Made by a program: the position numbers and the translations under genes. DNA of 64,000 bases from Gordonia oryzae (GTDB lineage: Bacteria > Actinomycetota > Actinomycetes > Mycobacteriales > Mycobacteriaceae). Location of the stretch: contig NZ_RKMH01000002.1 of assembly GCF_003797185.1 (NCBI RefSeq), forward strand, positions 248,001 to 312,000, in the 5' to 3' direction. Below are positions 1 through 64,000 of this stretch, one piece after another. A model generated the notes under the pieces. It did no database searches. It was not told where the DNA came from and saw only the letters and a list, made by a program, of their open reading frames with translations. How positions within the stretch are numbered: position 1 is the first letter of the stretch; every line of letters starts with the position of its first letter.

Positions 1-1
1 G

Positions 2-58
2 TATGAGTGCGGGCTAGATGGGATGTTCATTCGCCTGCGGGACGGCGGTGAGAAGTGA
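2..58 (+). CDS. C-terminal fragment of a small phage protein
   Basis: Open frame from the window edge ending in a stop that shares a base with the next ATG. Only 18 codons are visible, ending in DGGEK, the same tail as the next gene. The frame and the overlap style match the downstream operon, so it is probably the end of a real early gene. Function unknown. Confidence 0.5.
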   Translation, partial: YECGLDGMFIRLRDGGEK

Positions 59-351
59 TGGCTCTCAATCCGAAGATCACCTGGCTTCTTGGGAAGCCCA
101 TTAACCCGTGTGGATGCCATGTGTGCGAGAACGAGTGGCTTCGCATCATGGATGAACTCGATCCTGATGGATGGATGAGTCGCCTGTCGCGGGGAATGAT
201 TTTGTGCCCCGAGTGTGGTTGCAAGCGCTGTCCACGTGCGACCTATCACGAGCATTCGTGTACGCGCAGCAATGATTCGGGCCAGCAGGGATCGATATAC
301 GGCGGATTTGACGCTGGCGAGGGCGAGCCCGTGGACGGCGGTGAGAAGTGA
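58..351 (+). CDS. small phage protein with CxxC pairs
   Basis: 97 aa from ATG 58, which overlaps the previous stop by one base. CxxC pairs occur at CHVC near the N-terminus and CPEC/CKRC in the middle, suggesting a small zinc-binding fold. I do not recognise the family. The C-terminus (VDGGEK) is encoded by sequence repeated at neighbouring gene junctions. Early operon, translationally coupled on both sides. Confidence 0.6.
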   Translation: MALNPKITWLLGKPINPCGCHVCENEWLRIMDELDPDGWMSRLSRGMILCPECGCKRCPRATYHEHSCTRSNDSGQQGSIYGGFDAGEGEPVDGGEK

Positions 352-545
352 TGGGGAACCTTAGCATTCGCAGTGGCTCACCACTGGACATTGAGGTCGA
401 CAGTTTCGACGAGGTGGTCATCGACGAGATGTACTGGCTCACCTTAGATGAGGCCGAGGCGCTGGCTGAAGGGATTCTGTGTGCGGTAACGCTTATCCGC
501 GAGCGTCGGCACAGCAAGCCCGTGGACGGCGGTGAATCCCGATGA
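351..545 (+). CDS. hypothetical phage protein, acidic
   Basis: 64 aa from ATG 351 (one-base overlap with the previous stop). Acidic, no cysteines, no recognised domain; it contains a DEAEALAEGI helix. It ends VDGGESR, again from the repeated junction sequence. Function unknown. Confidence 0.55.
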   Translation: MGNLSIRSGSPLDIEVDSFDEVVIDEMYWLTLDEAEALAEGILCAVTLIRERRHSKPVDGGESR

Positions 546-730
546 GCATGATGCACATTGCCTACGAGATTGACCGGCTGGCCGCACAGGCCAAGCGTGG
601 CACCGAGCACGAAGACCATGACGGCTCGACATTCCCTCACGACCATTTCGGCCTGTATTGCGGGTGCGGGGCAGCGCTGGTGGATGCGTCCATGTTGCCG
701 AGCGAGGAAGAGGACGGTGAATCCCGATGA
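542..730 (+). CDS. small phage protein with CGCG knuckle
   Basis: 62 aa from ATG 542, four-base overlap with the previous stop. A YCGCGAALVD segment and several histidines suggest possible metal binding, but only one cysteine pair is seen. Tail EEDGESR resembles the preceding gene's tail. Unknown function. Confidence 0.55.
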   Translation: MSMMHIAYEIDRLAAQAKRGTEHEDHDGSTFPHDHFGLYCGCGAALVDASMLPSEEEDGESR

Positions 731-996
731 CCTGGCATCCCATCACCTGCGCCGAGCGTGAAGCACTCATCGACCAGGTGGGCCGTTCCTACAACGGGCC
801 AGCAGCGCCGTACGTCCCAATCAGTGGCCGGAGTGATCTCGGCGGCGAATACGGCGATCCCTGCATCCTCACCATCTGGGGACATAGGGAGACGAAAGCG
901 CCTCTGCTCAAGGACATTCGATACCCGGCACCCGATTTCGATGGGCATGATTCGCGCCCGTGTGAACACTACCGATGGGAGGAGGAATCCCGTTGA
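727..996 (+). CDS. hypothetical phage protein
   Basis: 89 aa from ATG 727, four-base overlap with the previous stop. Rich in proline, glycine and aromatic residues. No domain recognised. Its C-terminal codons carry the ribosome binding site of the next gene, so the two are coupled. Confidence 0.55.
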   Translation: MTWHPITCAEREALIDQVGRSYNGPAAPYVPISGRSDLGGEYGDPCILTIWGHRETKAPLLKDIRYPAPDFDGHDSRPCEHYRWEEESR

Positions 997-1229
997 GCGA
1001 CAGTGAAGCCCTAGCGGTCGAACAGTTCCCGGTCGAATACCGGGAGACCATGATCATCGCCTACCCGGTCATCGCGCAAATGAGCCGCAATGAGTTCTAC
1101 TTCGCGAGCAGCCGTGCTCGTGACGAGGCGTTCGCTCGTGTGCTCGCCGCGAAGAACCTACGCCGCACACACGAGATGTTCCTGGAAGACCTGATGAAAG
1201 ACGTGGAGAGGCGGACAAGGGATGAGTGA
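993..1229 (+). CDS. hypothetical phage protein, helical
   Basis: I chose TTG 993 because a strong GGGAGGAGGA lies at 977-986, seven bases upstream, and the TTGA overlap matches this operon's style. ATG 975 is in frame but sits ahead of that site. The product is 78 aa, charged and mostly helical. No family recognised. Confidence 0.6.
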   Translation: MSDSEALAVEQFPVEYRETMIIAYPVIAQMSRNEFYFASSRARDEAFARVLAAKNLRRTHEMFLEDLMKDVERRTRDE

Positions 1230-1554
1230 CAACGTGATTGATACCGAACATCTCGAACGTCAGCGAGAGTTCTCGCTCCGCACATTCGGGCCGGGTCAGC
1301 GGCTAGCGGGGGTTCTCGACCACATTCGTAAGGAACTCAAGGAGATTGAGGACAGCCCGGACGACATCACCGAATGGGCCGACCTGATCATTCTGGCGTT
1401 CGACGGCGCTATGCGATCTGGCCACGAACCCCAAGACATCATCGACGCGATCAAAACCAAGCAGACGAAGAACGAGCAGCGGGAGTGGCCAGACTGGCGG
1501 ACTCAAGACCCGAACAAGGCCATCGAGCACGTGCGAGAGGCGGACAGGGGATGA
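1222..1554 (+). CDS. DUF550/MazG-like dATP/dGTP diphosphohydrolase
   Basis: 110 aa. The order of LRTFGPGQR, HIRKELKEIE, EWADLIILAFDGA, EPQDIIDAIKTKQTKNE and WPDWRT matches the DUF550 (dATP/dGTP diphosphohydrolase, MazZ/MazG-like all-alpha NTP pyrophosphohydrolase) family over its full length. The KELKEIE and EW.DL.IL.FDGA segments supply the acidic residues expected to bind Mg2+. The expected role is hydrolysis of deoxynucleotides to monophosphates. Start ATG 1222 overlaps the previous gene by eight bases. No 2-aminoadenine pathway genes are visible nearby, so a Z-genome role is not indicated. Confidence 0.8.
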   Translation: MSDNVIDTEHLERQREFSLRTFGPGQRLAGVLDHIRKELKEIEDSPDDITEWADLIILAFDGAMRSGHEPQDIIDAIKTKQTKNEQREWPDWRTQDPNKAIEHVREADRG

Positions 1555-1796
1555 GCGACCCAGCCGTGGAGGCGGCATGGAGGGCATTCGGTGCGCTGTG
1601 GCCAGACCAAGGCCACTTCGAGTTTGACTTTGATTCGAAAGACTATGCGCTGCTCACCGCCCGCGAGATGGCCGCACCGATCCGGGAGCTGCACAAGCCA
1701 CGTGGCAGCGGCAGGTTTCAAGAATGCATTGAATGCCACACGCCGTGGCCCTGTGCCACAGCGCGTCTCGTCTACACCGAGGAGGAACTGTCGTGA
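1551..1796 (+). CDS. small phage protein with Cys-x2-Cys
   Basis: 81 aa from ATG 1551, four-base overlap with the previous gene. The C-terminal part has CIECHTPWPC, a likely half zinc knuckle of a kind common in small actinophage proteins. Unknown function. Confidence 0.55.
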   Translation: MSDPAVEAAWRAFGALWPDQGHFEFDFDSKDYALLTAREMAAPIRELHKPRGSGRFQECIECHTPWPCATARLVYTEEELS

Positions 1797-2056
1797 GTGA
1801 CGCAGAAGATCGGGCACAGGAATTGCTGTCCTACTACGACTCGTGCCGCGGACGCGGCACGACCATCGCACTCACGGCGGACACCACTGACACCATCCGC
1901 GACCTCATAGCCGACCTCACCAAGGCCCGCAACGTGATCGAGCAGGTGCGGGAGGTAGTCGCCGAGATGTTGGAACAGCTCGTTTCTGGGCCGGAGCGTC
2001 GCGATGTCGAGCGAATCGCGAGCATCCTCGCCGACGCTGAGGGGAGTGGACAGTGA
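1793..2056 (+). CDS. hypothetical helical protein, paralogue of the next gene
   Basis: 87 aa from GTG 1793 (GTGA overlap). Helical throughout. The segment from NVIEQVRE to ILADAEGSGQ aligns with the N-terminal half of the next gene (NVIERVRE to ILADAEGSGQ), and the DNA for the end is identical over 31 bases. It therefore arose by tandem duplication. Function unknown. Confidence 0.6.
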   Translation: MSDAEDRAQELLSYYDSCRGRGTTIALTADTTDTIRDLIADLTKARNVIEQVREVVAEMLEQLVSGPERRDVERIASILADAEGSGQ

Positions 2057-2592
2057 GCGAACTACGCGACCTTGACGACATCCTCGACGATCGACGTCAC
2101 CTCGCCTACGTCAGCGACGGCACCAGTGGCAGTGAGAAGGTCGGGCGACTGCTCAATGACGTTGCGCCACTAGTGGATGAGGTTAGGCGTCTCCATAACG
2201 TGATCGAGCGGGTGCGGGAATACCTGGAGAACGACTGTGGACCATTCATCGCCGCAGATGGGTTCCAATCGTTTCGAGGGGCCGACCGTTCTCGCCTACT
2301 GGCCATCCTCGCCGACGCTGAGGGGAGTGGACAGCGCGCCAACGGGTTTGCGGTGGTGGAGCTGCCGAAGCCGACGGACACATATAACCACCTGACCGAA
2401 ACATCAATGATGGGCTGGGAGATCCCATCGTGGGAACACTTCGTCGAAACCATCGGCAACGAAGTGCAACTGTCGTACAACGGAGAGCCCGAGGAACCGT
2501 TCAGCTCCGAGGTTGCCCGAGCGTTCGCCGCTGCCCTCTTGGCCGCTGCCGACGCTGCTGATCGTGCCGGGGACGACGGGGAGGGGCGATGA
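2053..2592 (+). CDS. hypothetical protein, fusion of duplicated helical module and second domain
   Basis: 179 aa from GTG 2053. Residues about 1-94 repeat the preceding gene's helical module. Where that gene stops (after ILADAEGSGQ), this one continues for about 85 residues through a distinct acidic domain with two tryptophans. It looks like a duplicate that lost its stop and fused to a downstream gene. No function recognised. It ends four bases into the methyltransferase start. Confidence 0.65.
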   Translation: MSELRDLDDILDDRRHLAYVSDGTSGSEKVGRLLNDVAPLVDEVRRLHNVIERVREYLENDCGPFIAADGFQSFRGADRSRLLAILADAEGSGQRANGFAVVELPKPTDTYNHLTETSMMGWEIPSWEHFVETIGNEVQLSYNGEPEEPFSSEVARAFAAALLAAADAADRAGDDGEGR

Positions 2593-4076
2593 GAACCGGC
2601 TCCCTCTTCTCCGGCTATGCCGGTCTCGACATGGCCGTCAACGCGCACTTCGGCAGCGAGACAGCCTGGTTCGTCGAGAAGGACGCCGCGCCCGCCCGCA
2701 TCCTCGCCCACCACTGGCCCGACGTACCCAACCACGGCGACATCACCGCGATCGACTGGGCGGCGGTCGAGCCCGTCGACATCCTCACGGGCGGCTTCCC
2801 CTGCCAGGACGTGAGCGCCGCCGGCAGACGGGCCGGTATTCGCGAGGGCACCCGGTCTGGTCTATGGTCCTACTTCGCCACAGCCATCAATCAGCTCAAG
2901 CCCCGAATGGTGGTGATCGAGAATGTCCGAGGACTCCTATCAACCGCAGCCCATCGCCCAGTGGAATCCGTTGCGGATGCTATGGGAGACGGAGCAGGGA
3001 GACCTGTTCTCCGAGCACTTGGAGCCGTACTCGGCGACCTTTGCGACATCGGGTATGACGCGCAATGGACGACTGTTGCCGCTGCCGACGTCGGCGCCTG
3101 CCACCGACGAGAACGGGTCTTCATTGTCGCCACTCCTCGCGACGCCCCGCGCGTCTCGGGGCGCGAGTTCGAAGGCACTTCTGCCGACGCCGAGCGTGGC
3201 GGATGGGATGGGCGGGCATCTGACGAGATCGGGGAGCCGGTCGGACGAGTTGCTATTACCGGGAGTAGGGAAGCTCCTGCCGACGCCGGTGACCGAACCC
3301 GAGACAGGGAACGGGAACGCACGGAACCTCGGCAAGGAGGTGAGGTTGCTACCGACGCCGAGCGCATCGAACCCGAACGACGGCGAGGATCTGGCCTCGT
3401 GGGAGGCGCGCCGGGATCGTCTGAAGGCGCAGGGCTGCAACGGGAATGGGATGGGGACGCCGCTCGGCGTCGCGGTGCGGAAGCTGTAGCACTGCCCCCG
3501 ACTCCGCGGGCTATGGATGGCCACGGGTCGATGGTTGCCCCGGCCGCGCGTCAGCACGTCGCCGACGGCGCCGGGTCGCTCCCCGAGGTGCTGGGCGTGC
3601 ATCTACTCCCGACACCCAAGCAGACCGACCACAAGCACAACGACACCGCCGGCGAACGGGATCGGCGGAGCCCGTCCCTGGGTGCAGTGAACGCACTCCT
3701 TCCCACCCCGAATGCCAGCGACAGCACGGGCGGTGGTCAGCACCCCGACAAGCGTGAAGGGCACTCGCGTCAACTGATCGACTACGCGTTGACGGTGGCG
3801 ACCGACTGGGGCGACTACGAGCCCGCGATCCGCCGCGCCGAGAAGGCTTCCGGACGTCCCGCGCCAGCGCCAACCGAGTTGAGCCGCAACGGCAACCCTC
3901 GACTGTCGTCCCGGTTCGCCGAGTGGATGATGATGCTGCCTGAGGGGCATGTCACCGGAGTCGGGTTGTCGCGTAACGAGGAGTTGAAAGCCATTGGTAA
4001 CGGAGTTGTTCCTGCGCAAGCCTTTGCGGCGCTGGGGATTCTGACGCCGATCGCCGAGAGCCTGGGGGTGGCCTGA
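2589..4076 (+). CDS. DNA (cytosine-5) methyltransferase
   Basis: 495 aa. Motif I LFSGYAGLD at the N-terminus; motif IV GGFPCQD with catalytic Cys72; motif VI ENVRGL near residue 110; motif VIII RRERVFIVA near 180; motif X GNGVVPAQA near the C-terminus. It transfers methyl from AdoMet to C5 of cytosine, probably to evade host restriction. The central 200 residues are Arg/Asp/Ala-rich with ADAE- and TDAE-type units, then switch to LPTP-type units. This middle DNA also encodes a second long frame (2923-3489). First of three DNA-modification-related genes. Confidence 0.9.
   Translation: MRTGSLFSGYAGLDMAVNAHFGSETAWFVEKDAAPARILAHHWPDVPNHGDITAIDWAAVEPVDILTGGFPCQDVSAAGRRAGIREGTRSGLWSYFATAINQLKPRMVVIENVRGLLSTAAHRPVESVADAMGDGAGRPVLRALGAVLGDLCDIGYDAQWTTVAAADVGACHRRERVFIVATPRDAPRVSGREFEGTSADAERGGWDGRASDEIGEPVGRVAITGSREAPADAGDRTRDRERERTEPRQGGEVATDAERIEPERRRGSGLVGGAPGSSEGAGLQREWDGDAARRRGAEAVALPPTPRAMDGHGSMVAPAARQHVADGAGSLPEVLGVHLLPTPKQTDHKHNDTAGERDRRSPSLGAVNALLPTPNASDSTGGGQHPDKREGHSRQLIDYALTVATDWGDYEPAIRRAEKASGRPAPAPTELSRNGNPRLSSRFAEWMMMLPEGHVTGVGLSRNEELKAIGNGVVPAQAFAALGILTPIAESLGVA
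2923..3489 (+). CDS. LPTP-repeat protein in alternate frame inside the methyltransferase gene
   Basis: 188 aa from ATG 2923, wholly inside the methyltransferase gene in another frame. It reads EPYSATFATSGMTRNGRL early, then units such as LLATPRAS, LLPTPSVADG, LLPTPVTEPE and LLPTPSASN. I recognise this LEPYS..TSGM.R.G...PLPTS...LLPTP style from actinophage proteins and methyltransferase linkers, so it is not an arbitrary open frame. It lacks an obvious ribosome site. It stops exactly where the methyltransferase frame itself takes over LPTP-type reading. It may be a real overlapping gene or a relic of an older frame arrangement. Confidence 0.45.
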   Translation: MSEDSYQPQPIAQWNPLRMLWETEQGDLFSEHLEPYSATFATSGMTRNGRLLPLPTSAPATDENGSSLSPLLATPRASRGASSKALLPTPSVADGMGGHLTRSGSRSDELLLPGVGKLLPTPVTEPETGNGNARNLGKEVRLLPTPSASNPNDGEDLASWEARRDRLKAQGCNGNGMGTPLGVAVRKL

Positions 4077-4747
4077 TGGGCCCCTACTACTCCGATGATC
4101 TCGTGACGCTGTATCACGGGGATTGTCTCGCGATCACCGAGTGGCTGAAAGCTGATGTCCTGGTGACCGATCCGCCGTACGGCACACAGTTCTCGGGAGC
4201 CAATCCGAAGGGCGGCTACGGGCGGCGACAGAATGCCGGGTTGGGGCCCGAGGGATTCACTATCGCCAACGACGGCACAACAGAGACCCGTGATGCTGCC
4301 CTCACAGCATGGGGTGATAGACCGGCAATGGTCTTCGGAAGCCCTCGGCTACCTGATCCACCGGGAGACTGGATTGACAGGCTCGTATGGGACAAGAAGC
4401 GACCCGGTATGAACGGTGGCCCTTGGCGCTATCGCCATGAATCCATCTACGTCACAGCGGGATTCGAACGACGAAACAACGAGAGTGTGTCGATACTCGC
4501 CGCTTGGCCCGACCAGAAGGACCATATTCACGCGAAACCGCTGGGCCTTATGAGCGCTCTCGTTGACTGCGTCCCAAGGGGCGCGGTGATCGCCGACCCA
4601 TTCGCCGGTTCGGGGTCGACGCTCGTCGCAGCAGTCAATCAGGGCCGCAGGGCAATCGGTGTCGAGTTGGAAGAGAAGTACTGCGAGATCATCGCGCGGC
4701 GGCTGAGCAACCAGACGATGGCCTTTGACTTCGAGGCAGGTGCGTGA
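4076..4747 (+). CDS. DNA adenine-N6 or cytosine-N4 methyltransferase
   Basis: 223 aa from ATG 4076 (one-base overlap). Motif IV TDPPYG near residue 32 precedes motif I DPFAGSGST near residue 180, the beta-class order of N6_N4 methyltransferases. DPPYG favours adenine but does not prove it. The target domain is short, as in small phage enzymes. With the cytosine enzyme upstream it probably protects phage DNA. Confidence 0.85.
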   Translation: MGPYYSDDLVTLYHGDCLAITEWLKADVLVTDPPYGTQFSGANPKGGYGRRQNAGLGPEGFTIANDGTTETRDAALTAWGDRPAMVFGSPRLPDPPGDWIDRLVWDKKRPGMNGGPWRYRHESIYVTAGFERRNNESVSILAAWPDQKDHIHAKPLGLMSALVDCVPRGAVIADPFAGSGSTLVAAVNQGRRAIGVELEEKYCEIIARRLSNQTMAFDFEAGA

Positions 4748-4896
4748 TGGGTCCGTACACATGCCGCTGGTGCGGCCTCGTCTTCGTCGGCCGAGGCACC
4801 ACCCCGGCTGAGACCGCCGTGCAGCGCTGGTCCGATCACACGTGGGAGCACTACACGGAATGGCGAGAAGGCTTAGACGCGAAGGCAGGTGCGTGA
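4747..4896 (+). CDS. 49-aa zinc-knuckle protein
   Basis: ATG 4747 shares a base with the previous stop, and its own stop shares a base with the next ATG (4896). The product begins MGPYTCRWCGLVF, one CxxC knuckle, followed by a Trp/His-rich helical stretch. Both its ends carry an identical 17-base junction sequence (4734-4750, 4883-4899). The tight coupling supports a real gene. Confidence 0.6.
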   Translation: MGPYTCRWCGLVFVGRGTTPAETAVQRWSDHTWEHYTEWREGLDAKAGA

Positions 4897-5909
4897 TGGC
4901 CGACCACACCGACATCGAGTGGACGGACCGGACGTGGAATCCGGTAACGGGTTGCGCCAAGGTATCTCCCGGCTGTGATCACTGCTACGCCGAGGGCATC
5001 GCTGAGCGGTTCCGCGGCGGGCCGGCGTTCCCGAACGGCTTCGATGTCCAGCTTCGCCCGCATAAGCTGACCGAGCCGTTGCGGTGGCGGAAACCGTCAA
5101 AAGTGTTCGCGAACAGCATGTCTGACCTGTTTCACGATTCGGTTCCCGACGAGTACATCGCGCAGGTGTTCGCCGTCATGGTCATCGCCGAGCATCACAC
5201 GTTCCAAGTCCTGACGAAGCGGCATGGTCGGATGCGATCACTACTTAGCCGCAATGACTTCTGGCGCAGTGTCTACTTGGCGGCTATCGACCTGGGCGCC
5301 GACGATCCTGCTGACGTCTCGACAATCGCACCGCCGAGCAACGTGTGGCTCGGCGTCTCCACCGAGAACCAGCAGTGGGCCGACATCCGGATTCCCGCGC
5401 TGCTCGACACCCCGGCGGCGGTGCGGTTCGTCAGCGCTGAGCCGTTGCTTGGGCCGATCGAGCTGGAGTTCGTGCACTACTTCGACACCGACTGCAACGG
5501 CTGCTCGGGGATCATCTCTCCCGCACACGAACCAGCCTGTGGCAATGAACCTGGCCGCCACTGGGGTATCGACTGGGTGATCGTCGGCGGCGAGTCTGGC
5601 CCGAAAGCCCGCCCGATGCACCCGGATTGGGCGCGATCACTGCGAGACCAGTGCGCGGAGGCCGGGGTGCCGTTTCACTTCAAGCAGTGGGGTGAGTGGG
5701 TTCCCGAGTCGGCGAACCTCCACGCCGCCAAAGCCGCTGCCGCATTCCTCGACCTCGACGGCACAGTGCGGCCACTCGTCAACGGATACCCAACCACCCC
5801 GCCAATGAGTCGCGGAGAAGCCATCACGATCCGCCGCGTCGGTAAGAAACGCGCTGGCCGGGTGCTCGACGGGCGGACGTGGGACCAGTTCCCGGGCGGT
5901 GAGGCGTGA
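4896..5909 (+). CDS. DUF5131 (phage Gp37/Gp68) family protein
   Basis: 337 aa from ATG 4896. The N-terminus IEWTDRTWNPVTGC, a C20-x6-C27-x2-C30 cysteine cluster ending HCYAE, then NSMSDLF and ESGPKARPMHPDW, match the DUF5131/Gp37-Gp68 family. The clustered cysteines resemble those of radical SAM-related iron-sulfur proteins; the reaction is not established to my knowledge. Position directly after two methyltransferases suggests a role in DNA or nucleotide modification (inference). Confidence 0.8.
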   Translation: MADHTDIEWTDRTWNPVTGCAKVSPGCDHCYAEGIAERFRGGPAFPNGFDVQLRPHKLTEPLRWRKPSKVFANSMSDLFHDSVPDEYIAQVFAVMVIAEHHTFQVLTKRHGRMRSLLSRNDFWRSVYLAAIDLGADDPADVSTIAPPSNVWLGVSTENQQWADIRIPALLDTPAAVRFVSAEPLLGPIELEFVHYFDTDCNGCSGIISPAHEPACGNEPGRHWGIDWVIVGGESGPKARPMHPDWARSLRDQCAEAGVPFHFKQWGEWVPESANLHAAKAAAAFLDLDGTVRPLVNGYPTTPPMSRGEAITIRRVGKKRAGRVLDGRTWDQFPGGEA

Positions 5910-6262
5910 TGGGCTACCTACTCGGTCTTCTCACACTCCCCGCGATCGCGCTCGTTTGTGTGGCTCTGTGGGGCGCGTATCGGTGGCTGTGGCGTTGGTG
6001 GACAAGCCCAGTCGACCTTGACGAAGTGACCCGGGATCGCAGAGCGCACGTCACGGCGATCGTCGCATCCGAGCTGTGTGCCGCACGCCGCATGTGGCAC
6101 ATCAAGATCCCGGGCGGCGTCATGCTCGCGATCCGGTCCGGCGGTGTTGGTCACGACAAGGGCTACGGGTGGGTGCTACTCGACCGTCGGATGCAGGCAT
6201 TCGAGAACGGAATCCGCGGCGCATTCGACGACCTCGACGAGCAGCCGGGCGGTGAGGCGTGA
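5909..6262 (+). CDS. small membrane protein
   Basis: 117 aa from ATG 5909. Residues about 3-23 form one membrane segment (LLGLLTLPAIALVCVALWG) followed by a Trp/Arg-rich boundary and a soluble C-terminal part of about 85 residues. Ends PGGEA, encoded by a 21-base sequence repeated at the next junction. Function unknown. Confidence 0.6.
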   Translation: MGYLLGLLTLPAIALVCVALWGAYRWLWRWWTSPVDLDEVTRDRRAHVTAIVASELCAARRMWHIKIPGGVMLAIRSGGVGHDKGYGWVLLDRRMQAFENGIRGAFDDLDEQPGGEA

Positions 6263-6873
6263 TGGCCACCGACCTGAAATTCATGATGCGGGTACACAAT
6301 CTGATCCAGGACATCCACCTCGACGACGACCTCGACGCCAACGCAAAACTGTTTTGCCTACTGGTCCTCGCGGACATCGCCCGCCGTCGCACACTCAGCC
6401 CGTCTGCACGACTGGCCGAGACGGTCGGGTGGATAAACCGCATCGATGAGCGTGCCGGGCAGCCCTACTTCAGTCGCATGGTGATCCGTCGGGACGTCCC
6501 ACGCTATGAGCGCGAACAGGACACCGGAGTGTGTGTTGGCGAGATGATCCGGCGTGACGGCCCATGCGGCAAGAAGGTGTACAAGACCATCGTCGACGTC
6601 GACCCCGCGACTGGGCGAGAAGTGCTCATTGGGTACTGCACCCGCCACTGGAGCCTTGACCACGAGCAGCGAGCCAGGGAACAGCGCAGGCAATGGTACG
6701 AGAACGGCCGCCCTCGACCACCAGTCAACGCGGGAGGGGTTCTCCGGCGCCACCTCTCGACCGACTGGGATTACCTCTACGACTGGGCGGACCCGCACCG
6801 TGATCACGCCGAGGACGGCAAAGAACCCATACCGCCACGGCCAACACTGAGCCTCATTCAGGGCGGTGTCTGA
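6262..6873 (+). CDS. hypothetical phage protein
   Basis: 203 aa from ATG 6262. The N-terminal third is helical (IHLDDDLDANAKLFCLLVLADIAR resembles a winged-helix beginning). A middle segment has CVGEM, CGKK and GYCTRH, possible metal ligands. Charged C-terminus. It lies two genes before the replication initiator, so a replication or regulatory role is possible; not recognised. Confidence 0.55.
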   Translation: MATDLKFMMRVHNLIQDIHLDDDLDANAKLFCLLVLADIARRRTLSPSARLAETVGWINRIDERAGQPYFSRMVIRRDVPRYEREQDTGVCVGEMIRRDGPCGKKVYKTIVDVDPATGREVLIGYCTRHWSLDHEQRAREQRRQWYENGRPRPPVNAGGVLRRHLSTDWDYLYDWADPHRDHAEDGKEPIPPRPTLSLIQGGV

Positions 6874-7091
6874 TGCCCCGCAACCCTGATGGTCTACCCG
6901 CTGCACGGTGGCAGACGGTCGAATACGACAACGGACACCGTAATCAACAGCGCTACCGGTCCGTGATACGCGGCAACCGGTACGAAACACGAGTCGACAC
7001 CCGCCGCGACCCCACCTGTCTATGCCTCGCATGTCGGCGACGGTGCCTGGGGGAGACGACGAAGAAGGAGGAGGTGAACGAGAAGCAGTGA
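6873..7091 (+). CDS. small basic protein with CxCxxC
   Basis: 72 aa from ATG 6873, one-base overlap with the previous stop. Arg-rich and probably nucleic-acid binding, with a CLCLACRRRC cluster near the end. Its end overlaps the GTG start of the replication initiator. Confidence 0.55.
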   Translation: MPRNPDGLPAARWQTVEYDNGHRNQQRYRSVIRGNRYETRVDTRRDPTCLCLACRRRCLGETTKKEEVNEKQ

Positions 7092-7975
7092 GAACGCATG
7101 GAAGGCTCCTCGTCTCGATTTGGCGCGACAAGGACTTCGTCTCCTGCAGCGTTGAGGCCCAGCGCTGCTACATGATGCTGCTCGCGCAGAAGGACGTGAA
7201 CAACGCGGGCGTCCAGCCGCTCATGATCCGCAAGTGGGCGCGAGGTTGTGAAGCGACCTCCGAGGACGACATTGTGCGAGCGCTCAATGAGCTACAGGGC
7301 GCTCGATTTGTCTGCTACGACGTCGACTCCGAGGAGTTGTTGATCCGTTCGTTCATCCGTAACGACGGAATCGTGAAGCAGCCGAACGTGCTCAAGAATG
7401 CGCTCCGGGTGGCCGAGCAAACCGAGTCGCCGAGGCTCCGTCAGGCGCTCTCCGACGAACTGCAAACTCTTGGCCGCAAGGACGCCTCAGAGGTGGCTTC
7501 GCGAATGGCTGTGGAAGGCAGCGGAAACCCTTTCGAGAACCCTTCGGAAACCCTTCCTGAACCCTTGAACCCTTCGGGAACCCCTCGCGAACCACGCGGA
7601 GATGGGGATGGGGAGGGGGTAACTAACAACGTTGTCTCACCTTCAGATTCCAAGAGAGTTTCCGCGCAGAAGCGCGGCACCAGACTCCCAGAGGGGTGGA
7701 TGCCCGATCAGTCGGTGATCGCACAGATGCGCCAAGAGCGGCCAGACGTCGACCTCCAGGCAGAACATCGCAAGTTCGCGGATCACTGGAAGGCGGCCAC
7801 TGGGAAGAACGCGACCAAGCGGGACTGGGACGCAACCTGGCGGAACTGGATCAGGAATGCCCGCGGCAGTTCCCGTGTCGCGCCCATCTCGACCACCGAC
7901 GCGCGTATCGCAGCCGCCCAGGCACTCAAGGATCGACCCGCCAACGTTCACCCCTTGCGAGGACTCGAAGCATGA
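7088..7975 (+). CDS. phage replication initiation (replisome organiser-like) protein
   Basis: 295 aa. I chose GTG 7088, which overlaps the preceding stop; an in-frame ATG at 7022 would lie far inside the previous gene. Residues 1-110 resemble a winged-helix DNA-binding domain (LVSIWRDKDF, LAQKDVNNAG, LIRSFIRND.IVKQPN). A Pro/Glu/Asn linker follows. The C-terminal part (HRKFADHWKAATGK..TKRDWDATWRNWIRNA) matches the C-terminal segment of phage replisome organisers. The linker DNA holds repeats that could be the origin, as in lambda O. Confidence 0.75.
   Translation: MRTHGRLLVSIWRDKDFVSCSVEAQRCYMMLLAQKDVNNAGVQPLMIRKWARGCEATSEDDIVRALNELQGARFVCYDVDSEELLIRSFIRNDGIVKQPNVLKNALRVAEQTESPRLRQALSDELQTLGRKDASEVASRMAVEGSGNPFENPSETLPEPLNPSGTPREPRGDGDGEGVTNNVVSPSDSKRVSAQKRGTRLPEGWMPDQSVIAQMRQERPDVDLQAEHRKFADHWKAATGKNATKRDWDATWRNWIRNARGSSRVAPISTTDARIAAAQALKDRPANVHPLRGLEA
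7524..7594 (+). repeat. iteron-like GAA(A)CCCTT repeats, candidate phage origin
   Basis: Copies of GAACCCTT or GAAACCCTT begin at 7524, 7537, 7547, 7559 and 7567, with degenerate copies at 7578 and 7589. Spacing is 8-13 bases, near one helical turn. The copies are read in different codon phases (NP, ETL, EPL, NPS, GTP), so repetition is at DNA rather than protein level. Location inside the initiator gene parallels lambda O. Confidence 0.5.
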
Positions 7976-8310
7976 ACCGCAACCAGATCATCGACCTTTT
8001 GACCATCGCCTCGGCGTATGACCGCCGCACGATCGGGGAGGGCGACATCGCCGCCTGGTCGGAGGCGTCACGCCGCGCCGGGTGGCGTCTCGAGCTTGCG
8101 ACGGACGCGATCCACGAGCACTATGCGCAGACCTCGAAGTGGCTGATGCCCGGTCACATTACCGAGCGGATCAAGCTCGCGGCCCGACAGCCTGCGCCGG
8201 TCGATGAGGCGATGCGACAGCTTGGCGCAGCCCCGCCGGCATCGGCCGAGCGCCGTGCCGAGGTGATGGCCGAGATCCGAAAGTTCGCCGATCGGAAGGC
8301 GATGCCATGA
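7972..8310 (+). CDS. conserved protein after the initiator, possible replication accessory
   Basis: 112 aa from ATG 7972 (four-base overlap). It reads ASAYDRRTIGEGDIAAW, then HYAQTSKWLMPGHITERIK. This pattern recurs in actinophage genes just downstream of the initiator. The position would suit a helicase loader or replisome partner, but no catalytic motif is seen. Confidence 0.6.
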   Translation: MNRNQIIDLLTIASAYDRRTIGEGDIAAWSEASRRAGWRLELATDAIHEHYAQTSKWLMPGHITERIKLAARQPAPVDEAMRQLGAAPPASAERRAEVMAEIRKFADRKAMP

Positions 8311-8615
8311 CCAACAACATCCCTGCCGATCTCGCGCGCCTGGATGCGTCTCTCGGACCCGTGATGTGCGAGTGCGTATGCGCCGAGTGCCACGGCTCGC
8401 GGCCGGCCACCACGGTGGTGGTGATCCACGACTGCGGCAACACCCCGACGCGCAAGGCGATGCTCGCGTGTGAGTCCTGCGAACGGAACCTCGTCCGCGT
8501 GATGGCGCAGCAGATCCACGCTGCGGCACTCCGTGGGGAGATGTTCGCGTGCCGTGGTTGCGGGGTGCGCTTCCACTCAATCGCCGACTACGTGCTGGAG
8601 GTGAGCCCGCTGTGA
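8307..8615 (+). CDS. zinc-binding phage protein
   Basis: 102 aa from ATG 8307. Cysteines at CECVCAECHG, HDCGN, CESCE and CRGCGVRFHS give at least two treble-clef-like knuckles. Probably binds zinc and nucleic acid; no exact family recognised. Confidence 0.55.
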   Translation: MTNNIPADLARLDASLGPVMCECVCAECHGSRPATTVVVIHDCGNTPTRKAMLACESCERNLVRVMAQQIHAAALRGEMFACRGCGVRFHSIADYVLEVSPL

Positions 8616-8833
8616 TCCCGATCCAGGCGGCTCTACGCAACGCTGTGGGCTTCGTGGCCACTCTCACGGGTAATGACCACCCCCACGACGCCAGCGAAGC
8701 TCTCAGCGGCTCTCAGGCCCCGATTCGACCCACTCCACTCCGAAACCCGTCAAACCCCAGCGATCACCTGCCTGCCGACACCGTGTGGTGGGAGAACCAG
8801 GCTGATCGCATCGCAGAAAGGCTCGCGAGATGA
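8612..8833 (+). CDS. hypothetical small protein
   Basis: 73 aa from GTG 8612 (GTGA overlap). A Pro/Ser-rich centre is flanked by a hydrophobic N-terminus and a short C-terminal helix (WWENQADRIAERLAR). Kept because both ends are coupled to neighbours. Confidence 0.45.
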   Translation: MIPIQAALRNAVGFVATLTGNDHPHDASEALSGSQAPIRPTPLRNPSNPSDHLPADTVWWENQADRIAERLAR

Positions 8834-9402
8834 AAGCACCACTACAAGGCGACATCGTCGTCGTCGACGTCGAGACCACCGGACTCAACCCGGAGGCCGA
8901 CCAGATTTGGGAGTTCGCGGCGATCCGTCGCCATGCCGATGGGTCGACGACTGAAACCCACATCTACCACCAGGCCCATTCGGACCTCGTGGCACAGATG
9001 CCCGAGCGATTCAAAGCCGACTACGACCAGCGATACGGGGTGGACGGCCACGCCTACTCGACCCCTGCCGCTGCCGCGATCATCCACGCGGCCTGCGATG
9101 GCCCCGGTGTTCATCTGGTCGGAGCCAATCCGCGCTTCGATCACGAGTTCCTGAGCCGGCTACTTGCTCGCAGTGGATTCGAGGCGCCCTGGGATTATCA
9201 CGTCATCGACGTCGAATCCATGGCCCTAGGTTGGCTTTTGGCGAAAGGGCACCGGATCACGCTGCCGTTCAAGTCCGACAACCTGGCGGAGCGTTGTGGA
9301 GTGCGTGGAACGTTCGCGCGTCACACCGCATTAGGTGACTGCCGATGGGCGCTTGCGTGGCTGGAGCGGATTGAAGAACAGTCGGTGGTGATGGGGGCAT
9401 GA
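8830..9402 (+). CDS. DnaQ-like DEDDh 3'-5' exonuclease
   Basis: 190 aa. Exo I VVDVETTGL with Asp13 and Glu15; Exo II GANPRFDHEFL with its Asp; Exo III RHTALGDCRWA, the His-x4-Asp form of the DEDDh class. Expected to remove nucleotides 3' to 5' with two metal ions, as a proofreading subunit or recombination exonuclease. Start ATG 8830 overlaps the previous stop. No polymerase is visible in the window. Confidence 0.85.
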   Translation: MKAPLQGDIVVVDVETTGLNPEADQIWEFAAIRRHADGSTTETHIYHQAHSDLVAQMPERFKADYDQRYGVDGHAYSTPAAAAIIHAACDGPGVHLVGANPRFDHEFLSRLLARSGFEAPWDYHVIDVESMALGWLLAKGHRITLPFKSDNLAERCGVRGTFARHTALGDCRWALAWLERIEEQSVVMGA

Positions 9403-9725
9403 ACCACCCACCCTGCTCTGTAGACGACTGCGGTCGAGACGGCATCAAACGAGGCATGTGCGAAGTGCACTACATGCGCTGGTACCGGAAGGCTATGCGC
9501 GATGGGACATTCGTGAGAGTTCAACGCCGGTCAGACTCTATACCGCCCGAAGAGGGTGTCGAAGAGTTCGAGATGCTCATGCAACACACCACCGACATGC
9601 TGTTGGCCTGCCGACGGCTGGGGGTGCATCCACGCACCGTGATCCGATGGCATAAGCGTGCCGGAAAGCCCGTGCCACAGGGACTCTGGCAGGCGTACAA
9701 CGTTGCATCGACTCGGGTTGCGTGA
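9399..9725 (+). CDS. zinc-knuckle plus helix-turn-helix protein
   Basis: 108 aa from ATG 9399. N-terminal CSVDDCGRDGIKRGMCEVHYMRWYR matches the small Cys/His domain common before HNH or HTH regions in actinophages. The C-terminal LACRRLGVHPRTVIRWHKR is a convincing helix-turn-helix. Probably a DNA-binding regulator; no nuclease motif follows. Confidence 0.65.
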   Translation: MNHPPCSVDDCGRDGIKRGMCEVHYMRWYRKAMRDGTFVRVQRRSDSIPPEEGVEEFEMLMQHTTDMLLACRRLGVHPRTVIRWHKRAGKPVPQGLWQAYNVASTRVA

Positions 9726-10093
9726 TGACTGCGATGACTGACGAGTGTGATGCACTATGCGACGACATTGAGCGTGACCGCGACGCCCTGCGCCAGGCGT
9801 GGGATGACCACCACGACGCTGAGCAAGCTGAGGGTTTGTGGTGTGACCGCAATGATCTTCTGATTCGGATCGAGAAGTTGCGGGCCGAGGTGAAGCGGCT
9901 GACACCCCGCGAAATCACGACGGTGGTGGAGTTGGAGGCGTTGCCGAACGGGGGTGTGATCCGCTCCGACGAGGGCTGCATCTGGGAGAAAGACATCAGC
10001 GGATGGTATGAGCCGGGTTCTCGACATGAACACATCGCTTCCGACCTCGCACTCCCCGCCGCCGTGCTCTACCTACCTGAAGGTGGTGAGTGA
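9725..10093 (+). CDS. hypothetical protein with coiled coil
   Basis: 122 aa from ATG 9725. The acidic N-terminal half (DDIERDRDALRQAWDDHH, LIRIEKLRAEVKRL) is likely coiled coil; the C-terminal half resembles a small beta domain (LPNGGVIRSDEGCIWEKD). No family recognised. Confidence 0.5.
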   Translation: MTAMTDECDALCDDIERDRDALRQAWDDHHDAEQAEGLWCDRNDLLIRIEKLRAEVKRLTPREITTVVELEALPNGGVIRSDEGCIWEKDISGWYEPGSRHEHIASDLALPAAVLYLPEGGE

Positions 10094-10281
10094 CGTTGAA
10101 GGCCAAGCACAATGGCCCCTGTGCCGACGACTGCGGCCGTTGGATTCACGAGGGTGACGAGATCGAACACCGAGACAACGGTTGGGCTCACACCACATGC
10201 CCAGACCTGGCAGAGATGACCGGCGAGGCATCCGATGCATGCCCCGACTGTCACCTTATCCACGCAGGGGAGTGCTGGTGA
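10090..10281 (+). CDS. small zinc-ribbon-like protein
   Basis: 63 aa from GTG 10090 (GTGA overlap). CADDC, TTC and CPDCH plus GEC give a plausible zinc ribbon. The first part resembles the small KAKHNGPC...I..GDE.. treble-clef proteins of phages. Coupled to the RusA gene. Confidence 0.55.
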   Translation: MTLKAKHNGPCADDCGRWIHEGDEIEHRDNGWAHTTCPDLAEMTGEASDACPDCHLIHAGECW

Positions 10282-10682
10282 CCACCTACCGGCTCGACCT
10301 TCCGTGGACGAAACCGCCACTGTCGATGAACGACCGCCGCAACCACTTCGCCCATGCTCGCATCGTCAAGCAGATCCGAAACACGGTGCACCTGTTAGCG
10401 ATTGCCGCTCATCTGCCCCGCGATTGCGAGCACGTCACGGTACAATTGCACTACGCACCCAGAGATGAAAGACGCAGGGACACAGATAATTTGGTCGCCA
10501 CGTTGAAGCCGATGTGCGATGCCCTGGCCAAGGGAACGACGGCGCATCCCGGATACGGTCTCGTCGAGGACGACACCCCGATGTGGATGTCGAAACCCGA
10601 ACCGATCATCCATCCGAAGACAGGCACCGGAGTGGGGGAGATGTGGCTGGAGATCGAGGTGGAGATCGGGGTCGACGGATGA
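10278..10682 (+). CDS. RusA-like Holliday junction resolvase
   Basis: 134 aa from GTG 10278. The catalytic stretch RRRDTDNLVATLKPMCDAL near residues 66-85 and the later VEDDTPMW contain the acidic residues that bind Mg2+ in RusA. The N-terminus LPWTKPPLSMNDR is also typical. It resolves four-way junctions during phage recombination and replication. Length is normal (about 120-140 aa). Confidence 0.85.
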   Translation: MTTYRLDLPWTKPPLSMNDRRNHFAHARIVKQIRNTVHLLAIAAHLPRDCEHVTVQLHYAPRDERRRDTDNLVATLKPMCDALAKGTTAHPGYGLVEDDTPMWMSKPEPIIHPKTGTGVGEMWLEIEVEIGVDG

Positions 10683-10957
10683 CCGGATGGAAGCACGGCA
10701 CCCCATCGGGCGCTCAGATGCACTACCGGATGGGCGAGAAGCCCTGCGAGGCTTGTCGAGCGGCGAAGAACGAGTACAACCGGAAAAAGAATCACCTGCG
10801 CCGCCTTGTCCACCGATGCATCTCAATCCCCGAAGGTGTGCTGGTGGAGTTGTACCTCAACGCCACTCCCGAAGCGCAGGAGCACCTGGAAGCCGTGATC
10901 GACCTGCCCACCTTGGATCGCATGGTCGCGGCACATGACGAGAAGGAGAGCGCGTGA
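10679..10957 (+). CDS. small DNA-binding-type phage protein (HGT...C..C motif)
   Basis: 92 aa from ATG 10679. GWKHGTPSGAQMHYRMGEKPCEACRAAKNEYNR follows a widespread actinophage pattern (HG...Y..G..PC..C), thought to bind nucleic acid. Helical C-terminus. Function unknown. Confidence 0.55.
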   Translation: MTGWKHGTPSGAQMHYRMGEKPCEACRAAKNEYNRKKNHLRRLVHRCISIPEGVLVELYLNATPEAQEHLEAVIDLPTLDRMVAAHDEKESA

Positions 10958-11565
10958 ACCCCGAAGACGCGGTGCTCGACGAAATCGACCGGCTGGTGGA
11001 CGAATCCCTCGCCAAACCGTGGGATCGGATCAGCGGCTACGACAACGACATCAATCAGCCTCAGTGTCGGTGCGGGCTCGACTGGCATGGGCTGCCGAGA
11101 GGGTACTGTCCCGGGTCGGATACGGAAGGTCCTATCGACGATCCTTGGTCGCGAAGGCGTGCGAAGAGGTTGTCGAGCAACCTCGTCAATTCAGGGACAG
11201 TCTTTGTTGCTCAAGCCAGCCCCGACCCTGAGGGCCAAAGCTGGAGTCCTCTCGGGACGGTCACCGCTGGTCCTCGATTCACCTATGCGCCGGAGTTCTC
11301 GTTCTCCACACCTCAGTGGCCGCGTATCGGGCCGTCCTATGCCGAACTGTTCCATCGCGCCAGCGAGATCTTCCCCGAGATCTTCGCCGAACTGTCCGTG
11401 ACGTTCCAGAACCTCACCGCCGCAGTGGAGACCAGTAGGGAGCGTCTTGGCGCCTGGCAAGAGCCATCCGAGGAGCCGCAGACACCCCAGCAGCGAGCAC
11501 TCCCGCGCCCATCCACCACCCCGCCCATGTGGGCACCGCGCGCCGACGGACGGAGACGACACTGA
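10954..11565 (+). CDS. hypothetical phage protein, proline-rich tail
   Basis: 203 aa from GTG 10954. N-terminal CRCGLDWHGLPRGYC with further GSD and RR residues is a common actinophage knuckle near this map position. The centre is aromatic; the tail is Pro/Thr-rich and probably disordered. Function unknown. Confidence 0.55.
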   Translation: MNPEDAVLDEIDRLVDESLAKPWDRISGYDNDINQPQCRCGLDWHGLPRGYCPGSDTEGPIDDPWSRRRAKRLSSNLVNSGTVFVAQASPDPEGQSWSPLGTVTAGPRFTYAPEFSFSTPQWPRIGPSYAELFHRASEIFPEIFAELSVTFQNLTAAVETSRERLGAWQEPSEEPQTPQQRALPRPSTTPPMWAPRADGRRRH

Positions 11566-12536
11566 TGCAGTGCACGAAGTGCGGTGGACGAGCAACGGTG
11601 TACCTGTGCCGTGAGTGCATCCGAGAATTGGACTCCAACCTCGAGCAAATCCCGTGGATCGCTGACCGACTCACCGAGGCGTACGCGAAGCAGAACGCGC
11701 TCTCTACGCCACCGGGACCGCGGCACATCGTGGAAGCCGAGGACGATGAACAGTCCCCGATGCCGTATGACCGGGTGGCCGGCGACACCTACAACGAGTT
11801 GCGCACCGTGCTGATGCGCTGGTGCCGTGACCTCGCCGACCTGATCGGTGTGGAGTGGCTGCCCGTGGATGCCGTGCCACTGGACTTCATCGGCCCACTA
11901 CGGCCCATGATCCCGGCCAACAACACCGAGCGGATCCCGGAGATCCCCGGCCAGTTCCGCATCTCCCGCCACTACATCCCCGACATCGCGGATCTGTCCC
12001 GGTGGCTCAACGTCCACCGCTTGGATCTCGCCAACTCCGAGGATGCGGCGTTCGCGGCCCACGAGATCGACCGTGTGTGCCGCAAGGCGTTCCGGGTACT
12101 GAATCCGCCGAAGCGGGTCTACTGCGGCCCGTGTCCCACGGTGGTGGGCAAGGATGCCCGCAACCGCCCGTTGGAGTGTGCGCAAGGCCTGTGGGCCGAC
12201 TGGGATGACGACAACGACCACGCAGCCACCCATGTGGAGTGCTGGAAGTGCCGCAAGCGACACAACGTCGACGAGCTGAAGAAGCACATCTACGCTCACG
12301 CCGATCACTTCTCGATGACGGTGGAGGAGCTGTTGAGCGTGCTCGACAACCTTGGGGAGCCGGTGCCGCAGTCCACGTTGTACCGGTGGATCAAGGAGGG
12401 CCGTGTGAGACCGCGCGGATATCAGCGTGATGGACGGATCACACCGACGCGCCTGAGACGTGGTGACCCGGCGGTGTTCTCGCTCGCCGAGGTGCGTGGA
12501 CTGATGGCACAGAACGAGAAACAGACGGTGGGATGA
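11565..12536 (+). CDS. zinc-ribbon and helix-turn-helix regulatory protein
   Basis: 323 aa from ATG 11565, one-base overlap with the previous stop. N-terminal zinc ribbon CTKCGG...CREC; a middle CGPC...C...CWKCRKRH ribbon; then MTVEELLSVLDNLGEPVPQSTLYRWIKEGRVRPRG, a MerR/excise-like winged HTH. Last gene of the rightward early operon, facing the reversed toxin-antitoxin pair. A regulator of later genes is a reasonable guess; not proven. Confidence 0.7.
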   Translation: MQCTKCGGRATVYLCRECIRELDSNLEQIPWIADRLTEAYAKQNALSTPPGPRHIVEAEDDEQSPMPYDRVAGDTYNELRTVLMRWCRDLADLIGVEWLPVDAVPLDFIGPLRPMIPANNTERIPEIPGQFRISRHYIPDIADLSRWLNVHRLDLANSEDAAFAAHEIDRVCRKAFRVLNPPKRVYCGPCPTVVGKDARNRPLECAQGLWADWDDDNDHAATHVECWKCRKRHNVDELKKHIYAHADHFSMTVEELLSVLDNLGEPVPQSTLYRWIKEGRVRPRGYQRDGRITPTRLRRGDPAVFSLAEVRGLMAQNEKQTVG

Positions 12537-12582
12537 CTCGAAAGTCGAATACTCGCGTGGAGGTGTGAAAACCGAGCGGCGC

Positions 12583-12885
12583 TCAGGCCGAGTGCCGCTC
12601 GATGTACTCGCCAACAGCGCGGCGGATGACTTCGGCCGGCGCGACGCCCTCGGCAGTGGCCACGGCCTCCAGTTGCGCCCGGAGTTCCTGCGGGAGCCGC
12701 ACTGATGTGGTGGGCGTCTTCCCTCGTGCGGGGGCGGTCTTCGGTGGCCGACCGGTGCGCAGGATCGCGTGGTTGACTTCGATCTCGCCAACGATCTCGT
12801 CGGCGGTGGGCGGGTTGGCCTCGAAGTCTGCGGCCATCTCCGCATACTCGTCATCGGTGAATCGTCGTTCCATCTTCTCTCTCAC
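12583..12885 (-). CDS. ribbon-helix-helix antitoxin
   Basis: 100 aa from GTG 12885, overlapping the upstream toxin stop by four bases. The C-terminal TTSVRLPQELRAQLEAVATAEGVAPAEVIRRAVGEYIERH is a clear RHH/CopG DNA-binding domain. The N-terminal acidic part (FTDDEYAEMAADFEANP) resembles BrnA-type antitoxins and probably wraps the toxin. It should neutralise the toxin and repress the pair. Confidence 0.75.
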   Translation of the reverse strand: MREKMERRFTDDEYAEMAADFEANPPTADEIVGEIEVNHAILRTGRPPKTAPARGKTPTTSVRLPQELRAQLEAVATAEGVAPAEVIRRAVGEYIERHSA

Positions 12886-13181
12886 TTCCGTTGTGGCGCA
12901 TAGGTGATATCGCCGAGGAGTTCAGCGATCCCGAGGTTGTTCACGAGGCTGCGGCGCAGCATCATCGCGTGGAACACCACAGCCTCGTCTTCGTCGGCCA
13001 TGTCGGCCAGGACCTCGATGTAGGGCGCATTGGCGGCTGCTGGTCCGATGTGCAGGAACAGCACCGCGCCCTCACGCTTCGCCGGGAGGGAGATCCGGAG
13101 GGCGAAGTAGGCGAGGACCGTGCGGATCTCGTCGCCGGTGATCCCGTGCTGACGGGCGCTTGGGGTGATGGTGATCCGCAT
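12882..13181 (-). CDS. BrnT/RelE-like toxin
   Basis: 99 aa from ATG 13181. MRITITPSARQHGIT..EIR...A, the central VLADMADEDEAVVFHAMMLRR and the size fit a small RNase toxin of the BrnT/RelE fold, and it precedes an RHH antitoxin as brnT does. GTG 13199 is in frame but lies inside the promoter. A promoter-like pair ends six bases before ATG 13181, so the mRNA may be leaderless. Reversed and isolated in the prophage: probably a lysogenic gene. Confidence 0.65.
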   Translation of the reverse strand: MRITITPSARQHGITGDEIRTVLAYFALRISLPAKREGAVLFLHIGPAAANAPYIEVLADMADEDEAVVFHAMMLRRSLVNNLGIAELLGDITYAPQRK

Positions 13182-13223
13182 GAGATAAGTGTACTGCACT
13201 TACCTACGATAGTGCAACACAAT
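13182..13223 (-). promoter_or_regulatory. promoter and operator of the toxin-antitoxin pair
   Basis: On the minus strand TTGCAC (13218-13223), an 18-base spacer and TACACT (about 13188-13193) form a plausible promoter. The palindrome TAAGTG-N5-CACTTA (13187-13203) covers the -10 box and is a good candidate for antitoxin autoregulation. The ATG follows TACACT by six bases. Confidence 0.5.
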
Positions 13224-13549
13224 TTCTTGAGTTCGGGCAAATCATACTTGGACGTTTTCACTAGGCGTGTGTGAGAATGGATCTGCAGCACTACAGCTGT
13301 CCCCAAAACACACCTGATCAGTGGTGTGTACCCGATCTTCCGCCGCGCCGCGTCAACGCCGTCTACTCATGCGGCAATGCCACGCCCATGACCGTCCTTC
13401 CGGCAACTCCGCGCGAGGCGTGAATCGGGTTCGGGCAGGACCCGAGTTGCAGCGCGGCGCGGCGGATCACCCACCGATGAAACCGAGAAACCGATGACAG
13501 TTCTCCTCCATCTTCTTGTCGAATCACTCATCTGTGCAAGGCATTTGGC
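13224..13549. other. noncoding region with one inverted repeat
   Basis: No convincing gene on either strand. It holds the inverted repeat ACACACC-N8-GGTGTGT (13308-13329) without a T-run, so operator is likelier than terminator. It lies between the leftward toxin-antitoxin pair and the rightward pre-structural genes, so promoters for the latter may be here; I could not place one with confidence. Confidence 0.5.
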
Positions 13550-13765
13550 ATGAGTGCCGAGGCGCGCGCCGAGAAGACTGCAATTCTCACAGGCGCCATA
13601 TTGGGCGTCGTGGCGATTCTGCTCCCGCTGGCGATCGGGGTCGTGGCACTTAGTCGGGGTGGTGGATGGCTCACGTACTGCGCGGTCTACCTCGTGGTCG
13701 TTAGCTCCATCGACATCTTCCGATACTGCGTCCGCGGCGTCTCGTCCGATTCGAGACGACGATGA
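13550..13765 (+). CDS. small two-TM membrane protein
   Basis: 71 aa from ATG 13550. Two hydrophobic stretches, about residues 11-34 and 40-57, with a charged C-terminus. First gene of the pre-structural group and coupled to the next by four bases. Function unknown; the position does not suggest a holin. Confidence 0.6.
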   Translation: MSAEARAEKTAILTGAILGVVAILLPLAIGVVALSRGGGWLTYCAVYLVVVSSIDIFRYCVRGVSSDSRRR

Positions 13766-14007
13766 GCCGCCAGAATCCGAATCCCGTCGCGCACCTCGAC
13801 CAGCGCGCTGTGAAGACCCTCGCAGACCACCTGAGCCACCTGGAGCATCCGGGCCGCGGTGGAGAGCCGGCGAAGATCATGCGTCTCGTCCAGCTCGACG
13901 GCACCGGCCCGGGAACGGTGAAGATCAAGAAGGATCTCGCCGAGGCGATCATCCACCACCTCTACGTCTCCGGATTCGAGCTGAAGCGACGCAGGGGACG
14001 CGGATGA
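13762..14007 (+). CDS. hypothetical phage protein
   Basis: 81 aa from ATG 13762. Helical N-terminus (DQRAVKTLADHLSHL), then a small domain with IKKDLAEAIIHHLYVSGFEL. Basic tail. Conserved-looking but unrecognised. Confidence 0.5.
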   Translation: MSRQNPNPVAHLDQRAVKTLADHLSHLEHPGRGGEPAKIMRLVQLDGTGPGTVKIKKDLAEAIIHHLYVSGFELKRRRGRG

Positions 14008-14180
14008 TCGGCCGCAAGAAACCTCAGGCCATCCCACCCCGCGCACCAAAGCAGGGAAGCGTCGAGGCGTTGCTGAAGATGTTCACCCTCACCCTGCAGC
14101 GTGCCGGCGCCACTGTCGACGTCAAGGAGCCGCAAACCCGCACCGTCGTCATGACCATCAGTTGGCGCAAGGGTCAATAA
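14004..14180 (+). CDS. 58-aa hypothetical protein
   Basis: ATG 14004 overlaps the previous stop by four bases. Basic N-terminus (MIGRKKPQAIPPRAPKQG), then a helix and a short strand pair (TVDVKEP.TRTVVMTISW). Its stop shares a base with the next ATG. Function unknown. Confidence 0.5.
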   Translation: MIGRKKPQAIPPRAPKQGSVEALLKMFTLTLQRAGATVDVKEPQTRTVVMTISWRKGQ

Positions 14181-14482
14181 TGGCCGTGCTGATCGAGCTC
14201 GAAGGTGACGAGTTCGTGTGCAAGTACGGCACGATCTCATCTGCGCCGCCCGTCCTCTCGAGCGCGCCAGTGCCACTTGACATGGCTGGCTGGCTGCCAG
14301 ACCTTCGGCCCGAAGATGTTCCGCCACCACCGCTGATGTTCCTCGGTACGAACATCGTCGGCACGGAGCCCTTCTACACCGTCGAGACCAACCGGGGCTC
14401 CTGGACATACCAACTCCACGAGATCGAGTGGTGGGACCGCGGTCTCGATCCCAAGTTCCGTCTCGGCGTCTGGCCAGACTGA
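14180..14482 (+). CDS. hypothetical phage protein
   Basis: 100 aa from ATG 14180. Beta-rich (VLIELEGDEFVCKYGT) with a Pro-rich middle. It could be a small immunoglobulin- or tudor-like fold; no family recognised. Confidence 0.5.
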   Translation: MAVLIELEGDEFVCKYGTISSAPPVLSSAPVPLDMAGWLPDLRPEDVPPPPLMFLGTNIVGTEPFYTVETNRGSWTYQLHEIEWWDRGLDPKFRLGVWPD

Positions 14483-14492
14483 AAGGCAGCCG

Positions 14493-14714
14493 ATGCACCC
14501 CGCAACACGACATTTGCTTGACCAGTTCCATTTCGACCACTTGCGCACCGACCATCTTCGTCGTGTGTCGCAGCAGTTCCACGACCTCGCACACGATCTC
14601 GCCGAGGTGCTCAATGACGGCCCCGAGCTGTCGGCTGGTCTGCGCAAGCTGCTCGAGGCCAAGGACTGCTGCGTACGCCAGGCCGTCATGGACGCACAAC
14701 CGAAGGAGTCCTGA
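14493..14714 (+). CDS. Acb2/Tad1-hairpin-like small protein (candidate anti-CBASS)
   Basis: 73 aa from ATG 14493. The two-helix pattern QQFHDLAHDLAEVL..GPELSAGLRKLLEAKDCCVRQA fits the helical hairpin now grouped as Acb2/Tad1 (LA...L....P.. E...AL.KL.EAKD.AVRA). In characterised members a small oligomer binds cyclic nucleotides and so blocks CBASS and related defences. Many phage proteins carry this hairpin and only some are tested, so the activity is inferred. It sits just before the structural operon. Confidence 0.6.
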   Translation: MHPATRHLLDQFHFDHLRTDHLRRVSQQFHDLAHDLAEVLNDGPELSAGLRKLLEAKDCCVRQAVMDAQPKES

Positions 14715-14965
14715 TGCAGAAGGTTGACCGAGACTGGTTGGCAGCCAACGACGCCCATCCGCACATCCTGCATCTCGCGGACGTTCTGAACGGCATCGTG
14801 GAGCACCTGACCCAGGAACGGCTCGAGCGCAATCCCCACGCTTTGGATGCGATCGCCGACGGAATCGCCAATGAGCACAACGCGGTGACGATCTCCATGC
14901 AGGCCACCGATGAGGCCACCACCGACGGAGAAGTTGAAGCCACCGACCCCTCCGGGGATGCCTGA
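14714..14965 (+). CDS. hypothetical protein, paralogue of the next gene
   Basis: 83 aa from ATG 14714. Its N-terminus DRDWLAANDAHPHILHLADVLNGIVEHL matches the next gene's DISWLEAQRCEPHIIHISNVLNAIVEGL, so the two are tandem duplicates with different tails. Acidic, Thr-rich C-terminus. Function unknown. Confidence 0.55.
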   Translation: MQKVDRDWLAANDAHPHILHLADVLNGIVEHLTQERLERNPHALDAIADGIANEHNAVTISMQATDEATTDGEVEATDPSGDA

Positions 14966-15429
14966 TGCGCATCGAGCGCGTCGACATCAGTTGGCTCGAA
15001 GCCCAACGCTGCGAGCCGCACATCATCCACATCAGCAACGTCCTCAACGCCATCGTTGAGGGATTGGAGCTCATCATGACCGCACAGGACGACATCAACG
15101 CCGCAGTCGCCGAGGAGACCGCCGCCGCGACCGCGATCGCATCGGCCGTCAGTTTCGTCGCCACCGAGGTCGCGAACCTCAAGGCCGCGAATCCCGCCGT
15201 CGACACCACCGCACTCGAGGCCGCGACCTCGGGTTTGACCAGCGCTGTGGCGACCCTGCCGCAGCCCGCAACTTCCGCATCGACCGGCGACACAACCGCT
15301 CCGGCTTCGGGATCGACCAGCACCGCGACGACCACCGGATCGGGCGATGCCTCGACCACCGGTGCAGCGGCGAGCAGCGACTCGACTTCCGGCACCAGCG
15401 CCACCGGTGCGGAACCAACGTCGGCCTGA
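14965..15429 (+). CDS. hypothetical protein with phasin-like helix and Ser/Thr-rich tail
   Basis: 154 aa from ATG 14965. Residues 1-30 repeat the previous gene. A helical AAVAEETAAATAIASAVSFVATEVANLKA segment follows, a module common in phage tail-fibre and virion proteins. The last 60 residues are Ala/Ser/Thr/Gly-rich and probably disordered. A virion or assembly role is possible. A strong hairpin follows its stop. Confidence 0.55.
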   Translation: MRIERVDISWLEAQRCEPHIIHISNVLNAIVEGLELIMTAQDDINAAVAEETAAATAIASAVSFVATEVANLKAANPAVDTTALEAATSGLTSAVATLPQPATSASTGDTTAPASGSTSTATTTGSGDASTTGAAASSDSTSGTSATGAEPTSA

Positions 15430-15438
15430 CCACCGACA

Positions 15439-15490
15439 GCCGAACCACCCGCACGTCCGTAGCCAGCGCGCGGGTGGTTCGGCACCTTTC
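15439..15490 (+). terminator. intrinsic terminator-like hairpin
   Basis: Perfect 14-bp stem: GCCGAACCACCCGC (15439-15452) pairs with GCGGGTGGTTCGGC (15470-15483) across a 17-base loop. Only a weak ACCTTTCGTT tract follows. Placed 10 bases after the stop of the preceding gene. Confidence 0.7.
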
Positions 15491-15506
15491 GTTACGGAGC
15501 AAACCG

Positions 15507-15821
15507 ATGAGCAAGAAGGAACTCAAGGCCCGCGTTCGCGAGCTGGAGATTGAGAACGCCACCCTGCGTGGCGAACTCGCCGCACACCGACAGCAGTCAT
15601 GGACCGCGCCGTTCGTCGGCGACGTACCGCCATTGCCGACAGTCAGACCGTGGGTCTGGTGCGACGTCTCGGCATCGGGTGGCCAGATCAAGCACATCAA
15701 CGACTACTCAGTGAGTCCGATGATGAACGACGCCGACTTCATGGAAACCGCGCTCGCCGCGTCACGCATTCAGCGTCAGACGCGGCACGACTTGGCCAAG
15801 CTGACCACCGAGCTGCTGTGA
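15507..15821 (+). CDS. hypothetical protein with N-terminal coiled coil
   Basis: 104 aa from ATG 15507. Residues 1-28 (KKELKARVRELEIENATLRGELAAH) form a clear coiled coil. The rest includes a Pro/Trp-rich stretch and a C-terminal helix. First gene after the hairpin, so it may begin a new transcript. Function unknown. Confidence 0.55.
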   Translation: MSKKELKARVRELEIENATLRGELAAHRQQSWTAPFVGDVPPLPTVRPWVWCDVSASGGQIKHINDYSVSPMMNDADFMETALAASRIQRQTRHDLAKLTTELL

Positions 15822-16369
15822 CGACCCACTCCTGTGGTTGCACCGTGGACGGCACGCCGAAGTGCGCGTACGCCACCGGCCGCATTCCGGCATCGGGAGT
15901 CTTCAGCGTCCACGGCATTCCCCGTCCACCGGTCGTCGATGCGGGTTCGGCACACGACACACCAACACTTGGCGGGGCAAGGTTAGGCACGGCAAGCCGT
16001 GGCCTGGCATGGCATGGGATAGACACCAGCACAACGAGGGAACGTGGACACATGGACAAGTGGCTGTCATGGATACCCACAGCACTGTCATCCAAGACGT
16101 CGATCATCATCGGCATCGCGATGTTCGCCTACCTCGTTGTGTTGGGTGCCGTCGGCATCCTGATCGGTCACCCGAGCCTCGTACCCGACAACGCACAGTT
16201 GGTCCTCGGGAACTATTGCAACGTGGCGAGCATGGTCGCTGCGGGCATCGCGGCAGGCGCCGGCCACAAGGCCGTGCAGAACCAACGCCGTGCACACGAG
16301 ATGCACCAGCAGACCCACGAACTCCTCACCCAGATCAGCGAACAACTCGACGTCCCAGATGCCGAGTAA
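15818..16369 (+). CDS. putative membrane protein, start uncertain
   Basis: Open from GTG 15818 (four-base overlap) to 16369, 183 aa. The first 78 residues hold SCGC, KCAY and a low-complexity stretch; a second ATG at 16052 starts a coherent 105-aa protein with two membrane segments (SIIIGIAMFAYLVVLGAVGILIG; NVASMVAAGIAAGAG) and a Gln/His-rich tail. GAGGGA at 16034-16039 could serve that ATG. Either one fused gene or a small cysteine protein followed by a membrane protein in the same frame. Confidence 0.5.
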   Translation: MTTHSCGCTVDGTPKCAYATGRIPASGVFSVHGIPRPPVVDAGSAHDTPTLGGARLGTASRGLAWHGIDTSTTRERGHMDKWLSWIPTALSSKTSIIIGIAMFAYLVVLGAVGILIGHPSLVPDNAQLVLGNYCNVASMVAAGIAAGAGHKAVQNQRRAHEMHQQTHELLTQISEQLDVPDAE

Positions 16370-16739
16370 GCCATCTCGACCATGCAGTAAGTGCGGTCGT
16401 AGAGCAGCGCCACAGAGCAACCTCTGTGACACCCACACACGACAACGAGAACAACGACGAGGCAGTGCCGCCGACCGCGGGTACACCTCCGATGGTCACC
16501 AGTCCTTCCGCCGCTCAGTCCTCGCCCGGGATGGCTACCGGTGCACCTTCCCCGACTGCGACCACCGAGACCCCACCGGTCGGACACTCCACGCCGACCA
16601 CCACCCCCACAGCCGCCGGGACCTCCTCGCACAGGGGCGCAACCCGAACGACCCCCGGTACGGCCGGACCCTCTGCCACTCCCACCACTCCTCCGAGACC
16701 GGACGCAAGGAAGGTCGAGGGAACCTCCACCGCGGGTAG
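16359..16739 (+). CDS. HNH endonuclease
   Basis: 126 aa from ATG 16359. An N-terminal CSKCG...NLCDTH zinc knuckle and CTFPDCD lead into the HNH core LHADHHPHSR..LLAQGRNPNDPRYGRTLCHSHHSSET. HNH nucleases just before the terminase assist cos cleavage in many HK97-type phages. Overlaps the preceding gene by 11 bases in another frame. Confidence 0.85.
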   Translation: MPSKPSRPCSKCGRRAAPQSNLCDTHTRQREQRRGSAADRGYTSDGHQSFRRSVLARDGYRCTFPDCDHRDPTGRTLHADHHPHSRRDLLAQGRNPNDPRYGRTLCHSHHSSETGRKEGRGNLHRG

Positions 16740-17004
16740 CGCAGGGATCTCCGACCGGAGAGCCCTCCCACACTGGGGGAAGACCGGGAGAGCCCGACAG
16801 AGCACCGGGATGGACCCCACCATCCACCATCCCCACCCCGGAGGGACCACACAGGACCCCGAGGTCACCACCCCCATGGGCTAGGGGGCACCCGAAACCT
16901 CTGCGCGTGGCACAAGAGGACCGCTTGGAAGCTCCCCGCGTGCCACTTCCAATTTTTCAAAAAATGTCAGAAATTCCCCCAATTACCGGGAGGTGATCGA
17001 AAAA
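16740..17004 (+). other. noncoding region upstream of terminase, candidate cos region
   Basis: No convincing gene. It lies between HNH and the small terminase, where cos sites often occur. The 16863-16915 stretch has a GC-rich block (CTAGGGGGCACCC, then CCTCTGCGCGTGGCAC) followed by an AT-rich segment. The ribosome site GGGAGG (16988-16993) serves the terminase. The cos assignment rests on position only. Confidence 0.3.
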
Positions 17005-17691
17005 ATGGCTGACCAGCATGTTTGCGTTGACTGTGGCCAGACCTTCGACCCTCCGGGAGGGCGGGGAAGGCCACCATCCCGCTGCGAGTCGTGCCGGGAG
17101 GGCCGCGGACCGAAGTCGGGGGCGTGCGCGCACTGCGGGAGCGAGATCAAGCCCGTGAAGGGTCGCGGTCGCGGTCGTCCGAACGCTTACTGCTCGGTGG
17201 ATTGCCGTCGGCAGGCCCAGTGGGAGCGCGCCCGGGTGCGCGGCCACGGTGAAGAGACGCCCGATGACGTCGATTCGATCATTGACATCCGCCGCGCGCA
17301 GAAGTCCGAGCCCCGCGAGCCGTCGGCGGCCGCCATTGGCGATGTGAAGCCGCCGTGGGGCCTCACCGAGGGCGCCGAGAGGGTCTGGATGGACCTTGCA
17401 CCCGATCTGGTGCGCAAGAAGATCCTGACAGCGGCCGATGTGCACCTGTTTTCGGTCTACTGCGAGGCTGCGGCGATGTACAAGGAGTGCCGCGACCTCC
17501 TTGGTGACCGCTACATCGGCAAGGGCGCTGCCGGCGGGGACATCGTGTCGCCGTACTTCCAGGCCATGGTGAAGTGCCAGCAGCAGATGGTGCAGATCGG
17601 CGCCCGGATGGGCCTCACACCGGCCGATCGGGCCCGCCTTGCTTCCGCCGACGAGCCCGACGCCTCCGGCCTGGATGAACTGATCTCCTGA
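17005..17691 (+). CDS. terS: terminase small subunit (P27-like) with N-terminal zinc fingers
   Basis: 228 aa from ATG 17005, 11 bases after GGGAGG; GTG 16993 is in frame but lies in that site. Residues 1-75 hold zinc pairs (CVDCG...CESC; CAHCG...CSVDC) probably binding DNA. The rest (PPWGLTEGAERVWMDLAPDL, LFSVYCEAAAMYKECRDLL, MGLTPADRARL) matches P27-type small terminases. It recognises phage DNA and recruits the large subunit. The next gene starts two bases after its stop. Confidence 0.85.
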   Translation: MADQHVCVDCGQTFDPPGGRGRPPSRCESCREGRGPKSGACAHCGSEIKPVKGRGRGRPNAYCSVDCRRQAQWERARVRGHGEETPDDVDSIIDIRRAQKSEPREPSAAAIGDVKPPWGLTEGAERVWMDLAPDLVRKKILTAADVHLFSVYCEAAAMYKECRDLLGDRYIGKGAAGGDIVSPYFQAMVKCQQQMVQIGARMGLTPADRARLASADEPDASGLDELIS

Positions 17692-17692
17692 G

Positions 17693-19372
17693 ATGGACCT
17701 GCCACCCTGTGGCCGGTCACTCGGTGGTCACACCTGCACCGAGGTGGGGGAGCACTTCTGCGTCCCGCGTGCCGATCACGCGCAGCGGTTCATCGAGACC
17801 GCGCTGAAGCACACCAAAGGCCGTTTCGCGCGGACAGCGTTCACGCTCCTGTACTTCCAACGCGAGGAGATCGTCCGGCCGTTGTTCGGCACGGTCGTGT
17901 GGGACGAGGAGCACGAGTGCTACCGGCGCCGATACCGCATCGCCTGGATCGAGATTGCCCGGAAGAACGGGAAGTCCGAGCTGCTGGCGGCGATCATGCT
18001 GACGGTCTTCTTCTGCGACGGCGAGTATGGCGCAGAGCTCTTCTCGATCGCCCGGGACCGGAAGCAGGCGGCGCTGATCTTCGACGTCGCGGTGCAGATG
18101 ATCAAGTTCAACCCGGCGCTGGCGAAGCTGTGCAAGATCATCCCGAGCCAGCGACGCATCATCAAGACGAACTCGAACTCGATCTATCAGGTCCTCGCGA
18201 ACGACGCGGCCGGTGCGCTCGGATCCAATCCGAGCGCGGTGGCCGCCGACGAGATCCTGGCGTGGCATGACGGCGGCATGTGGGAGGCACTGCGCACGGG
18301 CATGGGCTCGCTGGCGCGGGTGCAACCGCTATTCGTGGCCGCGACCACTGCCGGATATGACACCGAGAGCTTCGGGCACAAGGAGCACACCGAGATGCTC
18401 CGAGTCGCCGAGGATCCCAGCTACATGCCTCACTGCTTCTCCTACATCCGGGCGCTGCCGCGAGACGCCGACGCCTTCGACGAGGACAACTGGTCAATCG
18501 CCAACCCTGCGCTGAAGACTCCGGACAACCCCGACGGGTTCCTCTCGATGCAGTCGATGCGGGAGATGGCTCTCGAGGCGAAGAACAATCCATTGAAGCT
18601 CAACGGATTCCTGCAGTTCCAGCAGAACCAGTGGACCAACCAGGCTGTGCGGTGGATGCCGATGCACCTGTTCGACGGCTCTCGCGGGACTGTCTACCGA
18701 TCGGCGCCCGACACGATGGAGCAGTTCGCCGGTCGAGAGTGCTGGATGGGGATCGACCTCGCCGGCCGCCAGGACCTTACGAGCATCTGCTACCTGTTCC
18801 CGGACGGCGAGTCGTGCGACGTGGTGTGGCGCCACTTCTGTCCGGAGGGTGCGCTGACGCGGCTCGACGAGCGCAACTCGGGTCGGTTCTCTCGCGAGTT
18901 CGTCACGGAGGGATGGTTGACCGTCACCGAGGGTGACGTCCTCGACTTCGAGAAGGTGTACGCCCAGATCGAAGAGGACTCGCGCCGATTCCGCATCCTC
19001 GGCGCCGACATGGATGTGTGGTCGTCGGCGCCCGTGCTGCAGGCTCTCGAAGAACGGCTCTACACAGAGATTTTCGCCTACGCCAACGACTTCAAGCACA
19101 TGAGCGACTCGATGCACCGCATCTTGGAACTCACGACCGAGAAGAAGTTCCGGTGGCATGGGAATCCGTTGGCCCGGTGGTGTTTCGACGCCGTGCAGGC
19201 CCGTATCGCCGCATACGACCCGAATCTGATCCGTCCTGACAAGCCCAACCGCGACACCGAATCGAAGCGAATCGACGCCGTGCCGGCCGCCATCATGGCG
19301 GTCAACGCCTGGCAGGGCCGCGGTACCGCGTCGACCTCGTATTACGCCGACAACGACGTCATGACCCTGTGA
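17693..19372 (+). CDS. terL: terminase large subunit
   Basis: 559 aa, normal for the Terminase_1/HK97-type family. The ATPase half has the Walker A-like ARKNGKSE near residue 95 and Walker B VAADEILAW near 185. The nuclease half has GIDLAGRQDLTS near 350, GADMDVWSS near 440 and D.KRIDAV at the end. It pumps DNA into the prohead and cuts it. The family commonly goes with cos packaging. ATG 17693 follows the small subunit by two bases. Confidence 0.93.
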   Translation: MDLPPCGRSLGGHTCTEVGEHFCVPRADHAQRFIETALKHTKGRFARTAFTLLYFQREEIVRPLFGTVVWDEEHECYRRRYRIAWIEIARKNGKSELLAAIMLTVFFCDGEYGAELFSIARDRKQAALIFDVAVQMIKFNPALAKLCKIIPSQRRIIKTNSNSIYQVLANDAAGALGSNPSAVAADEILAWHDGGMWEALRTGMGSLARVQPLFVAATTAGYDTESFGHKEHTEMLRVAEDPSYMPHCFSYIRALPRDADAFDEDNWSIANPALKTPDNPDGFLSMQSMREMALEAKNNPLKLNGFLQFQQNQWTNQAVRWMPMHLFDGSRGTVYRSAPDTMEQFAGRECWMGIDLAGRQDLTSICYLFPDGESCDVVWRHFCPEGALTRLDERNSGRFSREFVTEGWLTVTEGDVLDFEKVYAQIEEDSRRFRILGADMDVWSSAPVLQALEERLYTEIFAYANDFKHMSDSMHRILELTTEKKFRWHGNPLARWCFDAVQARIAAYDPNLIRPDKPNRDTESKRIDAVPAAIMAVNAWQGRGTASTSYYADNDVMTL

Positions 19373-19382
19373 GGAGGTGCCG

Positions 19383-19688
19383 ATGCTGATCGCGCTCATC
19401 GTCTTCGCTGTCGCCGCTGTGGTGTCGGTGTTGGTGAATATCTTTCTCGCGCTACGGATTCGCGCCATCCGGAGTGACCCGCTGTGTCGGCGCATCCTGC
19501 AGCGCCTCGTCATCACCTCAGACGATCCTGTCTTCACCGGAGTGCTCCGAGAGGTGGGCCAGGGCCGGGATGGGCATGTGGTGTTCTCCGACTGCCAGCT
19601 CGTCGAGGGCAAGCAGGCGATCGCAGGTGACGTGATCAAGGCGAAGTCGCAGATCGTGACCTACCAGGTGCCTCATGCTGCTGGCTAA
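19383..19688 (+). CDS. small membrane-anchored protein
   Basis: 101 aa from ATG 19383, with GAGGAGG at 19371-19377. One membrane segment at residues 2-26, then a soluble domain. It sits between terminase and portal, where small membrane proteins are sometimes found in actinophages. Overlaps the portal gene by 14 bases. Function unknown. Confidence 0.6.
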   Translation: MLIALIVFAVAAVVSVLVNIFLALRIRAIRSDPLCRRILQRLVITSDDPVFTGVLREVGQGRDGHVVFSDCQLVEGKQAIAGDVIKAKSQIVTYQVPHAAG

Positions 19689-21183
19689 CGGCCTGCAGAT
19701 CGCCCCGCAGGCCCTCGCTGAGGTCACCCCGCAGCTCGCCGAGTCCTACTGGTATCAGGACGGCGGCGCGCTGCAGCTAGAGCACACGTACGCGCTCTAC
19801 GGCGAGATCTACCGCTCCGAGCCGTGGGTGGCGGCCGTGGTGAACAAGCGCGCCGACGCCATCGCGCGGTTGCCGATGCATGTGTGGTCCGACGACGGCC
19901 CAACCCGGCTACAGGTCACCCCTGCGCAGTCGGGATACGCCAAGCTCATCGCGCAACCCTGCTACTACCTCGACTCGTACACGTTCTGGTCCTGGGTGGC
20001 CACCACCTACGACATCTATGGCGAGACATATCTGGCGATCGTGTTCGACGACAACGGTATTCCGGTGACGCTCATGCCCATGCACCCTTCGCGGGTCGCG
20101 GTCCGGCGAGATCCCGATACCGGAAAGCATGAGTATCTCTTCATGGCCGGCAACGCCCTGGGGGCGGGGCTGGTGAAGTTCGGCGATGGGGAAGTCGTGC
20201 CGATCCGTTCGTACAACCCCGCCGGCACCGAGCGCGGGCTGTCGAAGATGGAGCCGCTGCGGTCGACGATCTTCGCTGAGGACTCGTCCCGGACCGCCGA
20301 TGCGGCGATGAAGACCAACGGTGGTCGTCCGAACGTCGTGCTGTCCACCGACAAGGTGCTGGGTCCAGACGGTAAGAAGCGGCTACGCGACAGCTGGAAT
20401 CAGGCGCATGCCGGATCGTCGAACGCCGGTAAGGCTCTCGTGCTCGAGGATGGGGTGACCGCGTCCCCGGTGCAGTTGACGTCGGTGGAGCTGCAGATGA
20501 TCGAGGCGCGCCACCTCAACCGCGAGGAGATTTGCGCGGTGTACGACGTCGCGCCGCCGATGGTGCACGACCTGACCCGAGCGACGTTCTCCAACATCGC
20601 CTCCCAGATGCGGGCGTTCTATCGGGACACCATGGCTCCGGTGATCGAGCGGTTCGAGTCGGCCTTCGATTTCTACGTGGGCCAGTTCTTCGATCCCAAG
20701 TTGGCGGTCCGCTTCGACGACGCCGATGTCACCCGAGGTGATTTCGAGCAGCGCGCCACCTCGGCGCAGGCGCTCGTCGTGATCGGCGCGCTCACGCCCA
20801 ACGAGGCACGCGAACTCATGGGCTTCGGCCGGTTCAAGGACGCCAAGGCTGACAAGTTGTACGCCAACTCGGCGCAGCAGCCCCTCGGTGAGCCCACCGA
20901 GCAGATCCGCCTCACCGGGGAAGTGCTGAACGACCCGGACGGCATTGCCGTGGCGCCTCCGGGGCCCACGACCGACGTTCCCGCGATCGCCGGTGGCACA
21001 CATCAGATTCCGCAACTCACCGCCCCGTCAGCCAAGGCCGTCCGCGATCTCAAAGCCGAAGTCGGCCGCGGGAAGTCCATCGCCGACGCCGCCCGCGCGC
21101 TCGCGCAGAAGAGCCCCGACGACCTCAACGACATCGCCGCCGCCGTCCTGACGGCGATGGCAGCCCAGCGCGAGAACGCATAA
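19675..21183 (+). CDS. portal protein, HK97 family
   Basis: 502 aa. PWVAAVVNKRADAIARLPMHVW near residue 45, then YTFWSWVATTYDIYGETYLAIV and EEICAVYDVAPPMVHDL match HK97-type portals. Twelve copies form the DNA entry ring and capsid vertex. The C-terminal 100 residues are less conserved and Ala-rich. ATG 19675 lies inside the previous gene. Confidence 0.9.
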   Translation: MLLANGLQIAPQALAEVTPQLAESYWYQDGGALQLEHTYALYGEIYRSEPWVAAVVNKRADAIARLPMHVWSDDGPTRLQVTPAQSGYAKLIAQPCYYLDSYTFWSWVATTYDIYGETYLAIVFDDNGIPVTLMPMHPSRVAVRRDPDTGKHEYLFMAGNALGAGLVKFGDGEVVPIRSYNPAGTERGLSKMEPLRSTIFAEDSSRTADAAMKTNGGRPNVVLSTDKVLGPDGKKRLRDSWNQAHAGSSNAGKALVLEDGVTASPVQLTSVELQMIEARHLNREEICAVYDVAPPMVHDLTRATFSNIASQMRAFYRDTMAPVIERFESAFDFYVGQFFDPKLAVRFDDADVTRGDFEQRATSAQALVVIGALTPNEARELMGFGRFKDAKADKLYANSAQQPLGEPTEQIRLTGEVLNDPDGIAVAPPGPTTDVPAIAGGTHQIPQLTAPSAKAVRDLKAEVGRGKSIADAARALAQKSPDDLNDIAAAVLTAMAAQRENA

Positions 21184-21277
21184 GAAAAACCGCCGATCGC
21201 ATCGCCATTGGGTATCGGGCCGAACATGGATCAGCGGCTTTCACCAACTCTATACCGCCTGAACGACAGGAGACGCA

Positions 21278-22453
21278 ATGTTCATCCAGGATAAGGCTGT
21301 CGCCGACATCACCTCTTCCGGTGACGATTTCGGCCCCAACGGCGGATTCGAGGCGATCTTGTCGGCTCCTACCCTCGATCGGGACGGCGACGTGTTCGCA
21401 ACCAATGAGTGGAAGACCCCGCTCCCGGACAAGATCACCGTGGACGTCGATCATGAGATGTCCGTCTCGGGAACGATCGGCTCGGCGAAGCCCTACATCG
21501 CCGACGACGGCACCCTGCGCATACGCGCATCGTTCGCGAGCACCGCCAAGGCGCAGGAGGTCCGAACCCTGGTGCAGGAGGGCCACATCGACTCAGTTTC
21601 GGTGGCGTGCATGACCGACAAGACGCTCAAGAAGGCCGGCGAGCCGTGCCGGGAGCTGCTGAATGCCGGGGTGGTCGCGGTGCCGTCGAATCGTGAGGCC
21701 AAAATCCTTGCGTCGAAGGCCAAGGACGGCGGGACCGTCAAGGCCGGCGCCCGAAACTCCAAGTCCGATCAACAGTGGATTCAGGCTGCGCACGACGCCA
21801 CGATTATGGCCGGCGCCGACTGTGTCGAGGAGATCTCCGACGACGGCGGTGAGGCCGACGGCGCCAACAAGTCCGCCGCCCGAGACAACGAGCCTGCGTT
21901 CGTCATCGGCGCGAAGGCGGTCAAGGGATCGTTGGAGGATCTCCAGTCCACCATCGGAGAAGCACTCGATGCCGCCTACGCCAACTCCGGTGCATCGTTC
22001 TCCTACCTCGTCGCTACCTTCCTGTCCGGTGACGGTGGGACGATCGTCTATCGCCTGTACCCGGCGAATGACGGCCCCTCGCAGACCCTCTCGCGTGCCT
22101 TCACTCTCGCGGAAGACGGGTCGGTGACCCTGTCGACTGAAGTTGAGGCGGTCGAACTCGTCACCACCACCACGATCGCCGAGAAGGCCGCAGGTCCCGA
22201 GCGAAAGCCCGAGCCCACCATCACCCTCGAGCAGTTCGAGCAACTGCTCGCCAAAGCCACCGGTCAGATGGCCGGTCCGCCACAACACGAGGCCAAGTCT
22301 CCCGTCGACGCTCCCGCAGATCCTCCCGCGCCCGAGGGCGCCGCTGGTGATGCCGCTGCGAAGGCCGCTGATGGTGCCGAGTCCGACGTGGCCGAGGAAC
22401 TACCCACACACCTGCTGGACATGGTCAACGCGGCCAAGTCCCGCCTGGAGTAG
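21278..22453 (+). CDS. prohead protease with scaffold-like C-terminus
   Basis: 391 aa, long for HK97 proteases (about 200-250). The first 150 residues carry the S78 pattern: LSAPTLDRDGDVF, VDVDHEMS with the catalytic His, and IDSVSVACM with the Ser. The acidic Ala/Glu-rich C-terminal half probably acts as scaffold delta-domain. It cleaves scaffold and itself during head maturation. AGGAGA precedes ATG 21278. A terminator-like hairpin follows. Confidence 0.85.
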   Translation: MFIQDKAVADITSSGDDFGPNGGFEAILSAPTLDRDGDVFATNEWKTPLPDKITVDVDHEMSVSGTIGSAKPYIADDGTLRIRASFASTAKAQEVRTLVQEGHIDSVSVACMTDKTLKKAGEPCRELLNAGVVAVPSNREAKILASKAKDGGTVKAGARNSKSDQQWIQAAHDATIMAGADCVEEISDDGGEADGANKSAARDNEPAFVIGAKAVKGSLEDLQSTIGEALDAAYANSGASFSYLVATFLSGDGGTIVYRLYPANDGPSQTLSRAFTLAEDGSVTLSTEVEAVELVTTTTIAEKAAGPERKPEPTITLEQFEQLLAKATGQMAGPPQHEAKSPVDAPADPPAPEGAAGDAAAKAADGAESDVAEELPTHLLDMVNAAKSRLE

Positions 22454-22498
22454 TTCCTCACCTGTCCGAAAGGCATTCGGACTCAACCCATCCCATAC

Positions 22499-22530
22499 AA
22501 ACCCCCGCACTCACCGTGTGGGGGTTTTTG
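22499..22530 (+). terminator. intrinsic terminator between protease and capsid
   Basis: AAACCCCCGCAC (22499-22510) pairs with GTGTGGGGGTTT (22516-22527) with one G-U, five-base loop, and the right arm runs into TTTTTG. A textbook terminator inside the head operon; it may be leaky or mark a separate capsid transcript. Confidence 0.85.
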
Positions 22531-22548
22531 CATGAAAGGACACCGATC

Positions 22549-24072
22549 ATGGCCACGGCCAAGCAGATCGAGACCCGTCAGCGTGAACTCGACAAGAAGA
22601 TCGCCGACATCTACCAGAGCACCGAGCTCACCACCGCCGAGAAGTCGTCTCAGCTCGATGCCATCGCCCCTGACTACGAGGCGCTGCAGAAGGAGTTCGA
22701 GCTGTCTGAGCGCGTCACCGAGATGCGCTCCAAGCTCAAGGCTCCCGACTCCGGTGCCGAAACCGAGGACGGCGCACCGATCCGGATGGCCACCGGCCGG
22801 ATGGAGGCGCGGACCCTGCGCCAGACCAAGCGCGCGCTCGCCTACGCGCTGGCCAATCACCCGCAGATGCGCTCCGCCGTCGAGGAACTCGGCGGCATCG
22901 CTGTCGAGGGCAAGTCGCAGGGATTCAAGGGTGAGGCGTTCGAGAAAAAGTTCTCGGTCGAGCTCAAGGATTCCACCGCCGCCGGCAACGGCATGGGTGA
23001 GGGATTCTTCGGCGCCGGCCCGGGCGTGGCCGCCGGTCAGAACCTCTTCGCTCCGGGCGCCTGGGGTGAAGGCATCCTCCCGACGTTCCTCCCGGGCATT
23101 GTGCAGCAGCCGCTCTATGACCTGTCGATCGCCGACATCCTGCCCGCGATCTCGGTGTCGACGCCGATGATGAGCTACCTGATGCAGGGGGCGACCGCAT
23201 GGAACGCCGCGGAGACCGCCGAGGGTGCGGCCTACCCGTTCAGCTCGGTCCAGTTCACCCGGGTCGATGAGCAGGTCGGCAAGATCACCAACGCCGCCGA
23301 GGTCTCCGACGAGGGTGTGCGGGATGCCCCGCAGCTGTTCTCGTTCCTGCAGAACGAACTCATCACCGGCATCGAGCGCCAGGAAGAGGTGCAGCTCCTC
23401 GCTGGCAACGGCTACCCGGGCGTCAATGGCCTGCTGAACCGTGCCTCGGGCTTCACTCAGGACGCCACGGCGGTGACCGCGGGTGCCGCCGTGAACTTCC
23501 CGGCCGTCGGCACCCCCGCCGCGGGCGTGACGTCGCAGGCCCTCACTGGTCTGCGGTACGGCCGCGTCATCGCCGGCTCTTACGCCAACTCGGCGGGCGC
23601 CTACCCGACCGGCGTGCAGATCGGCCTCGGCCTGCTGTCGGCGATCACGCAGGTGAAGTACAACAGCTGGATCGCACCCAACGCGGTGCTCATCAACCCC
23701 CTCGACTGGGAGCTGATGCGCAAGGCGACCGACAACAACGGCCAGTTCTTCGGCGGCTCGTTCTTCGGCACCAACTACGGCTACGCACAGGGCGGCGGTA
23801 CCACCCTGTGGGATACCCGCGTCGTGCAGACCCCGTCGATCCCGCAGGGGTCGATCTTGCTCGGTGGCTTCTACCCCGAGACGATCACCGCGGCCCGCAA
23901 GGAAGCCATCTCGGTGCAGATGAGCAACCAGAACGGCACCAACTTCGTCGACGGCATGGTCACCGTGCGCGCCGAGGAACGCCTCGGCCTGATGGTGTTC
24001 AAGCCCGCGGCCTTCCAGCTGATCCAGCTGGCCACCGGCACCTCCACCGTCGCGGCTCCGTCCGGCGAGTGA
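22549..24072 (+). CDS. major capsid protein, HK97-like
   Basis: 507 aa from ATG 22549, with GAAAGGA at 22534-22540. An N-terminal coiled delta-like region (AKQIETRQRELDKKIADIYQS...) of about 100 residues precedes the fold: ILPTFLPGIVQQPLYDLSIADILP, VGKITNAAEVSDEGVRDAPQLFSFLQNELITGIERQEE, NAVLINPLDWELM and SVQMSNQNGTNFVDGMVTVRAEERLGLMV. All are typical of HK97-type capsids. Independent ribosome site and flanking hairpins suit high expression. Confidence 0.93.
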   Translation: MATAKQIETRQRELDKKIADIYQSTELTTAEKSSQLDAIAPDYEALQKEFELSERVTEMRSKLKAPDSGAETEDGAPIRMATGRMEARTLRQTKRALAYALANHPQMRSAVEELGGIAVEGKSQGFKGEAFEKKFSVELKDSTAAGNGMGEGFFGAGPGVAAGQNLFAPGAWGEGILPTFLPGIVQQPLYDLSIADILPAISVSTPMMSYLMQGATAWNAAETAEGAAYPFSSVQFTRVDEQVGKITNAAEVSDEGVRDAPQLFSFLQNELITGIERQEEVQLLAGNGYPGVNGLLNRASGFTQDATAVTAGAAVNFPAVGTPAAGVTSQALTGLRYGRVIAGSYANSAGAYPTGVQIGLGLLSAITQVKYNSWIAPNAVLINPLDWELMRKATDNNGQFFGGSFFGTNYGYAQGGGTTLWDTRVVQTPSIPQGSILLGGFYPETITAARKEAISVQMSNQNGTNFVDGMVTVRAEERLGLMVFKPAAFQLIQLATGTSTVAAPSGE

Positions 24073-24077
24073 TCTGA

Positions 24078-24108
24078 ACGCCGGGGCGTCCGCGTGGCGC
24101 CCCGGCGT
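24078..24108 (+). terminator. GC-rich hairpin after the capsid gene
   Basis: ACGCCGGGGCG (24078-24088) pairs perfectly with CGCCCCGGCGT (24098-24108), nine-base loop. No T-run follows, so it may stabilise the capsid mRNA 3' end rather than terminate. Confidence 0.6.
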
Positions 24109-24137
24109 CCCACTCTCTCACCAGCGAAAGGGATTCC

Positions 24138-24338
24138 ATGATCTCGGATATCGATCCGTGGCACATGAGCCTGCGGCGACCGTTCGGCAAGACCATCCCC
24201 ACCGGTCGGCACGAACTCACCCCGGATGACCCCGATGAAGAGACCGTCGAGGACGTCGCCGAGAAGGTGGAGCAGAAGGTCGTCGAGCGACCCGCGCCGA
24301 AGTCCACGAGCAAGACCACTGGGGCACAGGGTAAGTGA
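24138..24338 (+). CDS. small protein after capsid
   Basis: 66 aa from ATG 24138, with AAAGGG upstream. Acidic middle and Lys/Ser/Thr tail. Position suggests a connector-region or head accessory protein; no family recognised. Four-base overlap with the next gene. Confidence 0.55.
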   Translation: MISDIDPWHMSLRRPFGKTIPTGRHELTPDDPDEETVEDVAEKVEQKVVERPAPKSTSKTTGAQGK

Positions 24339-24940
24339 CCACCCCGCAGTTCGCGGCGTCGGATGCGATGCTCGTCGCCCCTTCGACGATCACCGCTCCG
24401 GCGTTCACCCCTGCGCAGATGTCGACGGCAGTCGGTGTGGCCTCAGCGATGATCACCGGCTACACCGGTCGGTCGTTCGTGGCCAACGCCTCCGACACCG
24501 TGACCCTCACTGCATCGGCTGACGGCTTTCAGCTGCCCCAATACCCGGTCACCGCAATCACATCCGTGTCCATCCTCACCGATACCGGATGGGTGGTCTG
24601 CGATCCATCCACCTACTCGTCCGACGAGACCGGGTGGGTGACGATGCCGATGTCGGCGATGAACTACATGGTGGAGCTGGGGTCCACAACCCCCGCTCCA
24701 CTGTTGCCCGACTACGGGTGGCAGGTGCAGGTGGTGTACTCCCACGGCTACACCACCGTCCCCACAGACATCGCCGCGGTGTGCACACATCTCGCAACCC
24801 AGTACCTCGACAATCCCTTCGGCTCGATCGAGCAGAAGGTGGGGGAGATTGCCGACCGCTACGCACCACAGCGCGCTGGCGATCTCGAGCCGTGGGTGAC
24901 GAAAATCCTCGACCGGTACGCCGACGTGGGTGTGGCGTGA
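24335..24940 (+). CDS. head-tail adaptor (connector) protein
   Basis: 201 aa from GTG 24335. An N-terminal helical part with ASAMITGYTGRSF, a beta middle (PVTAITSVSILTDTGW) and QVVYSHGYTTVPTDIAAVCTHLATQYLDNP match gp6/gp15-like adaptors that bind under the portal. Located as expected after the capsid. Confidence 0.8.
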   Translation: MTTPQFAASDAMLVAPSTITAPAFTPAQMSTAVGVASAMITGYTGRSFVANASDTVTLTASADGFQLPQYPVTAITSVSILTDTGWVVCDPSTYSSDETGWVTMPMSAMNYMVELGSTTPAPLLPDYGWQVQVVYSHGYTTVPTDIAAVCTHLATQYLDNPFGSIEQKVGEIADRYAPQRAGDLEPWVTKILDRYADVGVA

Positions 24941-25293
24941 TCTACGGCAACGACTCCGGGACGTTCTCGGTGCCGTCTGCTGTGACGCAGCTGGACAAGC
25001 ACTTCCAGCCGATCAACAACCCCGCCACCGTTTCCGTGCAGGGGCTGTCGATGCAACCGGTGTCCACCAGTGAGGTCATCTCCAATACGGATCTCACCAT
25101 CGACGACTCCAAACTGCTGATCCCCGCGACACAGATGCCGTCAGGAATCACCACCGAATGCACCTACACCCCAACCGGATCGACCGACATCTATCAGATC
25201 GTCGGTGAGCCGCGCCCGTGGACCAACCGACTCGGCATCCCGCACCACACCACGGTGTATCTCCGGAAAGCGAGGGCTACCAGTGGCGCTTAA
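24937..25293 (+). CDS. head-tail connector/stopper-like protein
   Basis: 118 aa from GTG 24937 (four-base overlap). Beta-rich; it includes LTIDDSKLLIPATQMPSGITTECTY, a pattern of neck stopper proteins in actinophages. Assigned mainly by position between the adaptor and the HK97 gp10-like protein. Confidence 0.65.
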   Translation: MIYGNDSGTFSVPSAVTQLDKHFQPINNPATVSVQGLSMQPVSTSEVISNTDLTIDDSKLLIPATQMPSGITTECTYTPTGSTDIYQIVGEPRPWTNRLGIPHHTTVYLRKARATSGA

Positions 25294-25621
25294 CGTCTCC
25301 GAACTCGAGAAGGCGCTCGCCGGTCCGATGGTGACCGCCGAGGTACTCAAGCGCACCGAGGAAGTCGCCGAGTACTGGCGATCCCTCACCCAGGGAGTGT
25401 TCGAGCACCAGAAGGAGCACACCCTGAAGTCGGGGTACGTCGAGGAGCCGGGGGATTACGAGCGCTCCATCCGGGCAAAGACCATCCGTCGCAAGGATGG
25501 ATCAATCAAGGGGCGCGTGGAGTCCACAGACTACAAGGCGCACTGGATCGAGTACGGGTCTTCGAAGATGCCCACCTACGCGTTCGCCGAGAAGACCCGA
25601 AGCCACTTCACCAATGGCTAA
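25283..25621 (+). CDS. HK97 gp10-like neck/tail-completion protein
   Basis: 112 aa from GTG 25283, inside the preceding gene. EYWRSLTQGVFEHQKEHTLKSGYVEEPGDYERSI and IEYGSSKMPTYAFAEKTRSHF fit the gp10 family (conserved .E.GT...P..PF.R form). It joins the neck to the tail. Confidence 0.75.
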   Translation: MALNVSELEKALAGPMVTAEVLKRTEEVAEYWRSLTQGVFEHQKEHTLKSGYVEEPGDYERSIRAKTIRRKDGSIKGRVESTDYKAHWIEYGSSKMPTYAFAEKTRSHFTNG

Positions 25622-26015
25622 CTTCGTCTGGACCTTCCCGGACGCCGAGGATCTGGTGTGTTCCTACCTGAATCCTCTGTGTCCCAACAATGTCCGTCCC
25701 GAGATGGACAACTCCGCAGGGCTCCCCTTCGTGCTGATCCGCTGCATCGCGGCCGGTAACGACGGGGTCACCGACTATGCCAGCGTGCAAGTCGATTTTT
25801 TCCACAACAACCGATCGAGTGCCAATGACCTTGCTCAGCAGGGACATTCACTCATGGTCGACATCAAGTCGGCACCCATATCGGTCAACGGGCAGCTCGT
25901 GTCCATCGACCGATTCCAGGTCATCCAGAGGCCCATCTGGATGCCCTACGACGACGAGAACCTCAAGCGGTTCGTCGGCCGCTACCAACTCGACACGCGC
26001 ATCTGCGTGCTCTGA
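25614..26015 (+). CDS. tail terminator protein
   Basis: 133 aa from ATG 25614, overlapping the previous gene by eight bases. LPFVLIRCIAAGNDGVTDYASVQVDFF and FQVIQRPIWMPYDDENLKRFVGRYQLD are typical of the terminator that caps the tail tube. Order before the major tail protein supports this. Confidence 0.78.
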   Translation: MANFVWTFPDAEDLVCSYLNPLCPNNVRPEMDNSAGLPFVLIRCIAAGNDGVTDYASVQVDFFHNNRSSANDLAQQGHSLMVDIKSAPISVNGQLVSIDRFQVIQRPIWMPYDDENLKRFVGRYQLDTRICVL

Positions 26016-26026
26016 AAGGAATCATC

Positions 26027-26992
26027 ATGACTGATGTGTTGTGGGCCGCTGGCAACACCACCAACTACAACCGCATCTTCAAGGCGCAGTTCGGATCTGT
26101 GTTCGCACGCGACTACGGCAACGCGTCCACCGCGCTGCTGCCGACGTTCACGCCGTTCACCTCCGACGGCCTCGCGATCGACTTCGCCCGACTGGCCACC
26201 CTCGGGTTCATCAACCTGGGGTCGTGCTCGTCCAACGGCATCAAGTTCAACCCGAAGTTCACCACCTCCGAGGTCGATGTGTGGCAGACGCGCATGCCGG
26301 TCCGGTCGGACGTCGAGACCGACCAGGATTCGCTGACCGTCGAGTTCATGGAAGCCACCGCCGCGGTGGATGCCATCTACAACGACACCCCGCTGACTGG
26401 TCGGCCGGCGGACGGCTCGATCGGCTACAACATCGTCAAGTCCGGTGTGACGCCGCTGTTCCCGCGCCAGATCATCGTGATCGGCGTCGACCAGCAGGCT
26501 GGAGTCGAGGAGTACTCGGCCGTCACCTACGCGATGGCGAAGCGAGACAAGGCCACCGGTCAGTCGTGGGATCCGAAGAACCCGGTGATGTCGGCCTACG
26601 ATCCGGTCTCCTACATCGACCCGTTCTCCGGCCTGGCTCGCATCTTCTCGCGTGGCGGTCCGGGCTGGGTCAACTCCGGCGGCACCACCGGCGCCGTGGG
26701 CACGCCGGTCGCCGCCGCGCAGTCGGGCGACAAGGCCACCCTGACGTTCACCCCGCCGCAGACCGGATCGGGCGCCTACACCTACACGGTGCAGGAGACC
26801 ACCGGTGGCAACACCACCGCGGTGTCGAGCGGCAACGTCACGGTCACCTCGAGCTCGAGCAACAGCGTGGTGCTCACCGTGTCGGGCCTGACCACCGGCT
26901 CGGCCTACACCTTCACCGTCACGGCCACCTCGACCACCAACGGGTCGGCCGCGACCTCGGCGCCGTCGAACAGCATCACCGCGACGAGCTGA
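26027..26992 (+). CDS. major tail protein with C-terminal Ig-like domain
   Basis: 321 aa from ATG 26027, with GAAAGGA upstream. Residues 1-215 form the tube protein (FTPFTSDGLAIDFARLATLGFINLGSCSSNGIKF, SDVETDQDSLTVEF). The last 95 residues form a fibronectin III/Big2-like domain (TFTPPQTGSGAYTYTVQETTGG, LTTGSAYTFTVTATSTTNGS) probably exposed on the tail and possibly binding the cell surface. Its own ribosome site and a following hairpin suit high expression. Confidence 0.88.
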   Translation: MTDVLWAAGNTTNYNRIFKAQFGSVFARDYGNASTALLPTFTPFTSDGLAIDFARLATLGFINLGSCSSNGIKFNPKFTTSEVDVWQTRMPVRSDVETDQDSLTVEFMEATAAVDAIYNDTPLTGRPADGSIGYNIVKSGVTPLFPRQIIVIGVDQQAGVEEYSAVTYAMAKRDKATGQSWDPKNPVMSAYDPVSYIDPFSGLARIFSRGGPGWVNSGGTTGAVGTPVAAAQSGDKATLTFTPPQTGSGAYTYTVQETTGGNTTAVSSGNVTVTSSSSNSVVLTVSGLTTGSAYTFTVTATSTTNGSAATSAPSNSITATS

Positions 26993-26999
26993 TCACAGA

Positions 27000-27057
27000 C
27001 CGGGGCGGCGTGGGGTTTCTCATCGGTTACCCGCGCCGCCCCGGCCCTTCGGGGCCA
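27000..27057 (+). terminator. paired GC-rich hairpins after the major tail gene
   Basis: CCGGGGCGGCG (27000-27010) pairs with CGCCGCCCCGG (27034-27044) across 23 bases. Directly after comes GGCCC-TTCG-GGGCC (about 27044-27057), a UUCG tetraloop hairpin; the two share the boundary base. No T-run. Probable terminator or mRNA-stabilising element. Confidence 0.6.
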
Positions 27058-27103
27058 CCCACAACCGATGACCTACCAACCGATGATCTGAAAGGAACAA
27101 CCG

Positions 27104-27685
27104 ATGACACAGCCAGCACACGCGGCCCCGGAGATCGTCAACGCCGAGGTGGTGGAGGAAAAGTCGCCGATCCGGCTCAAGAGCCTTCCGACGCGGATGA
27201 CGCTCGAAGAGCTGCAGCTGCAGATCGCCGACAAGCTCGGCATCACCCCGTACGTCGACATCAATGTCGGCGGTCGCGACTACCGAGTCCACGGCATGCA
27301 GGTCATGCCCGATGACGCCCTGGAGCGCATCAACGCCATGTGGCAGGACAAGGATCTCGACCCGTGGCCTGATGACACCCCGCCGCGCAAGGTGGCTGTC
27401 ACCGACAAGGACGGGAAGATGACCGGCGAAGTCATCGAAGTCCCGCGTGCAGGTAGGCCCAACACCGAGAACCCCACGATCGACGGAAAGACCGCCCCGA
27501 ACCCGTCGGCTCGACTCGCTCGCTCGATCTTCGGCGTGGAGAAGTACGAGCAGTTCAAGGCCGACGGCGGCGAGTCGTACATGGTCGCCTGGGTTTTCAA
27601 CGAGCTCAACGACATCGCGAAGGCCAAGGAGGACGCCGAGAAGGGTGAGGCGGACCCAAAATCGCCCGCGCCCTCGGACTCCTGA
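27104..27685 (+). CDS. tail assembly chaperone, short form (G-type)
   Basis: 193 aa from ATG 27104, with AAAGGAA upstream. It contains IRLKSLPTRMTLEELQLQIADKLG, PSARLARSIFGVEKYEQFKADGG and YMVAWVFNELND, as in actinophage G-type chaperones. The gene sits between major tail protein and tape measure. A -1 slippery site near the end (27655-27661) makes the longer GT form. Confidence 0.85.
   Translation: MTQPAHAAPEIVNAEVVEEKSPIRLKSLPTRMTLEELQLQIADKLGITPYVDINVGGRDYRVHGMQVMPDDALERINAMWQDKDLDPWPDDTPPRKVAVTDKDGKMTGEVIEVPRAGRPNTENPTIDGKTAPNPSARLARSIFGVEKYEQFKADGGESYMVAWVFNELNDIAKAKEDAEKGEADPKSPAPSDS
27655..27661 (+). promoter_or_regulatory. -1 ribosomal frameshift slippery site
   Basis: CCCAAAA, in the zero frame C-CCA-AAA, exactly the X-XXY-YYZ form used for chaperone frameshifts. 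Slipping back one base opens a frame starting IARALGLLRQFPNEIEADLL that runs to 28065. Confidence 0.85.
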
Positions 27686-28065
27686 GGCAGTTTCCCAACG
27701 AGATTGAAGCCGACCTCCTGTTCCGGACCCCGTACACCATCGAGGACTGGTACAGGGGTCGGCTCTCATCGAGGGAACTCGTGGTGATCGTCACCCACCT
27801 CCCCGATGATTCCGCCACCAAGACGGCCATGCGCGAAGGCGATTGGTCTGAGGCCGAATACATGTCGGCCTTCACCGTGAACCAGCTGCTTCTCGTTCGC
27901 GCCGATCTTCGAGGCATGTTCGGCGGCCAGCAGTGGTCCCCGCCGCTCGTGAAGTCCCCGCAGCAACGGATCGCCGACGAGGCAAACCGCCAACAGGCGT
28001 CCTCGTGGAATGCCCACGTCACGGCTCAGATGCGTAACGCCCAACTCGCTCTCGAAGGGAGGTGA
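27662..28065 (+). CDS. tail assembly chaperone, T extension made by -1 frameshift
   Basis: Expressed as the C-terminal part of a fusion beginning at 27104. The extension reads LLRQFPNEIEADLLFRTPYTIEDWYRGRLSSRELVVIVTHLPDDS, then GDWSEAEYMSAFTVNQLLLVRADLRGMFGG. Together G and GT coat and time tape-measure assembly. The frame ends three bases before the tape measure start. An independent start is unlikely. Confidence 0.82.
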
Positions 28066-28068
28066 TCA

Positions 28069-31000
28069 GTGGCTCTCGATTCGATCTTCGTCGACGTCCT
28101 ACCCCGGTGGGATATGGCCGGCGTGCAGGCGTCCATGGATGCGATGAAGGCGCGCTACGAGAAGTTTGGCCAGACTCTCTCGGATGCCATGGGGATGAAG
28201 GGGTCTCCCGCCGCCGCCCGTGCGGCTGAGCAGCAGGCCAGGCAGGTCGCCGCCGCACAGAAGGTCGTTGCCGACGCCATGACGAGCCAGTCCCGGCAGT
28301 CGCAACTGGCTGAGGATGCGATCTCAAAGCAACAGATCGCGCAGGCGCGTCTCAACGAGGTGCTGGCCAAGTATGGCGACACGTCGAGTAAGGCGATGGC
28401 CGCCCAGCTCAAGCTCACTCAGGCGACGCGGGACGCCTCGGCGCAGACTGAACTCGCCACGAAGGCAACCACCGATTACGAAGCGGCGCAGGCGAGGCTC
28501 GCGAGAACCACCGAGGAGTCGGCCGCCGCCACCGACACTCACGCAGCGCGGATGACGGCGCTCAACGGCACGCTGAAGACCGTCGCAACCGTCGGCATGG
28601 TCGGCGTGGTAGCTGCGCTCGCAGATGGCACCAAGCAGGCGGCCGAGTTCAATCGCACCACCGAATTGCTCGTCACCGGTGGAGGTTTGGATCCGAAGAA
28701 CCTTGAAACAGTTCGGCAGGGCATCCTCGGCATGGCTGGTGACGTCGGCTACACCTCGGATCAACTTGCGACTGGCATGCGCAAGATCACGCAGGCGACC
28801 GCGTCGATGGGGCCGGCATTCTCCGCGCCTCAGGCGCAACTCTCTGCCCTGAAGGCGGCAGCGCAGGGTGCGTCCAACGAGAACGCCGATCTGTCCGAGG
28901 TCACCGATGCGCTGACCACGACGATGATCAACTTCAACGAGCCGATGTCGAAGTCGTCGACGATCATGTCGCAGATGGTCACCGCGGTGTCCAACGGCAA
29001 GACGACCTTCGATGAGTTCTCTCGGTCGCTAGGAACCGTGGAAGGCGTTGCAGGGCAATATCATATCTCGCAGACCGAGCTGTGGGCCGACATGGACGAG
29101 TTCACCAAGCATGGCATCTCGGCAGAGCAGGCCGCGCAGGACCTCCAGCACGCGATCCAGGTTCTCGGGCGTCCAGTCTCCGGCGGTCAGGCCACTGCTC
29201 TGGGCATGCTCGGGCTGCAGGCCGACTCGCTGCAGAAGTCTTTGGGCACCAACGGACTCGCCGGCACCCTCGACATGGTCATGCAGAAGGTTGCTGCCAT
29301 GCCACAGCTTCCCGGCGGCCAAGTGCTCATGTCGACGTACAACACCTCGAAGGTGGACGCTCAACGTGCCCAAACGATGTACTCCGGGCTCAGCTCTGCC
29401 GATCAGCAGCAAGCCGACGCGCTCCAGGCCGATCTCGCGTCAGGCAAGAAGGCGTCCGCATTCGGCAAGGACAAGCAACTGCAGCAGTGGTTTTCGTCCT
29501 ACCAGAAGTCTCAGGGATTCTCTGATCTGATCAACAAGACGGGGACGAACGACACGTCGGCCGCAGGCCTGGTAAAGCAGGCCGTGGGCGACTCTCCGAC
29601 ACTCCAGACGGCCCTCATGCTCGGCGGCACGAACTACGAAGACGTCCGTTCCATCCAGGGGCGCATCGCGGGAGCTCGACCTGATGCGAACGGCGACGTC
29701 AAGGACACCGCCCAAATGCACGCCACCACCTCGCAAGAGGTGAAGGACATCAAGTCGGGCATCAACTCGAGCCTAATCTCGGTCGGCGAGACGACTCAGG
29801 GACCGCTCAACTCGTTCCTCGGTGCCCTCAAAGACGCGACGTCGTGGCTGTCGAAGCACTCCACGGTCCTGCAGTCGACGATCCTCTCCCTCGGCGCTCT
29901 CGGGGTGGCGGCAGCTGGCGTCAAGGGCCTGAACATGGCCGGGAATCTCTTCGGCGCCGACCATCTCGGCGGCTCGATGGTGAAGGGTGCGGCGCGCGGC
30001 ATCGGCAGAGGAGTCTCGGCAGCAGGACGCGGCGTAGCTGGGGCCGCGCGCACTGTCGCGAACGTCCCGGGCGCTGTGGGGGACTACTGGAACTGGACCG
30101 GGAAGGCGAAGGCCGGTCAGGCCCTCGACACGGTGAAGGGGAAGGCTCGGGCCGGCCTGGACGCGGCGAAGTCTGGCGGCTCCAAGGTGCTGGAGGGTGC
30201 GAAGTCCGCCGGGTCGAAGACGCTCGACGTTGCGTCGGATCTCGGCACCGCCAGCGTGTCCGGGGCGAAGAAGGCGGGTACCGCGGTCGCCGAGCTTGGC
30301 GGCAAGGCGAAAACTGCGGTCACCGACCTCGGGAAGCTCGCCGGTAGCAACATCGCGAGCGGGTTCGAGAAGCTCGCCGGCGGCGCGTCCAAGGCCGCAA
30401 AGGGCGTCAAAGACCTCGAGGTCGGATCGAAACTGGCTTCGGCCGCAACGAAGGTGTGGTCTGGCATCCAGGCGGCCTTCAATATCATCATGGACGCCAA
30501 CCCGCTGGCGCTCATCGTGATTGCAATCGCCGCCCTCGTCGCCGGAGTGGTGCTGGCCTACAAGCACTCTCAGACCTTCCGGGACATCGTCAAGGATGTT
30601 TGGAACTGGGTGAAGAAGGCGGCCGACGCGATCGGTAACGCCCTCACCAAGGCGTTCCGCGATGTCGTGGGATGGATCGAGAAGGCCTGGAACTTCGTCA
30701 AGAAGTGGCACGACGTGCTGCTCATCGCTCTCGGACCGATCGGTCTGGTGATCGTCGGGATCGAGCAGATGGTGAAGCACTGGCACGACATCACCGATGC
30801 CCTGTCGGATGGGTGGAAGGTCATCTCGCAGGTCTTCTCCGATATGGAGTCGGGGATCCGGGACGGCATCGGCAAGGCGTGGAACTGGCTCTATGACGAC
30901 GTGATCAAGCCGGTCGGCGACAAGATCGGGCAGGTCTGGACCGATATGCAGACCGGCGTGAAGGTCATGGTTGAGGCCTTCAAGCTGGAGTGGAACAAGA

Positions 31001-33840
31001 TCATTTCGATCGTCGCCACGCCGGTGAATTTCATTGTGAACACGGCATATAACGACGCGCTGGCTCCTCTGTGGAATGACATTGCTGGCGCGTTCGGTGC
31101 CCCGAAGCTGGATAAGATCAATTTCAGCCTTCAGTCGGCCGCAGGGTTCGCGGGCGGCGGTGTCCTGTCTCCGGGTCAGGGAATCCTGGTCCCCGAAGCC
31201 GCACGCGCCTTCGGCATCCGCTCTCCGTGGCCCGGTTACGAGCCTGGTATCGACTCGGTTCCCGTGCCGATCCGTGGTGGTGGCATGGCGGTCGTGTCGA
31301 AGGGTGAGGCACCGGTCGATCCGGCGCAGTTCGGCGGCGTCGGAAACCTGCTGGCGATCAATCACCTGTTCTCCGGCGGTCGGAAGAATGCCAACGGCAT
31401 CCCTCCGAACCACTTCGCTCCGGGGGGCGTCCTCAGCTCCATCGGACACGCGCTATCGAGCGTCGGCAGCGGTGCCGTGAACCTCGGCAAGAGGGCCATC
31501 CACGCGACGGTCGACACCGCGGAGTTCCTGGCGAAAGTCGTCACCAATCCGATCGGCGTGATCAAGGACTATCTCAAGAGTGCCCTTGTGCCCGTGCAGG
31601 GGTCGGGATTGTCCTCGTTCGGGTCCCTCGTCGCGAAGGTGCCCGGTAAGGCTGTCGACGACATCGCGAATTGGGTTGCCGGGTGGGTGAATCGCAACCC
31701 CGATGCCGGTGCTGCGGCGGCTCTTCCTGCGTCCATCGCCAACAATCAGCAGATAAGAGCGTGGATCTCTCAAGCTGAGCAGTTGACCGGTGTGGATTCA
31801 TCGTGGACACCCGACATCCTTCGGATCATCGCCCGTGAATCTGGCGGTAACACGCACGCCATCAACCTCACTGACTCGAACGCAAAGGCCGGAGACCCTT
31901 CTCGCGGTTTGATGCAGACAATTGGGTCCACTTTCCGGGCATACCACCAGCCGGGTACCTCCACGGACATCTACGACCCGGTGGCGAACATTGCGGCGGC
32001 GATCAACTACATCAAGGGCCGTTACGGCGGCAACCACGCCGAGGCGGCGGACGGCCACAACTATGCCGGCGGCGGGGTCGTCGATCCGATGCAGGAAATT
32101 CAGTCGCACGTCGGAACCCCTTACGGGATGGGTGGATTCAGCGCGAGTTCGCTGGACTGCACAGGCGCGACGAGCATGATCGTCAACGACTACCTCGGTG
32201 CGCCGGAGTTCGGCTCCCGCATGTCCACACCTTCCGAAGGTCAGTGGCTCTCCGCACGCGGCGCCCTTCCCGGCCGGGGCGGTGCCGACGATCTCACCGT
32301 CCTGTGGTGGGACGGCGGTACCGGCGGATTCAACAACGGGCACTCCGAGGTCGTCCTCCCCGGCGGGCAGGTCGCTGAGGCGGGCGGTACCGAGCAGAAC
32401 TTCCACATCGGCACTGGCACATCGCCCAACGACCCGCAGTGGACGAACGCAATGCACTTCCCCGCGTCGATGCTGCGTGGTGCGAAGAGTCAGCAGGACC
32501 CGAACACGCCGATGGGCATCGGGACGACTGGCGCCGGAGGTACGTCGGGGGGCACCTCGGGAGGTAGTTCTGGCGGCTCGTCGGGCGGCTCGTCGGGTGG
32601 ATCATCCAACGACTTCGGCCAGACGCAGGGCGGTTTCGGCGCGCTCACCGACATGACCGATCCGTCGAACTGGACCGTCCACGGCCTCGGATCGTTCCTC
32701 GGCTCGACGATGATGAACTGGGCCCTGGGCAATCCGGTCGGCAAGGGCCTGCTCGCTGCTCAGCAGCAGGCACAGCAGCAGAACGCCACCTCTGCGACCA
32801 CTGCGGCGACCGACTCCACCACGTCGTCTGCGGCGGCGACCACCGCGGCGACGACGGCCGCCACCGCGGGAGTGGATGCCACCGCCAAGGCCACCGAGCG
32901 ACTGTCGAAGGCGCAGAAGACCTACAACGACGACGTCGCGAAGTACGGGAAGAACTCGACTCAGGCGCAGACCGCGCAACTTGCGGTCACCAGCGCGCAG
33001 GAGGCGATCACCAACCATGCGGCGACGTCGGCGCAAGCGGCGACCGCTGCACAGCAGTCCTACGACAACCAGGTCAAGCGTGTCGCGATCGACCAGCAGA
33101 AGCTCAACGAGGCGATCTCGAAGTACGGTCAGAACTCGAAGCAGGCCATCTCGGCGGCGAACACCCTGCGCAACGCTCAGGCCACCGAGGCGAAGGACAA
33201 GGCTCGGCTCGCACAGAAGCAGTCGGCCGCAGCAGCTACCGGACCCATGACGCCCACAGCCCCCACCGGGGCTACCCCGAGTGCGTCCGGCGACTCGTCG
33301 GCAAACTCGGACACCACCAACACCGCGGGCAGTGACTCGACAACTCCGGACTACTCGGCGTCGTCGGACACCTCCGGTGCTGCCAACTACCAGTCCAGCG
33401 GCCTCGGTGTCGGCGGCGGGTTGGCCGGCGCCGCGATGGGCGCGGTCACCTCGGCCGCCGGTGCAGCGGGCGGACCTGCCGGTGCTCTCGCGGGCCTGGT
33501 GGGGGCGAATGCCGCCACCACGATCACCAACGGAGCGATCCAGTACGCCGGCAACATCGGCGGCGACCTCGCCGACGGTCTGCTCGAGACGTTCGGACTC
33601 ACCGACCCCACGGACACGTGGCCCGGGAAGATCGCCACCGCTCTGGGGCAGGCGCACTTCGCCACGGCGAACACCGCCGGTCAAGCAGCATCTCCCGCGG
33701 TGTCGAAGCGTTCCACCGATTCTCGCGGAGGGGTGAGCGTCAACATTGGTGAGCAGCACGTCCACGGCGGTTCGGGCGACAAGGTCGCCAACGACATCTA
33801 CCGCAAGATCAACTCCAAGGTCGGGAGTGGTACGCGATGA
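28069..33840 (+). CDS. tape measure protein with lytic transglycosylase and NlpC/P60-like domains
   Basis: 1923 aa from GTG 28069, with GGGAGG at 28057-28062. Order: helical N-terminus; TP901-like core (about 190-420); Ala/Lys/Gly-rich helices; membrane-like segments (LALIVIAIAALVAGVVLAY near 815); a lysozyme-like transglycosylase domain about 1230-1325 (IIARESGGNTHAINLTDSNA, with Glu, then SRGLMQT); an NlpC/P60-like domain about 1345-1460 (LDCTGATS Cys, NNGHSEVVLPGG His); Gly/Ser linker; Ala-rich coiled C-terminus. Its length sets tail length; the enzyme domains probably open peptidoglycan during DNA entry. Confidence 0.9.
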   Translation: MALDSIFVDVLPRWDMAGVQASMDAMKARYEKFGQTLSDAMGMKGSPAAARAAEQQARQVAAAQKVVADAMTSQSRQSQLAEDAISKQQIAQARLNEVLAKYGDTSSKAMAAQLKLTQATRDASAQTELATKATTDYEAAQARLARTTEESAAATDTHAARMTALNGTLKTVATVGMVGVVAALADGTKQAAEFNRTTELLVTGGGLDPKNLETVRQGILGMAGDVGYTSDQLATGMRKITQATASMGPAFSAPQAQLSALKAAAQGASNENADLSEVTDALTTTMINFNEPMSKSSTIMSQMVTAVSNGKTTFDEFSRSLGTVEGVAGQYHISQTELWADMDEFTKHGISAEQAAQDLQHAIQVLGRPVSGGQATALGMLGLQADSLQKSLGTNGLAGTLDMVMQKVAAMPQLPGGQVLMSTYNTSKVDAQRAQTMYSGLSSADQQQADALQADLASGKKASAFGKDKQLQQWFSSYQKSQGFSDLINKTGTNDTSAAGLVKQAVGDSPTLQTALMLGGTNYEDVRSIQGRIAGARPDANGDVKDTAQMHATTSQEVKDIKSGINSSLISVGETTQGPLNSFLGALKDATSWLSKHSTVLQSTILSLGALGVAAAGVKGLNMAGNLFGADHLGGSMVKGAARGIGRGVSAAGRGVAGAARTVANVPGAVGDYWNWTGKAKAGQALDTVKGKARAGLDAAKSGGSKVLEGAKSAGSKTLDVASDLGTASVSGAKKAGTAVAELGGKAKTAVTDLGKLAGSNIASGFEKLAGGASKAAKGVKDLEVGSKLASAATKVWSGIQAAFNIIMDANPLALIVIAIAALVAGVVLAYKHSQTFRDIVKDVWNWVKKAADAIGNALTKAFRDVVGWIEKAWNFVKKWHDVLLIALGPIGLVIVGIEQMVKHWHDITDALSDGWKVISQVFSDMESGIRDGIGKAWNWLYDDVIKPVGDKIGQVWTDMQTGVKVMVEAFKLEWNKIISIVATPVNFIVNTAYNDALAPLWNDIAGAFGAPKLDKINFSLQSAAGFAGGGVLSPGQGILVPEAARAFGIRSPWPGYEPGIDSVPVPIRGGGMAVVSKGEAPVDPAQFGGVGNLLAINHLFSGGRKNANGIPPNHFAPGGVLSSIGHALSSVGSGAVNLGKRAIHATVDTAEFLAKVVTNPIGVIKDYLKSALVPVQGSGLSSFGSLVAKVPGKAVDDIANWVAGWVNRNPDAGAAAALPASIANNQQIRAWISQAEQLTGVDSSWTPDILRIIARESGGNTHAINLTDSNAKAGDPSRGLMQTIGSTFRAYHQPGTSTDIYDPVANIAAAINYIKGRYGGNHAEAADGHNYAGGGVVDPMQEIQSHVGTPYGMGGFSASSLDCTGATSMIVNDYLGAPEFGSRMSTPSEGQWLSARGALPGRGGADDLTVLWWDGGTGGFNNGHSEVVLPGGQVAEAGGTEQNFHIGTGTSPNDPQWTNAMHFPASMLRGAKSQQDPNTPMGIGTTGAGGTSGGTSGGSSGGSSGGSSGGSSNDFGQTQGGFGALTDMTDPSNWTVHGLGSFLGSTMMNWALGNPVGKGLLAAQQQAQQQNATSATTAATDSTTSSAAATTAATTAATAGVDATAKATERLSKAQKTYNDDVAKYGKNSTQAQTAQLAVTSAQEAITNHAATSAQAATAAQQSYDNQVKRVAIDQQKLNEAISKYGQNSKQAISAANTLRNAQATEAKDKARLAQKQSAAAATGPMTPTAPTGATPSASGDSSANSDTTNTAGSDSTTPDYSASSDTSGAANYQSSGLGVGGGLAGAAMGAVTSAAGAAGGPAGALAGLVGANAATTITNGAIQYAGNIGGDLADGLLETFGLTDPTDTWPGKIATALGQAHFATANTAGQAASPAVSKRSTDSRGGVSVNIGEQHVHGGSGDKVANDIYRKINSKVGSGTR

Positions 33841-34841
33841 TCCCTCAGCTCACGCAATTCGGGATCAACTCTCTCCTTAGTGGTGCTGATCCGATCATCA
33901 CATGGATCGACCGCAACGGTGACATCTGGCCGCTCTCTGGCGGATTGGCGCCGATCCCTCCGCTGGAGGGCGTCAACATGTCCTCCATCGAGGGGTTGAT
34001 GGCGTCAATCAAGATGCTGACCCAGCAGGGGGCACTGCAGGACGGTGACACGTGGATGGGTGCGGTCTACGACCCTGCCGAGATCACCGTCGATCTGGAG
34101 GTGTTCGCGAACTCGCCGTCGTCGTACCGAGACATCACCCGGCGTCTCATCTCCGGTCTGGATCCGAAGTATCCGGGGAAGCTCAACTGGTTCAGCCCGG
34201 AGATGGGGGACTGGTGGCTGCCCGCGCGATTGGGGAAGCAGATCGACGCCACGTGGAAGACATCGCCTGCGCTGGTGGGGCATTCGACCATGGCGGTGCC
34301 GCTACACATCGACCAGGCGTTCTTCCAGTCCTACGACTCAGTATCGGCTCCTGTGGGCCAGTCGGGCGGTTTCTCCTGCATGACCAACCTCGGTGATCAG
34401 GACGAGTGGGCGCGGTATCTGGTCTACGGTCCGGGAACTGTCACCTTCCACGATCCGGGCGGTGAGGTGACGTTTGGGCCGATCGAGTCCGGACAGATCG
34501 TGCTGGTCACGACGAAGCCCGGTGTCCGCGGGGTGCTGGACCTGACACCGAATCGGCCGACCACTGCGCAGATGTCGCATTGGCAAACCTGGCTGGAGAA
34601 CATCATCGACCTGGCCACCAACAACAACGTGCCGCCGCTGTTGCAGACATTCGAGTCTTGGTTCGGAATCGTCCCGCCGCAGGGGAACTTGTATTCGCTT
34701 CTCAACGGTCGCTTTTCGACACCGGTGCCTGCTACCCCTACCAAGCCCACGACCTGGTCGATGCCGATCTCTGTCACCGGCGGCACTGCGCACACTCAGG
34801 TGATCGGTGCGCTCACCCCACACCGGAAGTGGCCTGAGTAG
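33837..34841 (+). CDS. distal tail protein (minor tail)
   Basis: 334 aa from ATG 33837 (four-base overlap). WMGAVYDPAEITVDLEVFANSPSSYRDITRRLISGLDP, HSTMAVPLHIDQAFFQSYD and GPGTVTFHDPGGEVTFGPI fit the distal tail/minor tail protein that follows the tape measure in actinophages. It forms the hub joining tube and tip. Confidence 0.8.
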   Translation: MIPQLTQFGINSLLSGADPIITWIDRNGDIWPLSGGLAPIPPLEGVNMSSIEGLMASIKMLTQQGALQDGDTWMGAVYDPAEITVDLEVFANSPSSYRDITRRLISGLDPKYPGKLNWFSPEMGDWWLPARLGKQIDATWKTSPALVGHSTMAVPLHIDQAFFQSYDSVSAPVGQSGGFSCMTNLGDQDEWARYLVYGPGTVTFHDPGGEVTFGPIESGQIVLVTTKPGVRGVLDLTPNRPTTAQMSHWQTWLENIIDLATNNNVPPLLQTFESWFGIVPPQGNLYSLLNGRFSTPVPATPTKPTTWSMPISVTGGTAHTQVIGALTPHRKWPE

Positions 34842-34843
34842 CG

Positions 34844-36505
34844 GTGTACGCCGTCAAACCGGACCCGACACAGCTCACCGCAGCTCTGTACGGGCGGCCC
34901 GATGCTGCCATGAATGCGGCCCAGCAGGTGTGGGACACATCGCCTTTGACCAATCCCGGCCAGGGTCAGGTCCTCGTCCAGATGCTCACCAATATGTACG
35001 AGTACGCCGGGGAGGCGTCGGACTACATTTCCACCACAGCCACGTGGGTGGTCAACGACGTCGACACCGCCACGGTCACCCTGAAGGGGTCAGATCCGTT
35101 GGGGCCGTTCGCGTACAACTGCGACAAGACCGTGGTCCCGATCTTCATCACCTCAGGGTCGATGCGGTTCACCGGGCAGGTCGACACCTGCTCCCCGGAC
35201 TTCTCCGAGGGTGAACTGAAGTGGACGATCCAGGTCAAGGGCGACTGGGACTGGTACAACCGAATCCTGGTGTGGCCCAACTTCGCCGCCCCGATCTGGC
35301 TGCAGGAGCCCAAGGAAGCCATCTACATCGGGCCCGCGATCTCATGCCTGAAAGCCATGGTCGGGGAACAGTGCATCCGCCTGCAAACCGGTCTGTGGGA
35401 GATGGCCAACAACATCACCGATCCCGCCGCATGGTTCGGGTCGATGCTGGAGAAAGAAGGACTTCTCACCCCATGCGCGGTGGTGCCCACCGACCCGCTG
35501 TTCGACACGTCGAAGTGGGTGGCGTTCTCGGCCAAGATGGACACGGCTGCCACGTTGATCCAGCAGGTGTGCAAGGACAATGGGCTCGTCTCCACGGCGG
35601 ATGTGTGGATGCCGGGAGATGCACAGCCCACCGACTGGTTCACCCTCACTCAGCCGACTGTGGTGTTCGACGTGAAGGACCGTTCGGGCATCACCGGACC
35701 GACGGGCACGATGGTCGACGGCCTCGTCGAGGATGCCGTGGACCTCGAGCACTCGATGCTCGGCGACATCCTTACCCCGTTCCTCAACGCCGAAGGCGAA
35801 TATGCGCCGGAGGGGGTGAACATCGCTCCCGCTTTGGGCGTGAACTTCGTCAAGCCGTGGGTGTTCTTCGACTGCGACAACCCACTTCGCAGCGGTGTCA
35901 AGGAGTTCCACGCTCCCGCTCATGCCCCGCTGGCATGGCAGATCGTCGGCGGCGGGAAGTCACCCGACTGGGTCAACAACATCATCAACGCCACCGTCGA
36001 GTTCCTGCTCGGATCGGCGCTGACGGTCGTGGGTCTTGAGGGAATCCCCAACACCCTGCTCGACGGGGTGCTCGACGACGTGCTTTTGGCGTATCAGCTC
36101 ATCGAGAACGAGCAGCGCCGGTCAGAGATGGGGCCGTACGGCAAGCCGGAGTACTTCTGCTCCACGGGATCGACCGCCTACACCCTCAACGAGGAGTTCG
36201 CCCTCGAAGGAGCGATGTGGGAGACGCGCGGCTACAAGAGCGCAGAACTCATCTTCGACAACGGATTTCCATACGTCCTCGGCGTCGATCTGTTCCTCGG
36301 TGCGCTGGCCACGTGGAAGTTCATGAACGCGCTCTACACCGACTACGTCATGCAGATCACCCTCACCGACGACCGGGACAACCGGGTGCAGGTGACGGCG
36401 CAGATCGGTGACAACTCTTCCCGCCAGGACCCCGCCGAGATCATGCAGCGCAAGTTGGCCGGTCTGCAGACCGATCTCCAGATCGCGATGCTCTCGCAGA
36501 ATTAG
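34844..36505 (+). CDS. tail-tip protein, ReqiPepy6 Gp37-like
   Basis: 553 aa from GTG 34844. A phage-tail hub pattern (WVVNDVDTATVTLKGSDPLGPFAYNCDKTVVPIFITSGSMRFTGQVD) followed by a long C-terminal part (FVKPWVFFDCDNPLRSGVKEFHAPAHAPLAWQIVGGGKSPDWVN) matches the Gp37-like family of Rhodococcus phage ReqiPepy6 (PF14594). Probably the baseplate-hub equivalent. Confidence 0.8.
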   Translation: MYAVKPDPTQLTAALYGRPDAAMNAAQQVWDTSPLTNPGQGQVLVQMLTNMYEYAGEASDYISTTATWVVNDVDTATVTLKGSDPLGPFAYNCDKTVVPIFITSGSMRFTGQVDTCSPDFSEGELKWTIQVKGDWDWYNRILVWPNFAAPIWLQEPKEAIYIGPAISCLKAMVGEQCIRLQTGLWEMANNITDPAAWFGSMLEKEGLLTPCAVVPTDPLFDTSKWVAFSAKMDTAATLIQQVCKDNGLVSTADVWMPGDAQPTDWFTLTQPTVVFDVKDRSGITGPTGTMVDGLVEDAVDLEHSMLGDILTPFLNAEGEYAPEGVNIAPALGVNFVKPWVFFDCDNPLRSGVKEFHAPAHAPLAWQIVGGGKSPDWVNNIINATVEFLLGSALTVVGLEGIPNTLLDGVLDDVLLAYQLIENEQRRSEMGPYGKPEYFCSTGSTAYTLNEEFALEGAMWETRGYKSAELIFDNGFPYVLGVDLFLGALATWKFMNALYTDYVMQITLTDDRDNRVQVTAQIGDNSSRQDPAEIMQRKLAGLQTDLQIAMLSQN

Positions 36506-36514
36506 GAGACTTCC

Positions 36515-37594
36515 TTGACCGCAACGTTTTACGTTCTCCCGTTCGGTAATCCGTCTTCGGGCACGTTCACCGCTGGCTTCACCGGCACTACCATGTCAAC
36601 GGCGGCGTTGGCCTACGACGTGTCGGCCGCGAACTTCCAGTCGGCGCTGGCGGCGATCGTCCCCGGCACCACGGTGACGGGCAGTGGTCCGTGGGTGGTC
36701 ACCGTCCCCACGGGCTACACGCTGACGGTCAATGACTCTGGGATGCCGCAGAATACGTCCATTGTGGTGCAGTCCACGGACGCCTTGTCGTGGTCGGGCA
36801 ACATCATGATGAGCAACACCACCGACTATCAGTCGACGGGTGTGGCGACGGGCGTCTTCACCCCGGCCGGTGGCGTGGCGAATCTCCCGGCCTTGGTGGA
36901 TGGACAGCCCGGGCAACCTCCGGAGCTGAACTTCCAGGCTACGCCGGTGAATCCGGGTAACCCGCCGACGATCTCGCAGACGCAGACCTCTCCAGGTGGC
37001 GCAGGGCAGCCGTCGGCGTACACGGTGACCATCGGTGTGCCCACAGGGCAGACGGGAGCCACCGGGCCAACGGCGACGGTGAGCACAGCCTCGGATGTGG
37101 AGGGCACGCCGTCGGACGGCGCCGCGCTGATCTACTCGGGAGCCGACGAGAAGTGGAAGATCCAGGCGATCTGGGTGCCTGCCCTGTACTCATGCCAGAG
37201 CTTCACCGCTGGGACAGGGACGGGCTCGTCGACGGTAACCATCGCCTCTCTGGGCATCCCCGCGCAGCCGTTCGCGTGGCGTCCCCGCGTGACCGCGCAG
37301 GCACAGTTGACCGGCACGGTGAACACCCACCTGGATCTCGCGGTGTACCTCAACGGGACCTCGGGCACGCAGGTCGGATACGGCCAAGGTGTCACCGGAG
37401 CACTCACGCAGACGGTCTCCTGCCTTCCCGCGTTCGGCTCGTCGATCTCCGGCTCGTCGGCCTACGCAGAGGTGGCGGCGGGAGCGACCGCAACCCTGTA
37501 TTTCGTTGCGCTGCAAACAGCATCGACCACCGATCAGTGGTCAGTGTCGGTTGCGCACGCCTCGTTTGAGATCGAAGTGGTGCCGCTCGCATGA
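36515..37594 (+). CDS. minor tail protein with collagen-like stretch
   Basis: 359 aa from TTG 36515, preceded by GGAG. N-terminal beta region, a short collagen-like GPTGQTGATGP-type linker (about 170-190), and a C-terminal beta domain (TVTIASLGIPAQPFAWRPRVTAQAQLTGT). Typical tip or fibre architecture. It may contact the host surface. Confidence 0.7.
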   Translation: MTATFYVLPFGNPSSGTFTAGFTGTTMSTAALAYDVSAANFQSALAAIVPGTTVTGSGPWVVTVPTGYTLTVNDSGMPQNTSIVVQSTDALSWSGNIMMSNTTDYQSTGVATGVFTPAGGVANLPALVDGQPGQPPELNFQATPVNPGNPPTISQTQTSPGGAGQPSAYTVTIGVPTGQTGATGPTATVSTASDVEGTPSDGAALIYSGADEKWKIQAIWVPALYSCQSFTAGTGTGSSTVTIASLGIPAQPFAWRPRVTAQAQLTGTVNTHLDLAVYLNGTSGTQVGYGQGVTGALTQTVSCLPAFGSSISGSSAYAEVAAGATATLYFVALQTASTTDQWSVSVAHASFEIEVVPLA

Positions 37595-39519
37595 CCGAGC
37601 CCAGCTCGATCCTCAATGGGGTCGTCAAGACGTCGTGGCCATCGGACATGCTGCCGTCGGAGACCTCCAACGTCATCGACATGCTCCCGGCGATCTGGAA
37701 GGCGTTCTTCCTCGGGATCGTGGGCAACATCGCGATCAACATCGCGAACGCCGCGGACATTGACGGCCTGGATCCGCTTGCACTCCTGCGGCAGTGGGGC
37801 CAGGAGCAGGAGCAAGCTGCCTCGAATGCGTTGGCGGCCGCGAACTCGGCACAGACCACGGCGACGTCGGCGCAGTCAACCGCCAACAATGCGTCCACGA
37901 CGGCGAACACCGCGAACACGACCGCGACCAACGCGCTGAGTGCCGCGCAGAACGCGCTGCAGAACGCGGAGAATGCTCTTGGTCAGCTCGGCACGCTGAT
38001 TGGTGATGTCCTCGGCGGGCAGTCGACGGCGGCCGATCTGGCGGCCTTCATTACCGGCCTCGACGGCATCATCGACCCGTCGCGGATCGCGCAGGTGTCG
38101 GCGTCGGCGATCGGCGCGGTCGGGACTCCGAATCTGCTGACCAATGGCAGCTTTGTCGATTCGGTGTCGATGGCGCCGGAGGGCTCGGGGTGGACGTGGG
38201 ATGGCACCACCACTCACAGCAACACCGCACCCTCGGGGCACACCGACGGGTCGGTGACGACCACCGGCACTGGAGTGCAGCAGACCCTCGTGTCGAATGT
38301 GGTGGCGGTCAGTGCGGGCCAGTCTCTTTCGGTCGCCGGGTGGCTGAAGTGGTCCGGGGTCACCGCCTCAGGTTCGGCGTTCTCGCTGAACGTCATCTCC
38401 TACCTCGACGGTAATCAGTTGTCGCATCAGACGATCGGCAGCGTTGTGTCCCCGTCAGCGGCCGGGTCGTGGCAGGAGATCACCGGCACCTACACGGTGC
38501 CCTCGGGTGCTGATCAGGTCCGCGTCCAGCTCGTGGTGACCGCGAATGTCACTGCGGGGCAAGTGTGGTGGGATGACCTGTCGCTGACAAAGACGCAGAC
38601 GATCGACCAATCGCTGATCACCGACCTCGAGAACGCGCTGTCCACAATCAATTCGACGTTCAACCAGATCGGGCAGACGCTAGAAGGCGAAGCCGTGACC
38701 GCAATCAGCACTGCGGTCACCAATGTGCAGAACTTCGCGGCTTCGCTGACCGGGTGGCAGTCAACAACGACCGCCAACGCGCAAGCCGTGGTCGACGGCA
38801 TTATCAACGGAGCGACCAACGCATCCGGGTCTGGCTATGCGACCTCGGAGGTCCAAGCTGCCGTTGCCGGTCTCGCCACCGGGTATGCGACGCCCGCTTA
38901 CGTGTCGAATCTGACGGATATGGCCACGGTCCCGCGTCAGTCGGTCATTGGATGGTCAACGCAGATACCGAGCGGATGCCCCCTGGTCTGTTCGTCGTCG
39001 GGGCTGCCAACGTTCCCTCCACAGGTGGACAAGTTCGGATCACCGGGCACGGGCACCGCCTACTTCACCCCCATTGTCTCGGACCGGAAGGGCACGCTGG
39101 GAAAGCTGCGATTCATCACTGGAGCGGACGGTGCACTCTTCTCCATCGACGCATGGTTCCTCGACGTGTACGTCTACTCCGGGGGCACCCTCACCAAGGT
39201 GACGAGCAACGGAAACCTGAAGTCCGCCATGATGTCATCCCTTGGCGAGCAGAGTATCGACATTTCCTCCTTCGGAATCAACGTCGTGCCAGCTGAGATC
39301 CTGTTCGTCGCTCACCTCCAGCAGGCGCCCGGATTGGCCCAGACAGCTCGCAGCTACGCTGCCGCCCCGAATAACGGAGTTCCACGGGCTGACGTTGTGC
39401 TGCAACACGCGTACTACACCCAGACCGGACTCAGCACACTGCCTCAGACCGTCAGCCTCTCCAGCCTCACGGGCGCAGATCGAATGATCCCCTGGGCGGC
39501 AGTCAGCGTTGTCTCGTGA
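37591..39519 (+). CDS. minor tail protein with carbohydrate-binding-like domain
   Basis: 642 aa from ATG 37591. Residues 1-70 (SEVIDMLPAIWKAFFLGIVGNI-type) and an Ala/Asn/Thr coiled region (70-140) are followed by a CBM4/9-like beta domain (TPNLLTNGSFVDSVS, GWTWDGT, WWDDLSLTK) near 180-340, then a C-terminal receptor-like domain (GKLRFITGADGALFSIDAWFLDVYVYSGG). Likely binds host glycans. Confidence 0.75.
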   Translation: MTEPSSILNGVVKTSWPSDMLPSETSNVIDMLPAIWKAFFLGIVGNIAINIANAADIDGLDPLALLRQWGQEQEQAASNALAAANSAQTTATSAQSTANNASTTANTANTTATNALSAAQNALQNAENALGQLGTLIGDVLGGQSTAADLAAFITGLDGIIDPSRIAQVSASAIGAVGTPNLLTNGSFVDSVSMAPEGSGWTWDGTTTHSNTAPSGHTDGSVTTTGTGVQQTLVSNVVAVSAGQSLSVAGWLKWSGVTASGSAFSLNVISYLDGNQLSHQTIGSVVSPSAAGSWQEITGTYTVPSGADQVRVQLVVTANVTAGQVWWDDLSLTKTQTIDQSLITDLENALSTINSTFNQIGQTLEGEAVTAISTAVTNVQNFAASLTGWQSTTTANAQAVVDGIINGATNASGSGYATSEVQAAVAGLATGYATPAYVSNLTDMATVPRQSVIGWSTQIPSGCPLVCSSSGLPTFPPQVDKFGSPGTGTAYFTPIVSDRKGTLGKLRFITGADGALFSIDAWFLDVYVYSGGTLTKVTSNGNLKSAMMSSLGEQSIDISSFGINVVPAEILFVAHLQQAPGLAQTARSYAAAPNNGVPRADVVLQHAYYTQTGLSTLPQTVSLSSLTGADRMIPWAAVSVVS

Positions 39520-40571
39520 CCGGCTGGTCACCGTCGGGTCCGTCCGACCAGTCCCAACCGCTCAACGGATGGTCACCGCCCGGACCGCCGACTGTGACCG
39601 CGCCGCGCGTCGGCTGGTGGTACGAGCCCGTCGTCGCGGCTCTGCTCTCCGGATCGGGCCAGCTATCGGTCAGCGCGTACGTTCGCGTGCCAGCCGCCGT
39701 CAATCTCGCAGGAGCAGGACAGCTCTCGGTCGCGGCGTACGCCATCACCCCGGCCGCCGCGCAGTTCGCCGGAGTCGGAGCGCTCACCGCCACCGCCTAC
39801 GCCCGCGTGCCTGCCGATGCGCAACTCATCGGCGCGGGTGTGCTCGCCGTCGCCGCTCAACGCTGGTACCAGTACGTCACTGCCGCCCTCGCCGGTAGCG
39901 GCGCATTGTCGGTGGGCGCCTACGCCAGAGTGCCCGCCACGGTGGCCCTCGCCGGTGCTGGAGCGCTCGCCGTCGGCGCAGCATTCCCAGCGAAGTCCGC
40001 GACCACCACCACCTACGCCACCGCAGGCACCTCGACGTACACCATTCCCTGGTGGTGCCGCTACATCGACGTCATCATGGTCGGCTCAGGCGGTGGCGGA
40101 TCCGGAGGCGACACCGGATTCGGTGCCACCGGCAACGGCGGGTCGGCCGGATCCTGGACCGCGGTCACCCTCACCCGAGGTGTCGACATCCCTTGGAACG
40201 CAACCACACTGACCGTCACCGTCGGCACCGGCGGCACCGGCGGCGCCAAAGGCACAAGCGGCAACACCGGCACCGCCACCACCCTCACCTACACCGACCC
40301 GTCAGGCACCAGTCACACCGTCACCGCAGCAGCCGGAGCGGGTGCACCCTACGGCGGCGGCACCGGACAACCCGGCGCATCGCCGGGGAACGAGACCTAC
40401 AACGGCGTCACCTACACCGGGGGCGGCACCGCAACCTCCGGCTCGTCCGGCTCGGCTGGAAAGTCGCCCGGCGGTGGTGGTGGCGGCGGCGCGGGCGGCT
40501 ACTTCGGTAGCGGCAGCCCCGGATTCAACGGCGCACCAGGCGCATCCTGGCTCGTCGCGCGACAAACCTAA
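39516..40571 (+). CDS. glycine-rich tail-tip protein with internal repeats
   Basis: 351 aa from GTG 39516. Six repeats of about 20 residues (L.GSG.LSV.AY.RVPA.V) fill residues 43-160. A beta segment follows (YTIPWWCRYIDVIMVGSGGGG), then a Gly/Thr/Ser-rich tail typical of glycine-rich fibre tips that form polyglycine sandwiches. Probably an adhesin. Confidence 0.75.
   Translation: MTGWSPSGPSDQSQPLNGWSPPGPPTVTAPRVGWWYEPVVAALLSGSGQLSVSAYVRVPAAVNLAGAGQLSVAAYAITPAAAQFAGVGALTATAYARVPADAQLIGAGVLAVAAQRWYQYVTAALAGSGALSVGAYARVPATVALAGAGALAVGAAFPAKSATTTTYATAGTSTYTIPWWCRYIDVIMVGSGGGGSGGDTGFGATGNGGSAGSWTAVTLTRGVDIPWNATTLTVTVGTGGTGGAKGTSGNTGTATTLTYTDPSGTSHTVTAAAGAGAPYGGGTGQPGASPGNETYNGVTYTGGGTATSGSSGSAGKSPGGGGGGGAGGYFGSGSPGFNGAPGASWLVARQT
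39642..39990 (+). repeat. six in-frame 20-21-residue repeats
   Basis: Units begin LLSGSGQLSVSAY, LAGAGQLSVAAY, FAGVGALTATAY, LIGAGVLAVAA, LAGSGALSVGAY and LAGAGALAVGA, each followed by RVPA- or TPA-type sequence. The fourth unit is degenerate. Copy number could vary between relatives. Confidence 0.75.
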
Positions 40572-40582
40572 AGGAGACCCAC

Positions 40583-40924
40583 ATGGTCGCAGTCACCAGC
40601 ACCAAGCAAACACTCGCCGCGTACTACGCCACTCTCGGACCGTATTTCGGCCTCGCAACCGGCAGTCCGGGAGCCACGGCTACGCCCGCCAACGAGGCAT
40701 CCGGCGGCTCGTACGCCCGCGTCGCCACCACCTGGTCGGCCGGATCGGGCGGGGTGATGAACGGGAGTGCCGTCACCGTCAACGCCCAGGCTGGCACCTA
40801 CACCTACGCCATCATGTGCTCGGGAGCGTCGGGCAACAACATGATCGACAACGTCGCCATCACCTCAACAGTCCTGTCAGCTCCCGGGCAAATCGTTCTG
40901 ACACCGACCTACACACAGTCATGA
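40583..40924 (+). CDS. small tail-associated protein
   Basis: 113 aa from ATG 40583, with AAAGGAG upstream. Beta-rich, Ala/Gly/Thr-rich (EASGGSYARVATTW, TVNAQAGTYTYAIMCSG), a fold seen in short actinophage tip proteins. Probably part of the tail tip. Confidence 0.65.
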   Translation: MVAVTSTKQTLAAYYATLGPYFGLATGSPGATATPANEASGGSYARVATTWSAGSGGVMNGSAVTVNAQAGTYTYAIMCSGASGNNMIDNVAITSTVLSAPGQIVLTPTYTQS

Positions 40925-41247
40925 CCGCCCCCGTCCACGGCGACGGCCGTCTCGCTATCACCGTGTGGCCCACCTTCATTGGCGTCATCGGACGCTGCGC
41001 CGACGGAACCCTCGGAGAGCCCACCCACCACCCCGACTATCGGCGATCCCAGATCACCTGGACCACAGGCGTACTCGTCACCGGACGCGCCCGGATCGCC
41101 GCCCCCGCAGGAGAGTGGACACACTTCGCCTACTTCCGTGGCCCTGGCGACCACGAGCCCGTCGGCGAGCCGGTCCCGATCGGTCAGTTCCCCATCCGCC
41201 TACCCGCAGGCGGCGTCATCGACGCCGATCCCATCATCGTCAACTGA
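40921..41247 (+). CDS. hypothetical tail-region protein
   Basis: 108 aa from ATG 40921 (four-base overlap). RLAITVWPTFIGVIGRCADGTLG and an aromatic beta pattern; no family recognised. Just before the lysin, so it could be the last tail protein. Confidence 0.55.
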   Translation: MTAPVHGDGRLAITVWPTFIGVIGRCADGTLGEPTHHPDYRRSQITWTTGVLVTGRARIAAPAGEWTHFAYFRGPGDHEPVGEPVPIGQFPIRLPAGGVIDADPIIVN

Positions 41248-41257
41248 AAGGGCGACC

Positions 41258-41962
41258 ATGTCTCTCTTCGCCGACGTTTCGGAGTTCCAGAACGTCGTGA
41301 ACGACTCGTACCCGTACCAGATCCTCTCGATTCGCGCGAACGATGGCACATACCGCGACGGACACTTCGCCGCCAACTATCTCTGGATGTGCGACGCTCT
41401 CAACAGCGGTCGTCTCGCGTGCGGAATCGTCTACGCCTACTGGCGCACGAACTGGCAGGACACCGTCAACACGATGCGGTCGATGATCGACTCCTGCGGT
41501 GGCCTGCACCCCAAGGTCATCCTGATGATCGACCTCGAGCGCGGCGGCAACCCGGCCGGCGACGAGACCGGAGCCGTAGACGCGACGGTCGACGCCATGG
41601 CCGCCTACGCCGGGAACCTCAAGCGGGTCATCGTCTACGCGAACTCCGGCGACTTTCATGAGATGTGGGCGGAATACTCGACTCGGCTCCCACAGATCGG
41701 CGGCCTGATCGCGGCCGGGTACGGCGCCAATCCTGGCCTGCCGTACCAGATCGCCCACCAGTACACCGACGGAAGCGGTTACGGCGGTGGACTTCCCGAA
41801 GGAACGGCACCATTCGGGAACTGCGACATGAACAGTGCCGACAACCTCACCCCGCAGCAGTTCGCGTCGCTCTGCGGTGTCGGCCCGACGAACCCCGGAG
41901 GCATGACCGACGCGCAGTACGCCCAATTCGCCACCTACATGGGGCAACTCGGACCCTCGTGA
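41258..41962 (+). CDS. lysA: endolysin, GH25-like muramidase
   Basis: 234 aa from ATG 41258, with GAAAGGG upstream. DVSEFQN at the N-terminus, catalytic pair in MIDLERGG (Asp92, Glu94), then VIVYAN and IAHQYTDG match glycosyl hydrolase family 25. It cuts MurNAc-GlcNAc bonds at lysis. A short C-terminal segment (MTDAQYAQFATYMGQLG) is common to actinophage lysins. No signal peptide, so it relies on holins. Confidence 0.85.
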   Translation: MSLFADVSEFQNVVNDSYPYQILSIRANDGTYRDGHFAANYLWMCDALNSGRLACGIVYAYWRTNWQDTVNTMRSMIDSCGGLHPKVILMIDLERGGNPAGDETGAVDATVDAMAAYAGNLKRVIVYANSGDFHEMWAEYSTRLPQIGGLIAAGYGANPGLPYQIAHQYTDGSGYGGGLPEGTAPFGNCDMNSADNLTPQQFASLCGVGPTNPGGMTDAQYAQFATYMGQLGPS

Positions 41963-42459
41963 CCACCGAGAGCGCCGCGGCCGAATGGCTCGCGCAGCAA
42001 CGGCGCCGCACCGACGCCACCGAGCACGTCGCCCGACTACTCGCCAACAACGCCCAACTGAGACCCCTGAAAGGAATCCCGATGTCCGATCCCGTCGCCA
42101 ACGCCTCCCAATTGGGAGACGCACAGAGCACGTGGGGCAAGACCCCGCGTCAGCTCGCCGCCCAGTACAACGCCGACCAGTCCGACTGGGGCCGCGTCTC
42201 GATCGAGCGCGCCGCACTCCTCGCGGGCAACACGCAGTTGTCGTGGAGCCCCTACGCCAACGGCAACACCACCAAGTTCGACGTCGAAGCTCTGATCCGG
42301 GCGACCGACGCCCGCTCGGATGCCATGTACGTCGAGGCCGGCGCCGCATTCGGCGACCCCGATTCCATCTCTCGCCTCACCGCCGCCGCAGCAGCGGGAA
42401 ACGCCCGCGCCATTGCGTGCTGCAAGCACCTCGGCCTCACCTACGGGAGCGCATCGTGA
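41959..42459 (+). CDS. hypothetical protein in lysis region, start uncertain
   Basis: 166 aa from GTG 41959 (GTGA overlap with lysA). An internal ATG at 42082 has its own GAAAGGA (about 42069-42075) and would give 125 aa; either or both may be used. Helical, with a SAAAEWLAQQRRRTDATEHVARLLAN helix before that ATG. No enzyme motif. Function unknown. Confidence 0.55.
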   Translation: MTTESAAAEWLAQQRRRTDATEHVARLLANNAQLRPLKGIPMSDPVANASQLGDAQSTWGKTPRQLAAQYNADQSDWGRVSIERAALLAGNTQLSWSPYANGNTTKFDVEALIRATDARSDAMYVEAGAAFGDPDSISRLTAAAAAGNARAIACCKHLGLTYGSAS

Positions 42460-43103
42460 AGTACAACAAGGCAATCTGGTCCGGGGCACTGTCGGTCGCC
42501 TCGGGGCTTGTGTTCATCTTGACCGTCGCACAGCCATACCTTCCGACGAAGGTTGGTGTGCCCATCGGCATCATCCTGCTGATCGCGATCCCCGTCGTCA
42601 CCTACCTGGTGCCCAACTTCGACCGCATCAGGGCCGATGCGGAGAAGGTGCTGAAAGACGCCAAGACCGGCAACGTCACCGCAGTGGTGCACGACGGCGC
42701 CCTGTTCGTTCGTGAGGACCTGGAGCCCGCACTCACAGCGGGGCAGGCATATCGGCAGAAGGTCGACAGCGAAGGAGCGACCGCGATCCTCTCCGGCGCA
42801 GACGGGCTGATCGGTGACGTCGAGCGCTATGCGCCAGCGCTCGGGAAAACCGTCCCTGCCGTCACCGAGGTGACCGCCGAGATACCGAAGGTCGAGCAGG
42901 CCGTGCACGCGGCGCGGGCAGGTCTCGCGGGCATTGCGAAGTTCACGGATACCCCCATCGCCAACGAGGCGTTGGCAGCCGCATCGGAGGCCAGCGCTGT
43001 CGCCACCAAGGTCACCCCGATCGCCAACGTGGCCGTCGCCGACGCCGAGAAGGTGATGTCCGCGCTACCGGTGGCCGACCTCCGCAAGGCACTCGGGTTG
43101 TGA
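42456..43103 (+). CDS. two-TM membrane protein, holin candidate
   Basis: 215 aa from GTG 42456. Two N-terminal membrane segments (about 8-27 and 33-53) and a long Ala-rich helical cytoplasmic or periplasmic tail. Position after lysA fits a holin, though 215 aa is long. First of four consecutive membrane proteins. Confidence 0.6.
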   Translation: MKYNKAIWSGALSVASGLVFILTVAQPYLPTKVGVPIGIILLIAIPVVTYLVPNFDRIRADAEKVLKDAKTGNVTAVVHDGALFVREDLEPALTAGQAYRQKVDSEGATAILSGADGLIGDVERYAPALGKTVPAVTEVTAEIPKVEQAVHAARAGLAGIAKFTDTPIANEALAAASEASAVATKVTPIANVAVADAEKVMSALPVADLRKALGL

Positions 43104-43486
43104 CGGCTCAGGCGAAGCTACTCGCACACGAGTCGGCCCGGTGGCTTTCCGTGCTCCTCCTCGGATTGGCGGCTGTGCTGATCCTTGGTGGCCAGCAGCG
43201 AGTCTCGGGCCCGTCATACAAGTTCGTCCACGACCTCGGCGGCTCCGACGTGTGGGGGCTGCTGTTCTTCGCCGGGGCGTTTGCGGTAGCCATCGCCAGC
43301 CTGAAGTGGCCCAGGGCGCTGAAGTGGGCGCTACGCCTCGCCGCAGTGAGCTTCCTGCTCTTCGCCCTCGCCGGGATCGGCGCGGCCATCGCCTCGCCGA
43401 TCGCCGGCCTCACCGGGATCGTGGTGTATCTCTGGCTGGCCTGCTGGGTCGTGTGGGTCGCAGCCGGGGTGGATGATGTCCGCTGA
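43100..43486 (+). CDS. four-TM membrane protein, holin candidate
   Basis: 128 aa from GTG 43100. Hydrophobic segments near 13-30, 50-66, 75-95 and 98-122, with short loops. Size and position fit a class I-like or accessory holin. Coupled to both neighbours. Confidence 0.6.
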   Translation: MTAQAKLLAHESARWLSVLLLGLAAVLILGGQQRVSGPSYKFVHDLGGSDVWGLLFFAGAFAVAIASLKWPRALKWALRLAAVSFLLFALAGIGAAIASPIAGLTGIVVYLWLACWVVWVAAGVDDVR

Positions 43487-43940
43487 CGAGCCCGCACCCC
43501 TTGTGTGGGTCGGCGTCCGGGGCGCTGCCCCGTTCGAGAAGGCCGTCTTCTGGGCAGGCGTCCTACTGGGCCTGATCAGCCTGTGTACCGAGGTGGATGT
43601 GTCCAACGCTCTCGCCGCGTCGTGGCCGCAGTACTTCCGTATGGGCAACGACGTCTTCTATGCCATCTACGGGATCGGCGGCCTCATCGGCGTGGTGGCG
43701 ACGTGGCGTACCTCGGACTGTCCCACGATCTCTCATCGGCGTGCGACTTCCGAGGCGTGGGCGCTGTTCGTGTGCGCGATGGCTCAACTGGCCTACTCTG
43801 CTGCGGCATTCGATGCCGGACACGGCGGTATCCACGGCGGTGTGGTTGGGGCACTCCTGGCCGCCGCCTGTGCAATTCGTATCCGGCAGATCCGGTCTGA
43901 TCTGAAAAAACTACGGCAGGTGAGAGACGGTGACGAGTGA
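43473..43940 (+). CDS. four-TM membrane protein in lysis cassette
   Basis: 155 aa from ATG 43473; 43476 is an alternative. Membrane segments near 20-40, 55-78, 92-112 and 118-135, then a basic C-terminus (RIRQIRSDLKKLRQVR). Overlaps the previous gene by 14 bases. Holin or antiholin partner is possible. Confidence 0.55.
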   Translation: MMSADEPAPLVWVGVRGAAPFEKAVFWAGVLLGLISLCTEVDVSNALAASWPQYFRMGNDVFYAIYGIGGLIGVVATWRTSDCPTISHRRATSEAWALFVCAMAQLAYSAAAFDAGHGGIHGGVVGALLAAACAIRIRQIRSDLKKLRQVRDGDE

Positions 43941-44263
43941 TCACGCAGGTAATCGCGATCTTCACAGCACTCTCCGGCGCGGGCCTGCTGTCGTGGATCG
44001 CGGCGCTGGTCAAGCAGTGGATGGACCGTGGGCATCGACGAGTCCATGACGAGTCGATCGTGGCCGCCACCACCCGCAACCTCATCGAGCCCGTCCAACA
44101 GGAGTCGGAGCGTCGCCTGCAACGAATCGTGTTCCTCAAGAGAGTGATTCGGCGGCTGGACGACCACCTCGACGACTGCCGAGATGCGGCACGCAATGCG
44201 GGAATCACCCTGCCATTGATGGACGACGACCTCCGCAACCAGATCGACGAGATCGGAGAATGA
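43937..44263 (+). CDS. single-TM coiled-coil protein, spanin-like candidate
   Basis: 108 aa from GTG 43937. One N-terminal membrane segment (residues 2-24), then a charged helical region (VQQESERRLQRIVFLKRVIRRLDDHLDD). The layout resembles Rz-type or LysZ-like proteins of mycolata phages. Directly before lysB. Confidence 0.55.
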   Translation: MITQVIAIFTALSGAGLLSWIAALVKQWMDRGHRRVHDESIVAATTRNLIEPVQQESERRLQRIVFLKRVIRRLDDHLDDCRDAARNAGITLPLMDDDLRNQIDEIGE

Positions 44264-44976
44264 CAATGCAGATCACCAAGGTCATCCGCTGCCGTGGGAT
44301 CGGCGAAGACCCCACCGGCCACGACACAATGCTCGAGGGGGTCACCGATCTCATCCCCGGGATCGAGACAGTCGAGCTGCCCTGGTCGGCTCAATACGGC
44401 CCCGTGGGACGTGCAGGCCTCACCGGCGACGACTACCTCCACGCCCTCCAGCAAGGCGTGGCCCTGGCGCTCGCCGAACTCGATCGAGGGCCCGCCGCCC
44501 TCTTCGGATACTCCGGGGGTGCCCAGCTCGCCCACATGACCGCGGCGCACGGCCACCACAACCTGCAGGGTGTGGGATTCATCGCCGACCCAGCGATGCC
44601 GAAGGGGATCGGCCCCAACTACGGGGTGACCGGCGCCGACCCTGAGCCCATCAGCGTGCCCAAGCACTGGGTGTGGAACCCGCTCGACATCATCTGCCAA
44701 TGTCCGGCCGACTCGCCGATCCGCGACGTCGCTGACTTCTCGGAGTCCTTCTCCGCGCAGAACTTCCCCGGCTGGACCTGGGACATGCTCGACGACCTCC
44801 GATTCGGGCGCTGGCAGGTGCTGGGGAAGTACCTGTTCATCAGCCCTGTGGACCAGTGGAGGCGGTGGGGTGCGGCGATCGCCGGCGCCACTGGGTACCT
44901 CAATGGCACCGAGCATGTGGCGGCTTATCATGGTGCGCGCCAACGGGAGCTGGCCGACTGGGTGAAGTCGCTGTGA
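44260..44976 (+). CDS. lysB: LysB-like mycolylarabinogalactan esterase
   Basis: 238 aa from ATG 44260. Alpha/beta-hydrolase/cutinase-type serine motif GYSGGA with Ser85, a VWNPLDIICQCP loop that may hold the Asp, and a His in the C-terminal GTEHVAAYHG. Together with the lysin and membrane proteins this matches LysB, which cuts the ester bond between mycolic acids and arabinogalactan in the final lysis step. It points to a mycolic-acid host. Confidence 0.85.
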   Translation: MTMQITKVIRCRGIGEDPTGHDTMLEGVTDLIPGIETVELPWSAQYGPVGRAGLTGDDYLHALQQGVALALAELDRGPAALFGYSGGAQLAHMTAAHGHHNLQGVGFIADPAMPKGIGPNYGVTGADPEPISVPKHWVWNPLDIICQCPADSPIRDVADFSESFSAQNFPGWTWDMLDDLRFGRWQVLGKYLFISPVDQWRRWGAAIAGATGYLNGTEHVAAYHGARQRELADWVKSL

Positions 44977-45245
44977 AGCATCTGCCGCCCGAACGGGCGT
45001 GGGCGCTGATCGCGGCGTTCGTGGTCGCCTATGACCTCGCATGCCATCGCGGGCAGACGCTCTCCGAGGAGGCCGACCGATGGACGAAGGCACACCCGGT
45101 GCTCGCTAGGGCCGGAATCCTCGCCGTCGCACTACATGTCGCCAATGTCGTCCCTGATCGGCTCGACCCGCTGCATCGGATTGCCGAGATGCTCCCGAAG
45201 ACGGAATGCGCGGCAAAATCGGAAAACTATTGTGCAACAACATAA
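44973..45245 (+). CDS. small hydrophobic protein after lysB
   Basis: 90 aa from GTG 44973. RAWALIAAFVVAYDLACHRGQTLSEEADRW..HPVLARAGILAVALHVANVVPDRLDPLH has two hydrophobic stretches and matches small proteins commonly found near actinophage lysis genes (DUF7427-like, from memory). Its last codons contain the -35 of a downstream promoter. Confidence 0.65.
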   Translation: MKHLPPERAWALIAAFVVAYDLACHRGQTLSEEADRWTKAHPVLARAGILAVALHVANVVPDRLDPLHRIAEMLPKTECAAKSENYCATT

Positions 45246-45259
45246 TTGAGTGCTACAGT
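45230..45259 (+). promoter_or_regulatory. sigma70-type promoter for a candidate small RNA
   Basis: TTGTGC (45230-45235), 18-base spacer, TACAGT (45254-45259). It overlaps the end of the preceding gene and would start transcription near 45266. Confidence 0.5.
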
Positions 45260-45265
45260 AAAGGC

Positions 45266-45466
45266 ACAAGTTCAGAGCGGGTGAGGTTCAGGAACATACA
45301 CTGACGCCAACCGGGACCAGAGGCCAGCTCCTCCGTCACCGACCGGCCACAGATCAAGAAACACTGGGAGCCCAATCGCAGAGAGTCATGATGCGACACC
45401 CGCTCTGAGCCTGGACAACCACTAAGCCGCCCCCGATCCACACGGATCGGGGGCGGCTTCGTTTTT
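45266..45466 (+). ncRNA. candidate structured small RNA (about 200 nt)
   Basis: Between the promoter at 45230 and a strong terminator ending at 45466. TCAGAGCGGGTG (45272-45283) pairs perfectly with CACCCGCTCTGA (45397-45408), closing about 110 bases that contain further GC-rich segments. No plausible coding frame with a ribosome site is seen. It could be a regulatory RNA of the prophage. No known family recognised. Confidence 0.5.
45424..45466 (+). terminator. strong intrinsic terminator
   Basis: AAGCCGCCCCCGATC (45424-45438) pairs perfectly with GATCGGGGGCGGCTT (45445-45459), six-base loop, followed by CGTTTTTG. Ends the rightward late transcript and faces leftward genes. Confidence 0.92.
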
Positions 45467-45472
45467 GCTCCC

Positions 45473-46042
45473 TCAGCGAGACCGCTTCGTCGTCACTGGC
45501 GTGGTGACCCGGTGCGCAAATCGCCGGTACGCATTCTGACGTGCGATACCGAGCGCATCACCGATGTAGTCCCAGCTCATTCCCGCATCCCGTGCCGACT
45601 GCACGGCCTGCAAAAGGATCTGGTCGCTGGCCTGATTCAGCCTTTCCGACGTCGCCAGAGCGGCGAGGAGCTGATCGTGTCGCCGGCCGAGTGAGAAGTA
45701 GCGCCCCTCGGCTGCGAGGTCGGACAGGGCCTGTAGCGCGGAGCGAAGGGAGGCGCCGGCTCCTGCGTCGAGCGCGTCCTGGTAGGCCCAGAGTGCGTCG
45801 TAGAGGTCGCGATCTTCCAAGACCGGGCGCCCCGCCGCGTCCCAGCGTCCATGGGTGTCGATCGCCAGTGCCTCTGCCGCCGTCGGCTGGTCAGGCAGGA
45901 TGCCGTACTTCTCGACGGCATCTTGCAGCGCGGCGTAGACCTCGTAGCCGCTGGCGCTGCCGCCGGACGCGTACAGGGCTGCGGTGAATGCGGCGTGCTC
46001 GCTGTAGTCGCGAGGCATGTCCTCGGGGGTGTGTGTCATCAT
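45473..46042 (-). CDS. helix-turn-helix regulator, lysogenic type
   Basis: 189 aa from ATG 46042. N-terminal helical region and a C-terminal DNA-binding segment SARDAGMSWDYIGDALGIARQNAYRRFAHRV, a helix-turn-helix common in actinobacterial proteins. Its start lies inside one of two identical-arm palindromes (46035-46051, 46060-46076), so self-repression is likely. Reversed relative to the late genes. Confidence 0.65.
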   Translation of the reverse strand: MMTHTPEDMPRDYSEHAAFTAALYASGGSASGYEVYAALQDAVEKYGILPDQPTAAEALAIDTHGRWDAAGRPVLEDRDLYDALWAYQDALDAGAGASLRSALQALSDLAAEGRYFSLGRRHDQLLAALATSERLNQASDQILLQAVQSARDAGMSWDYIGDALGIARQNAYRRFAHRVTTPVTTKRSR

Positions 46043-46076
46043 GGTGATGACATTACACCGTCATCATCATGATGAC
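46035..46076. promoter_or_regulatory. two operators GTCATCA-N3-TGATGAC
   Basis: Palindromes at 46035-46051 and 46060-46076 have the same half-sites GTCATCA and TGATGAC with different 3-base centres (TGG, TCA), centres 25 bases apart. They cover the start of the HTH gene. Such pairs usually bind a dimeric regulator. Confidence 0.65.
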
Positions 46077-46088
46077 AAGGTGTAGCGA

Positions 46089-46394
46089 TCAGCCATTCGG
46101 TTCCCAGTCGTCCCCCAACACCTCGGCGATCCGCTTCACCAGCCCCGGCATCTCCCGCCGACGCCCGTACATCACCTCGTCGATCTCCACAGCCAGCGCT
46201 TCCAGCTCGGGGTCCGGTCGCGCCCACGCCGACGGATCACTCTCGAGCATCGCGGCCTGCTCGATGGCCTGACGCTGGCGCATCAGATCGCGGATATCGC
46301 GGGCGGCAGCGGAGAGGAGAGCGCGGTCGATCACGGGGTGAGCGTAGATCTGGGGTGTGACACGCAATCGATTGACGGAAACTCGGGGATTCAC
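46089..46394 (-). CDS. hypothetical helical protein
   Basis: 101 aa from GTG 46394; GTG 46334 (VIDRALLSAAARDIRD) is a plausible shorter start. Helical with AARDIRDLMRQRQAIEQAAM and EALAVEIDEVMYGRRREMPGLVKRIAEVLG. Precedes the HTH gene on the same strand with 46 bases between. Function unknown. Confidence 0.55.
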   Translation of the reverse strand: MNPRVSVNRLRVTPQIYAHPVIDRALLSAAARDIRDLMRQRQAIEQAAMLESDPSAWARPDPELEALAVEIDEVMYGRRREMPGLVKRIAEVLGDDWEPNG

Positions 46395-46432
46395 GTCGCG
46401 TCAGCACCCATAGGTGGGATAGAACATGACGT

Positions 46433-47032
46433 GTGAAGAAGGCAATCGGCGCAATCGTTGTACTCCTGGCCATCGGTTGTGCAGCCGGTTGCGGGACCAG
46501 TTCAGATTCGAGTACCACCGCCGGCCGACACAGCTCATCGGCCACATCGGCATCGACCGCGACAGAGACCGCGGACGTCCTCAACAAGGCGGTCGGGCAG
46601 TCGGCCGGATGGAACTGTGCTGACGCCTCCGACGAAAGCTGTTCACTCGCCTTCACTGTCACTGCACTCGACAGGGTGCCTTCGGCCAACTGCTCAGACA
46701 GCGCGCCTCCGCCTGCGGGTTCCGAGATCTACCGACTGGCCATCGATGCGCAGGCCTACCATTCAACCCCGGCGCCCAACGCAACCTTGCCTCCGGGGTT
46801 CGTCATCTCCTCGGACAACTGGTACGCGATCGACGCGGACGGATACGGCACGAAGGCCGATGTCGCCATTGGGTGTGGCGACTTCGATCCCGGACCTTTC
46901 TATCGGCCTCTCAGTGTTGGCCAAAAAGGCCGTGGAAGCATCCTGTTCGCTCTTCCTGCGGGCTCCCGCGAACTTGAACTGCGCGAACAAGGTACGCCGG
47001 GAACGTGGCGCTGGGCGCTGCCGGCGGCGTGA
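46433..47032 (+). CDS. predicted lipoprotein
   Basis: 199 aa from GTG 46433. A basic N-terminus, hydrophobic helix (AIGAIVVLLAIGCAAGC) and a lipobox-like AAGC at residues about 17-20, then a Ser/Thr-rich linker and a Cys-containing beta domain (WNCADASDESCSLAFTVTAL; IDAQAY). Lipoproteins at this position in mycolata prophages can act in superinfection exclusion; here that is inference. Confidence 0.7.
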   Translation: MKKAIGAIVVLLAIGCAAGCGTSSDSSTTAGRHSSSATSASTATETADVLNKAVGQSAGWNCADASDESCSLAFTVTALDRVPSANCSDSAPPPAGSEIYRLAIDAQAYHSTPAPNATLPPGFVISSDNWYAIDADGYGTKADVAIGCGDFDPGPFYRPLSVGQKGRGSILFALPAGSRELELREQGTPGTWRWALPAA

Positions 47033-47178
47033 GATTCGTTCGGGGCGACCGCGTCCACATTCTCGGCACTGACCGATGGGGCAAGGTGGCGGGCGAGCTC
47101 CGACCGCTCATCGCGGTCGACCTCGACGACGGCGACAGGGGAGTTTTCGCGGCCGAGGAACTGGAGCATCTGGACTGA
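47029..47178 (+). CDS. 49-aa protein with KOW/DUF1918-like core
   Basis: GTG 47029 overlaps the lipoprotein stop by four bases. Product VRFVRGDRVHILGTDRWGKVAG then a VDLDDGDRGVFAAEEL end: a small beta-barrel-like sequence resembling KOW or DUF1918 proteins. The coupling supports it. Last gene before the tRNA fragment. Confidence 0.5.
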   Translation: MRFVRGDRVHILGTDRWGKVAGELRPLIAVDLDDGDRGVFAAEELEHLD

Positions 47179-47194
47179 CCGTCATCACCCACGG

Positions 47195-47209
47195 TTTACC
47201 CACGGTAAA
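47195..47209. repeat. palindrome TTTACC-CAC-GGTAAA
   Basis: A perfect 6-bp inverted repeat with a 3-base centre, between the 49-aa gene and the integrase stop. Candidate protein-binding site near the attachment region. Confidence 0.35.
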
Positions 47210-47259
47210 TAACTGGAATGATGCGCCTCAATAGAGAGCAGACGGACAGGCGAAGTCTC

Positions 47260-49080
47260 TCACCTGCACCTAGGGCAACGGCATGGACCGCTAGGACCCA
47301 GGCGTACCAGCCGACGCATCGAGTAGGTCAGGGGTTCGATTCCCCTTAGCTCCACCAAAGTGTTCTTACTCGAACCGGTGCCCAAAAGGATGTCGGCGAG
47401 GGATAGAGCCAGATCAGAAGAAGACGAGTCGTCACCTACAGCCACCGAGGCCTCCGCAAGGGGGTCTCGGTGCGTATCTGGCTCCGTGTAGCCAGCCATC
47501 ACAGTGGTCGGTCTCGCCTTCCGCGTGAGCTGGTGCGCAGCATAGAAGTCGTCGAACGGCGGATTGTGACGGCTGCCCTGCACCCCATGCTCATCGACGT
47601 AAAAGTGCTGGTAAAACGCCTGGTTGAGGTTTCGCCGTATGGTGTCGTTCCCGTCGCGGTAGTAGACGGCTGGGTTGGACACGAGTTCGAGGGCTTCGAT
47701 CAGCACTCCGGCTCCGGCGGCAATCTCAGCCGATGTGTTGGCCAGTCCTGCCTCGGCTGATGCGCGGTCAGCCTGGATCTTGCGGAGTTTGGCCCTGACC
47801 TTGGCCTGCGGAAGGGCTTCGTCAGCGAGGACGTCGATGAGTCGGTCTTCCTTGGCTTCGAGTTCTTTGAGTCTGCGTTTCAGGGATGCGTGGAGTTCGG
47901 TCACGCTGCGTTGCTCGTCGGCCATGGCGTCCGCGAGTACTTCTCGAACGCGAGTAACAAAGTGCGGCGGAAGTGTCATCGCGAAGTAGTGATCTACGAT
48001 CGCCTGCTCGACTCCTTCGGCGGGAAGGTGCGGGAGGTCGCAGACGCCGTCCTGACGTCCTCGACACAAGAAGTAGGCGTACCGCCGACCTGAGCGACCC
48101 CGGGCCTCTGTGAAGATGAGCCGGGATACCTGTCCGCGCTCTTCGCATCGGGCGCAGAACAGTGTGCCTTTGAGGTAGTGCTGGAGGACTCGGTCGCGCT
48201 GCCCTCCTTTGCTTCGTAGGTTCATGACGTCCTGCACACGGTCAAACAGATCTTGGTCAATGATCGGCTCGTGCCGCCCCTGGTAGATCTCACCTTTGTA
48301 GGTCACGTAGCCCAGGTAGTACTGCTCTCTGAGCATCCTGTGCAGCCATTTGAATGTGACAGGGCGTTCGGGGAGCTTCGGAGTGGCCCGGGTGGTCAGC
48401 CCGAGATCAGCCATGGTCGCTTCGAGCCGCTCAAGGCCGTATTCCCCGGTGGCATACAGTTCGAATGCTTTGCGCACCAACGGTGCCCGTTTGGGGTCAA
48501 GCTGCACGGTGTTGATCTGTCGGCCTTCATGCTCGACGCGGACGTTCTGGTAGCCGAGCGGCGCTTTGCCTGTGGTGCCGCCGTTGATCGCCTTGTGCTG
48601 GAGCTTGATGCGAATGTCTTCGCCGCTGAGGCGATTCTGCACCTCGTTGAAGATGTCGGTGACGGCTTCCATGGCGTCGGCATAGACACCATCACCGAAA
48701 TCTTCACGTGCAGACACGAGTCTGACGTGGAGCTTGTCCAGGAGGCGTTTCGTTATTGCGGCGTCGATATAGTTCCGGAATGCGCGAGACCTCGCATATA
48801 CGACGACATACCGAACGTCGGGATTCTCGCGCAGATACGCGAGCATGTCCTGAAAGACTTGGCGCTTCTCGATTGTTGACGCCGAGACGCCGGGCTCAAC
48901 GAACTCGCGTGCAACGATCGCTCCGATGCTGTCCGCCTTTCGCGTGCTGACCTCACGCTGGGTTGCGATGGAATTTCCATCCGGATCGATGTCAACGGCC
49001 GTATCCATCTGCTTCTTGCTCGACACGCGCAAATAGAGCACGGCCTTCCCGGCGCCATCGGTGTTGGTCGCGTGAGTCAT
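47260..49080 (-). CDS. large serine integrase
   Basis: 606 aa from ATG 49080. Resolvase domain AVLYLRVSSKKQ with probable nucleophile Ser20, then TRKADSIGAIV, VVVYARSRAFRN; recombinase domain (APLGYQNV, FKWLHRMLREQYYLGYVTYKGE); zinc ribbon (FCARCEERGQ...FLCRGRQDGVC); coiled coil (LKRRLKELEAKEDRLIDVL). It exchanges attP and attB. The last 32 codons are unusual: LVELRGIEPLTYS is antisense tRNA-Ala, and the final 20 codons and stop come from the DNA beyond it. It follows the XRE gene by three bases. Confidence 0.92.
   Translation of the reverse strand: MTHATNTDGAGKAVLYLRVSSKKQMDTAVDIDPDGNSIATQREVSTRKADSIGAIVAREFVEPGVSASTIEKRQVFQDMLAYLRENPDVRYVVVYARSRAFRNYIDAAITKRLLDKLHVRLVSAREDFGDGVYADAMEAVTDIFNEVQNRLSGEDIRIKLQHKAINGGTTGKAPLGYQNVRVEHEGRQINTVQLDPKRAPLVRKAFELYATGEYGLERLEATMADLGLTTRATPKLPERPVTFKWLHRMLREQYYLGYVTYKGEIYQGRHEPIIDQDLFDRVQDVMNLRSKGGQRDRVLQHYLKGTLFCARCEERGQVSRLIFTEARGRSGRRYAYFLCRGRQDGVCDLPHLPAEGVEQAIVDHYFAMTLPPHFVTRVREVLADAMADEQRSVTELHASLKRRLKELEAKEDRLIDVLADEALPQAKVRAKLRKIQADRASAEAGLANTSAEIAAGAGVLIEALELVSNPAVYYRDGNDTIRRNLNQAFYQHFYVDEHGVQGSRHNPPFDDFYAAHQLTRKARPTTVMAGYTEPDTHRDPLAEASVAVGDDSSSSDLALSLADILLGTGSSKNTLVELRGIEPLTYSMRRLVRLGPSGPCRCPRCR
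47323..47357 (+). tRNA. tRNA-Ala 3' fragment (att site)
   Basis: GTAGGTC variable region, T-arm AGGGG-TTCGATT-CCCCT (47330-47346), acceptor strand TAGCTCC (47347-47353), A and CCA (47355-47357). The acceptor would pair with GGGGCTA, including the G3-U70 pair diagnostic of tRNA-Ala; tmRNA shares that feature and is not excluded. No 5' half precedes it, so it is a displaced 3' copy, as left by integration into a tRNA gene. It overlaps the integrase gene antisense. Confidence 0.8.
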
Positions 49081-49083
49081 AGG

Positions 49084-49521
49084 TCAGCACTCCTTCGGTG
49101 CGCAGGGACATTGTGGGCAGTGAGTGCTGCGTTGCGGGCAGCTTGCGGTGGACAGTCGGTAGTCGCCTCGTGTGCGGACTGCTCGTTTGGATCGCAAGTC
49201 ATCGACGTAGTGCTCGGCCTCCTCGACAGCGGACTCCGGTAGGTCGGCAAACTTGGCGTTCAGGTACGTGCCGAGGTCCGGCAGGTCGTCGGCGGTGAGC
49301 CACCCGACTGTGGTGAATAGTTGCATCGGGCTGATACCAAGTACTTTTGCGATGGCGATCAGACTCTCGACTCGCGGTTTGGCGATCATGCCCTGCTCGA
49401 TGCGCCAAACAGTTCCAGTGTCGACTCCGGCACGACGAGCGACTTCGTTGACGCTCAATTTCAACTCGCTACGCTTGCCCGTCAGCAGGTTGATGAGTTT
49501 CACCGTTTGATCTGGCGTCAT
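49084..49521 (-). CDS. XRE-family repressor with cysteine-rich tail
   Basis: 145 aa from ATG 49521. Helix-turn-helix LKLSVNEVARRAGVDTGTVWRIEQG at residues about 18-42, then LIAIAKVLGISPMQLF. The C-terminal CPQRSTHCPQCPCAPKEC is an unusual five-cysteine cluster that could bind metal. The frame stays open far upstream, opposite the ArdA gene, but that part is low-complexity antisense reading. Upstream of and probably cotranscribed with the integrase; likely the element's lysogeny-type regulator. Confidence 0.75.
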   Translation of the reverse strand: MTPDQTVKLINLLTGKRSELKLSVNEVARRAGVDTGTVWRIEQGMIAKPRVESLIAIAKVLGISPMQLFTTVGWLTADDLPDLGTYLNAKFADLPESAVEEAEHYVDDLRSKRAVRTRGDYRLSTASCPQRSTHCPQCPCAPKEC

Positions 49522-49562
49522 TTCTATTAATTCCCCTTCTATTTCCCATTGTATAACGAGGC

Positions 49563-49578
49563 ATTGATTAAAATCAAT
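49563..49578. promoter_or_regulatory. 16-bp palindromic operator O1
   Basis: ATTGATTAAAATCAAT, perfect palindrome, 42 bases upstream of the XRE start in a notably AT-rich stretch. A 14/16 match (O2) occurs at 55376-55391 ahead of the leftward operon. Candidate XRE binding site. Confidence 0.6.
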
Positions 49579-49669
49579 AGAAATGCGCAATATAACGCCT
49601 AGATTGTTCGCAATTTCGGAACGGAATATTTCGGAACCTTTGCAGTTTCGAGGCGGTGCTATGCGCGGG

Positions 49670-50278
49670 TTATATGTTGGCATTGAATAGCCAGACTCCG
49701 CCCTCAGGGTCGTCGATGCTTGCAATGTCGCCGCTGGCTTCGAGGTCGCGGGCGATGGCCGCGTAGTCAATGTGGGTGTATTGCTGTACGTACTCGGGCA
49801 GCTTTTCCAGTTCCTGGGTGTAGCCGAGGTCGTCAGCGAATTGTTCGGCGTAGTCGGTGATGGATGCGTAGTGTCCGAGGTAGGCCTCCTGGAAGGCGTC
49901 GTCTGGGTCGCTGTCGTCGTCACGTGTGTGGCGCCACGCCGCGTAGGCGTAGCCGTGCTCAGCGATGCCACGCGCGAGTGCGGCGACGTGCTCGATGCGG
50001 TCGTATTCGCCGATCTGGCACTGTCCGAATTGGTCGTAGTCGTGGATGGCCCATTCTTCGGCGTCGGGCTCCTGTGAGGTGGCGAGCATGGTCGCGATGT
50101 CGGCGTAGATGTCGTCGGGGTCGCGGGCGGTGTTGAGCCAGGTGCCGTGGAGTCGTCCGTTGTTGTAGTCGGCCAAGCTGGCGACGTAGATCGACGGCTT
50201 TGGCGACGGGTCGCCTTCGTGGTGGCGCTCGGAGTCTGCGGTACCCGGCTGTGATGGTTCGTGAGGGGTTTCATTCAT
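49670..50278 (-). CDS. ardA: ArdA-like antirestriction protein
   Basis: 202 aa from ATG 50278, with AAGGAGG five bases upstream. PSIYVASLADYNNGRLHGTWLNT, then ATMLATSQEPDAEEWAIHDYDQFGQCQIGEYDRIEHVAALARGI match ArdA over its length. The protein is very acidic and mimics DNA to inhibit type I restriction enzymes after transfer. Found on conjugative elements, which suits this context. Confidence 0.9.
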   Translation of the reverse strand: MNETPHEPSQPGTADSERHHEGDPSPKPSIYVASLADYNNGRLHGTWLNTARDPDDIYADIATMLATSQEPDAEEWAIHDYDQFGQCQIGEYDRIEHVAALARGIAEHGYAYAAWRHTRDDDSDPDDAFQEAYLGHYASITDYAEQFADDLGYTQELEKLPEYVQQYTHIDYAAIARDLEASGDIASIDDPEGGVWLFNANI

Positions 50279-50420
50279 TCTCACCTCCTTTCGTGGTCAT
50301 GGGTTGTTGACGGGCCGGGTCGGAACGCGGGGAGAGCGTGGTGCTCGGTCTCCGTGTCCCGACCCTGGCCCTGGGGTTGCGCCGTGAGGGTTCAGCGGCG
50401 TCCGTGTGATGCCGCGGGCA

Positions 50421-50747
50421 TCAGGATGTGGTGTCACCTCCCTTCGGGCTCCGGCGCGTACGAGACGTTCCGGGAGCGGGTTCGCCGCCGTCGGCGAACA
50501 GGGTGGCGATGGCTTCTTGGCGGGCGGCGGCTTCACGCTCGATATCGGCGCGAGCTTGTGCGGCCTTGCCTGCCAGTTCCGGATCGTCCTTGGCCCGACT
50601 GATGTGCTCGGCGATGGCGATCTGGATTTCATCGGTGATGGTTCCGTCGCGCAGTTGGGCAATGAAGCTCAGCTGCGCGTGGACATCGGGCTTGAGTTTG
50701 ATGCCAAGGGTTTTGACGCCTCGGTTCGACTCATCGGGTGTGGACAT
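50421..50747 (-). CDS. ribbon-helix-helix-like small protein
   Basis: 108 aa from ATG 50747, with GGAGG upstream. KTLGIKLKPDVHAQLSFIAQLRDGTITDEIQIAIAEHI resembles an RHH/CopG-like DNA-binding domain; Ala/Glu-rich helical tail. Could be an accessory relaxosome or partition-like protein. No toxin partner adjoins it. Confidence 0.6.
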   Translation of the reverse strand: MSTPDESNRGVKTLGIKLKPDVHAQLSFIAQLRDGTITDEIQIAIAEHISRAKDDPELAGKAAQARADIEREAAARQEAIATLFADGGEPAPGTSRTRRSPKGGDTTS

Positions 50748-50831
50748 TGCGACCTCCTCGGTGCGCTGCGGCCGGTAACCACGGTGTGTGGTTACAGATA
50801 ACGGCCGCATGACACCGACGAGGCATGAGGT

Positions 50832-51869
50832 TCATGCAGCTGCCCCTTCGGGTGGTGCCCGGCGTTCTCGCGCGTCGGCGATCCGCTGTTCGGCGGCGGC
50901 AGCGAATGCTGGGTTGATCTCGATGCCCATCCAGTCGCGGCTGAGCGTCTCGGCGGCGATAGCGGTGGTGCCGCTGCCCATGAAGGGGTCGAGGACCAAG
51001 CCTGGCTCCTTGGCCGCGTGGCATCCGCAGGTCGGTGCAAGGGCGTCGCGGGTAGCGGTTCCGCCGAGCGCGCGGATGACGTTGCGCCGCCACGGTGCTC
51101 GGCAGCGCGTGCAGCGAGCTTCGGGGCAGCCGGCGGCGATCATGCGTTCGGCTAGCTTGAGCGGGAAGATCGCATGGTGGGCAGCCCGGTAGCCGCCTGG
51201 GGTGATCGTCCAGACGTCGCCGGGGTTCTTGCCGAGGGGATGACCGTTTCGTCCCTGGGCTTTGATCGACTGCAGGCCGCTGGCGGCCATCCCGTTCGGT
51301 CCGCGCCACGATTCCCGCGCCTGCCCTGTGGCCTTTGCAGTCTTGCGCTTCGACGTTGATCGGCTCCGTAGCGGTTGGCGGATGGCGTCGAGGTCGAAGA
51401 AGTAGCGGGGCTGCTTCGCGAGGACGTAGATGACTTCGTAGGTGCAGTTGAGCCGGTCTGGCACGCTGGTCGGGACCGGGTTCGGCTTGGCCCAGACGAT
51501 CTTGTTGCGGATGATCCAGCCGTTGTCCTGGAGGCGAAGCGCGAGTCGCTCGGGAGCCATCAGCAGGCTTTTGCGAGCGGCGCCCTGCGACGAGTGGCCT
51601 GAGTAGGTGTCGCCGACGTTGAGCCAGAAGGTGCCGGTCGGGACGAGGACACGGCGGACTTCATCACTGAGTGCTACGAGGTGGGTCACCCAGTCGTCGA
51701 CGTGAGGTTCGAGCCCGATCTGGCCGTCAGCGCCGTAGTCACGCAGACGGAAGTACGGAGGACTGGTGACAACACAGTCGACCGAGCCGTCTGCCAGAGC
51801 CGAGAGGTGGGTCAGCGCATCGCCGACCACGATTCGGTTTCGCTCGACTGGTTGTTGATTCGCACTCAT
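50832..51869 (-). CDS. site-specific DNA methyltransferase (N4/N6 type)
   Basis: 345 aa from ATG 51869, overlapping the next upstream gene by four bases. Motif IV TSPPYF near residue 42 and motif I DPFMGSGTT near residue 305, the beta-class order. TSPPY slightly favours cytosine-N4. An internal zinc-like CTRCRAPW...CGC lies near 270-295. No restriction enzyme adjoins it, so it may protect the element during transfer. Confidence 0.87.
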   Translation of the reverse strand: MSANQQPVERNRIVVGDALTHLSALADGSVDCVVTSPPYFRLRDYGADGQIGLEPHVDDWVTHLVALSDEVRRVLVPTGTFWLNVGDTYSGHSSQGAARKSLLMAPERLALRLQDNGWIIRNKIVWAKPNPVPTSVPDRLNCTYEVIYVLAKQPRYFFDLDAIRQPLRSRSTSKRKTAKATGQARESWRGPNGMAASGLQSIKAQGRNGHPLGKNPGDVWTITPGGYRAAHHAIFPLKLAERMIAAGCPEARCTRCRAPWRRNVIRALGGTATRDALAPTCGCHAAKEPGLVLDPFMGSGTTAIAAETLSRDWMGIEINPAFAAAAEQRIADARERRAPPEGAAA

Positions 51870-52861
51870 CGCAAACCTCCAGTGCCGAGGAGCGGTAGGA
51901 GGTCCTCTGGTGCGACGACGCGGAACAGCGCGGTCGGTAGCCGTCGGTCGGCAGCGATTGCGTCGGTGAGATCCTGGCGGCGTCGTTCGGCCCGCTCGGT
52001 GTTGGCGTGCGTCACCGACCAGACGACGAGCGGGAACGCACCGTGTTCGGACTGCTCGAAGCCGGTCTGGCGGTAAGCTTCGTACTCGCGGCACTTGGTG
52101 AGCAGTGTCGGGATGTGCTCGGTGCCGAGGTCGACTTCGATGAACCAGGCAGAGACGAGGTCGTCGGTTGAGGCAGTTTCGGCGTATAGGTCGGGCTTGA
52201 GGATGCGGCGAGCCGATCCGATTCCGGTGAAGCGGCGCCAACTGGCAGGCTCGACGGCACCGTCGACCAGATCGACGTCCCCGGCTCGGTGGGCCACGAC
52301 GAGGGCAACGTGGGCATCGGCAATGGCGAGGCGGTGGTTGACGAAGCGAGGGCTCGGATCGAACCGCAGGCGTCCGGTTCGCCGCCGGTTGGTTTTTCGG
52401 GCCAACATTCGATCTCCGGCTACACCGACGTGGAAGATGAGTCCCGCTGATCCGGCGCGTGTACCGCCGATCCGGCGATCGAGTGTGTCGAGGACGCGAA
52501 GTCCTCGTAGGCGGTTCAGCACCCGTCGGGCGATGCGGTTGCGCGCGTTCGAGCTGATGGCGGCGAAATGGAGTCCTTCGATCTGGCGGACAGTGAGGAA
52601 TTGGTGTTCATCGACGGACGCCAGGATTGCGCGGTCGCGGTCACTAAGACGGTCGGCGATGCGGTCGATGTCGGCGGCAGATAGCCGGCGCCGTGGCCGT
52701 GCGGACGGTGTGGTGCCCGTATGGGCACCATCATTCCCTGACGGTACGGATGCGGATGATTCGTTGACCAGGGGTGATACGGACGGTGTGGACGACACGA
52801 CCGGACCAGCGACCGGATCACCGTATGCTGCCTCACCCGCCCCGTGTATCGCCCCGTTCAT
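51866..52861 (-). CDS. replication-relaxation family protein
   Basis: 331 aa from ATG 52861. After a low-complexity 60-residue N-terminus comes a winged-helix-like part (LSDRDRAILASVDEHQFLTVRQIEGLHF), then RFVNHRLAIADAHVALVVAHR and FIEVDLGTEHIPTLLTKCREYEAY. This matches the Replic_Relax family (PF13814) of actinobacterial mobile elements. Probably acts at the element's origin. Coupled to the ATPase gene upstream. Confidence 0.8.
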   Translation of the reverse strand: MNGAIHGAGEAAYGDPVAGPVVSSTPSVSPLVNESSASVPSGNDGAHTGTTPSARPRRRLSAADIDRIADRLSDRDRAILASVDEHQFLTVRQIEGLHFAAISSNARNRIARRVLNRLRGLRVLDTLDRRIGGTRAGSAGLIFHVGVAGDRMLARKTNRRRTGRLRFDPSPRFVNHRLAIADAHVALVVAHRAGDVDLVDGAVEPASWRRFTGIGSARRILKPDLYAETASTDDLVSAWFIEVDLGTEHIPTLLTKCREYEAYRQTGFEQSEHGAFPLVVWSVTHANTERAERRRQDLTDAIAADRRLPTALFRVVAPEDLLPLLGTGGLR

Positions 52862-55059
52862 GCCTGCCTCCGTCGTCGCCGGGGGCCGCCGATGTCGTCG
52901 GCGTCGGTCGTGTGCTGCGCACCCTCGATGAGCGCGGTGAAGCTGGCTTCGATGTCGGCGAGCGGTTGTCCGTAGCGGTCGCGGCTGCGACGGCGAATGG
53001 CGGCGGGGTCGCTGCTGGTGGCTGGCGCGGGGTTGGTGGCTCCGGACGCCCAGGGCTGGACGGCGTTGTCGCGCACCAGGCTGGCGTAGATGTGGTGGGC
53101 CGGGAGCCGGGTGAAGTCCTCGACAGTGAGGACGGATTGCCCGGCCACCATTTCCTTGGCGTCACCAGCTTGGAGCTGGAAGCAGACGCGCGAGCGGGCG
53201 TTGTTGCGGAATGCGTCGAGCATCGACGATGGCAGCTGCTTCTCATACTGGTGAGCCAGGTGAAACCCGGCGCGCAGACTCCGAGCGGTTGCCAGGGCGT
53301 CGCCGAGATCGGTGGGAAGTCGGAGGTAGTCCTGCACCTCGTCGATGTAGATCATCACCGGGTCGCGTTGGTCTTCGGGTGTTCCGACGCGTTCGCGGAT
53401 GGCTTGCCAGAGTTCGGCGACGACCAGCGCGCCGAGCAGTTGGGCGTTCTCCGGCCCAACAACACCTTTTTGGAGCGGGACGAGCAGCACCTTCTTCTCC
53501 GACAACGCCTGCCGCACGTTGAACTTCGGATGTTGTTGAGCCAGCACATCGCGAAGAGGCCTGCTCAGCAGCGGGCGCAGCTTGTTGCTCAGGGGTGCGA
53601 TGGTGGTGGCGGTTGCTTCCGGCGACAAGCTGTCGAACCACTGCCAGAACGGCCCAGCGGCAAACGGGTCGGACTCCATGACGCCGCGGGTCAGGCGGCG
53701 GCGGAAGCCGGGATTGGTCAGCAGCAACGGCAGCATGACGAGGCTGGCGTCGTCGCGGCGGGCGAGGAGATCGAGGCAGTTACGCAGGATGTCGGCCGAT
53801 CGCGGCCCGAGACCGTCGCCCCAGATGGCTTTGAGGGTGCCGAACAGGGCGTCGGCCACCACCTCGGGTGAGCGCCCGTGACGGTTCTGGGCATCGAGCG
53901 GATTGATGCCGACGGGTGCTTCATCGAACAGGTCGAGCACGACGATGTCGCCCTGGCGCTTCTCCGGTATGCGGGCCAGGAGGTCGGCGATCAGGTCCTT
54001 CGGCTCGATGACCACCACGGGGCGGTCGGCTTCGAGGTCTTGGATGATGAGGTTTAACAGCAACGTCGACTTGCCGACGCCGTTCGGTCCGATCACCCAT
54101 GTGTGCCGGAGTGCGTCGGTGACGTTGTAGCCGATGGTGCCGTGCGCGCCTGGTGCGCTGGCTTCGGCGACGACGCGCACACCTTGTGTGAGGGCATTGC
54201 TTGGCCGGACGGGGCGAGGGTGGATCGGTGGCTGGCCGGGAAAGTGTTCGTCGCGATCGGCGATGGGCCACCCTGACAAGCGCGCTACTTCGGTGACGGT
54301 GAGGCGCTGGGATGGCGTGAACATTGACCATGAGGCGCGCGGTGTGTTGACGCGGGCGCTATTCTCTTGCCGCAGCATGATCCGAACGTCGGGTGCTTCG
54401 GTAGTCCCGATTGCCGCTGAGAGTCCGGTCAGCAGCACCTTTCGCCGCTCGGCGGTCCCTGCTTTTGCGCCGAGGCGGACGGCGGCGGTGAACGCGTGCT
54501 GGCCGAGCTTGTGTGTGAGGGCCTGTTTGGCGTCGGGGCGGTTCTCGCTGAGGACTCCGTGGATCAGCTTCGACACTGTGGGCTGGTTGTCGCGCATCAA
54601 CGTCTGAGGCGGACTCTGGGGGTGATGGCGGGGGCCAAGCACGATCTGGATGGTGAGTTGTTCACCCTTCCCGACCGCAGTCAGGGCGTGCAGGATGGAG
54701 CGATGTGAGGCCACCGCGTCGACGGGCTCCAGTTGACGAAGGCTGGTACTCAACTGCACTCGGCGGGCCGTGGTGACGTGTTCCCGGTCGGCAGTATCGA
54801 AACTGGTGACGATGGCGCCATCGACGAGTTGCTCAACAGCACGCCGGACGGCCGCCCGGTGCCGGAGCTGACTCCCGATTAGGTATTCTACGCCAGTCAC
54901 GTCGGCACGCGCTTCGAGGATCAGTTGAGGTGCATGGGTCCGTGCAGCAAAGTGCCGCAGCAATCCGAACGCTGTCGTCTCTGGAAGTGGTTGCGGCCAA
55001 AACAGCTGTTGCCACACCATCGATCCCGCCGACACGGTGGTCTCACCCAGCTCAGTCAT
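52858..55059 (-). CDS. HerA/TraD-like conjugative ATPase
   Basis: 733 aa; I chose ATG 55059, which has GGAG seven bases upstream and overlaps the preceding stop; 55077 is in frame. Walker A GPNGVGKST near residue 320, Walker B VMIYIDEVQDYL near 560, plus FHLAHQYEKQLP and ARSRVCFQLQ in the C-terminal half. These fit the VirD4/TraD-HerA (DUF87/TraM-recognition) ATPases of actinobacterial elements. Expected to drive DNA transfer. No relaxase or full type IV system is visible here. Confidence 0.82.
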   Translation of the reverse strand: MTELGETTVSAGSMVWQQLFWPQPLPETTAFGLLRHFAARTHAPQLILEARADVTGVEYLIGSQLRHRAAVRRAVEQLVDGAIVTSFDTADREHVTTARRVQLSTSLRQLEPVDAVASHRSILHALTAVGKGEQLTIQIVLGPRHHPQSPPQTLMRDNQPTVSKLIHGVLSENRPDAKQALTHKLGQHAFTAAVRLGAKAGTAERRKVLLTGLSAAIGTTEAPDVRIMLRQENSARVNTPRASWSMFTPSQRLTVTEVARLSGWPIADRDEHFPGQPPIHPRPVRPSNALTQGVRVVAEASAPGAHGTIGYNVTDALRHTWVIGPNGVGKSTLLLNLIIQDLEADRPVVVIEPKDLIADLLARIPEKRQGDIVVLDLFDEAPVGINPLDAQNRHGRSPEVVADALFGTLKAIWGDGLGPRSADILRNCLDLLARRDDASLVMLPLLLTNPGFRRRLTRGVMESDPFAAGPFWQWFDSLSPEATATTIAPLSNKLRPLLSRPLRDVLAQQHPKFNVRQALSEKKVLLVPLQKGVVGPENAQLLGALVVAELWQAIRERVGTPEDQRDPVMIYIDEVQDYLRLPTDLGDALATARSLRAGFHLAHQYEKQLPSSMLDAFRNNARSRVCFQLQAGDAKEMVAGQSVLTVEDFTRLPAHHIYASLVRDNAVQPWASGATNPAPATSSDPAAIRRRSRDRYGQPLADIEASFTALIEGAQHTTDADDIGGPRRRRRQA

Positions 55060-55300
55060 CGGCAGACTCCATTGCATCGGCCTGCTCTTCCGATGTCGAC
55101 TTGTCCACGTGAGTTCCGGTCAGCGCCTGATCGATATCTGCTTGTAGTTCGGCCTCGCGCATGGCCATCGCGATCACCGCACGGCTGAGCTTGCGGAGGT
55201 CTGGCTGGTCGCGCCGAACCCCGTGCACGACGATCTGGCGATCTGACTTCGGCGTACCCCGAGCCCCACGCCGATAGTTTGTTCTTCCTGTTTTAGACAT
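55052..55300 (-). CDS. small conserved mobile-element protein
   Basis: 82 aa from ATG 55300, with GGAGG six bases upstream. SDRQIVVHGVRRDQPDLRKLSRAVIAMAMREAELQAD recurs beside this ATPase type in actinobacteria. Basic then acidic; function unknown. First gene of the leftward operon after the AT-rich control region. Confidence 0.65.
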   Translation of the reverse strand: MSKTGRTNYRRGARGTPKSDRQIVVHGVRRDQPDLRKLSRAVIAMAMREAELQADIDQALTGTHVDKSTSEEQADAMESADD

Positions 55301-55526
55301 AGCTGTCCTCCAATGTGAATTACGTGATAAATGAATGGGCCGCATTGAATTAGTGCAACTCGCCGGCTATTGTCTATTGAATTAAATCAATAAGCAATAG
55401 ACTCGGTCTGCATTTCAATTGTTCGAATCTCTACTAACAGGGATGAATGTGAGACAAATTCATGAATGTGGAATTCACAACGTTGAGCATTTATGACATG
55501 GAATCGACCGCCGACAGCGTCGGGTG
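55301..55526. promoter_or_regulatory. AT-rich control region with operator O2
   Basis: O2 is ATTGAATTAAATCAAT (55376-55391), 14/16 identical to O1. A wider nested palindrome surrounds it: CTATTG (55367-55372) mirrors CAATAG (55395-55400). The region is far more AT-rich than its neighbours and lies upstream of the leftward ATPase operon. No gene seen. Confidence 0.6.
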
Positions 55527-55721
55527 CTACCAGCCACGAAAGCGCCGATACACCAGAGCGCTGCTACTGCCGACGATCACGACGATGGCGATCGTGACAC
55601 ATAGCGGCACCCAGATCTCGCGCAAGATGTAGATTGCTCCGGCCAGCGCCATGACGGCAATTAGGACAGTGATGCAGGTATCGAGTAGTCGGCCACCAAG
55701 CCCGCCGGGGTCGCCACTCAC
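55527..55721 (-). CDS. small two-TM membrane protein
   Basis: 64 aa from GTG 55721 (four-base overlap with the gene upstream). Two membrane segments (about 14-32 and 37-55) and a basic end. A small transfer-apparatus membrane component is possible. Confidence 0.6.
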   Translation of the reverse strand: MSGDPGGLGGRLLDTCITVLIAVMALAGAIYILREIWVPLCVTIAIVVIVGSSSALVYRRFRGW

Positions 55722-56293
55722 GACGACTCCCGGCGTATCTCACGCAAAATGCCCTGCTCGAACCCGAACCGTTGGCACTCTAGATCGAACAGTTCCTGGT
55801 CGGCTGGAAACCGACGTGTCACCGCGTTGATGATCACCTGGCCCAAAGTGTCGGCCTTCAGGAAGGCGTATTCTAAACTGCCTGAACTGAATCCGTCGCG
55901 CTCCAGCTCGGACAGATGCCAGAGTGCCAGCGCGTACTCATCAGGGAGCGAGAAGCTCAGGTCGTGTTCGACGTGGGCCACGTCGTGGACGTACCTCCAC
56001 GCGAAGTTGGCGTCGGGACTGGTCAGGATCACCGAGGCCGAGTTCTCCGACGACACCCGCAGCGACGCACCCGACCGCTTCGAGCGAGCGAATGCCGCAC
56101 ACAGATCGGGGTAAGTCGATGGCGCGTCCGCACGGGGTACCCAGGCGAAGCCCTCGCGGCGGACAGTGTCCGTGGCGGTCTGCATCACCCAGCGCGTGAG
56201 ATTGTCTCTCGCTCGTGCGATCTCTGCGGTGGAGACGTAGTCGGATTGCGTGCCCACGAGCAGGTCGGTCAGATCTGGCGTGGTGTCGGTCAT
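55718..56293 (-). CDS. hypothetical mobile-element protein
   Basis: 191 aa from ATG 56293 (overlaps the upstream stop). YVHDVAHVEHDLSFSLPDEYALALWHLSELERDGF carries a DxxHxxHD-like cluster that might bind metal. Mostly helical. Unknown function; coupled to small membrane proteins on both sides. Confidence 0.55.
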   Translation of the reverse strand: MTDTTPDLTDLLVGTQSDYVSTAEIARARDNLTRWVMQTATDTVRREGFAWVPRADAPSTYPDLCAAFARSKRSGASLRVSSENSASVILTSPDANFAWRYVHDVAHVEHDLSFSLPDEYALALWHLSELERDGFSSGSLEYAFLKADTLGQVIINAVTRRFPADQELFDLECQRFGFEQGILREIRRESS

Positions 56294-56547
56294 TGCACAC
56301 CGCCCCGTCCGACGCAACGGGTGCACTGGCAGACGATGCTGTGAGGTGCGGCGGCTTCCGCCATCTGCTGGATCGCTGTCGTCGTGAGTCGGTTGATCCG
56401 AGCCTCGGCCAGTCGGCGCTCGCGGTTGACGCGGGCGATCTCGGCGTGCCGGTCGGCTTCGTCGCAGAGGCTAGCAACGAAGCCGACCAGGAACAATACG
56501 GCCAGGAGTCCAGCGACCACGGCGAAGATGATCAGGAGCATAATCAT
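56290..56547 (-). CDS. single-TM protein with C-terminal cysteines
   Basis: 85 aa from ATG 56547. Residues 2-28 form one membrane segment (IMLLIIFAVVAGLLAVLFLVGFVASL), followed by a charged helix and CQCTRC near the end. Four-base overlaps on both sides. Function unknown. Confidence 0.6.
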   Translation of the reverse strand: MIMLLIIFAVVAGLLAVLFLVGFVASLCDEADRHAEIARVNRERRLAEARINRLTTTAIQQMAEAAAPHSIVCQCTRCVGRGGVQ

Positions 56548-56891
56548 CGGCGGTTCACCGCCCGACTGGTATCCGCGACGATCTGGCCGACGCCCATAAC
56601 GGTCATCGTCTTGATGAAGTCCAGGTCGCCGGACGCAGCTGGTGCCGCGAGGGCGAGCTGTTGCTGCATCTGTGCTACCAAGGCGACCTGCTGCATGGCG
56701 TAGGCACCGGTGCGGGCGACAGCATCGACCTTGACCTGCTGAATCTCGCCAGCGGCGGCAATTCGGGCGGTCGTGATGTCAGTGCCGTGATCGATGGCGG
56801 CGAGGTCGCGGGCGGTCTGGCGGGCCAGCCGGCCACCGGTGGTTGGTCGGCTTGGGAATGTGGACTGGGTGTATGGCTCGATTGATGGCAT
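56544..56891 (-). CDS. hypothetical mobile-element protein
   Basis: 115 aa from ATG 56891, with GGAG upstream. Helical (ALVAQMQQQLALAAPAASGDLDFIKTMTVMGVGQIVADTSRAV). Its DF...M..GQI..D.SR end resembles small proteins of related elements. First gene of this leftward group. Confidence 0.55.
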   Translation of the reverse strand: MPSIEPYTQSTFPSRPTTGGRLARQTARDLAAIDHGTDITTARIAAAGEIQQVKVDAVARTGAYAMQQVALVAQMQQQLALAAPAASGDLDFIKTMTVMGVGQIVADTSRAVNRR

Positions 56892-57035
56892 TGGAATGCT
56901 CCTTCGCGAGTCGGGCTATCCGGCGTCTGCCGGACACCACTTACGATTCAGCCGAACGGAGGACATACGCTAGGTCACAGACTGGGCATATACTGGGCTC
57001 TCACGAACTGCCGCCCGACCTGCGAAGGGAGCCTG
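56892..57035. promoter_or_regulatory. divergent intergenic region
   Basis: Separates leftward and rightward genes. Contains TCCGGC-GTCT-GCCGGA (near 56919-56934) and TATACT (56989-56994), a possible -10 for the rightward gene. No convincing -35. Confidence 0.4.
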
Positions 57036-57827
57036 GTGACCACGACGAAGCTTCCGGTGCAAAAGCAGCCGCCGCTGCTCGAAGACCTTGTCGAGCCACT
57101 CAAGGAGATCCTCAAGACGGGCTTGCCGGTCAGCTTCGACTTCGGCGACATGAATCTGCTGGCGCTTCGTGGAGTCGTCGCGCGATCTGTGATGCCACAC
57201 GATCGGCTCAGCCGTATCAAGGCCCTCAACGAGCTGCTCGCCCGCCTGCTTGTTCATTACCCGGACGATTCGCTCGGTGAAGCAGCACGGATCGTGTTCG
57301 GTCTGGCACCGGGCGTTCGTGGTTTAACCCTCACGCAGCGCAGAGAACGGGCAGCGTCAGAGATCGAGCGAGAGGCCGACCACTTTCGCAAACGCATCGA
57401 GCCCAAGATCGTACGTGAACTCGCTAGACAACTGCATAGCGACTCACAAAACTACGTCCCGCGCACGACGCCGACCCCGGAGCCGGTAGAAGTATCTGGC
57501 GATACGCCCTACATCGCGGTGGGAGACGTTGCCAGCCACGACAAGGCGCTGCGCGAAGAAGCGGTATCCCGGCTGTGGGCAAACGTATACGCACTGCGCG
57601 CCGAAATCCTGCGCGTCGAGCGGCTGAAGAACTGGCCGTACGACCCCACAGAACCGCAGCTCAGCCAAGACAAGCTCCACGAAGCGCTCAAGGCGCGTAC
57701 GTCAGCACGGACCGACGCCCAGCGTGCAATCCAGGAGTTCGTCGCAGACCACGGATCGGCCATCACCTCAGGAGCCGCCGAGTTCAACGTCGAAGGACTT
57801 GAACGGCTGGTGAGATGGAACACATGA
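57036..57827 (+). CDS. hypothetical protein, helical
   Basis: 263 aa from GTG 57036, with GGGAG upstream. Early LEDLVEPLKEILKTGLPVSFD; middle GLTLTQRRERAASEIEREADHFRKRIEPKIVRELARQLH; C-terminal helices. The middle resembles a linker after an HTH but I see no HTH. No enzyme motif. A hairpin follows its stop. Confidence 0.55.
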   Translation: MTTTKLPVQKQPPLLEDLVEPLKEILKTGLPVSFDFGDMNLLALRGVVARSVMPHDRLSRIKALNELLARLLVHYPDDSLGEAARIVFGLAPGVRGLTLTQRRERAASEIEREADHFRKRIEPKIVRELARQLHSDSQNYVPRTTPTPEPVEVSGDTPYIAVGDVASHDKALREEAVSRLWANVYALRAEILRVERLKNWPYDPTEPQLSQDKLHEALKARTSARTDAQRAIQEFVADHGSAITSGAAEFNVEGLERLVRWNT

Positions 57828-57842
57828 GTCACGCCGCACCAG

Positions 57843-57880
57843 CTCTGCCACTGATGGGCCGCTAATGGCAGTGCGCAGAG
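57843..57880 (+). terminator. hairpin after the 263-aa gene
   Basis: CTCTGCCACTG (57843-57853) pairs with CAGTGCGCAGAG (57869-57880) with one bulged base and a 15-base loop. No T-run. It may end the upstream transcript or control the next ORF, which begins 13 bases later. Confidence 0.45.
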
Positions 57881-57893
57881 GTGGGACTGAACG

Positions 57894-58046
57894 ATGAATG
57901 ACCATGGTTGTCGTTTCAAGGAAGTCCAGGTGTCTGTCAGCACAGACGCCCTCACAGCCTTGCCGACTACGAAGGTCACAGCCACGACACACAAAGCGAT
58001 TACAATCTGCCTCCAGGCAGGACTTTTAACGAGCGAAGGCAACTGA
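57894..58046 (+). CDS. 50-aa ORF coupled to the radical SAM gene
   Basis: ATG 57894 to TGA 58044-58046, whose last base is the A of the radical SAM ATG. The product is 50 aa with two cysteines: MNDHGCRFKEVQ at the start, a Thr-rich TTKVTATTHKAITICLQAG and a polar end. A short gene tightly coupled to a radical SAM enzyme could be a modified-peptide precursor or a small regulator. It could also be a remnant. No strong ribosome site. Confidence 0.35.
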   Translation: MNDHGCRFKEVQVSVSTDALTALPTTKVTATTHKAITICLQAGLLTSEGN

Positions 58047-59176
58047 TGACCCCTCTCTTGCAGCGGCACATCTCTAGTCGCGAGCACGCTGTCAATATCG
58101 AGCGTCCCGACTCGGGCGAGGCGGCTCGTTGGATCGAGTTGTGGCGAGGAGACGCACTCGCATCGAGGCTGCGGATCTCGCTGACTGCGCAATGCAACTT
58201 CGGGTGCTTCTTCTGCCACAACGAGGGACAATCGACCGGAAGCTCCGTGTTGCAGCGCAACCTCGGAATCGACGACTATATGCGGGTTGTCTTTGCCGCT
58301 GCCGATTCAGGCATCACTGATATTAAATTGACGGGTGGGGAACCCCTTCTCTATCGCGATGGGACGCGGGGGATTGTTGAGTTAGTCGATCAGTTGTCGA
58401 AAGTACGTGATTCGTATCCGATCAATATCTCGATGACAACAAACGGCAGCCTACTTCGTCGGTATGCGCGCGACCTGAAGTCAGCGGGACTTGACCGCGT
58501 AACGCTTAGTATTCATTCGCTCAGCGAAGCGGGATTCACTGCATTTATCGGGAAAACGGTTTCTAGCCGGTATCAGTCTCCTGAGGCGGCCCTCGCCATT
58601 CTGCGGGAGGTGAAGTTTACGCAGACTAAAATCAACACAGTCGTGTTTGGTAGCGAATCTGCTGGTAGTCTATCGGAATTACGCGATATCGACCAACTTT
58701 CGAGGCAGTATAACGTTGTTGATCATCGCCTGTACACCATAATTGATTCCGAACGCAATGGCGTGAGCGACGAGTGGGTCCGTTATTGGAACGACGGACG
58801 GCTCCCCATGGAAGTCAGTCGAGCCCTCAGTCTCAATACGCAGGACTCACAGATATTTTGCGATTCGGTTGAAGAGTATATCGGAACGCGGTCACCGGAT
58901 TTGCTTCCTCGAAGCATTCTTAGGTTGAAGATCGGTGGTGCGTCATACAGCATCGAAGCTATGAAGCCGGGTCGCTTTGTCTCTCAAGGCCTTTCCGATG
59001 AGGGGCCATACGCACTGCGGCTAGCTGCAGATGGCACACTGCGCAGTTTTCTACCCCCGGTTGAGCGCGACCCAGCTCCGACCGAAAATCTGACATCCTC
59101 AACCGGTGTACTCGCGTCTGCTGAGGTGCTTCGTCGTTGCTTCGACACCGCCCGGGCAACGCTAGCAAAGAGCTAA
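58046..59176 (+). CDS. MoaA-like radical SAM protein
   Basis: 376 aa from ATG 58046. SLTAQCNFGCFFCHNEG holds the iron-sulfur cysteines C50-x3-C54-x2-C57, then KLTGGEPLLY (SAM binding) and SMTTNGSLL, RVTLSIHSL. The CxxxCxFCHxEG form resembles MoaA (GTP 3',8-cyclase), but I do not see a clear second C-terminal cluster, so the substrate is unknown. Visibly lower GC than its neighbours. Four bases before the next gene. A longer in-frame start at 57908 exists but lies in the 50-aa ORF. Confidence 0.8.
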   Translation: MTPLLQRHISSREHAVNIERPDSGEAARWIELWRGDALASRLRISLTAQCNFGCFFCHNEGQSTGSSVLQRNLGIDDYMRVVFAAADSGITDIKLTGGEPLLYRDGTRGIVELVDQLSKVRDSYPINISMTTNGSLLRRYARDLKSAGLDRVTLSIHSLSEAGFTAFIGKTVSSRYQSPEAALAILREVKFTQTKINTVVFGSESAGSLSELRDIDQLSRQYNVVDHRLYTIIDSERNGVSDEWVRYWNDGRLPMEVSRALSLNTQDSQIFCDSVEEYIGTRSPDLLPRSILRLKIGGASYSIEAMKPGRFVSQGLSDEGPYALRLAADGTLRSFLPPVERDPAPTENLTSSTGVLASAEVLRRCFDTARATLAKS

Positions 59177-59180
59177 CGGC

Positions 59181-60608
59181 GTGCCCACGGGTGTAGGCGA
59201 GTTTCGGTTAGGGAAGCTCGATGTCTGGTATATGCATGCAATCGATATATCTGCACTAACTTCGGAATGGGATACTCTCTGGGATACTCTAATTAAGGTA
59301 AGGTCCGCAGTAGATCTGAGAGACGCCGCATTTTCATTGATCGTGGATAGCAATGGTGTGGGTCGCTCATACTCCGAGGATATGCAGACATGGATGCAAC
59401 AGGCCAGAGCGCGGCGCGGAAAAGCAATCTGGAACGACGCCTTTCTCAAGGAAGAGGCGCCGTTCAAGATTGGTATTGACTCAAATCTATCCAGCGGGGA
59501 CGTATCGCTACCAACCAATGAGCGCCTCTCGCGGGAGGCTACCGATGATCTGCATTACGCCCGGTTTGTATCGCACTCGATGAAGATCTACCCCGAGGGT
59601 GTCATAACGTACTCGATCTGCTACCGCCTCGTCCACAAAGTTTCAACCTCGATCGACGCGGAAAATTCACAACCTCCCCTATCTACACCCCGCGCCATCG
59701 CTATTTTAGACGGACTAGAAGATGTATCCTGGTTATCCTTCAAACAGCTCGTCCAAGACTGGCTCCGAGGGAATACCGTAGCTGAGGGACTTTGCAAGGC
59801 ATTCTCGGTCGAATCAGAATTCGATTGTACCGAACTGCAAATGAATGATTTCAAACGACGAAGTCGAACGCATAAGCTCTTGGTTCTTGAGGCGGTACTA
59901 CGACCAGCAATCGATGGCGAGCATAGCGATTCCGGTTTCGACGGATGGTGCCGGGTTTCTCCTGAAGATGCGCTACTCGACCCGAGTGTAGCCGGGCTTC
60001 TAAACACGGCGACATGGTACAAGGAGTACCGGCCTAAGTACCTAATAGGGTTGGCTGAGAAGAACATTGGTTACCGCATCGATGAGATCTACCTGACAGA
60101 CCGCAAAGCATCTTTGGTGTCCAATGCGGGGTTCTGGCACCAGGACAACCCTCTGCAAGAGTACAGAAAGGATATATGCATTGTCATCGAGTATTGGCTC
60201 GCCAAACTCGTTCAGGCACATGCGCTGTTACGATTCCTGCAGGAGCATCGAACAATACGCGAAATTAGCAACGTTACCCCGTCGGAAGCTCTGGATCCCG
60301 TGGTTGTGTCAAAGCGGGCTGTTGCTCGACTCCGGGAATCGCTGGATCCATCTCGCTTAATCGACCATGGATTTACCACGGCGTTTATGATGCGGATGCG
60401 AACTGAAATGGAATTAGATACGCTGCTTCGGTTTATTGACGAGCGCGTCGATGACGCCGCGACGAATATCGCCCTCCGGTCGGCGGTAACTGCGGAGGGT
60501 GTGGTCGCGCAGAAATCGCTGAAAATCGGATACTGGACGCTCGTATTTACGATCATCGTTCTCATCGTGACCTTGATCGGCGTGGCGGTAAATCCCTTCG
60601 TTACATGA
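59181..60608 (+). CDS. 475-aa protein with C-terminal membrane segment
   Basis: GTG 59181, four bases after the radical SAM stop. A large soluble domain (WDTLWDTLIKVRSAVDLRDAAFSLIVDSNG, WFHQDNP-type and YRPKYLIGLAEKNIGYRIDEIYLTD segments), then helices (MELDTLLRFIDERVDDAATNIALRSA) and one membrane segment (WTLVFTIIVLIVTLIGVAV) at the end. The layout is like membrane-anchored effectors. I do not recognise the family. AT-rich like its partner. Confidence 0.65.
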   Translation: MPTGVGEFRLGKLDVWYMHAIDISALTSEWDTLWDTLIKVRSAVDLRDAAFSLIVDSNGVGRSYSEDMQTWMQQARARRGKAIWNDAFLKEEAPFKIGIDSNLSSGDVSLPTNERLSREATDDLHYARFVSHSMKIYPEGVITYSICYRLVHKVSTSIDAENSQPPLSTPRAIAILDGLEDVSWLSFKQLVQDWLRGNTVAEGLCKAFSVESEFDCTELQMNDFKRRSRTHKLLVLEAVLRPAIDGEHSDSGFDGWCRVSPEDALLDPSVAGLLNTATWYKEYRPKYLIGLAEKNIGYRIDEIYLTDRKASLVSNAGFWHQDNPLQEYRKDICIVIEYWLAKLVQAHALLRFLQEHRTIREISNVTPSEALDPVVVSKRAVARLRESLDPSRLIDHGFTTAFMMRMRTEMELDTLLRFIDERVDDAATNIALRSAVTAEGVVAQKSLKIGYWTLVFTIIVLIVTLIGVAVNPFVT

Positions 60609-60634
60609 CATGCTATGGCGATAATTCTGCCAGT

Positions 60635-60678
60635 CACAATGTCAATTCGTTGACATTGTGGCCGGAATACTCTATATA
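60635..60678 (+). promoter_or_regulatory. strong promoter overlapped by an 11-bp-arm operator
   Basis: Consensus TTGACA (60650-60655), 17-base spacer, TATATA (60673-60678). The -35 lies in the perfect inverted repeat CACAATGTCAA-TTCG-TTGACATTGTG (60635-60660). With no T-run it reads as a repressor site rather than a terminator. Confidence 0.75.
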
Positions 60679-60771
60679 TAGGGCGAGAGTACTCTGAAAT
60701 TCTGCGGTAGGTCTGCGTGAGCCGGAACCTGTCGCAGAAGCGATGGGAATCCTGCATCAAAGGAGACTCTC

Positions 60772-60939
60772 GTGAAGAGACCATTGTGGGTAGTTTTGTT
60801 GACCGCAGTTGCTATTTACTTTGCAGTAGGGGTGTCGACGACGTCCGTCCTCGATCTCGGTGCGAAGATGGCATTATCAGGTATAAGTATCTTGATAGTG
60901 CTGGTGGGAATGATTTCCATGTTCACCAGGCGCGATTGA
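60772..60939 (+). CDS. 55-aa membrane peptide
   Basis: GTG 60772 with AAAGGAG six bases upstream. Begins VKRPLWVVLLTAVAIYFAVG and has a second hydrophobic stretch ISILIVLVGMISMF, ending TRRD. Two short membrane helices. It has its own promoter-operator and terminator, forming a one-gene unit right after the radical SAM group. Small toxic membrane peptides and effector subunits look like this; no family assigned. Confidence 0.6.
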   Translation: MKRPLWVVLLTAVAIYFAVGVSTTSVLDLGAKMALSGISILIVLVGMISMFTRRD

Positions 60940-60946
60940 CGAAACT

Positions 60947-60983
60947 GGCCTTCTGAGCGCTACCGCTCAGAAGGCCTCTTTCT
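60947..60983 (+). terminator. intrinsic terminator
   Basis: GGCCTTCTGAGCG (60947-60959) pairs perfectly with CGCTCAGAAGGCC (60964-60976), loop CTAC, followed by TCTTTCT. Eight bases after the 55-aa gene's stop. Confidence 0.85.
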
Positions 60984-61291
60984 AAGCTGAGGCTAACAAT
61001 GTTCGCTGGAGCGCAGACCGAGGTTTAACTGCCGAACTGAACAGGGGAGGTCACTACGCGGCCTGGCCGTCATCGTGGGGTTTCATGGTAACGATTCGTT
61101 TCGCGCTCAACGGATGCCCGAGCCGGCACATCTGCGGGATACACGGCGTACCGGATCAGATGCTGAATTCAGAGCCGCGAGGTATGCGTCCCAACCGACA
61201 TATCTCCGGCGTGTGAACGACTGTGGTTGTTGGAAGGCGATTCCTGCCCCAGTCTGTTGCTACGTGGTGAGGGCAATGTTCATGGATTCAG
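60984..61291. other. region without recognised gene
   Basis: No open frame with plausible composition and ribosome site on either strand; the longest frames are Arg/Cys-rich and look incidental. It lies downstream of the 55-aa unit and of the converging 380-aa gene. Nothing else seen. Confidence 0.5.
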
Positions 61292-62434
61292 TCAGGCTGC
61301 CTCGTGCTGCGAATCGTCGCGAAGCACTTCTGTGTCGAGCGTCCAGGTGAACGTAAAACCGGCCTTCGGCATGAGCCACCCGATTGCTTCGACTGAGATC
61401 GTCCGTCCGGGAGTTCGGTCAGGACTGCGCGAGAGCTGTGTTGGCCGAGTGGTCGCAACTGATTCAATGACGCGCATGTCGACGATGTTGGTGTTCGTGT
61501 AGTCGAATGACACGGTCATGTTGCGTGCTGGCTGCGGCAACTCGAAGTAGAGACGATGTCCCCAAGTGGGCGTCACGGTACGGAACACTTGTCTGATGCG
61601 GATTGGCTCGTCGGTCTTTGCGCCTGCGTCGAGGTGGACTGAGTATGTCTGGCCGTCCTTGCGGACCGTGCGGCGGATGGGCTGTGGCCGGCCATCGACG
61701 GTGAGTTCGAGTAGTTCGTAGCTTTCGCGGCTGGACGCGTCCATGCCTGGTCGAGGCTTCATGAACCAGGGTGACGTGGCCGGAATGTCAAGGAGCAGGT
61801 CGTTGTACTCGTCTCGGTCTGAAACACAGGCGAAGCGGCGGACGCTTCCCGATGGCACGGTGGTGTATTCCCACTCCACGGTAACGTCGAACAAAGCAGT
61901 ACCCTCGGTGCTGCTCTCTAGTGCACTGGCGAGACGGATACGAACTTCGACGTCGTGCCAGCGTTCGGCGGCGCGGATCGCCTGATCGCGGATCTCGCTG
62001 TAGATCTCGCGGGCGAACTGTTCGTCGCCTAAGCGCAGCGACATGACGTTGGCGGCGATGTCGTCGAGCAGCGCGGGGTTGGCTACGCGCTTGAGATCCT
62101 CGGGATGGATGGCGAAGCCTTCGACCACCGCGTCACGCATGGCAGGCGCTTGCTCTTTGATGATCGTGCGGAACTGCTCGACGGTCGCCGCTTCCTGATC
62201 CTTGCGGAAGCTGTACTCGAACAGCGTGCCCAGCAGTCCAGCGCCAAACAATGTTCCGCCGAGCTCTCCGAGCGGCAGGGCGTGCAACCAGTTCCACGGA
62301 CCGAGGTCGAGCGTTGCAAGCCAGCCGTTCAGGGTGATGAGGACGATTCCGGCGAGCGTCAGGATCACGGCGAGCAAGGCCGCTTTTGTCTTACGGAGTC
62401 GGAAAGCTAAGGAGGACTGTCGTTTTCGTGCCAT
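61292..62434 (-). CDS. two-TM membrane protein with large soluble domain
   Basis: 380 aa from ATG 62434. A basic N-terminus, two membrane segments (about 17-38 and 55-72, LGGTLFGAGLLGTLFEYSF), a helical part (EQFRTIIKEQAPAMRDAVVEGFAIHPEDL), then a beta-rich domain (ALFDVTVEWEYTTVPSGSVRRF, YFELPQPARNMTVSFDYTNT). No catalytic motif recognised. Cargo gene of unknown role; a surface or defence function is only a guess. Confidence 0.65.
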   Translation of the reverse strand: MARKRQSSLAFRLRKTKAALLAVILTLAGIVLITLNGWLATLDLGPWNWLHALPLGELGGTLFGAGLLGTLFEYSFRKDQEAATVEQFRTIIKEQAPAMRDAVVEGFAIHPEDLKRVANPALLDDIAANVMSLRLGDEQFAREIYSEIRDQAIRAAERWHDVEVRIRLASALESSTEGTALFDVTVEWEYTTVPSGSVRRFACVSDRDEYNDLLLDIPATSPWFMKPRPGMDASSRESYELLELTVDGRPQPIRRTVRKDGQTYSVHLDAGAKTDEPIRIRQVFRTVTPTWGHRLYFELPQPARNMTVSFDYTNTNIVDMRVIESVATTRPTQLSRSPDRTPGRTISVEAIGWLMPKAGFTFTWTLDTEVLRDDSQHEAA

Positions 62435-62513
62435 TGCTTATGGCTATTGTAGCAAACCCGCAGGTCAGTGCATAGATGCGTGCCTGGTCTGCGTTTCACT
62501 CGATGCAGTGAGG

Positions 62514-63038
62514 TTACCCGGAGCTATCTGCGAGTCGGGACAGTACATCGACGTCATGGTGTTTGCCGTCGTTGAGGTATCGAGCGCGAAGGGTGCCCTC
62601 ATGAACGAAGCCGCACCGCTCAAACAGGGCGCATGACGATCGGTTGGTCGTGAGTATCCAGGCTTCGAGACGGCGGAGACCGAGATGGCCGAAGCCCCAG
62701 TTCGTCACCTGCTCCACCCCGACGCGTCCGAGTCCTTGGCCGCGGTCGACTGGTGACCATACGCAGATGCCGACCTGTGCCACGCGGCTACGCCAGTCGA
62801 TCGCGTGGACTGAGCATTCGCCGACAAGCCGGCCACTGAGATCGTCCACGAGCACGAAGCTGTACTCGGTGGCCGGCTGTGGGCCAGAAGTCGCGGCGAT
62901 CTTGCGCTGAAGTTCTGCCGAGCTGCGGGGTCGCCAGTACGGAGGGCCGTACTGCGCCAGTTCCTGCCAGTCGCTGCAGGCGTCGAGAATCGTAGGTATG
63001 TGGGCTTCAGTCAGCGCACGGAGCGACACCTTCGTCAT
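62514..63038 (-). CDS. GNAT-family N-acetyltransferase (RimJ-like)
   Basis: 174 aa from ATG 63038. SLRALTEAHIPTILDACSD at the start, VGICVWSPVDRGQGLGRVGVEQVTNWGFGHLGLRRLEAWILTTNRSSCALFERCGFVHEGTLR covers the acetyl-CoA loop (RGQGLG) and the helix-strand typical of RimJ/RimL. Substrate unknown: ribosomal protein, small molecule or antibiotic. Confidence 0.85.
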   Translation of the reverse strand: MTKVSLRALTEAHIPTILDACSDWQELAQYGPPYWRPRSSAELQRKIAATSGPQPATEYSFVLVDDLSGRLVGECSVHAIDWRSRVAQVGICVWSPVDRGQGLGRVGVEQVTNWGFGHLGLRRLEAWILTTNRSSCALFERCGFVHEGTLRARYLNDGKHHDVDVLSRLADSSG

Positions 63039-63128
63039 GTCTTCCTCACTCCCGCTTTGCTGTTCACGAAAGAACTCGACGTTGAAGAGCCTGCGCAGGC
63101 CGTCCGATCCCGAGTCGTCACGGATGAA

Positions 63129-63173
63129 CGAGAGCTGCGGTGTACGAAAAGGATTCGTACACCGCAGCTCTCG
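63129..63173. repeat. perfect 20-bp inverted repeat
   Basis: Arms 63129-63148 and 63154-63173 are exact reverse complements of 20 bases each, with loop AAGGA. The left arm starts CGAGAGCTGCGGTGTACGAA. Neither side has a T-run. It lies about 90 bases upstream of the GNAT start and points to a stable RNA hairpin or a palindromic mobile remnant. Confidence 0.85.
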
Positions 63174-63404
63174 TGCTCGACTTGCTATCTAATGAGTCGC
63201 AGCCATCAGAAATTGACGCGTCGCTCGATGCCGCTCACGCGATCTTGAAGTCGCCTCCGCCGATCATGGTCACCTCCTCGCCGAATCGTCCGTCCTGGTC
63301 GCCGATTCCACAACCGGTTTCGGTTCGCCCACGATACCAGGATTCATAAACATGGGATTCATCGTCTCTGGATTGATGGTCATGGGACCTATGGGGTTGA
63401 TGGT
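63174..63404. other. intergenic region with GGATT/ATGGG repeats
   Basis: Apart from the possible 37-aa peptide, no supported gene. Bases 63340-63404 hold loosely repeated GGATTCAT, ATGGGATTCAT and GGATTGATGG units just ahead of the XRE gene; they could be operator-like. Confidence 0.35.
63270..63383 (-). CDS. possible 37-aa Asn-Pro-Met repeat peptide
   Basis: ATG 63383 to TGA 63270. Reads MTINPETMNPMFMNPGIVG, then a charged tail. The INP/MNP units continue upstream of the ATG (TINPIGP). Starts 22 bases from the divergent XRE gene. No ribosome site, so it would need to be leaderless. Speculative. Confidence 0.2.
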   Translation of the reverse strand: MTINPETMNPMFMNPGIVGEPKPVVESATRTDDSARR

Positions 63405-63653
63405 GTGCCCGCCCCGTCCAAATCGCCCATCTCGCCGGCTACGCGTGAGTTCGGTCGCCGGGTGCAGGCGCGGCGCGCAGAGCTGGGGCTGAGCCAGGAG
63501 AAGGCCGCCGAGCGCTGCGAGCTGCACTGGACGTACCTCGGCCAGGTGGAGCGAGGTCGGCGGAACGTGACGCTGCATAACATCTTGAAGATCGCTGGTG
63601 GGTTGAACGTCGACGCCGGGGTGCTGGTCAGCGGTCTGGAGCCCCCGGAATAG
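63405..63653 (+). CDS. XRE-family transcription regulator
   Basis: 82 aa from GTG 63405. FGRRVQARRAELGLSQEKAAERCELHWTYLGQVERGRRNVTLHNILKIAGGLNV is a complete XRE helix-turn-helix domain with nothing added. Short stand-alone regulators of this type often accompany restriction-modification or mobile-element genes. No ribosome site is seen; possibly leaderless. Confidence 0.8.
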   Translation: MPAPSKSPISPATREFGRRVQARRAELGLSQEKAAERCELHWTYLGQVERGRRNVTLHNILKIAGGLNVDAGVLVSGLEPPE

Positions 63654-63859
63654 CGGATCGACCTTTCCTAAATACATTCCGGCCATCGTCCGCCGAGGTG
63701 AGCTGTCGCCCAAACGGATGAATCTCACACGGGTGTAATTCAGAGTCACTGCTCTGAACTGCGCAGATGTTTGCTTTCGGGTTCGGCATCGCCGGGATTG
63801 TCGGTGTTCACGGCTAGCCTGGATAGTGACATTTGGCACGGCACAGTGAAGGAGCTGAG
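63654..63859. other. intergenic region
   Basis: Contains a small dyad TCAGAG-N6-CTCTGA (about 63740-63760). No gene seen. AAGGAG at 63849-63854 serves the next gene. Confidence 0.4.
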
Positions 63860-64000
63860 ATGGCAGTCGGCGATGTCGAGACGTACTACGAAGACGGCGT
63901 CTGGAAAAACAAGGTGCAGGGCAACTCGCGTGCATCCGACACGGGTGGAACGAAGAAGGAAGCGCAAGCTCGGGGTCGAGACAAGGCCATCGATCTCGGT
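63860..64000 (+). CDS. DUF2188-like protein, N-terminal part
   Basis: ATG 63860, five bases after AAGGAG, open to the window edge (47 codons). VETYYEDGVWKNKVQGNSRASDTGGTKKEAQARGRDKAIDLG follows the DUF2188 pattern (W.....G..R.S....TK.EA...GR..A). Such proteins are small and of unknown function. Truncated by the window. Confidence 0.7.
   Translation, partial: MAVGDVETYYEDGVWKNKVQGNSRASDTGGTKKEAQARGRDKAIDLG

Follow-up and report, generated by a model that had tools for sequence, protein, structure and literature searches.

An actinomycete serine integrase gene that appears to be split in frame by the integration of its own element into a tRNA gene

The serine integrase gene of element B, a 26.1-kb conjugative-type element that lies to the right of a tRNA-Ala fragment and extends past the end of the window, has very probably been split by the integration of the element itself, with attP placed in frame between the recombinase part of the gene and a helix-turn-helix tail. 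According to this model, attP would lie between a complete large-serine-recombinase part of ~575 codons and a tail of ~150 codons, and a crossover between attP and a tRNA gene 3’ end would cut the integrase gene at codon V576. The recombinase part would stay at one end of the element, where its frame would run antisense through the tRNA into host DNA, and the helix-turn-helix half would be left at the other end, 26 kb off. Excision would rejoin both halves; the circle would then encode a long integrase, and the integrated form would take as its tail whatever lies behind the tRNA. Comparative sequence analysis supports the model through the position and frame of the two halves, the core, the attP arms and the tRNA half-site, and two halves of one integrase gene bounding the element would correspond to a gene split of the SSV type. 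The window is the whole stretch of DNA analyzed here, 64,000 nucleotides long (contig 18: 248001-312000 of a 4.5-Mb genome), and the features discussed below are listed in Table 1.

The integrase contains the Resolvase, Recombinase and zinc-ribbon domains (PF00239, PF07508 and PF13408, all above the Pfam cut-off) in the order found in large serine recombinases, and its match to the PHROG 95 integrase family spans residues 10-515. The nearest curated NCBIfam models are CcrB/CcrC, but the score of 59 bits against a cut-off of 900 places the protein outside these families, and a PDB sequence search returned no informative match. The initial annotation had read codons 575-586 (LVELRGIEPLTY) as the antisense of a tRNA-Ala 3’ end, with the last 20 codons and the stop lying beyond it. 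Both statements hold: 41 bp within codons 576-589 are 100% identical to the 3’ end of the intact tRNA-Ala(CGC) gene at contig 18: 230615-230688 (copied part, 230648-230688; E = 8e-15 when the same genome was searched), and 20 residues follow residue 586. The word fragment was also apt, since ARAGORN calls no tRNA in the window.

Judging from its repeats, this fragment is the attR of a neighboring prophage, A, because the 41-bp copies bound a siphovirus-type prophage with a tyrosine integrase beside the intact tRNA. Prophage A starts at contig 18: 230648, 17.4 kb left of the window, and has PHROGs matches to terminase, portal, head, tape measure, minor tail and endolysin proteins. Its attL is the intact tRNA-Ala(CGC), 65 kb upstream of the attR, and the tyrosine integrase adjoins this tRNA on the element side, that is, beside the attL. 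The attR assignment explains the absence of the 5’ half of the tRNA from the window. Prophage A probably entered the same tRNA-Ala later than element B, and its 41-bp attR would have re-created the half-site beside the core of B, so that the attL of element B still looks complete. The fragment had been considered as a possible recombination site of the serine element; its final bases, CTCCAC, do coincide with the core of that element, but the rest was laid down by prophage A. One could still take the whole fragment as the attachment copy of the serine element, and the C-terminus of the excised form as merely different and without meaning, in view of the integrase frame that crosses the fragment. 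This is very improbable and, as stated, already contradicted, since the 41-bp copy bounds prophage A with its own tyrosine integrase at the intact tRNA, the core of the serine element is only a few bp long, and a conserved in-frame domain sits at the far end of that element.

Table 1 Features of the integrase locus, element B and prophage A (window positions unless contig 18 is given).
Feature	Position	Strand	Basis or remark
Serine integrase ORF	49080-47260	-	606 aa
Residues 1-576 of the serine integrase, encoded by element B (catalytic, recombinase and zinc-ribbon parts, linker)	47353..49080	-	Pfam, PHROG 95
C-terminal residues 577-606 with the stop, borrowed from the end of prophage A and its tRNA copy	47260..47352	-	Differs between contexts
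Core of the element B attL, codons V576-E577 (GTGGAG when read on the integrase strand)	47350..47355 (CTCCAC)	-	G414 comparison; word recurs at far end
P’ arm of the inferred attP, GGTTCGAGTAAG, encoding GSSK, inside the integrase ORF	47356..47376	-	Motif in relatives; inverted-repeat partner
T-loop TCGAACC, inferred zinc-domain motif of the attB half-site	47333..47339	-	Consensus of relatives
attR of prophage A, 41-bp copy of the tRNA-Ala(CGC) 3’ end	47315..47355	+	100% identity to intact tRNA
Prophage A, right-hand part, siphovirus-type	1..47355	+	PHROGs matches, bounding 41-bp repeats, tyrosine integrase
Helix-turn-helix half-gene, far end of element B	contig 18: 321018-321467	-	150 codons, starts at core
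ArdA antirestriction protein, element B	49670..50284	-	PF07275, E 3e-41
DNA methyltransferase, element B	50832..52241	-	PF01555, E 3e-44
Replication-relaxation protein (Replic_Relax), element B	51866..52861	-	PF13814, E 5e-44
VirD4/TrwB-like coupling ATPase, element B	52858..55077	-	PF10412, weak: E 1.3e-4, 21.4 bits vs cut-off 20.5

The core was delimited by comparing relatives with and without an element at the tRNA. G414 carries an element of ~11.5 kb, which G493 lacks and in whose place G494 holds another element. The attL of the G414 element reads TTAG-CTCCAC-CAAAG and its opposite end GATTGC-CTCCAC-AAAGTTTGAA, and element-free tRNA 3’ ends read TTAG-CTCCAC followed by AAAGTGTGAA in G493 and by AAAGTTTGAG in G126. 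The word common to the attL, the attR and the element-free tRNA ends is CTCCAC, the final five tRNA bases plus one. The alignable host backbone of G414 starts ~65 bp past the second CTCCAC, and the right junction is therefore defined by the core word and a short likeness. In element B, the word recurs at contig 18: 321462-321467 in the same frame, where it opens the half-gene. The shared word is GT followed by at least one more base, and arm symmetry together with the shared bases fixes no single pair as the crossover dinucleotide. Because the core of B is the tRNA end, the codons past V576 are not the DNA of element B and the C-terminus is set by the context; the tRNA sequence that the integrase frame reads beyond the core is host DNA, here that of prophage A. 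These data bear out two further suggestions of the initial annotation, that the recombination core lies within the 3’ coding end of the integrase itself and that the C-termini of such integrases differ between neighbors: the tails after the core are different in the window, in G009 and in the relatives with an intact tRNA.

The half-gene at the far end of element B starts at GTGGAGCTA, which it shares with the integrase side, and lies on the same strand and in the same frame. Its product (VELVRRNSKL..RPRPGW..) contains two helix-turn-helix motifs with matches to HTH_38 and CENP-B_N, and the two halves, if joined at the core, would form one integrase of ~725 aa in the excised circle. The earlier expectation that the C-terminus simply becomes another tail upon excision was therefore incomplete, since the regain of a conserved tandem helix-turn-helix domain is to be expected. 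The element of G009 has an equivalent far-end half-gene, 85% identical to that of B. In G015, contig 30, which is 92.5% identical over 12.2 kb to the right part of B, holds a fused frame without a stop at bases 2-652 (..GSSKNTLVE/AIRRNSK..RPRPGW) that begins at the contig edge. The integrase end of this contig differs from that of the integrase copy located at the tRNA in the same genome, and a reading as a circle was rejected for this reason; a tandem junction, through which one element would lend its tail to the next, fits the fused frame best. The class-set half-genes L297 and L308 contain additional arm-core-arm units (GSSKAILVQVLGRYSN and SSKDIMVELNGRYSK), which are also in frame.

The helix-turn-helix ORF might instead be a separate gene, a regulator or directionality factor that happens to stand beside attR, in which case the integrase would have no fixed stop and its tail would be irrelevant. 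The PHROG match that ends at residue 515, the lack of conservation of the post-core tails, the occurrence of related helix-turn-helix ORFs away from listed integrases, and the potential start codon that 19 of 25 half-genes contain no more than 54 codons past the core codon would all agree with a separate gene. We nevertheless consider it improbable, because the likeness among half-genes begins at the core itself (V1 is invariant in the 11-row half-gene alignment, although the rows had been trimmed to begin at this residue), a single frame is kept in the two halves, the frame is fused in G015, and L297 and L308 contain in-frame arm-core-arm units. Furthermore, the remaining six half-genes (L188, L191, L196, L197, L200 and L209) have no ATG, GTG or TTG from the core codon to codon 55 or beyond, and the core codon of L200 is GTC, which is not a usual start. 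The dN/dS of the tail was 0.12-0.25 in five element pairs (the sixth pair is identical), compared with 0.07-0.20 for the ~145 codons that precede the linker and, in six pairs, 0.34-0.60 for the linker itself (75 columns); some of the synonymous distances are near saturation. Pairwise distances of the integrase and the tail are correlated across 13 elements (r = 0.70), and none of 20000 permutations reached this value. The dN/dS of the tail, this co-divergence and the half-genes without a start favor one joined protein over a separate gene.

The sequences flanking the core resemble the arms of a serine integrase attP, with motifs located ~10-25 nt from the core. The arm on the half-gene side is an inverted repeat of the P’ arm around TACTCGAAC, which encodes YSN. 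Allowing up to 4 mismatches, the P’ arm motif is in frame at 27 of 29 family loci and was not found at the other two; at the class loci it is in frame in 17 of 24 cases and in other phases in 2, and was not found in 5. A motif-only check of the half-gene side with the same tolerance, which is weak as several matches lie off the arm, gave 14 of 29 in frame, 9 out of frame and 6 without the motif. The T-loop word TCGAACC is found 13 nt past the core codon on the tRNA side and 18 nt past it on the half-gene side, with the offsets hand-counted from consensus strings and the 5-bp shift read on the right arm only. For serine integrases, a shift of the zinc-domain motif 5 bp inward from attP to attB is described in part of PMC3783163. 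The inferred sites of element B and its relatives share the features of large serine recombinase sites, namely a short core, attP arms that are inverted repeats, and an attB motif that lies 5 bp inward. In tRNAs, the distance between the T-loop and the 3’ end is constant, and a half-site placed in this way would explain why one clade of integrases can use many tRNA genes.

In the relatives, the integrase reading frames enter a complete tRNA gene in antisense orientation and often cross its full length. The family set consisted of the window, six of seven loci and 29 loci for the 43 matches listed in other genomes, that is, 36 loci, from which 3 duplicates were dropped; it leaves out a Planctomycetes locus in which 70 residues matched. 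A tRNA (Ala, Leu, Arg, Val, Pro or Glu) was called at 29 of the 33 unique loci, and all 29 integrase frames pass through the T-loop without a stop and in an identical phase. No tRNA was called at the other four loci, namely the window, L061, L080 and G009, in the last of which the integrase and the intact tRNA are 6.4 kb apart. A class-wide set served as a second test and contained 27 loci (30 given, minus the own genome and two repeats; 39 matches listed). Here a tRNA was called at 24 loci, 22 of which share the phase; the integrases L282 and L284 are out of phase and 3 loci have no tRNA. One may object that antisense tRNA frames are often open, that helix-turn-helix genes are common in such genomes, and that antisense tRNA peptides occur as annotation artefacts, so the arrangement could be a coincidence. 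The single phase in both sets, and the predicted strand and side of the half-gene for 17 of 18 and 9 of 9 integrases that have a match nearby, leave this explanation with hardly any credibility.

The codons at the core agree with the split as well. On the integrase side they are GTG GAG (Ala), GTG CCC (Leu, Arg), GTG GGC (Val) and GTC GGG (Pro), and on the half-gene side of the same contigs GTG GAG/GAC, GTG CAC/CGC/CTC, GTG GGC and GTC GCC. One valine codon is in frame on both sides in G000, G009, G225 (first integrase), G419, G260, G105, G123, G182, G268, G090 (first integrase), G305 and G405, and in the class set in G702, G538 and G838 and, by reading the ORFs, in G589, G629, G826 and G507; G576 is ambiguous and G823 was left out of this reading. 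Since the valine codons were picked by eye, the unbiased support comes from the phase counts (29/29 and 22/24). Some integrases deviate from the pattern. The second integrase of G090, at a tRNA-His, terminates immediately ahead of the core; the second of G225 has no tRNA call beside it and a half-gene start that is not GT; and the third of G426 (L261) ends after the core with no tRNA called there, the closest half-gene being 93 kb from it.

For the placement of the half-genes, we searched 33 family genomes, of which 30 have an integrase and three (G463, G445 and G016) were added on account of tRNA junctions that look alike. Matches, some of them weak, were found in 25 genomes and none in the other eight (G414, G034, G066, G323, G353, G325, G463 and G445). 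All 46 matches were compared with 37 of the 44 listed integrase rows, those in the searched genomes. Twenty-four matches share a contig with an integrase and are no more than 100 kb from it. Of these, 21 have the predicted strand and side and account for 17 of the 18 integrases that have a nearby half-gene; the three misplaced matches belong to G090 (one) and G028 (two). The other 22 are on different contigs, the genomes being drafts, or more than 100 kb from a listed integrase, and half-gene-like genes may also occur apart from integrases. The class-wide search with the 11-row alignment found 26 matches in 15 of 27 genomes and, at the cut-off used, none in the other 12. Compared with 32 of the 39 listed integrase rows, all 11 nearby matches are on the predicted strand and side and serve 9 of 9 integrases, and 15 further matches are on other contigs or farther away.

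Some half-genes are damaged or were difficult to delimit. The half-gene of G414 appears decayed by eye, that of the metagenome contig L249 has an in-frame stop, and that of G429 contains a stop and has no recognized core. The codon rows of G296, G321 and G429 were misaligned, and a re-check gave a usable core for the first two and none for G429. Half-gene starts were located with a regular expression, which gave doubtful results for L195, L199, L204, L206 and L216, and were taken from a codon-by-codon listing for G405, G394 and G090. Plasmid and phage collections contain no close relative of the integrase or of the fused C-terminus (all below 60% identity). Among viral contigs, the integrase search found one contig with an integrase identical to that of the window, one related contig and two distant relatives, and the fused C-terminus had no match.

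The direction of serine integrase recombination is normally explained by a separate directionality factor. Element B may encode such a switch in its own layout, with the integrating crossover removing a domain from the enzyme. Both the circle and the synthesis of the full-length protein from it are inferred, and the tail presumably makes the enzyme act differently in the circular and the integrated state. Most likely, the tail promotes integration, or restrains int, only while the element is circular; if it acts only in the circle, integration would remove its own driver. By analogy with the split archaeal integrases (PMC4158269) and the mycobacteriophages with attP in a repressor gene (PMC8092301), both of which we know from part of the respective text, the long form may drive integration and its loss may stabilize the integrated state. 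The main rival to this proposal accepts the split but assigns the tail a purely regulatory role, in which it controls transcription of int or the transfer genes in the circle and takes no part in recombination. The tandem helix-turn-helix architecture would suit a regulator, and known large serine recombinases recombine without such a tail; since the recombinase part is complete without it, the tail may be dispensable. We found nothing that speaks directly against a purely regulatory tail, but the covalent link to the integrase suggests action at the att sites, and we regard the regulatory role as possible though rather unlikely. To the broader proposal of a tail that works on the enzyme we give about an even chance: a clade across Actinomycetes would have a long, tailed enzyme when circular and a tail-less one when integrated, integration would edit its own enzyme and thereby govern directionality or timing, the universal tRNA T-loop would be the zinc-domain half-site and so allow the clade to switch between tRNA genes, and tandem insertions would produce chimaeric integrases with the tail of a neighbor.

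Among known systems, the SSV-type integrases come closest in layout. Their tyrosine integrase gene is split into two fragments that bound the element, and ArcVen-P3 lies in a tRNA gene, as described in part of PMC4158269. Recombination would likewise split the gene of element B and leave its fragments as the borders of the element. Unlike the SSV type, the enzyme is a serine recombinase, and the split would remove an appended helix-turn-helix tail and leave the recombinase domains whole. With its serine domains, element B may work alike without being a member of this group, and could be the bacterial serine counterpart of the archaeal split integrases. The second relevant system is DsiB of the Dehalococcoides ssrA islands (2011), a serine recombinase whose gene, like that of B, overlaps attL at its 3’ end and has no fixed stop. 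The text of PMC3146451 that deals with DsiB proposes that full function may require the circle or a neighboring island that holds the missing 3’ fragment, and this section identifies no such fragment. DsiB targets tmRNA, whereas the called targets here are tRNAs, and no second serine recombinase corresponding to a DsiA partner was found in the scanned ORFs. For element B, the 3’ fragment has been located; it lies in the integrase frame and has counterparts in other Actinomycetes, which suggests what the missing fragment of DsiB, postulated in 2011, could be.

Eight mycobacterial AICE serine recombinases are reported in a tRNA-Leu gene, a type of targeting called rare, in part of PMC3218068. 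The initial annotation had likewise considered tRNA targeting less usual for serine than for tyrosine integrases; this agrees with that source but not with the relatives examined here, in which it is usual (29/33 and 24/27 loci). The Mycobacterium AICEs resemble element B as actinobacterial conjugative-type elements with a serine recombinase and a tRNA target, and relatives at tRNA-Leu, which may belong to different elements, occur in our sets; a split gene or an attP within the gene is not described in that part of the paper, supplementary tables aside. In the integration-dependent immunity of mycobacteriophages, attP lies in a coding gene and integration alters the C-terminus and the activity of the product (PMC8092301, in part). 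There, a repressor gene and a tyrosine integrase are involved, unlike here, where the core lies in the integrase gene itself. The serine recombinase of phiRSM1 from Ralstonia integrates at a tRNA 3’ end with a 13-nt core but, unlike that of B, is small and resolvase-like, and its attP is between ORF14 and ORF15, outside the integrase gene, according to part of PMC3816273. We found no report of an identified split serine integrase in our search of open-licence papers. The split would give a reason for the use of tRNA genes by such integrases, with the T-loop as half-site, and would provide tRNA-targeting serine integrases with a testable on/off tail. It also implies that the attP, the protein ends and the borders of such elements may be misannotated in databases.

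Element B may be an ICE, AICE or IME; it has a strong Replic_Relax match and a weak VirD4-like match, and restriction genes of the SacI and GmrSD type lie farther right. Within the part of its ORFs that was scanned, there was no FtsK or VirB4 match and no second serine recombinase. The right end of the tRNA-Ala element of G426 was sought via element-free Nocardia sites and was not found within 60 kb. The core places the right end of element B at contig 18: 321467. An end near contig 18: 322825, derived from a neighbor gene shared with G028, was rejected because this gene only bounds the element from outside. The same gene follows directly after the tRNA in G028 and G397, and after the tRNA copy of another element in G024.

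The tRNA-Ala(CGC) gene is a hot spot for multiple elements in the genus. In this genome, the site is common to the phage with a tyrosine integrase (prophage A) and the conjugative-type element with a serine integrase (element B), and the half-site of the latter is kept within the 41-bp repeat of the former. In two of the compared genomes, a second copy of the tRNA 3' end lies near the intact tRNA, at ~6.4 kb from it in G009 and ~7 kb in G024. The identical serine integrase with the identical borrowed tail, i.e., the C-terminal residues read from the tRNA copy and the prophage A end, is found in an 82-kb public 'viral' contig (IMGVR_UViG_2866513116_000002, our locus L248), which probably represents element B joined with the prophage A end in one contig.

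Within element B, the gene for a SacI-type restriction enzyme adjoins that of a C5 methyltransferase, and the gene for a GmrSD-type enzyme adjoins the half-gene, the helix-turn-helix ORF at the far end. Directly beyond the far-end core, a second TACTCGAACC arm is present with a different spacing, and likewise in G009; in both genomes, this arm looks as if it were a remnant of another family member. Elsewhere, the genome carries a second sequence related to the serine integrase, which is partial and contains an internal stop.

Two half-genes of the class-wide sample (L308 and L297) contain more than one consecutive arm-core-arm unit, all in frame, as if attP had been duplicated within the coding frame. 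At another half-gene locus, L201, an ORF resembling a tyrosine integrase (judged by eye) stops one stop codon ahead of the frame with the helix-turn-helix half, perhaps again placing two recombinase types at one site.

Coordinates of the features (contig 18 is the contig of the window)
Feature	Location	Also
tRNA-Ala(CGC): 41-bp 3' copy; intact gene	window 47315-47355	contig 18: 230615-230688
Restriction genes of element B	contig 18: about 316940-320990	L044:1637-5693
Second TACTCGAACC arm	contig 18: 321468-321510 (right of window)	
Second TACTCGAACC arm, G009	G009:C1, right of 1518504	
Partial integrase relative	G000:C19:28369-29121	
Tyrosine-integrase-like ORF	L201, bases 484-1866	G296:C58
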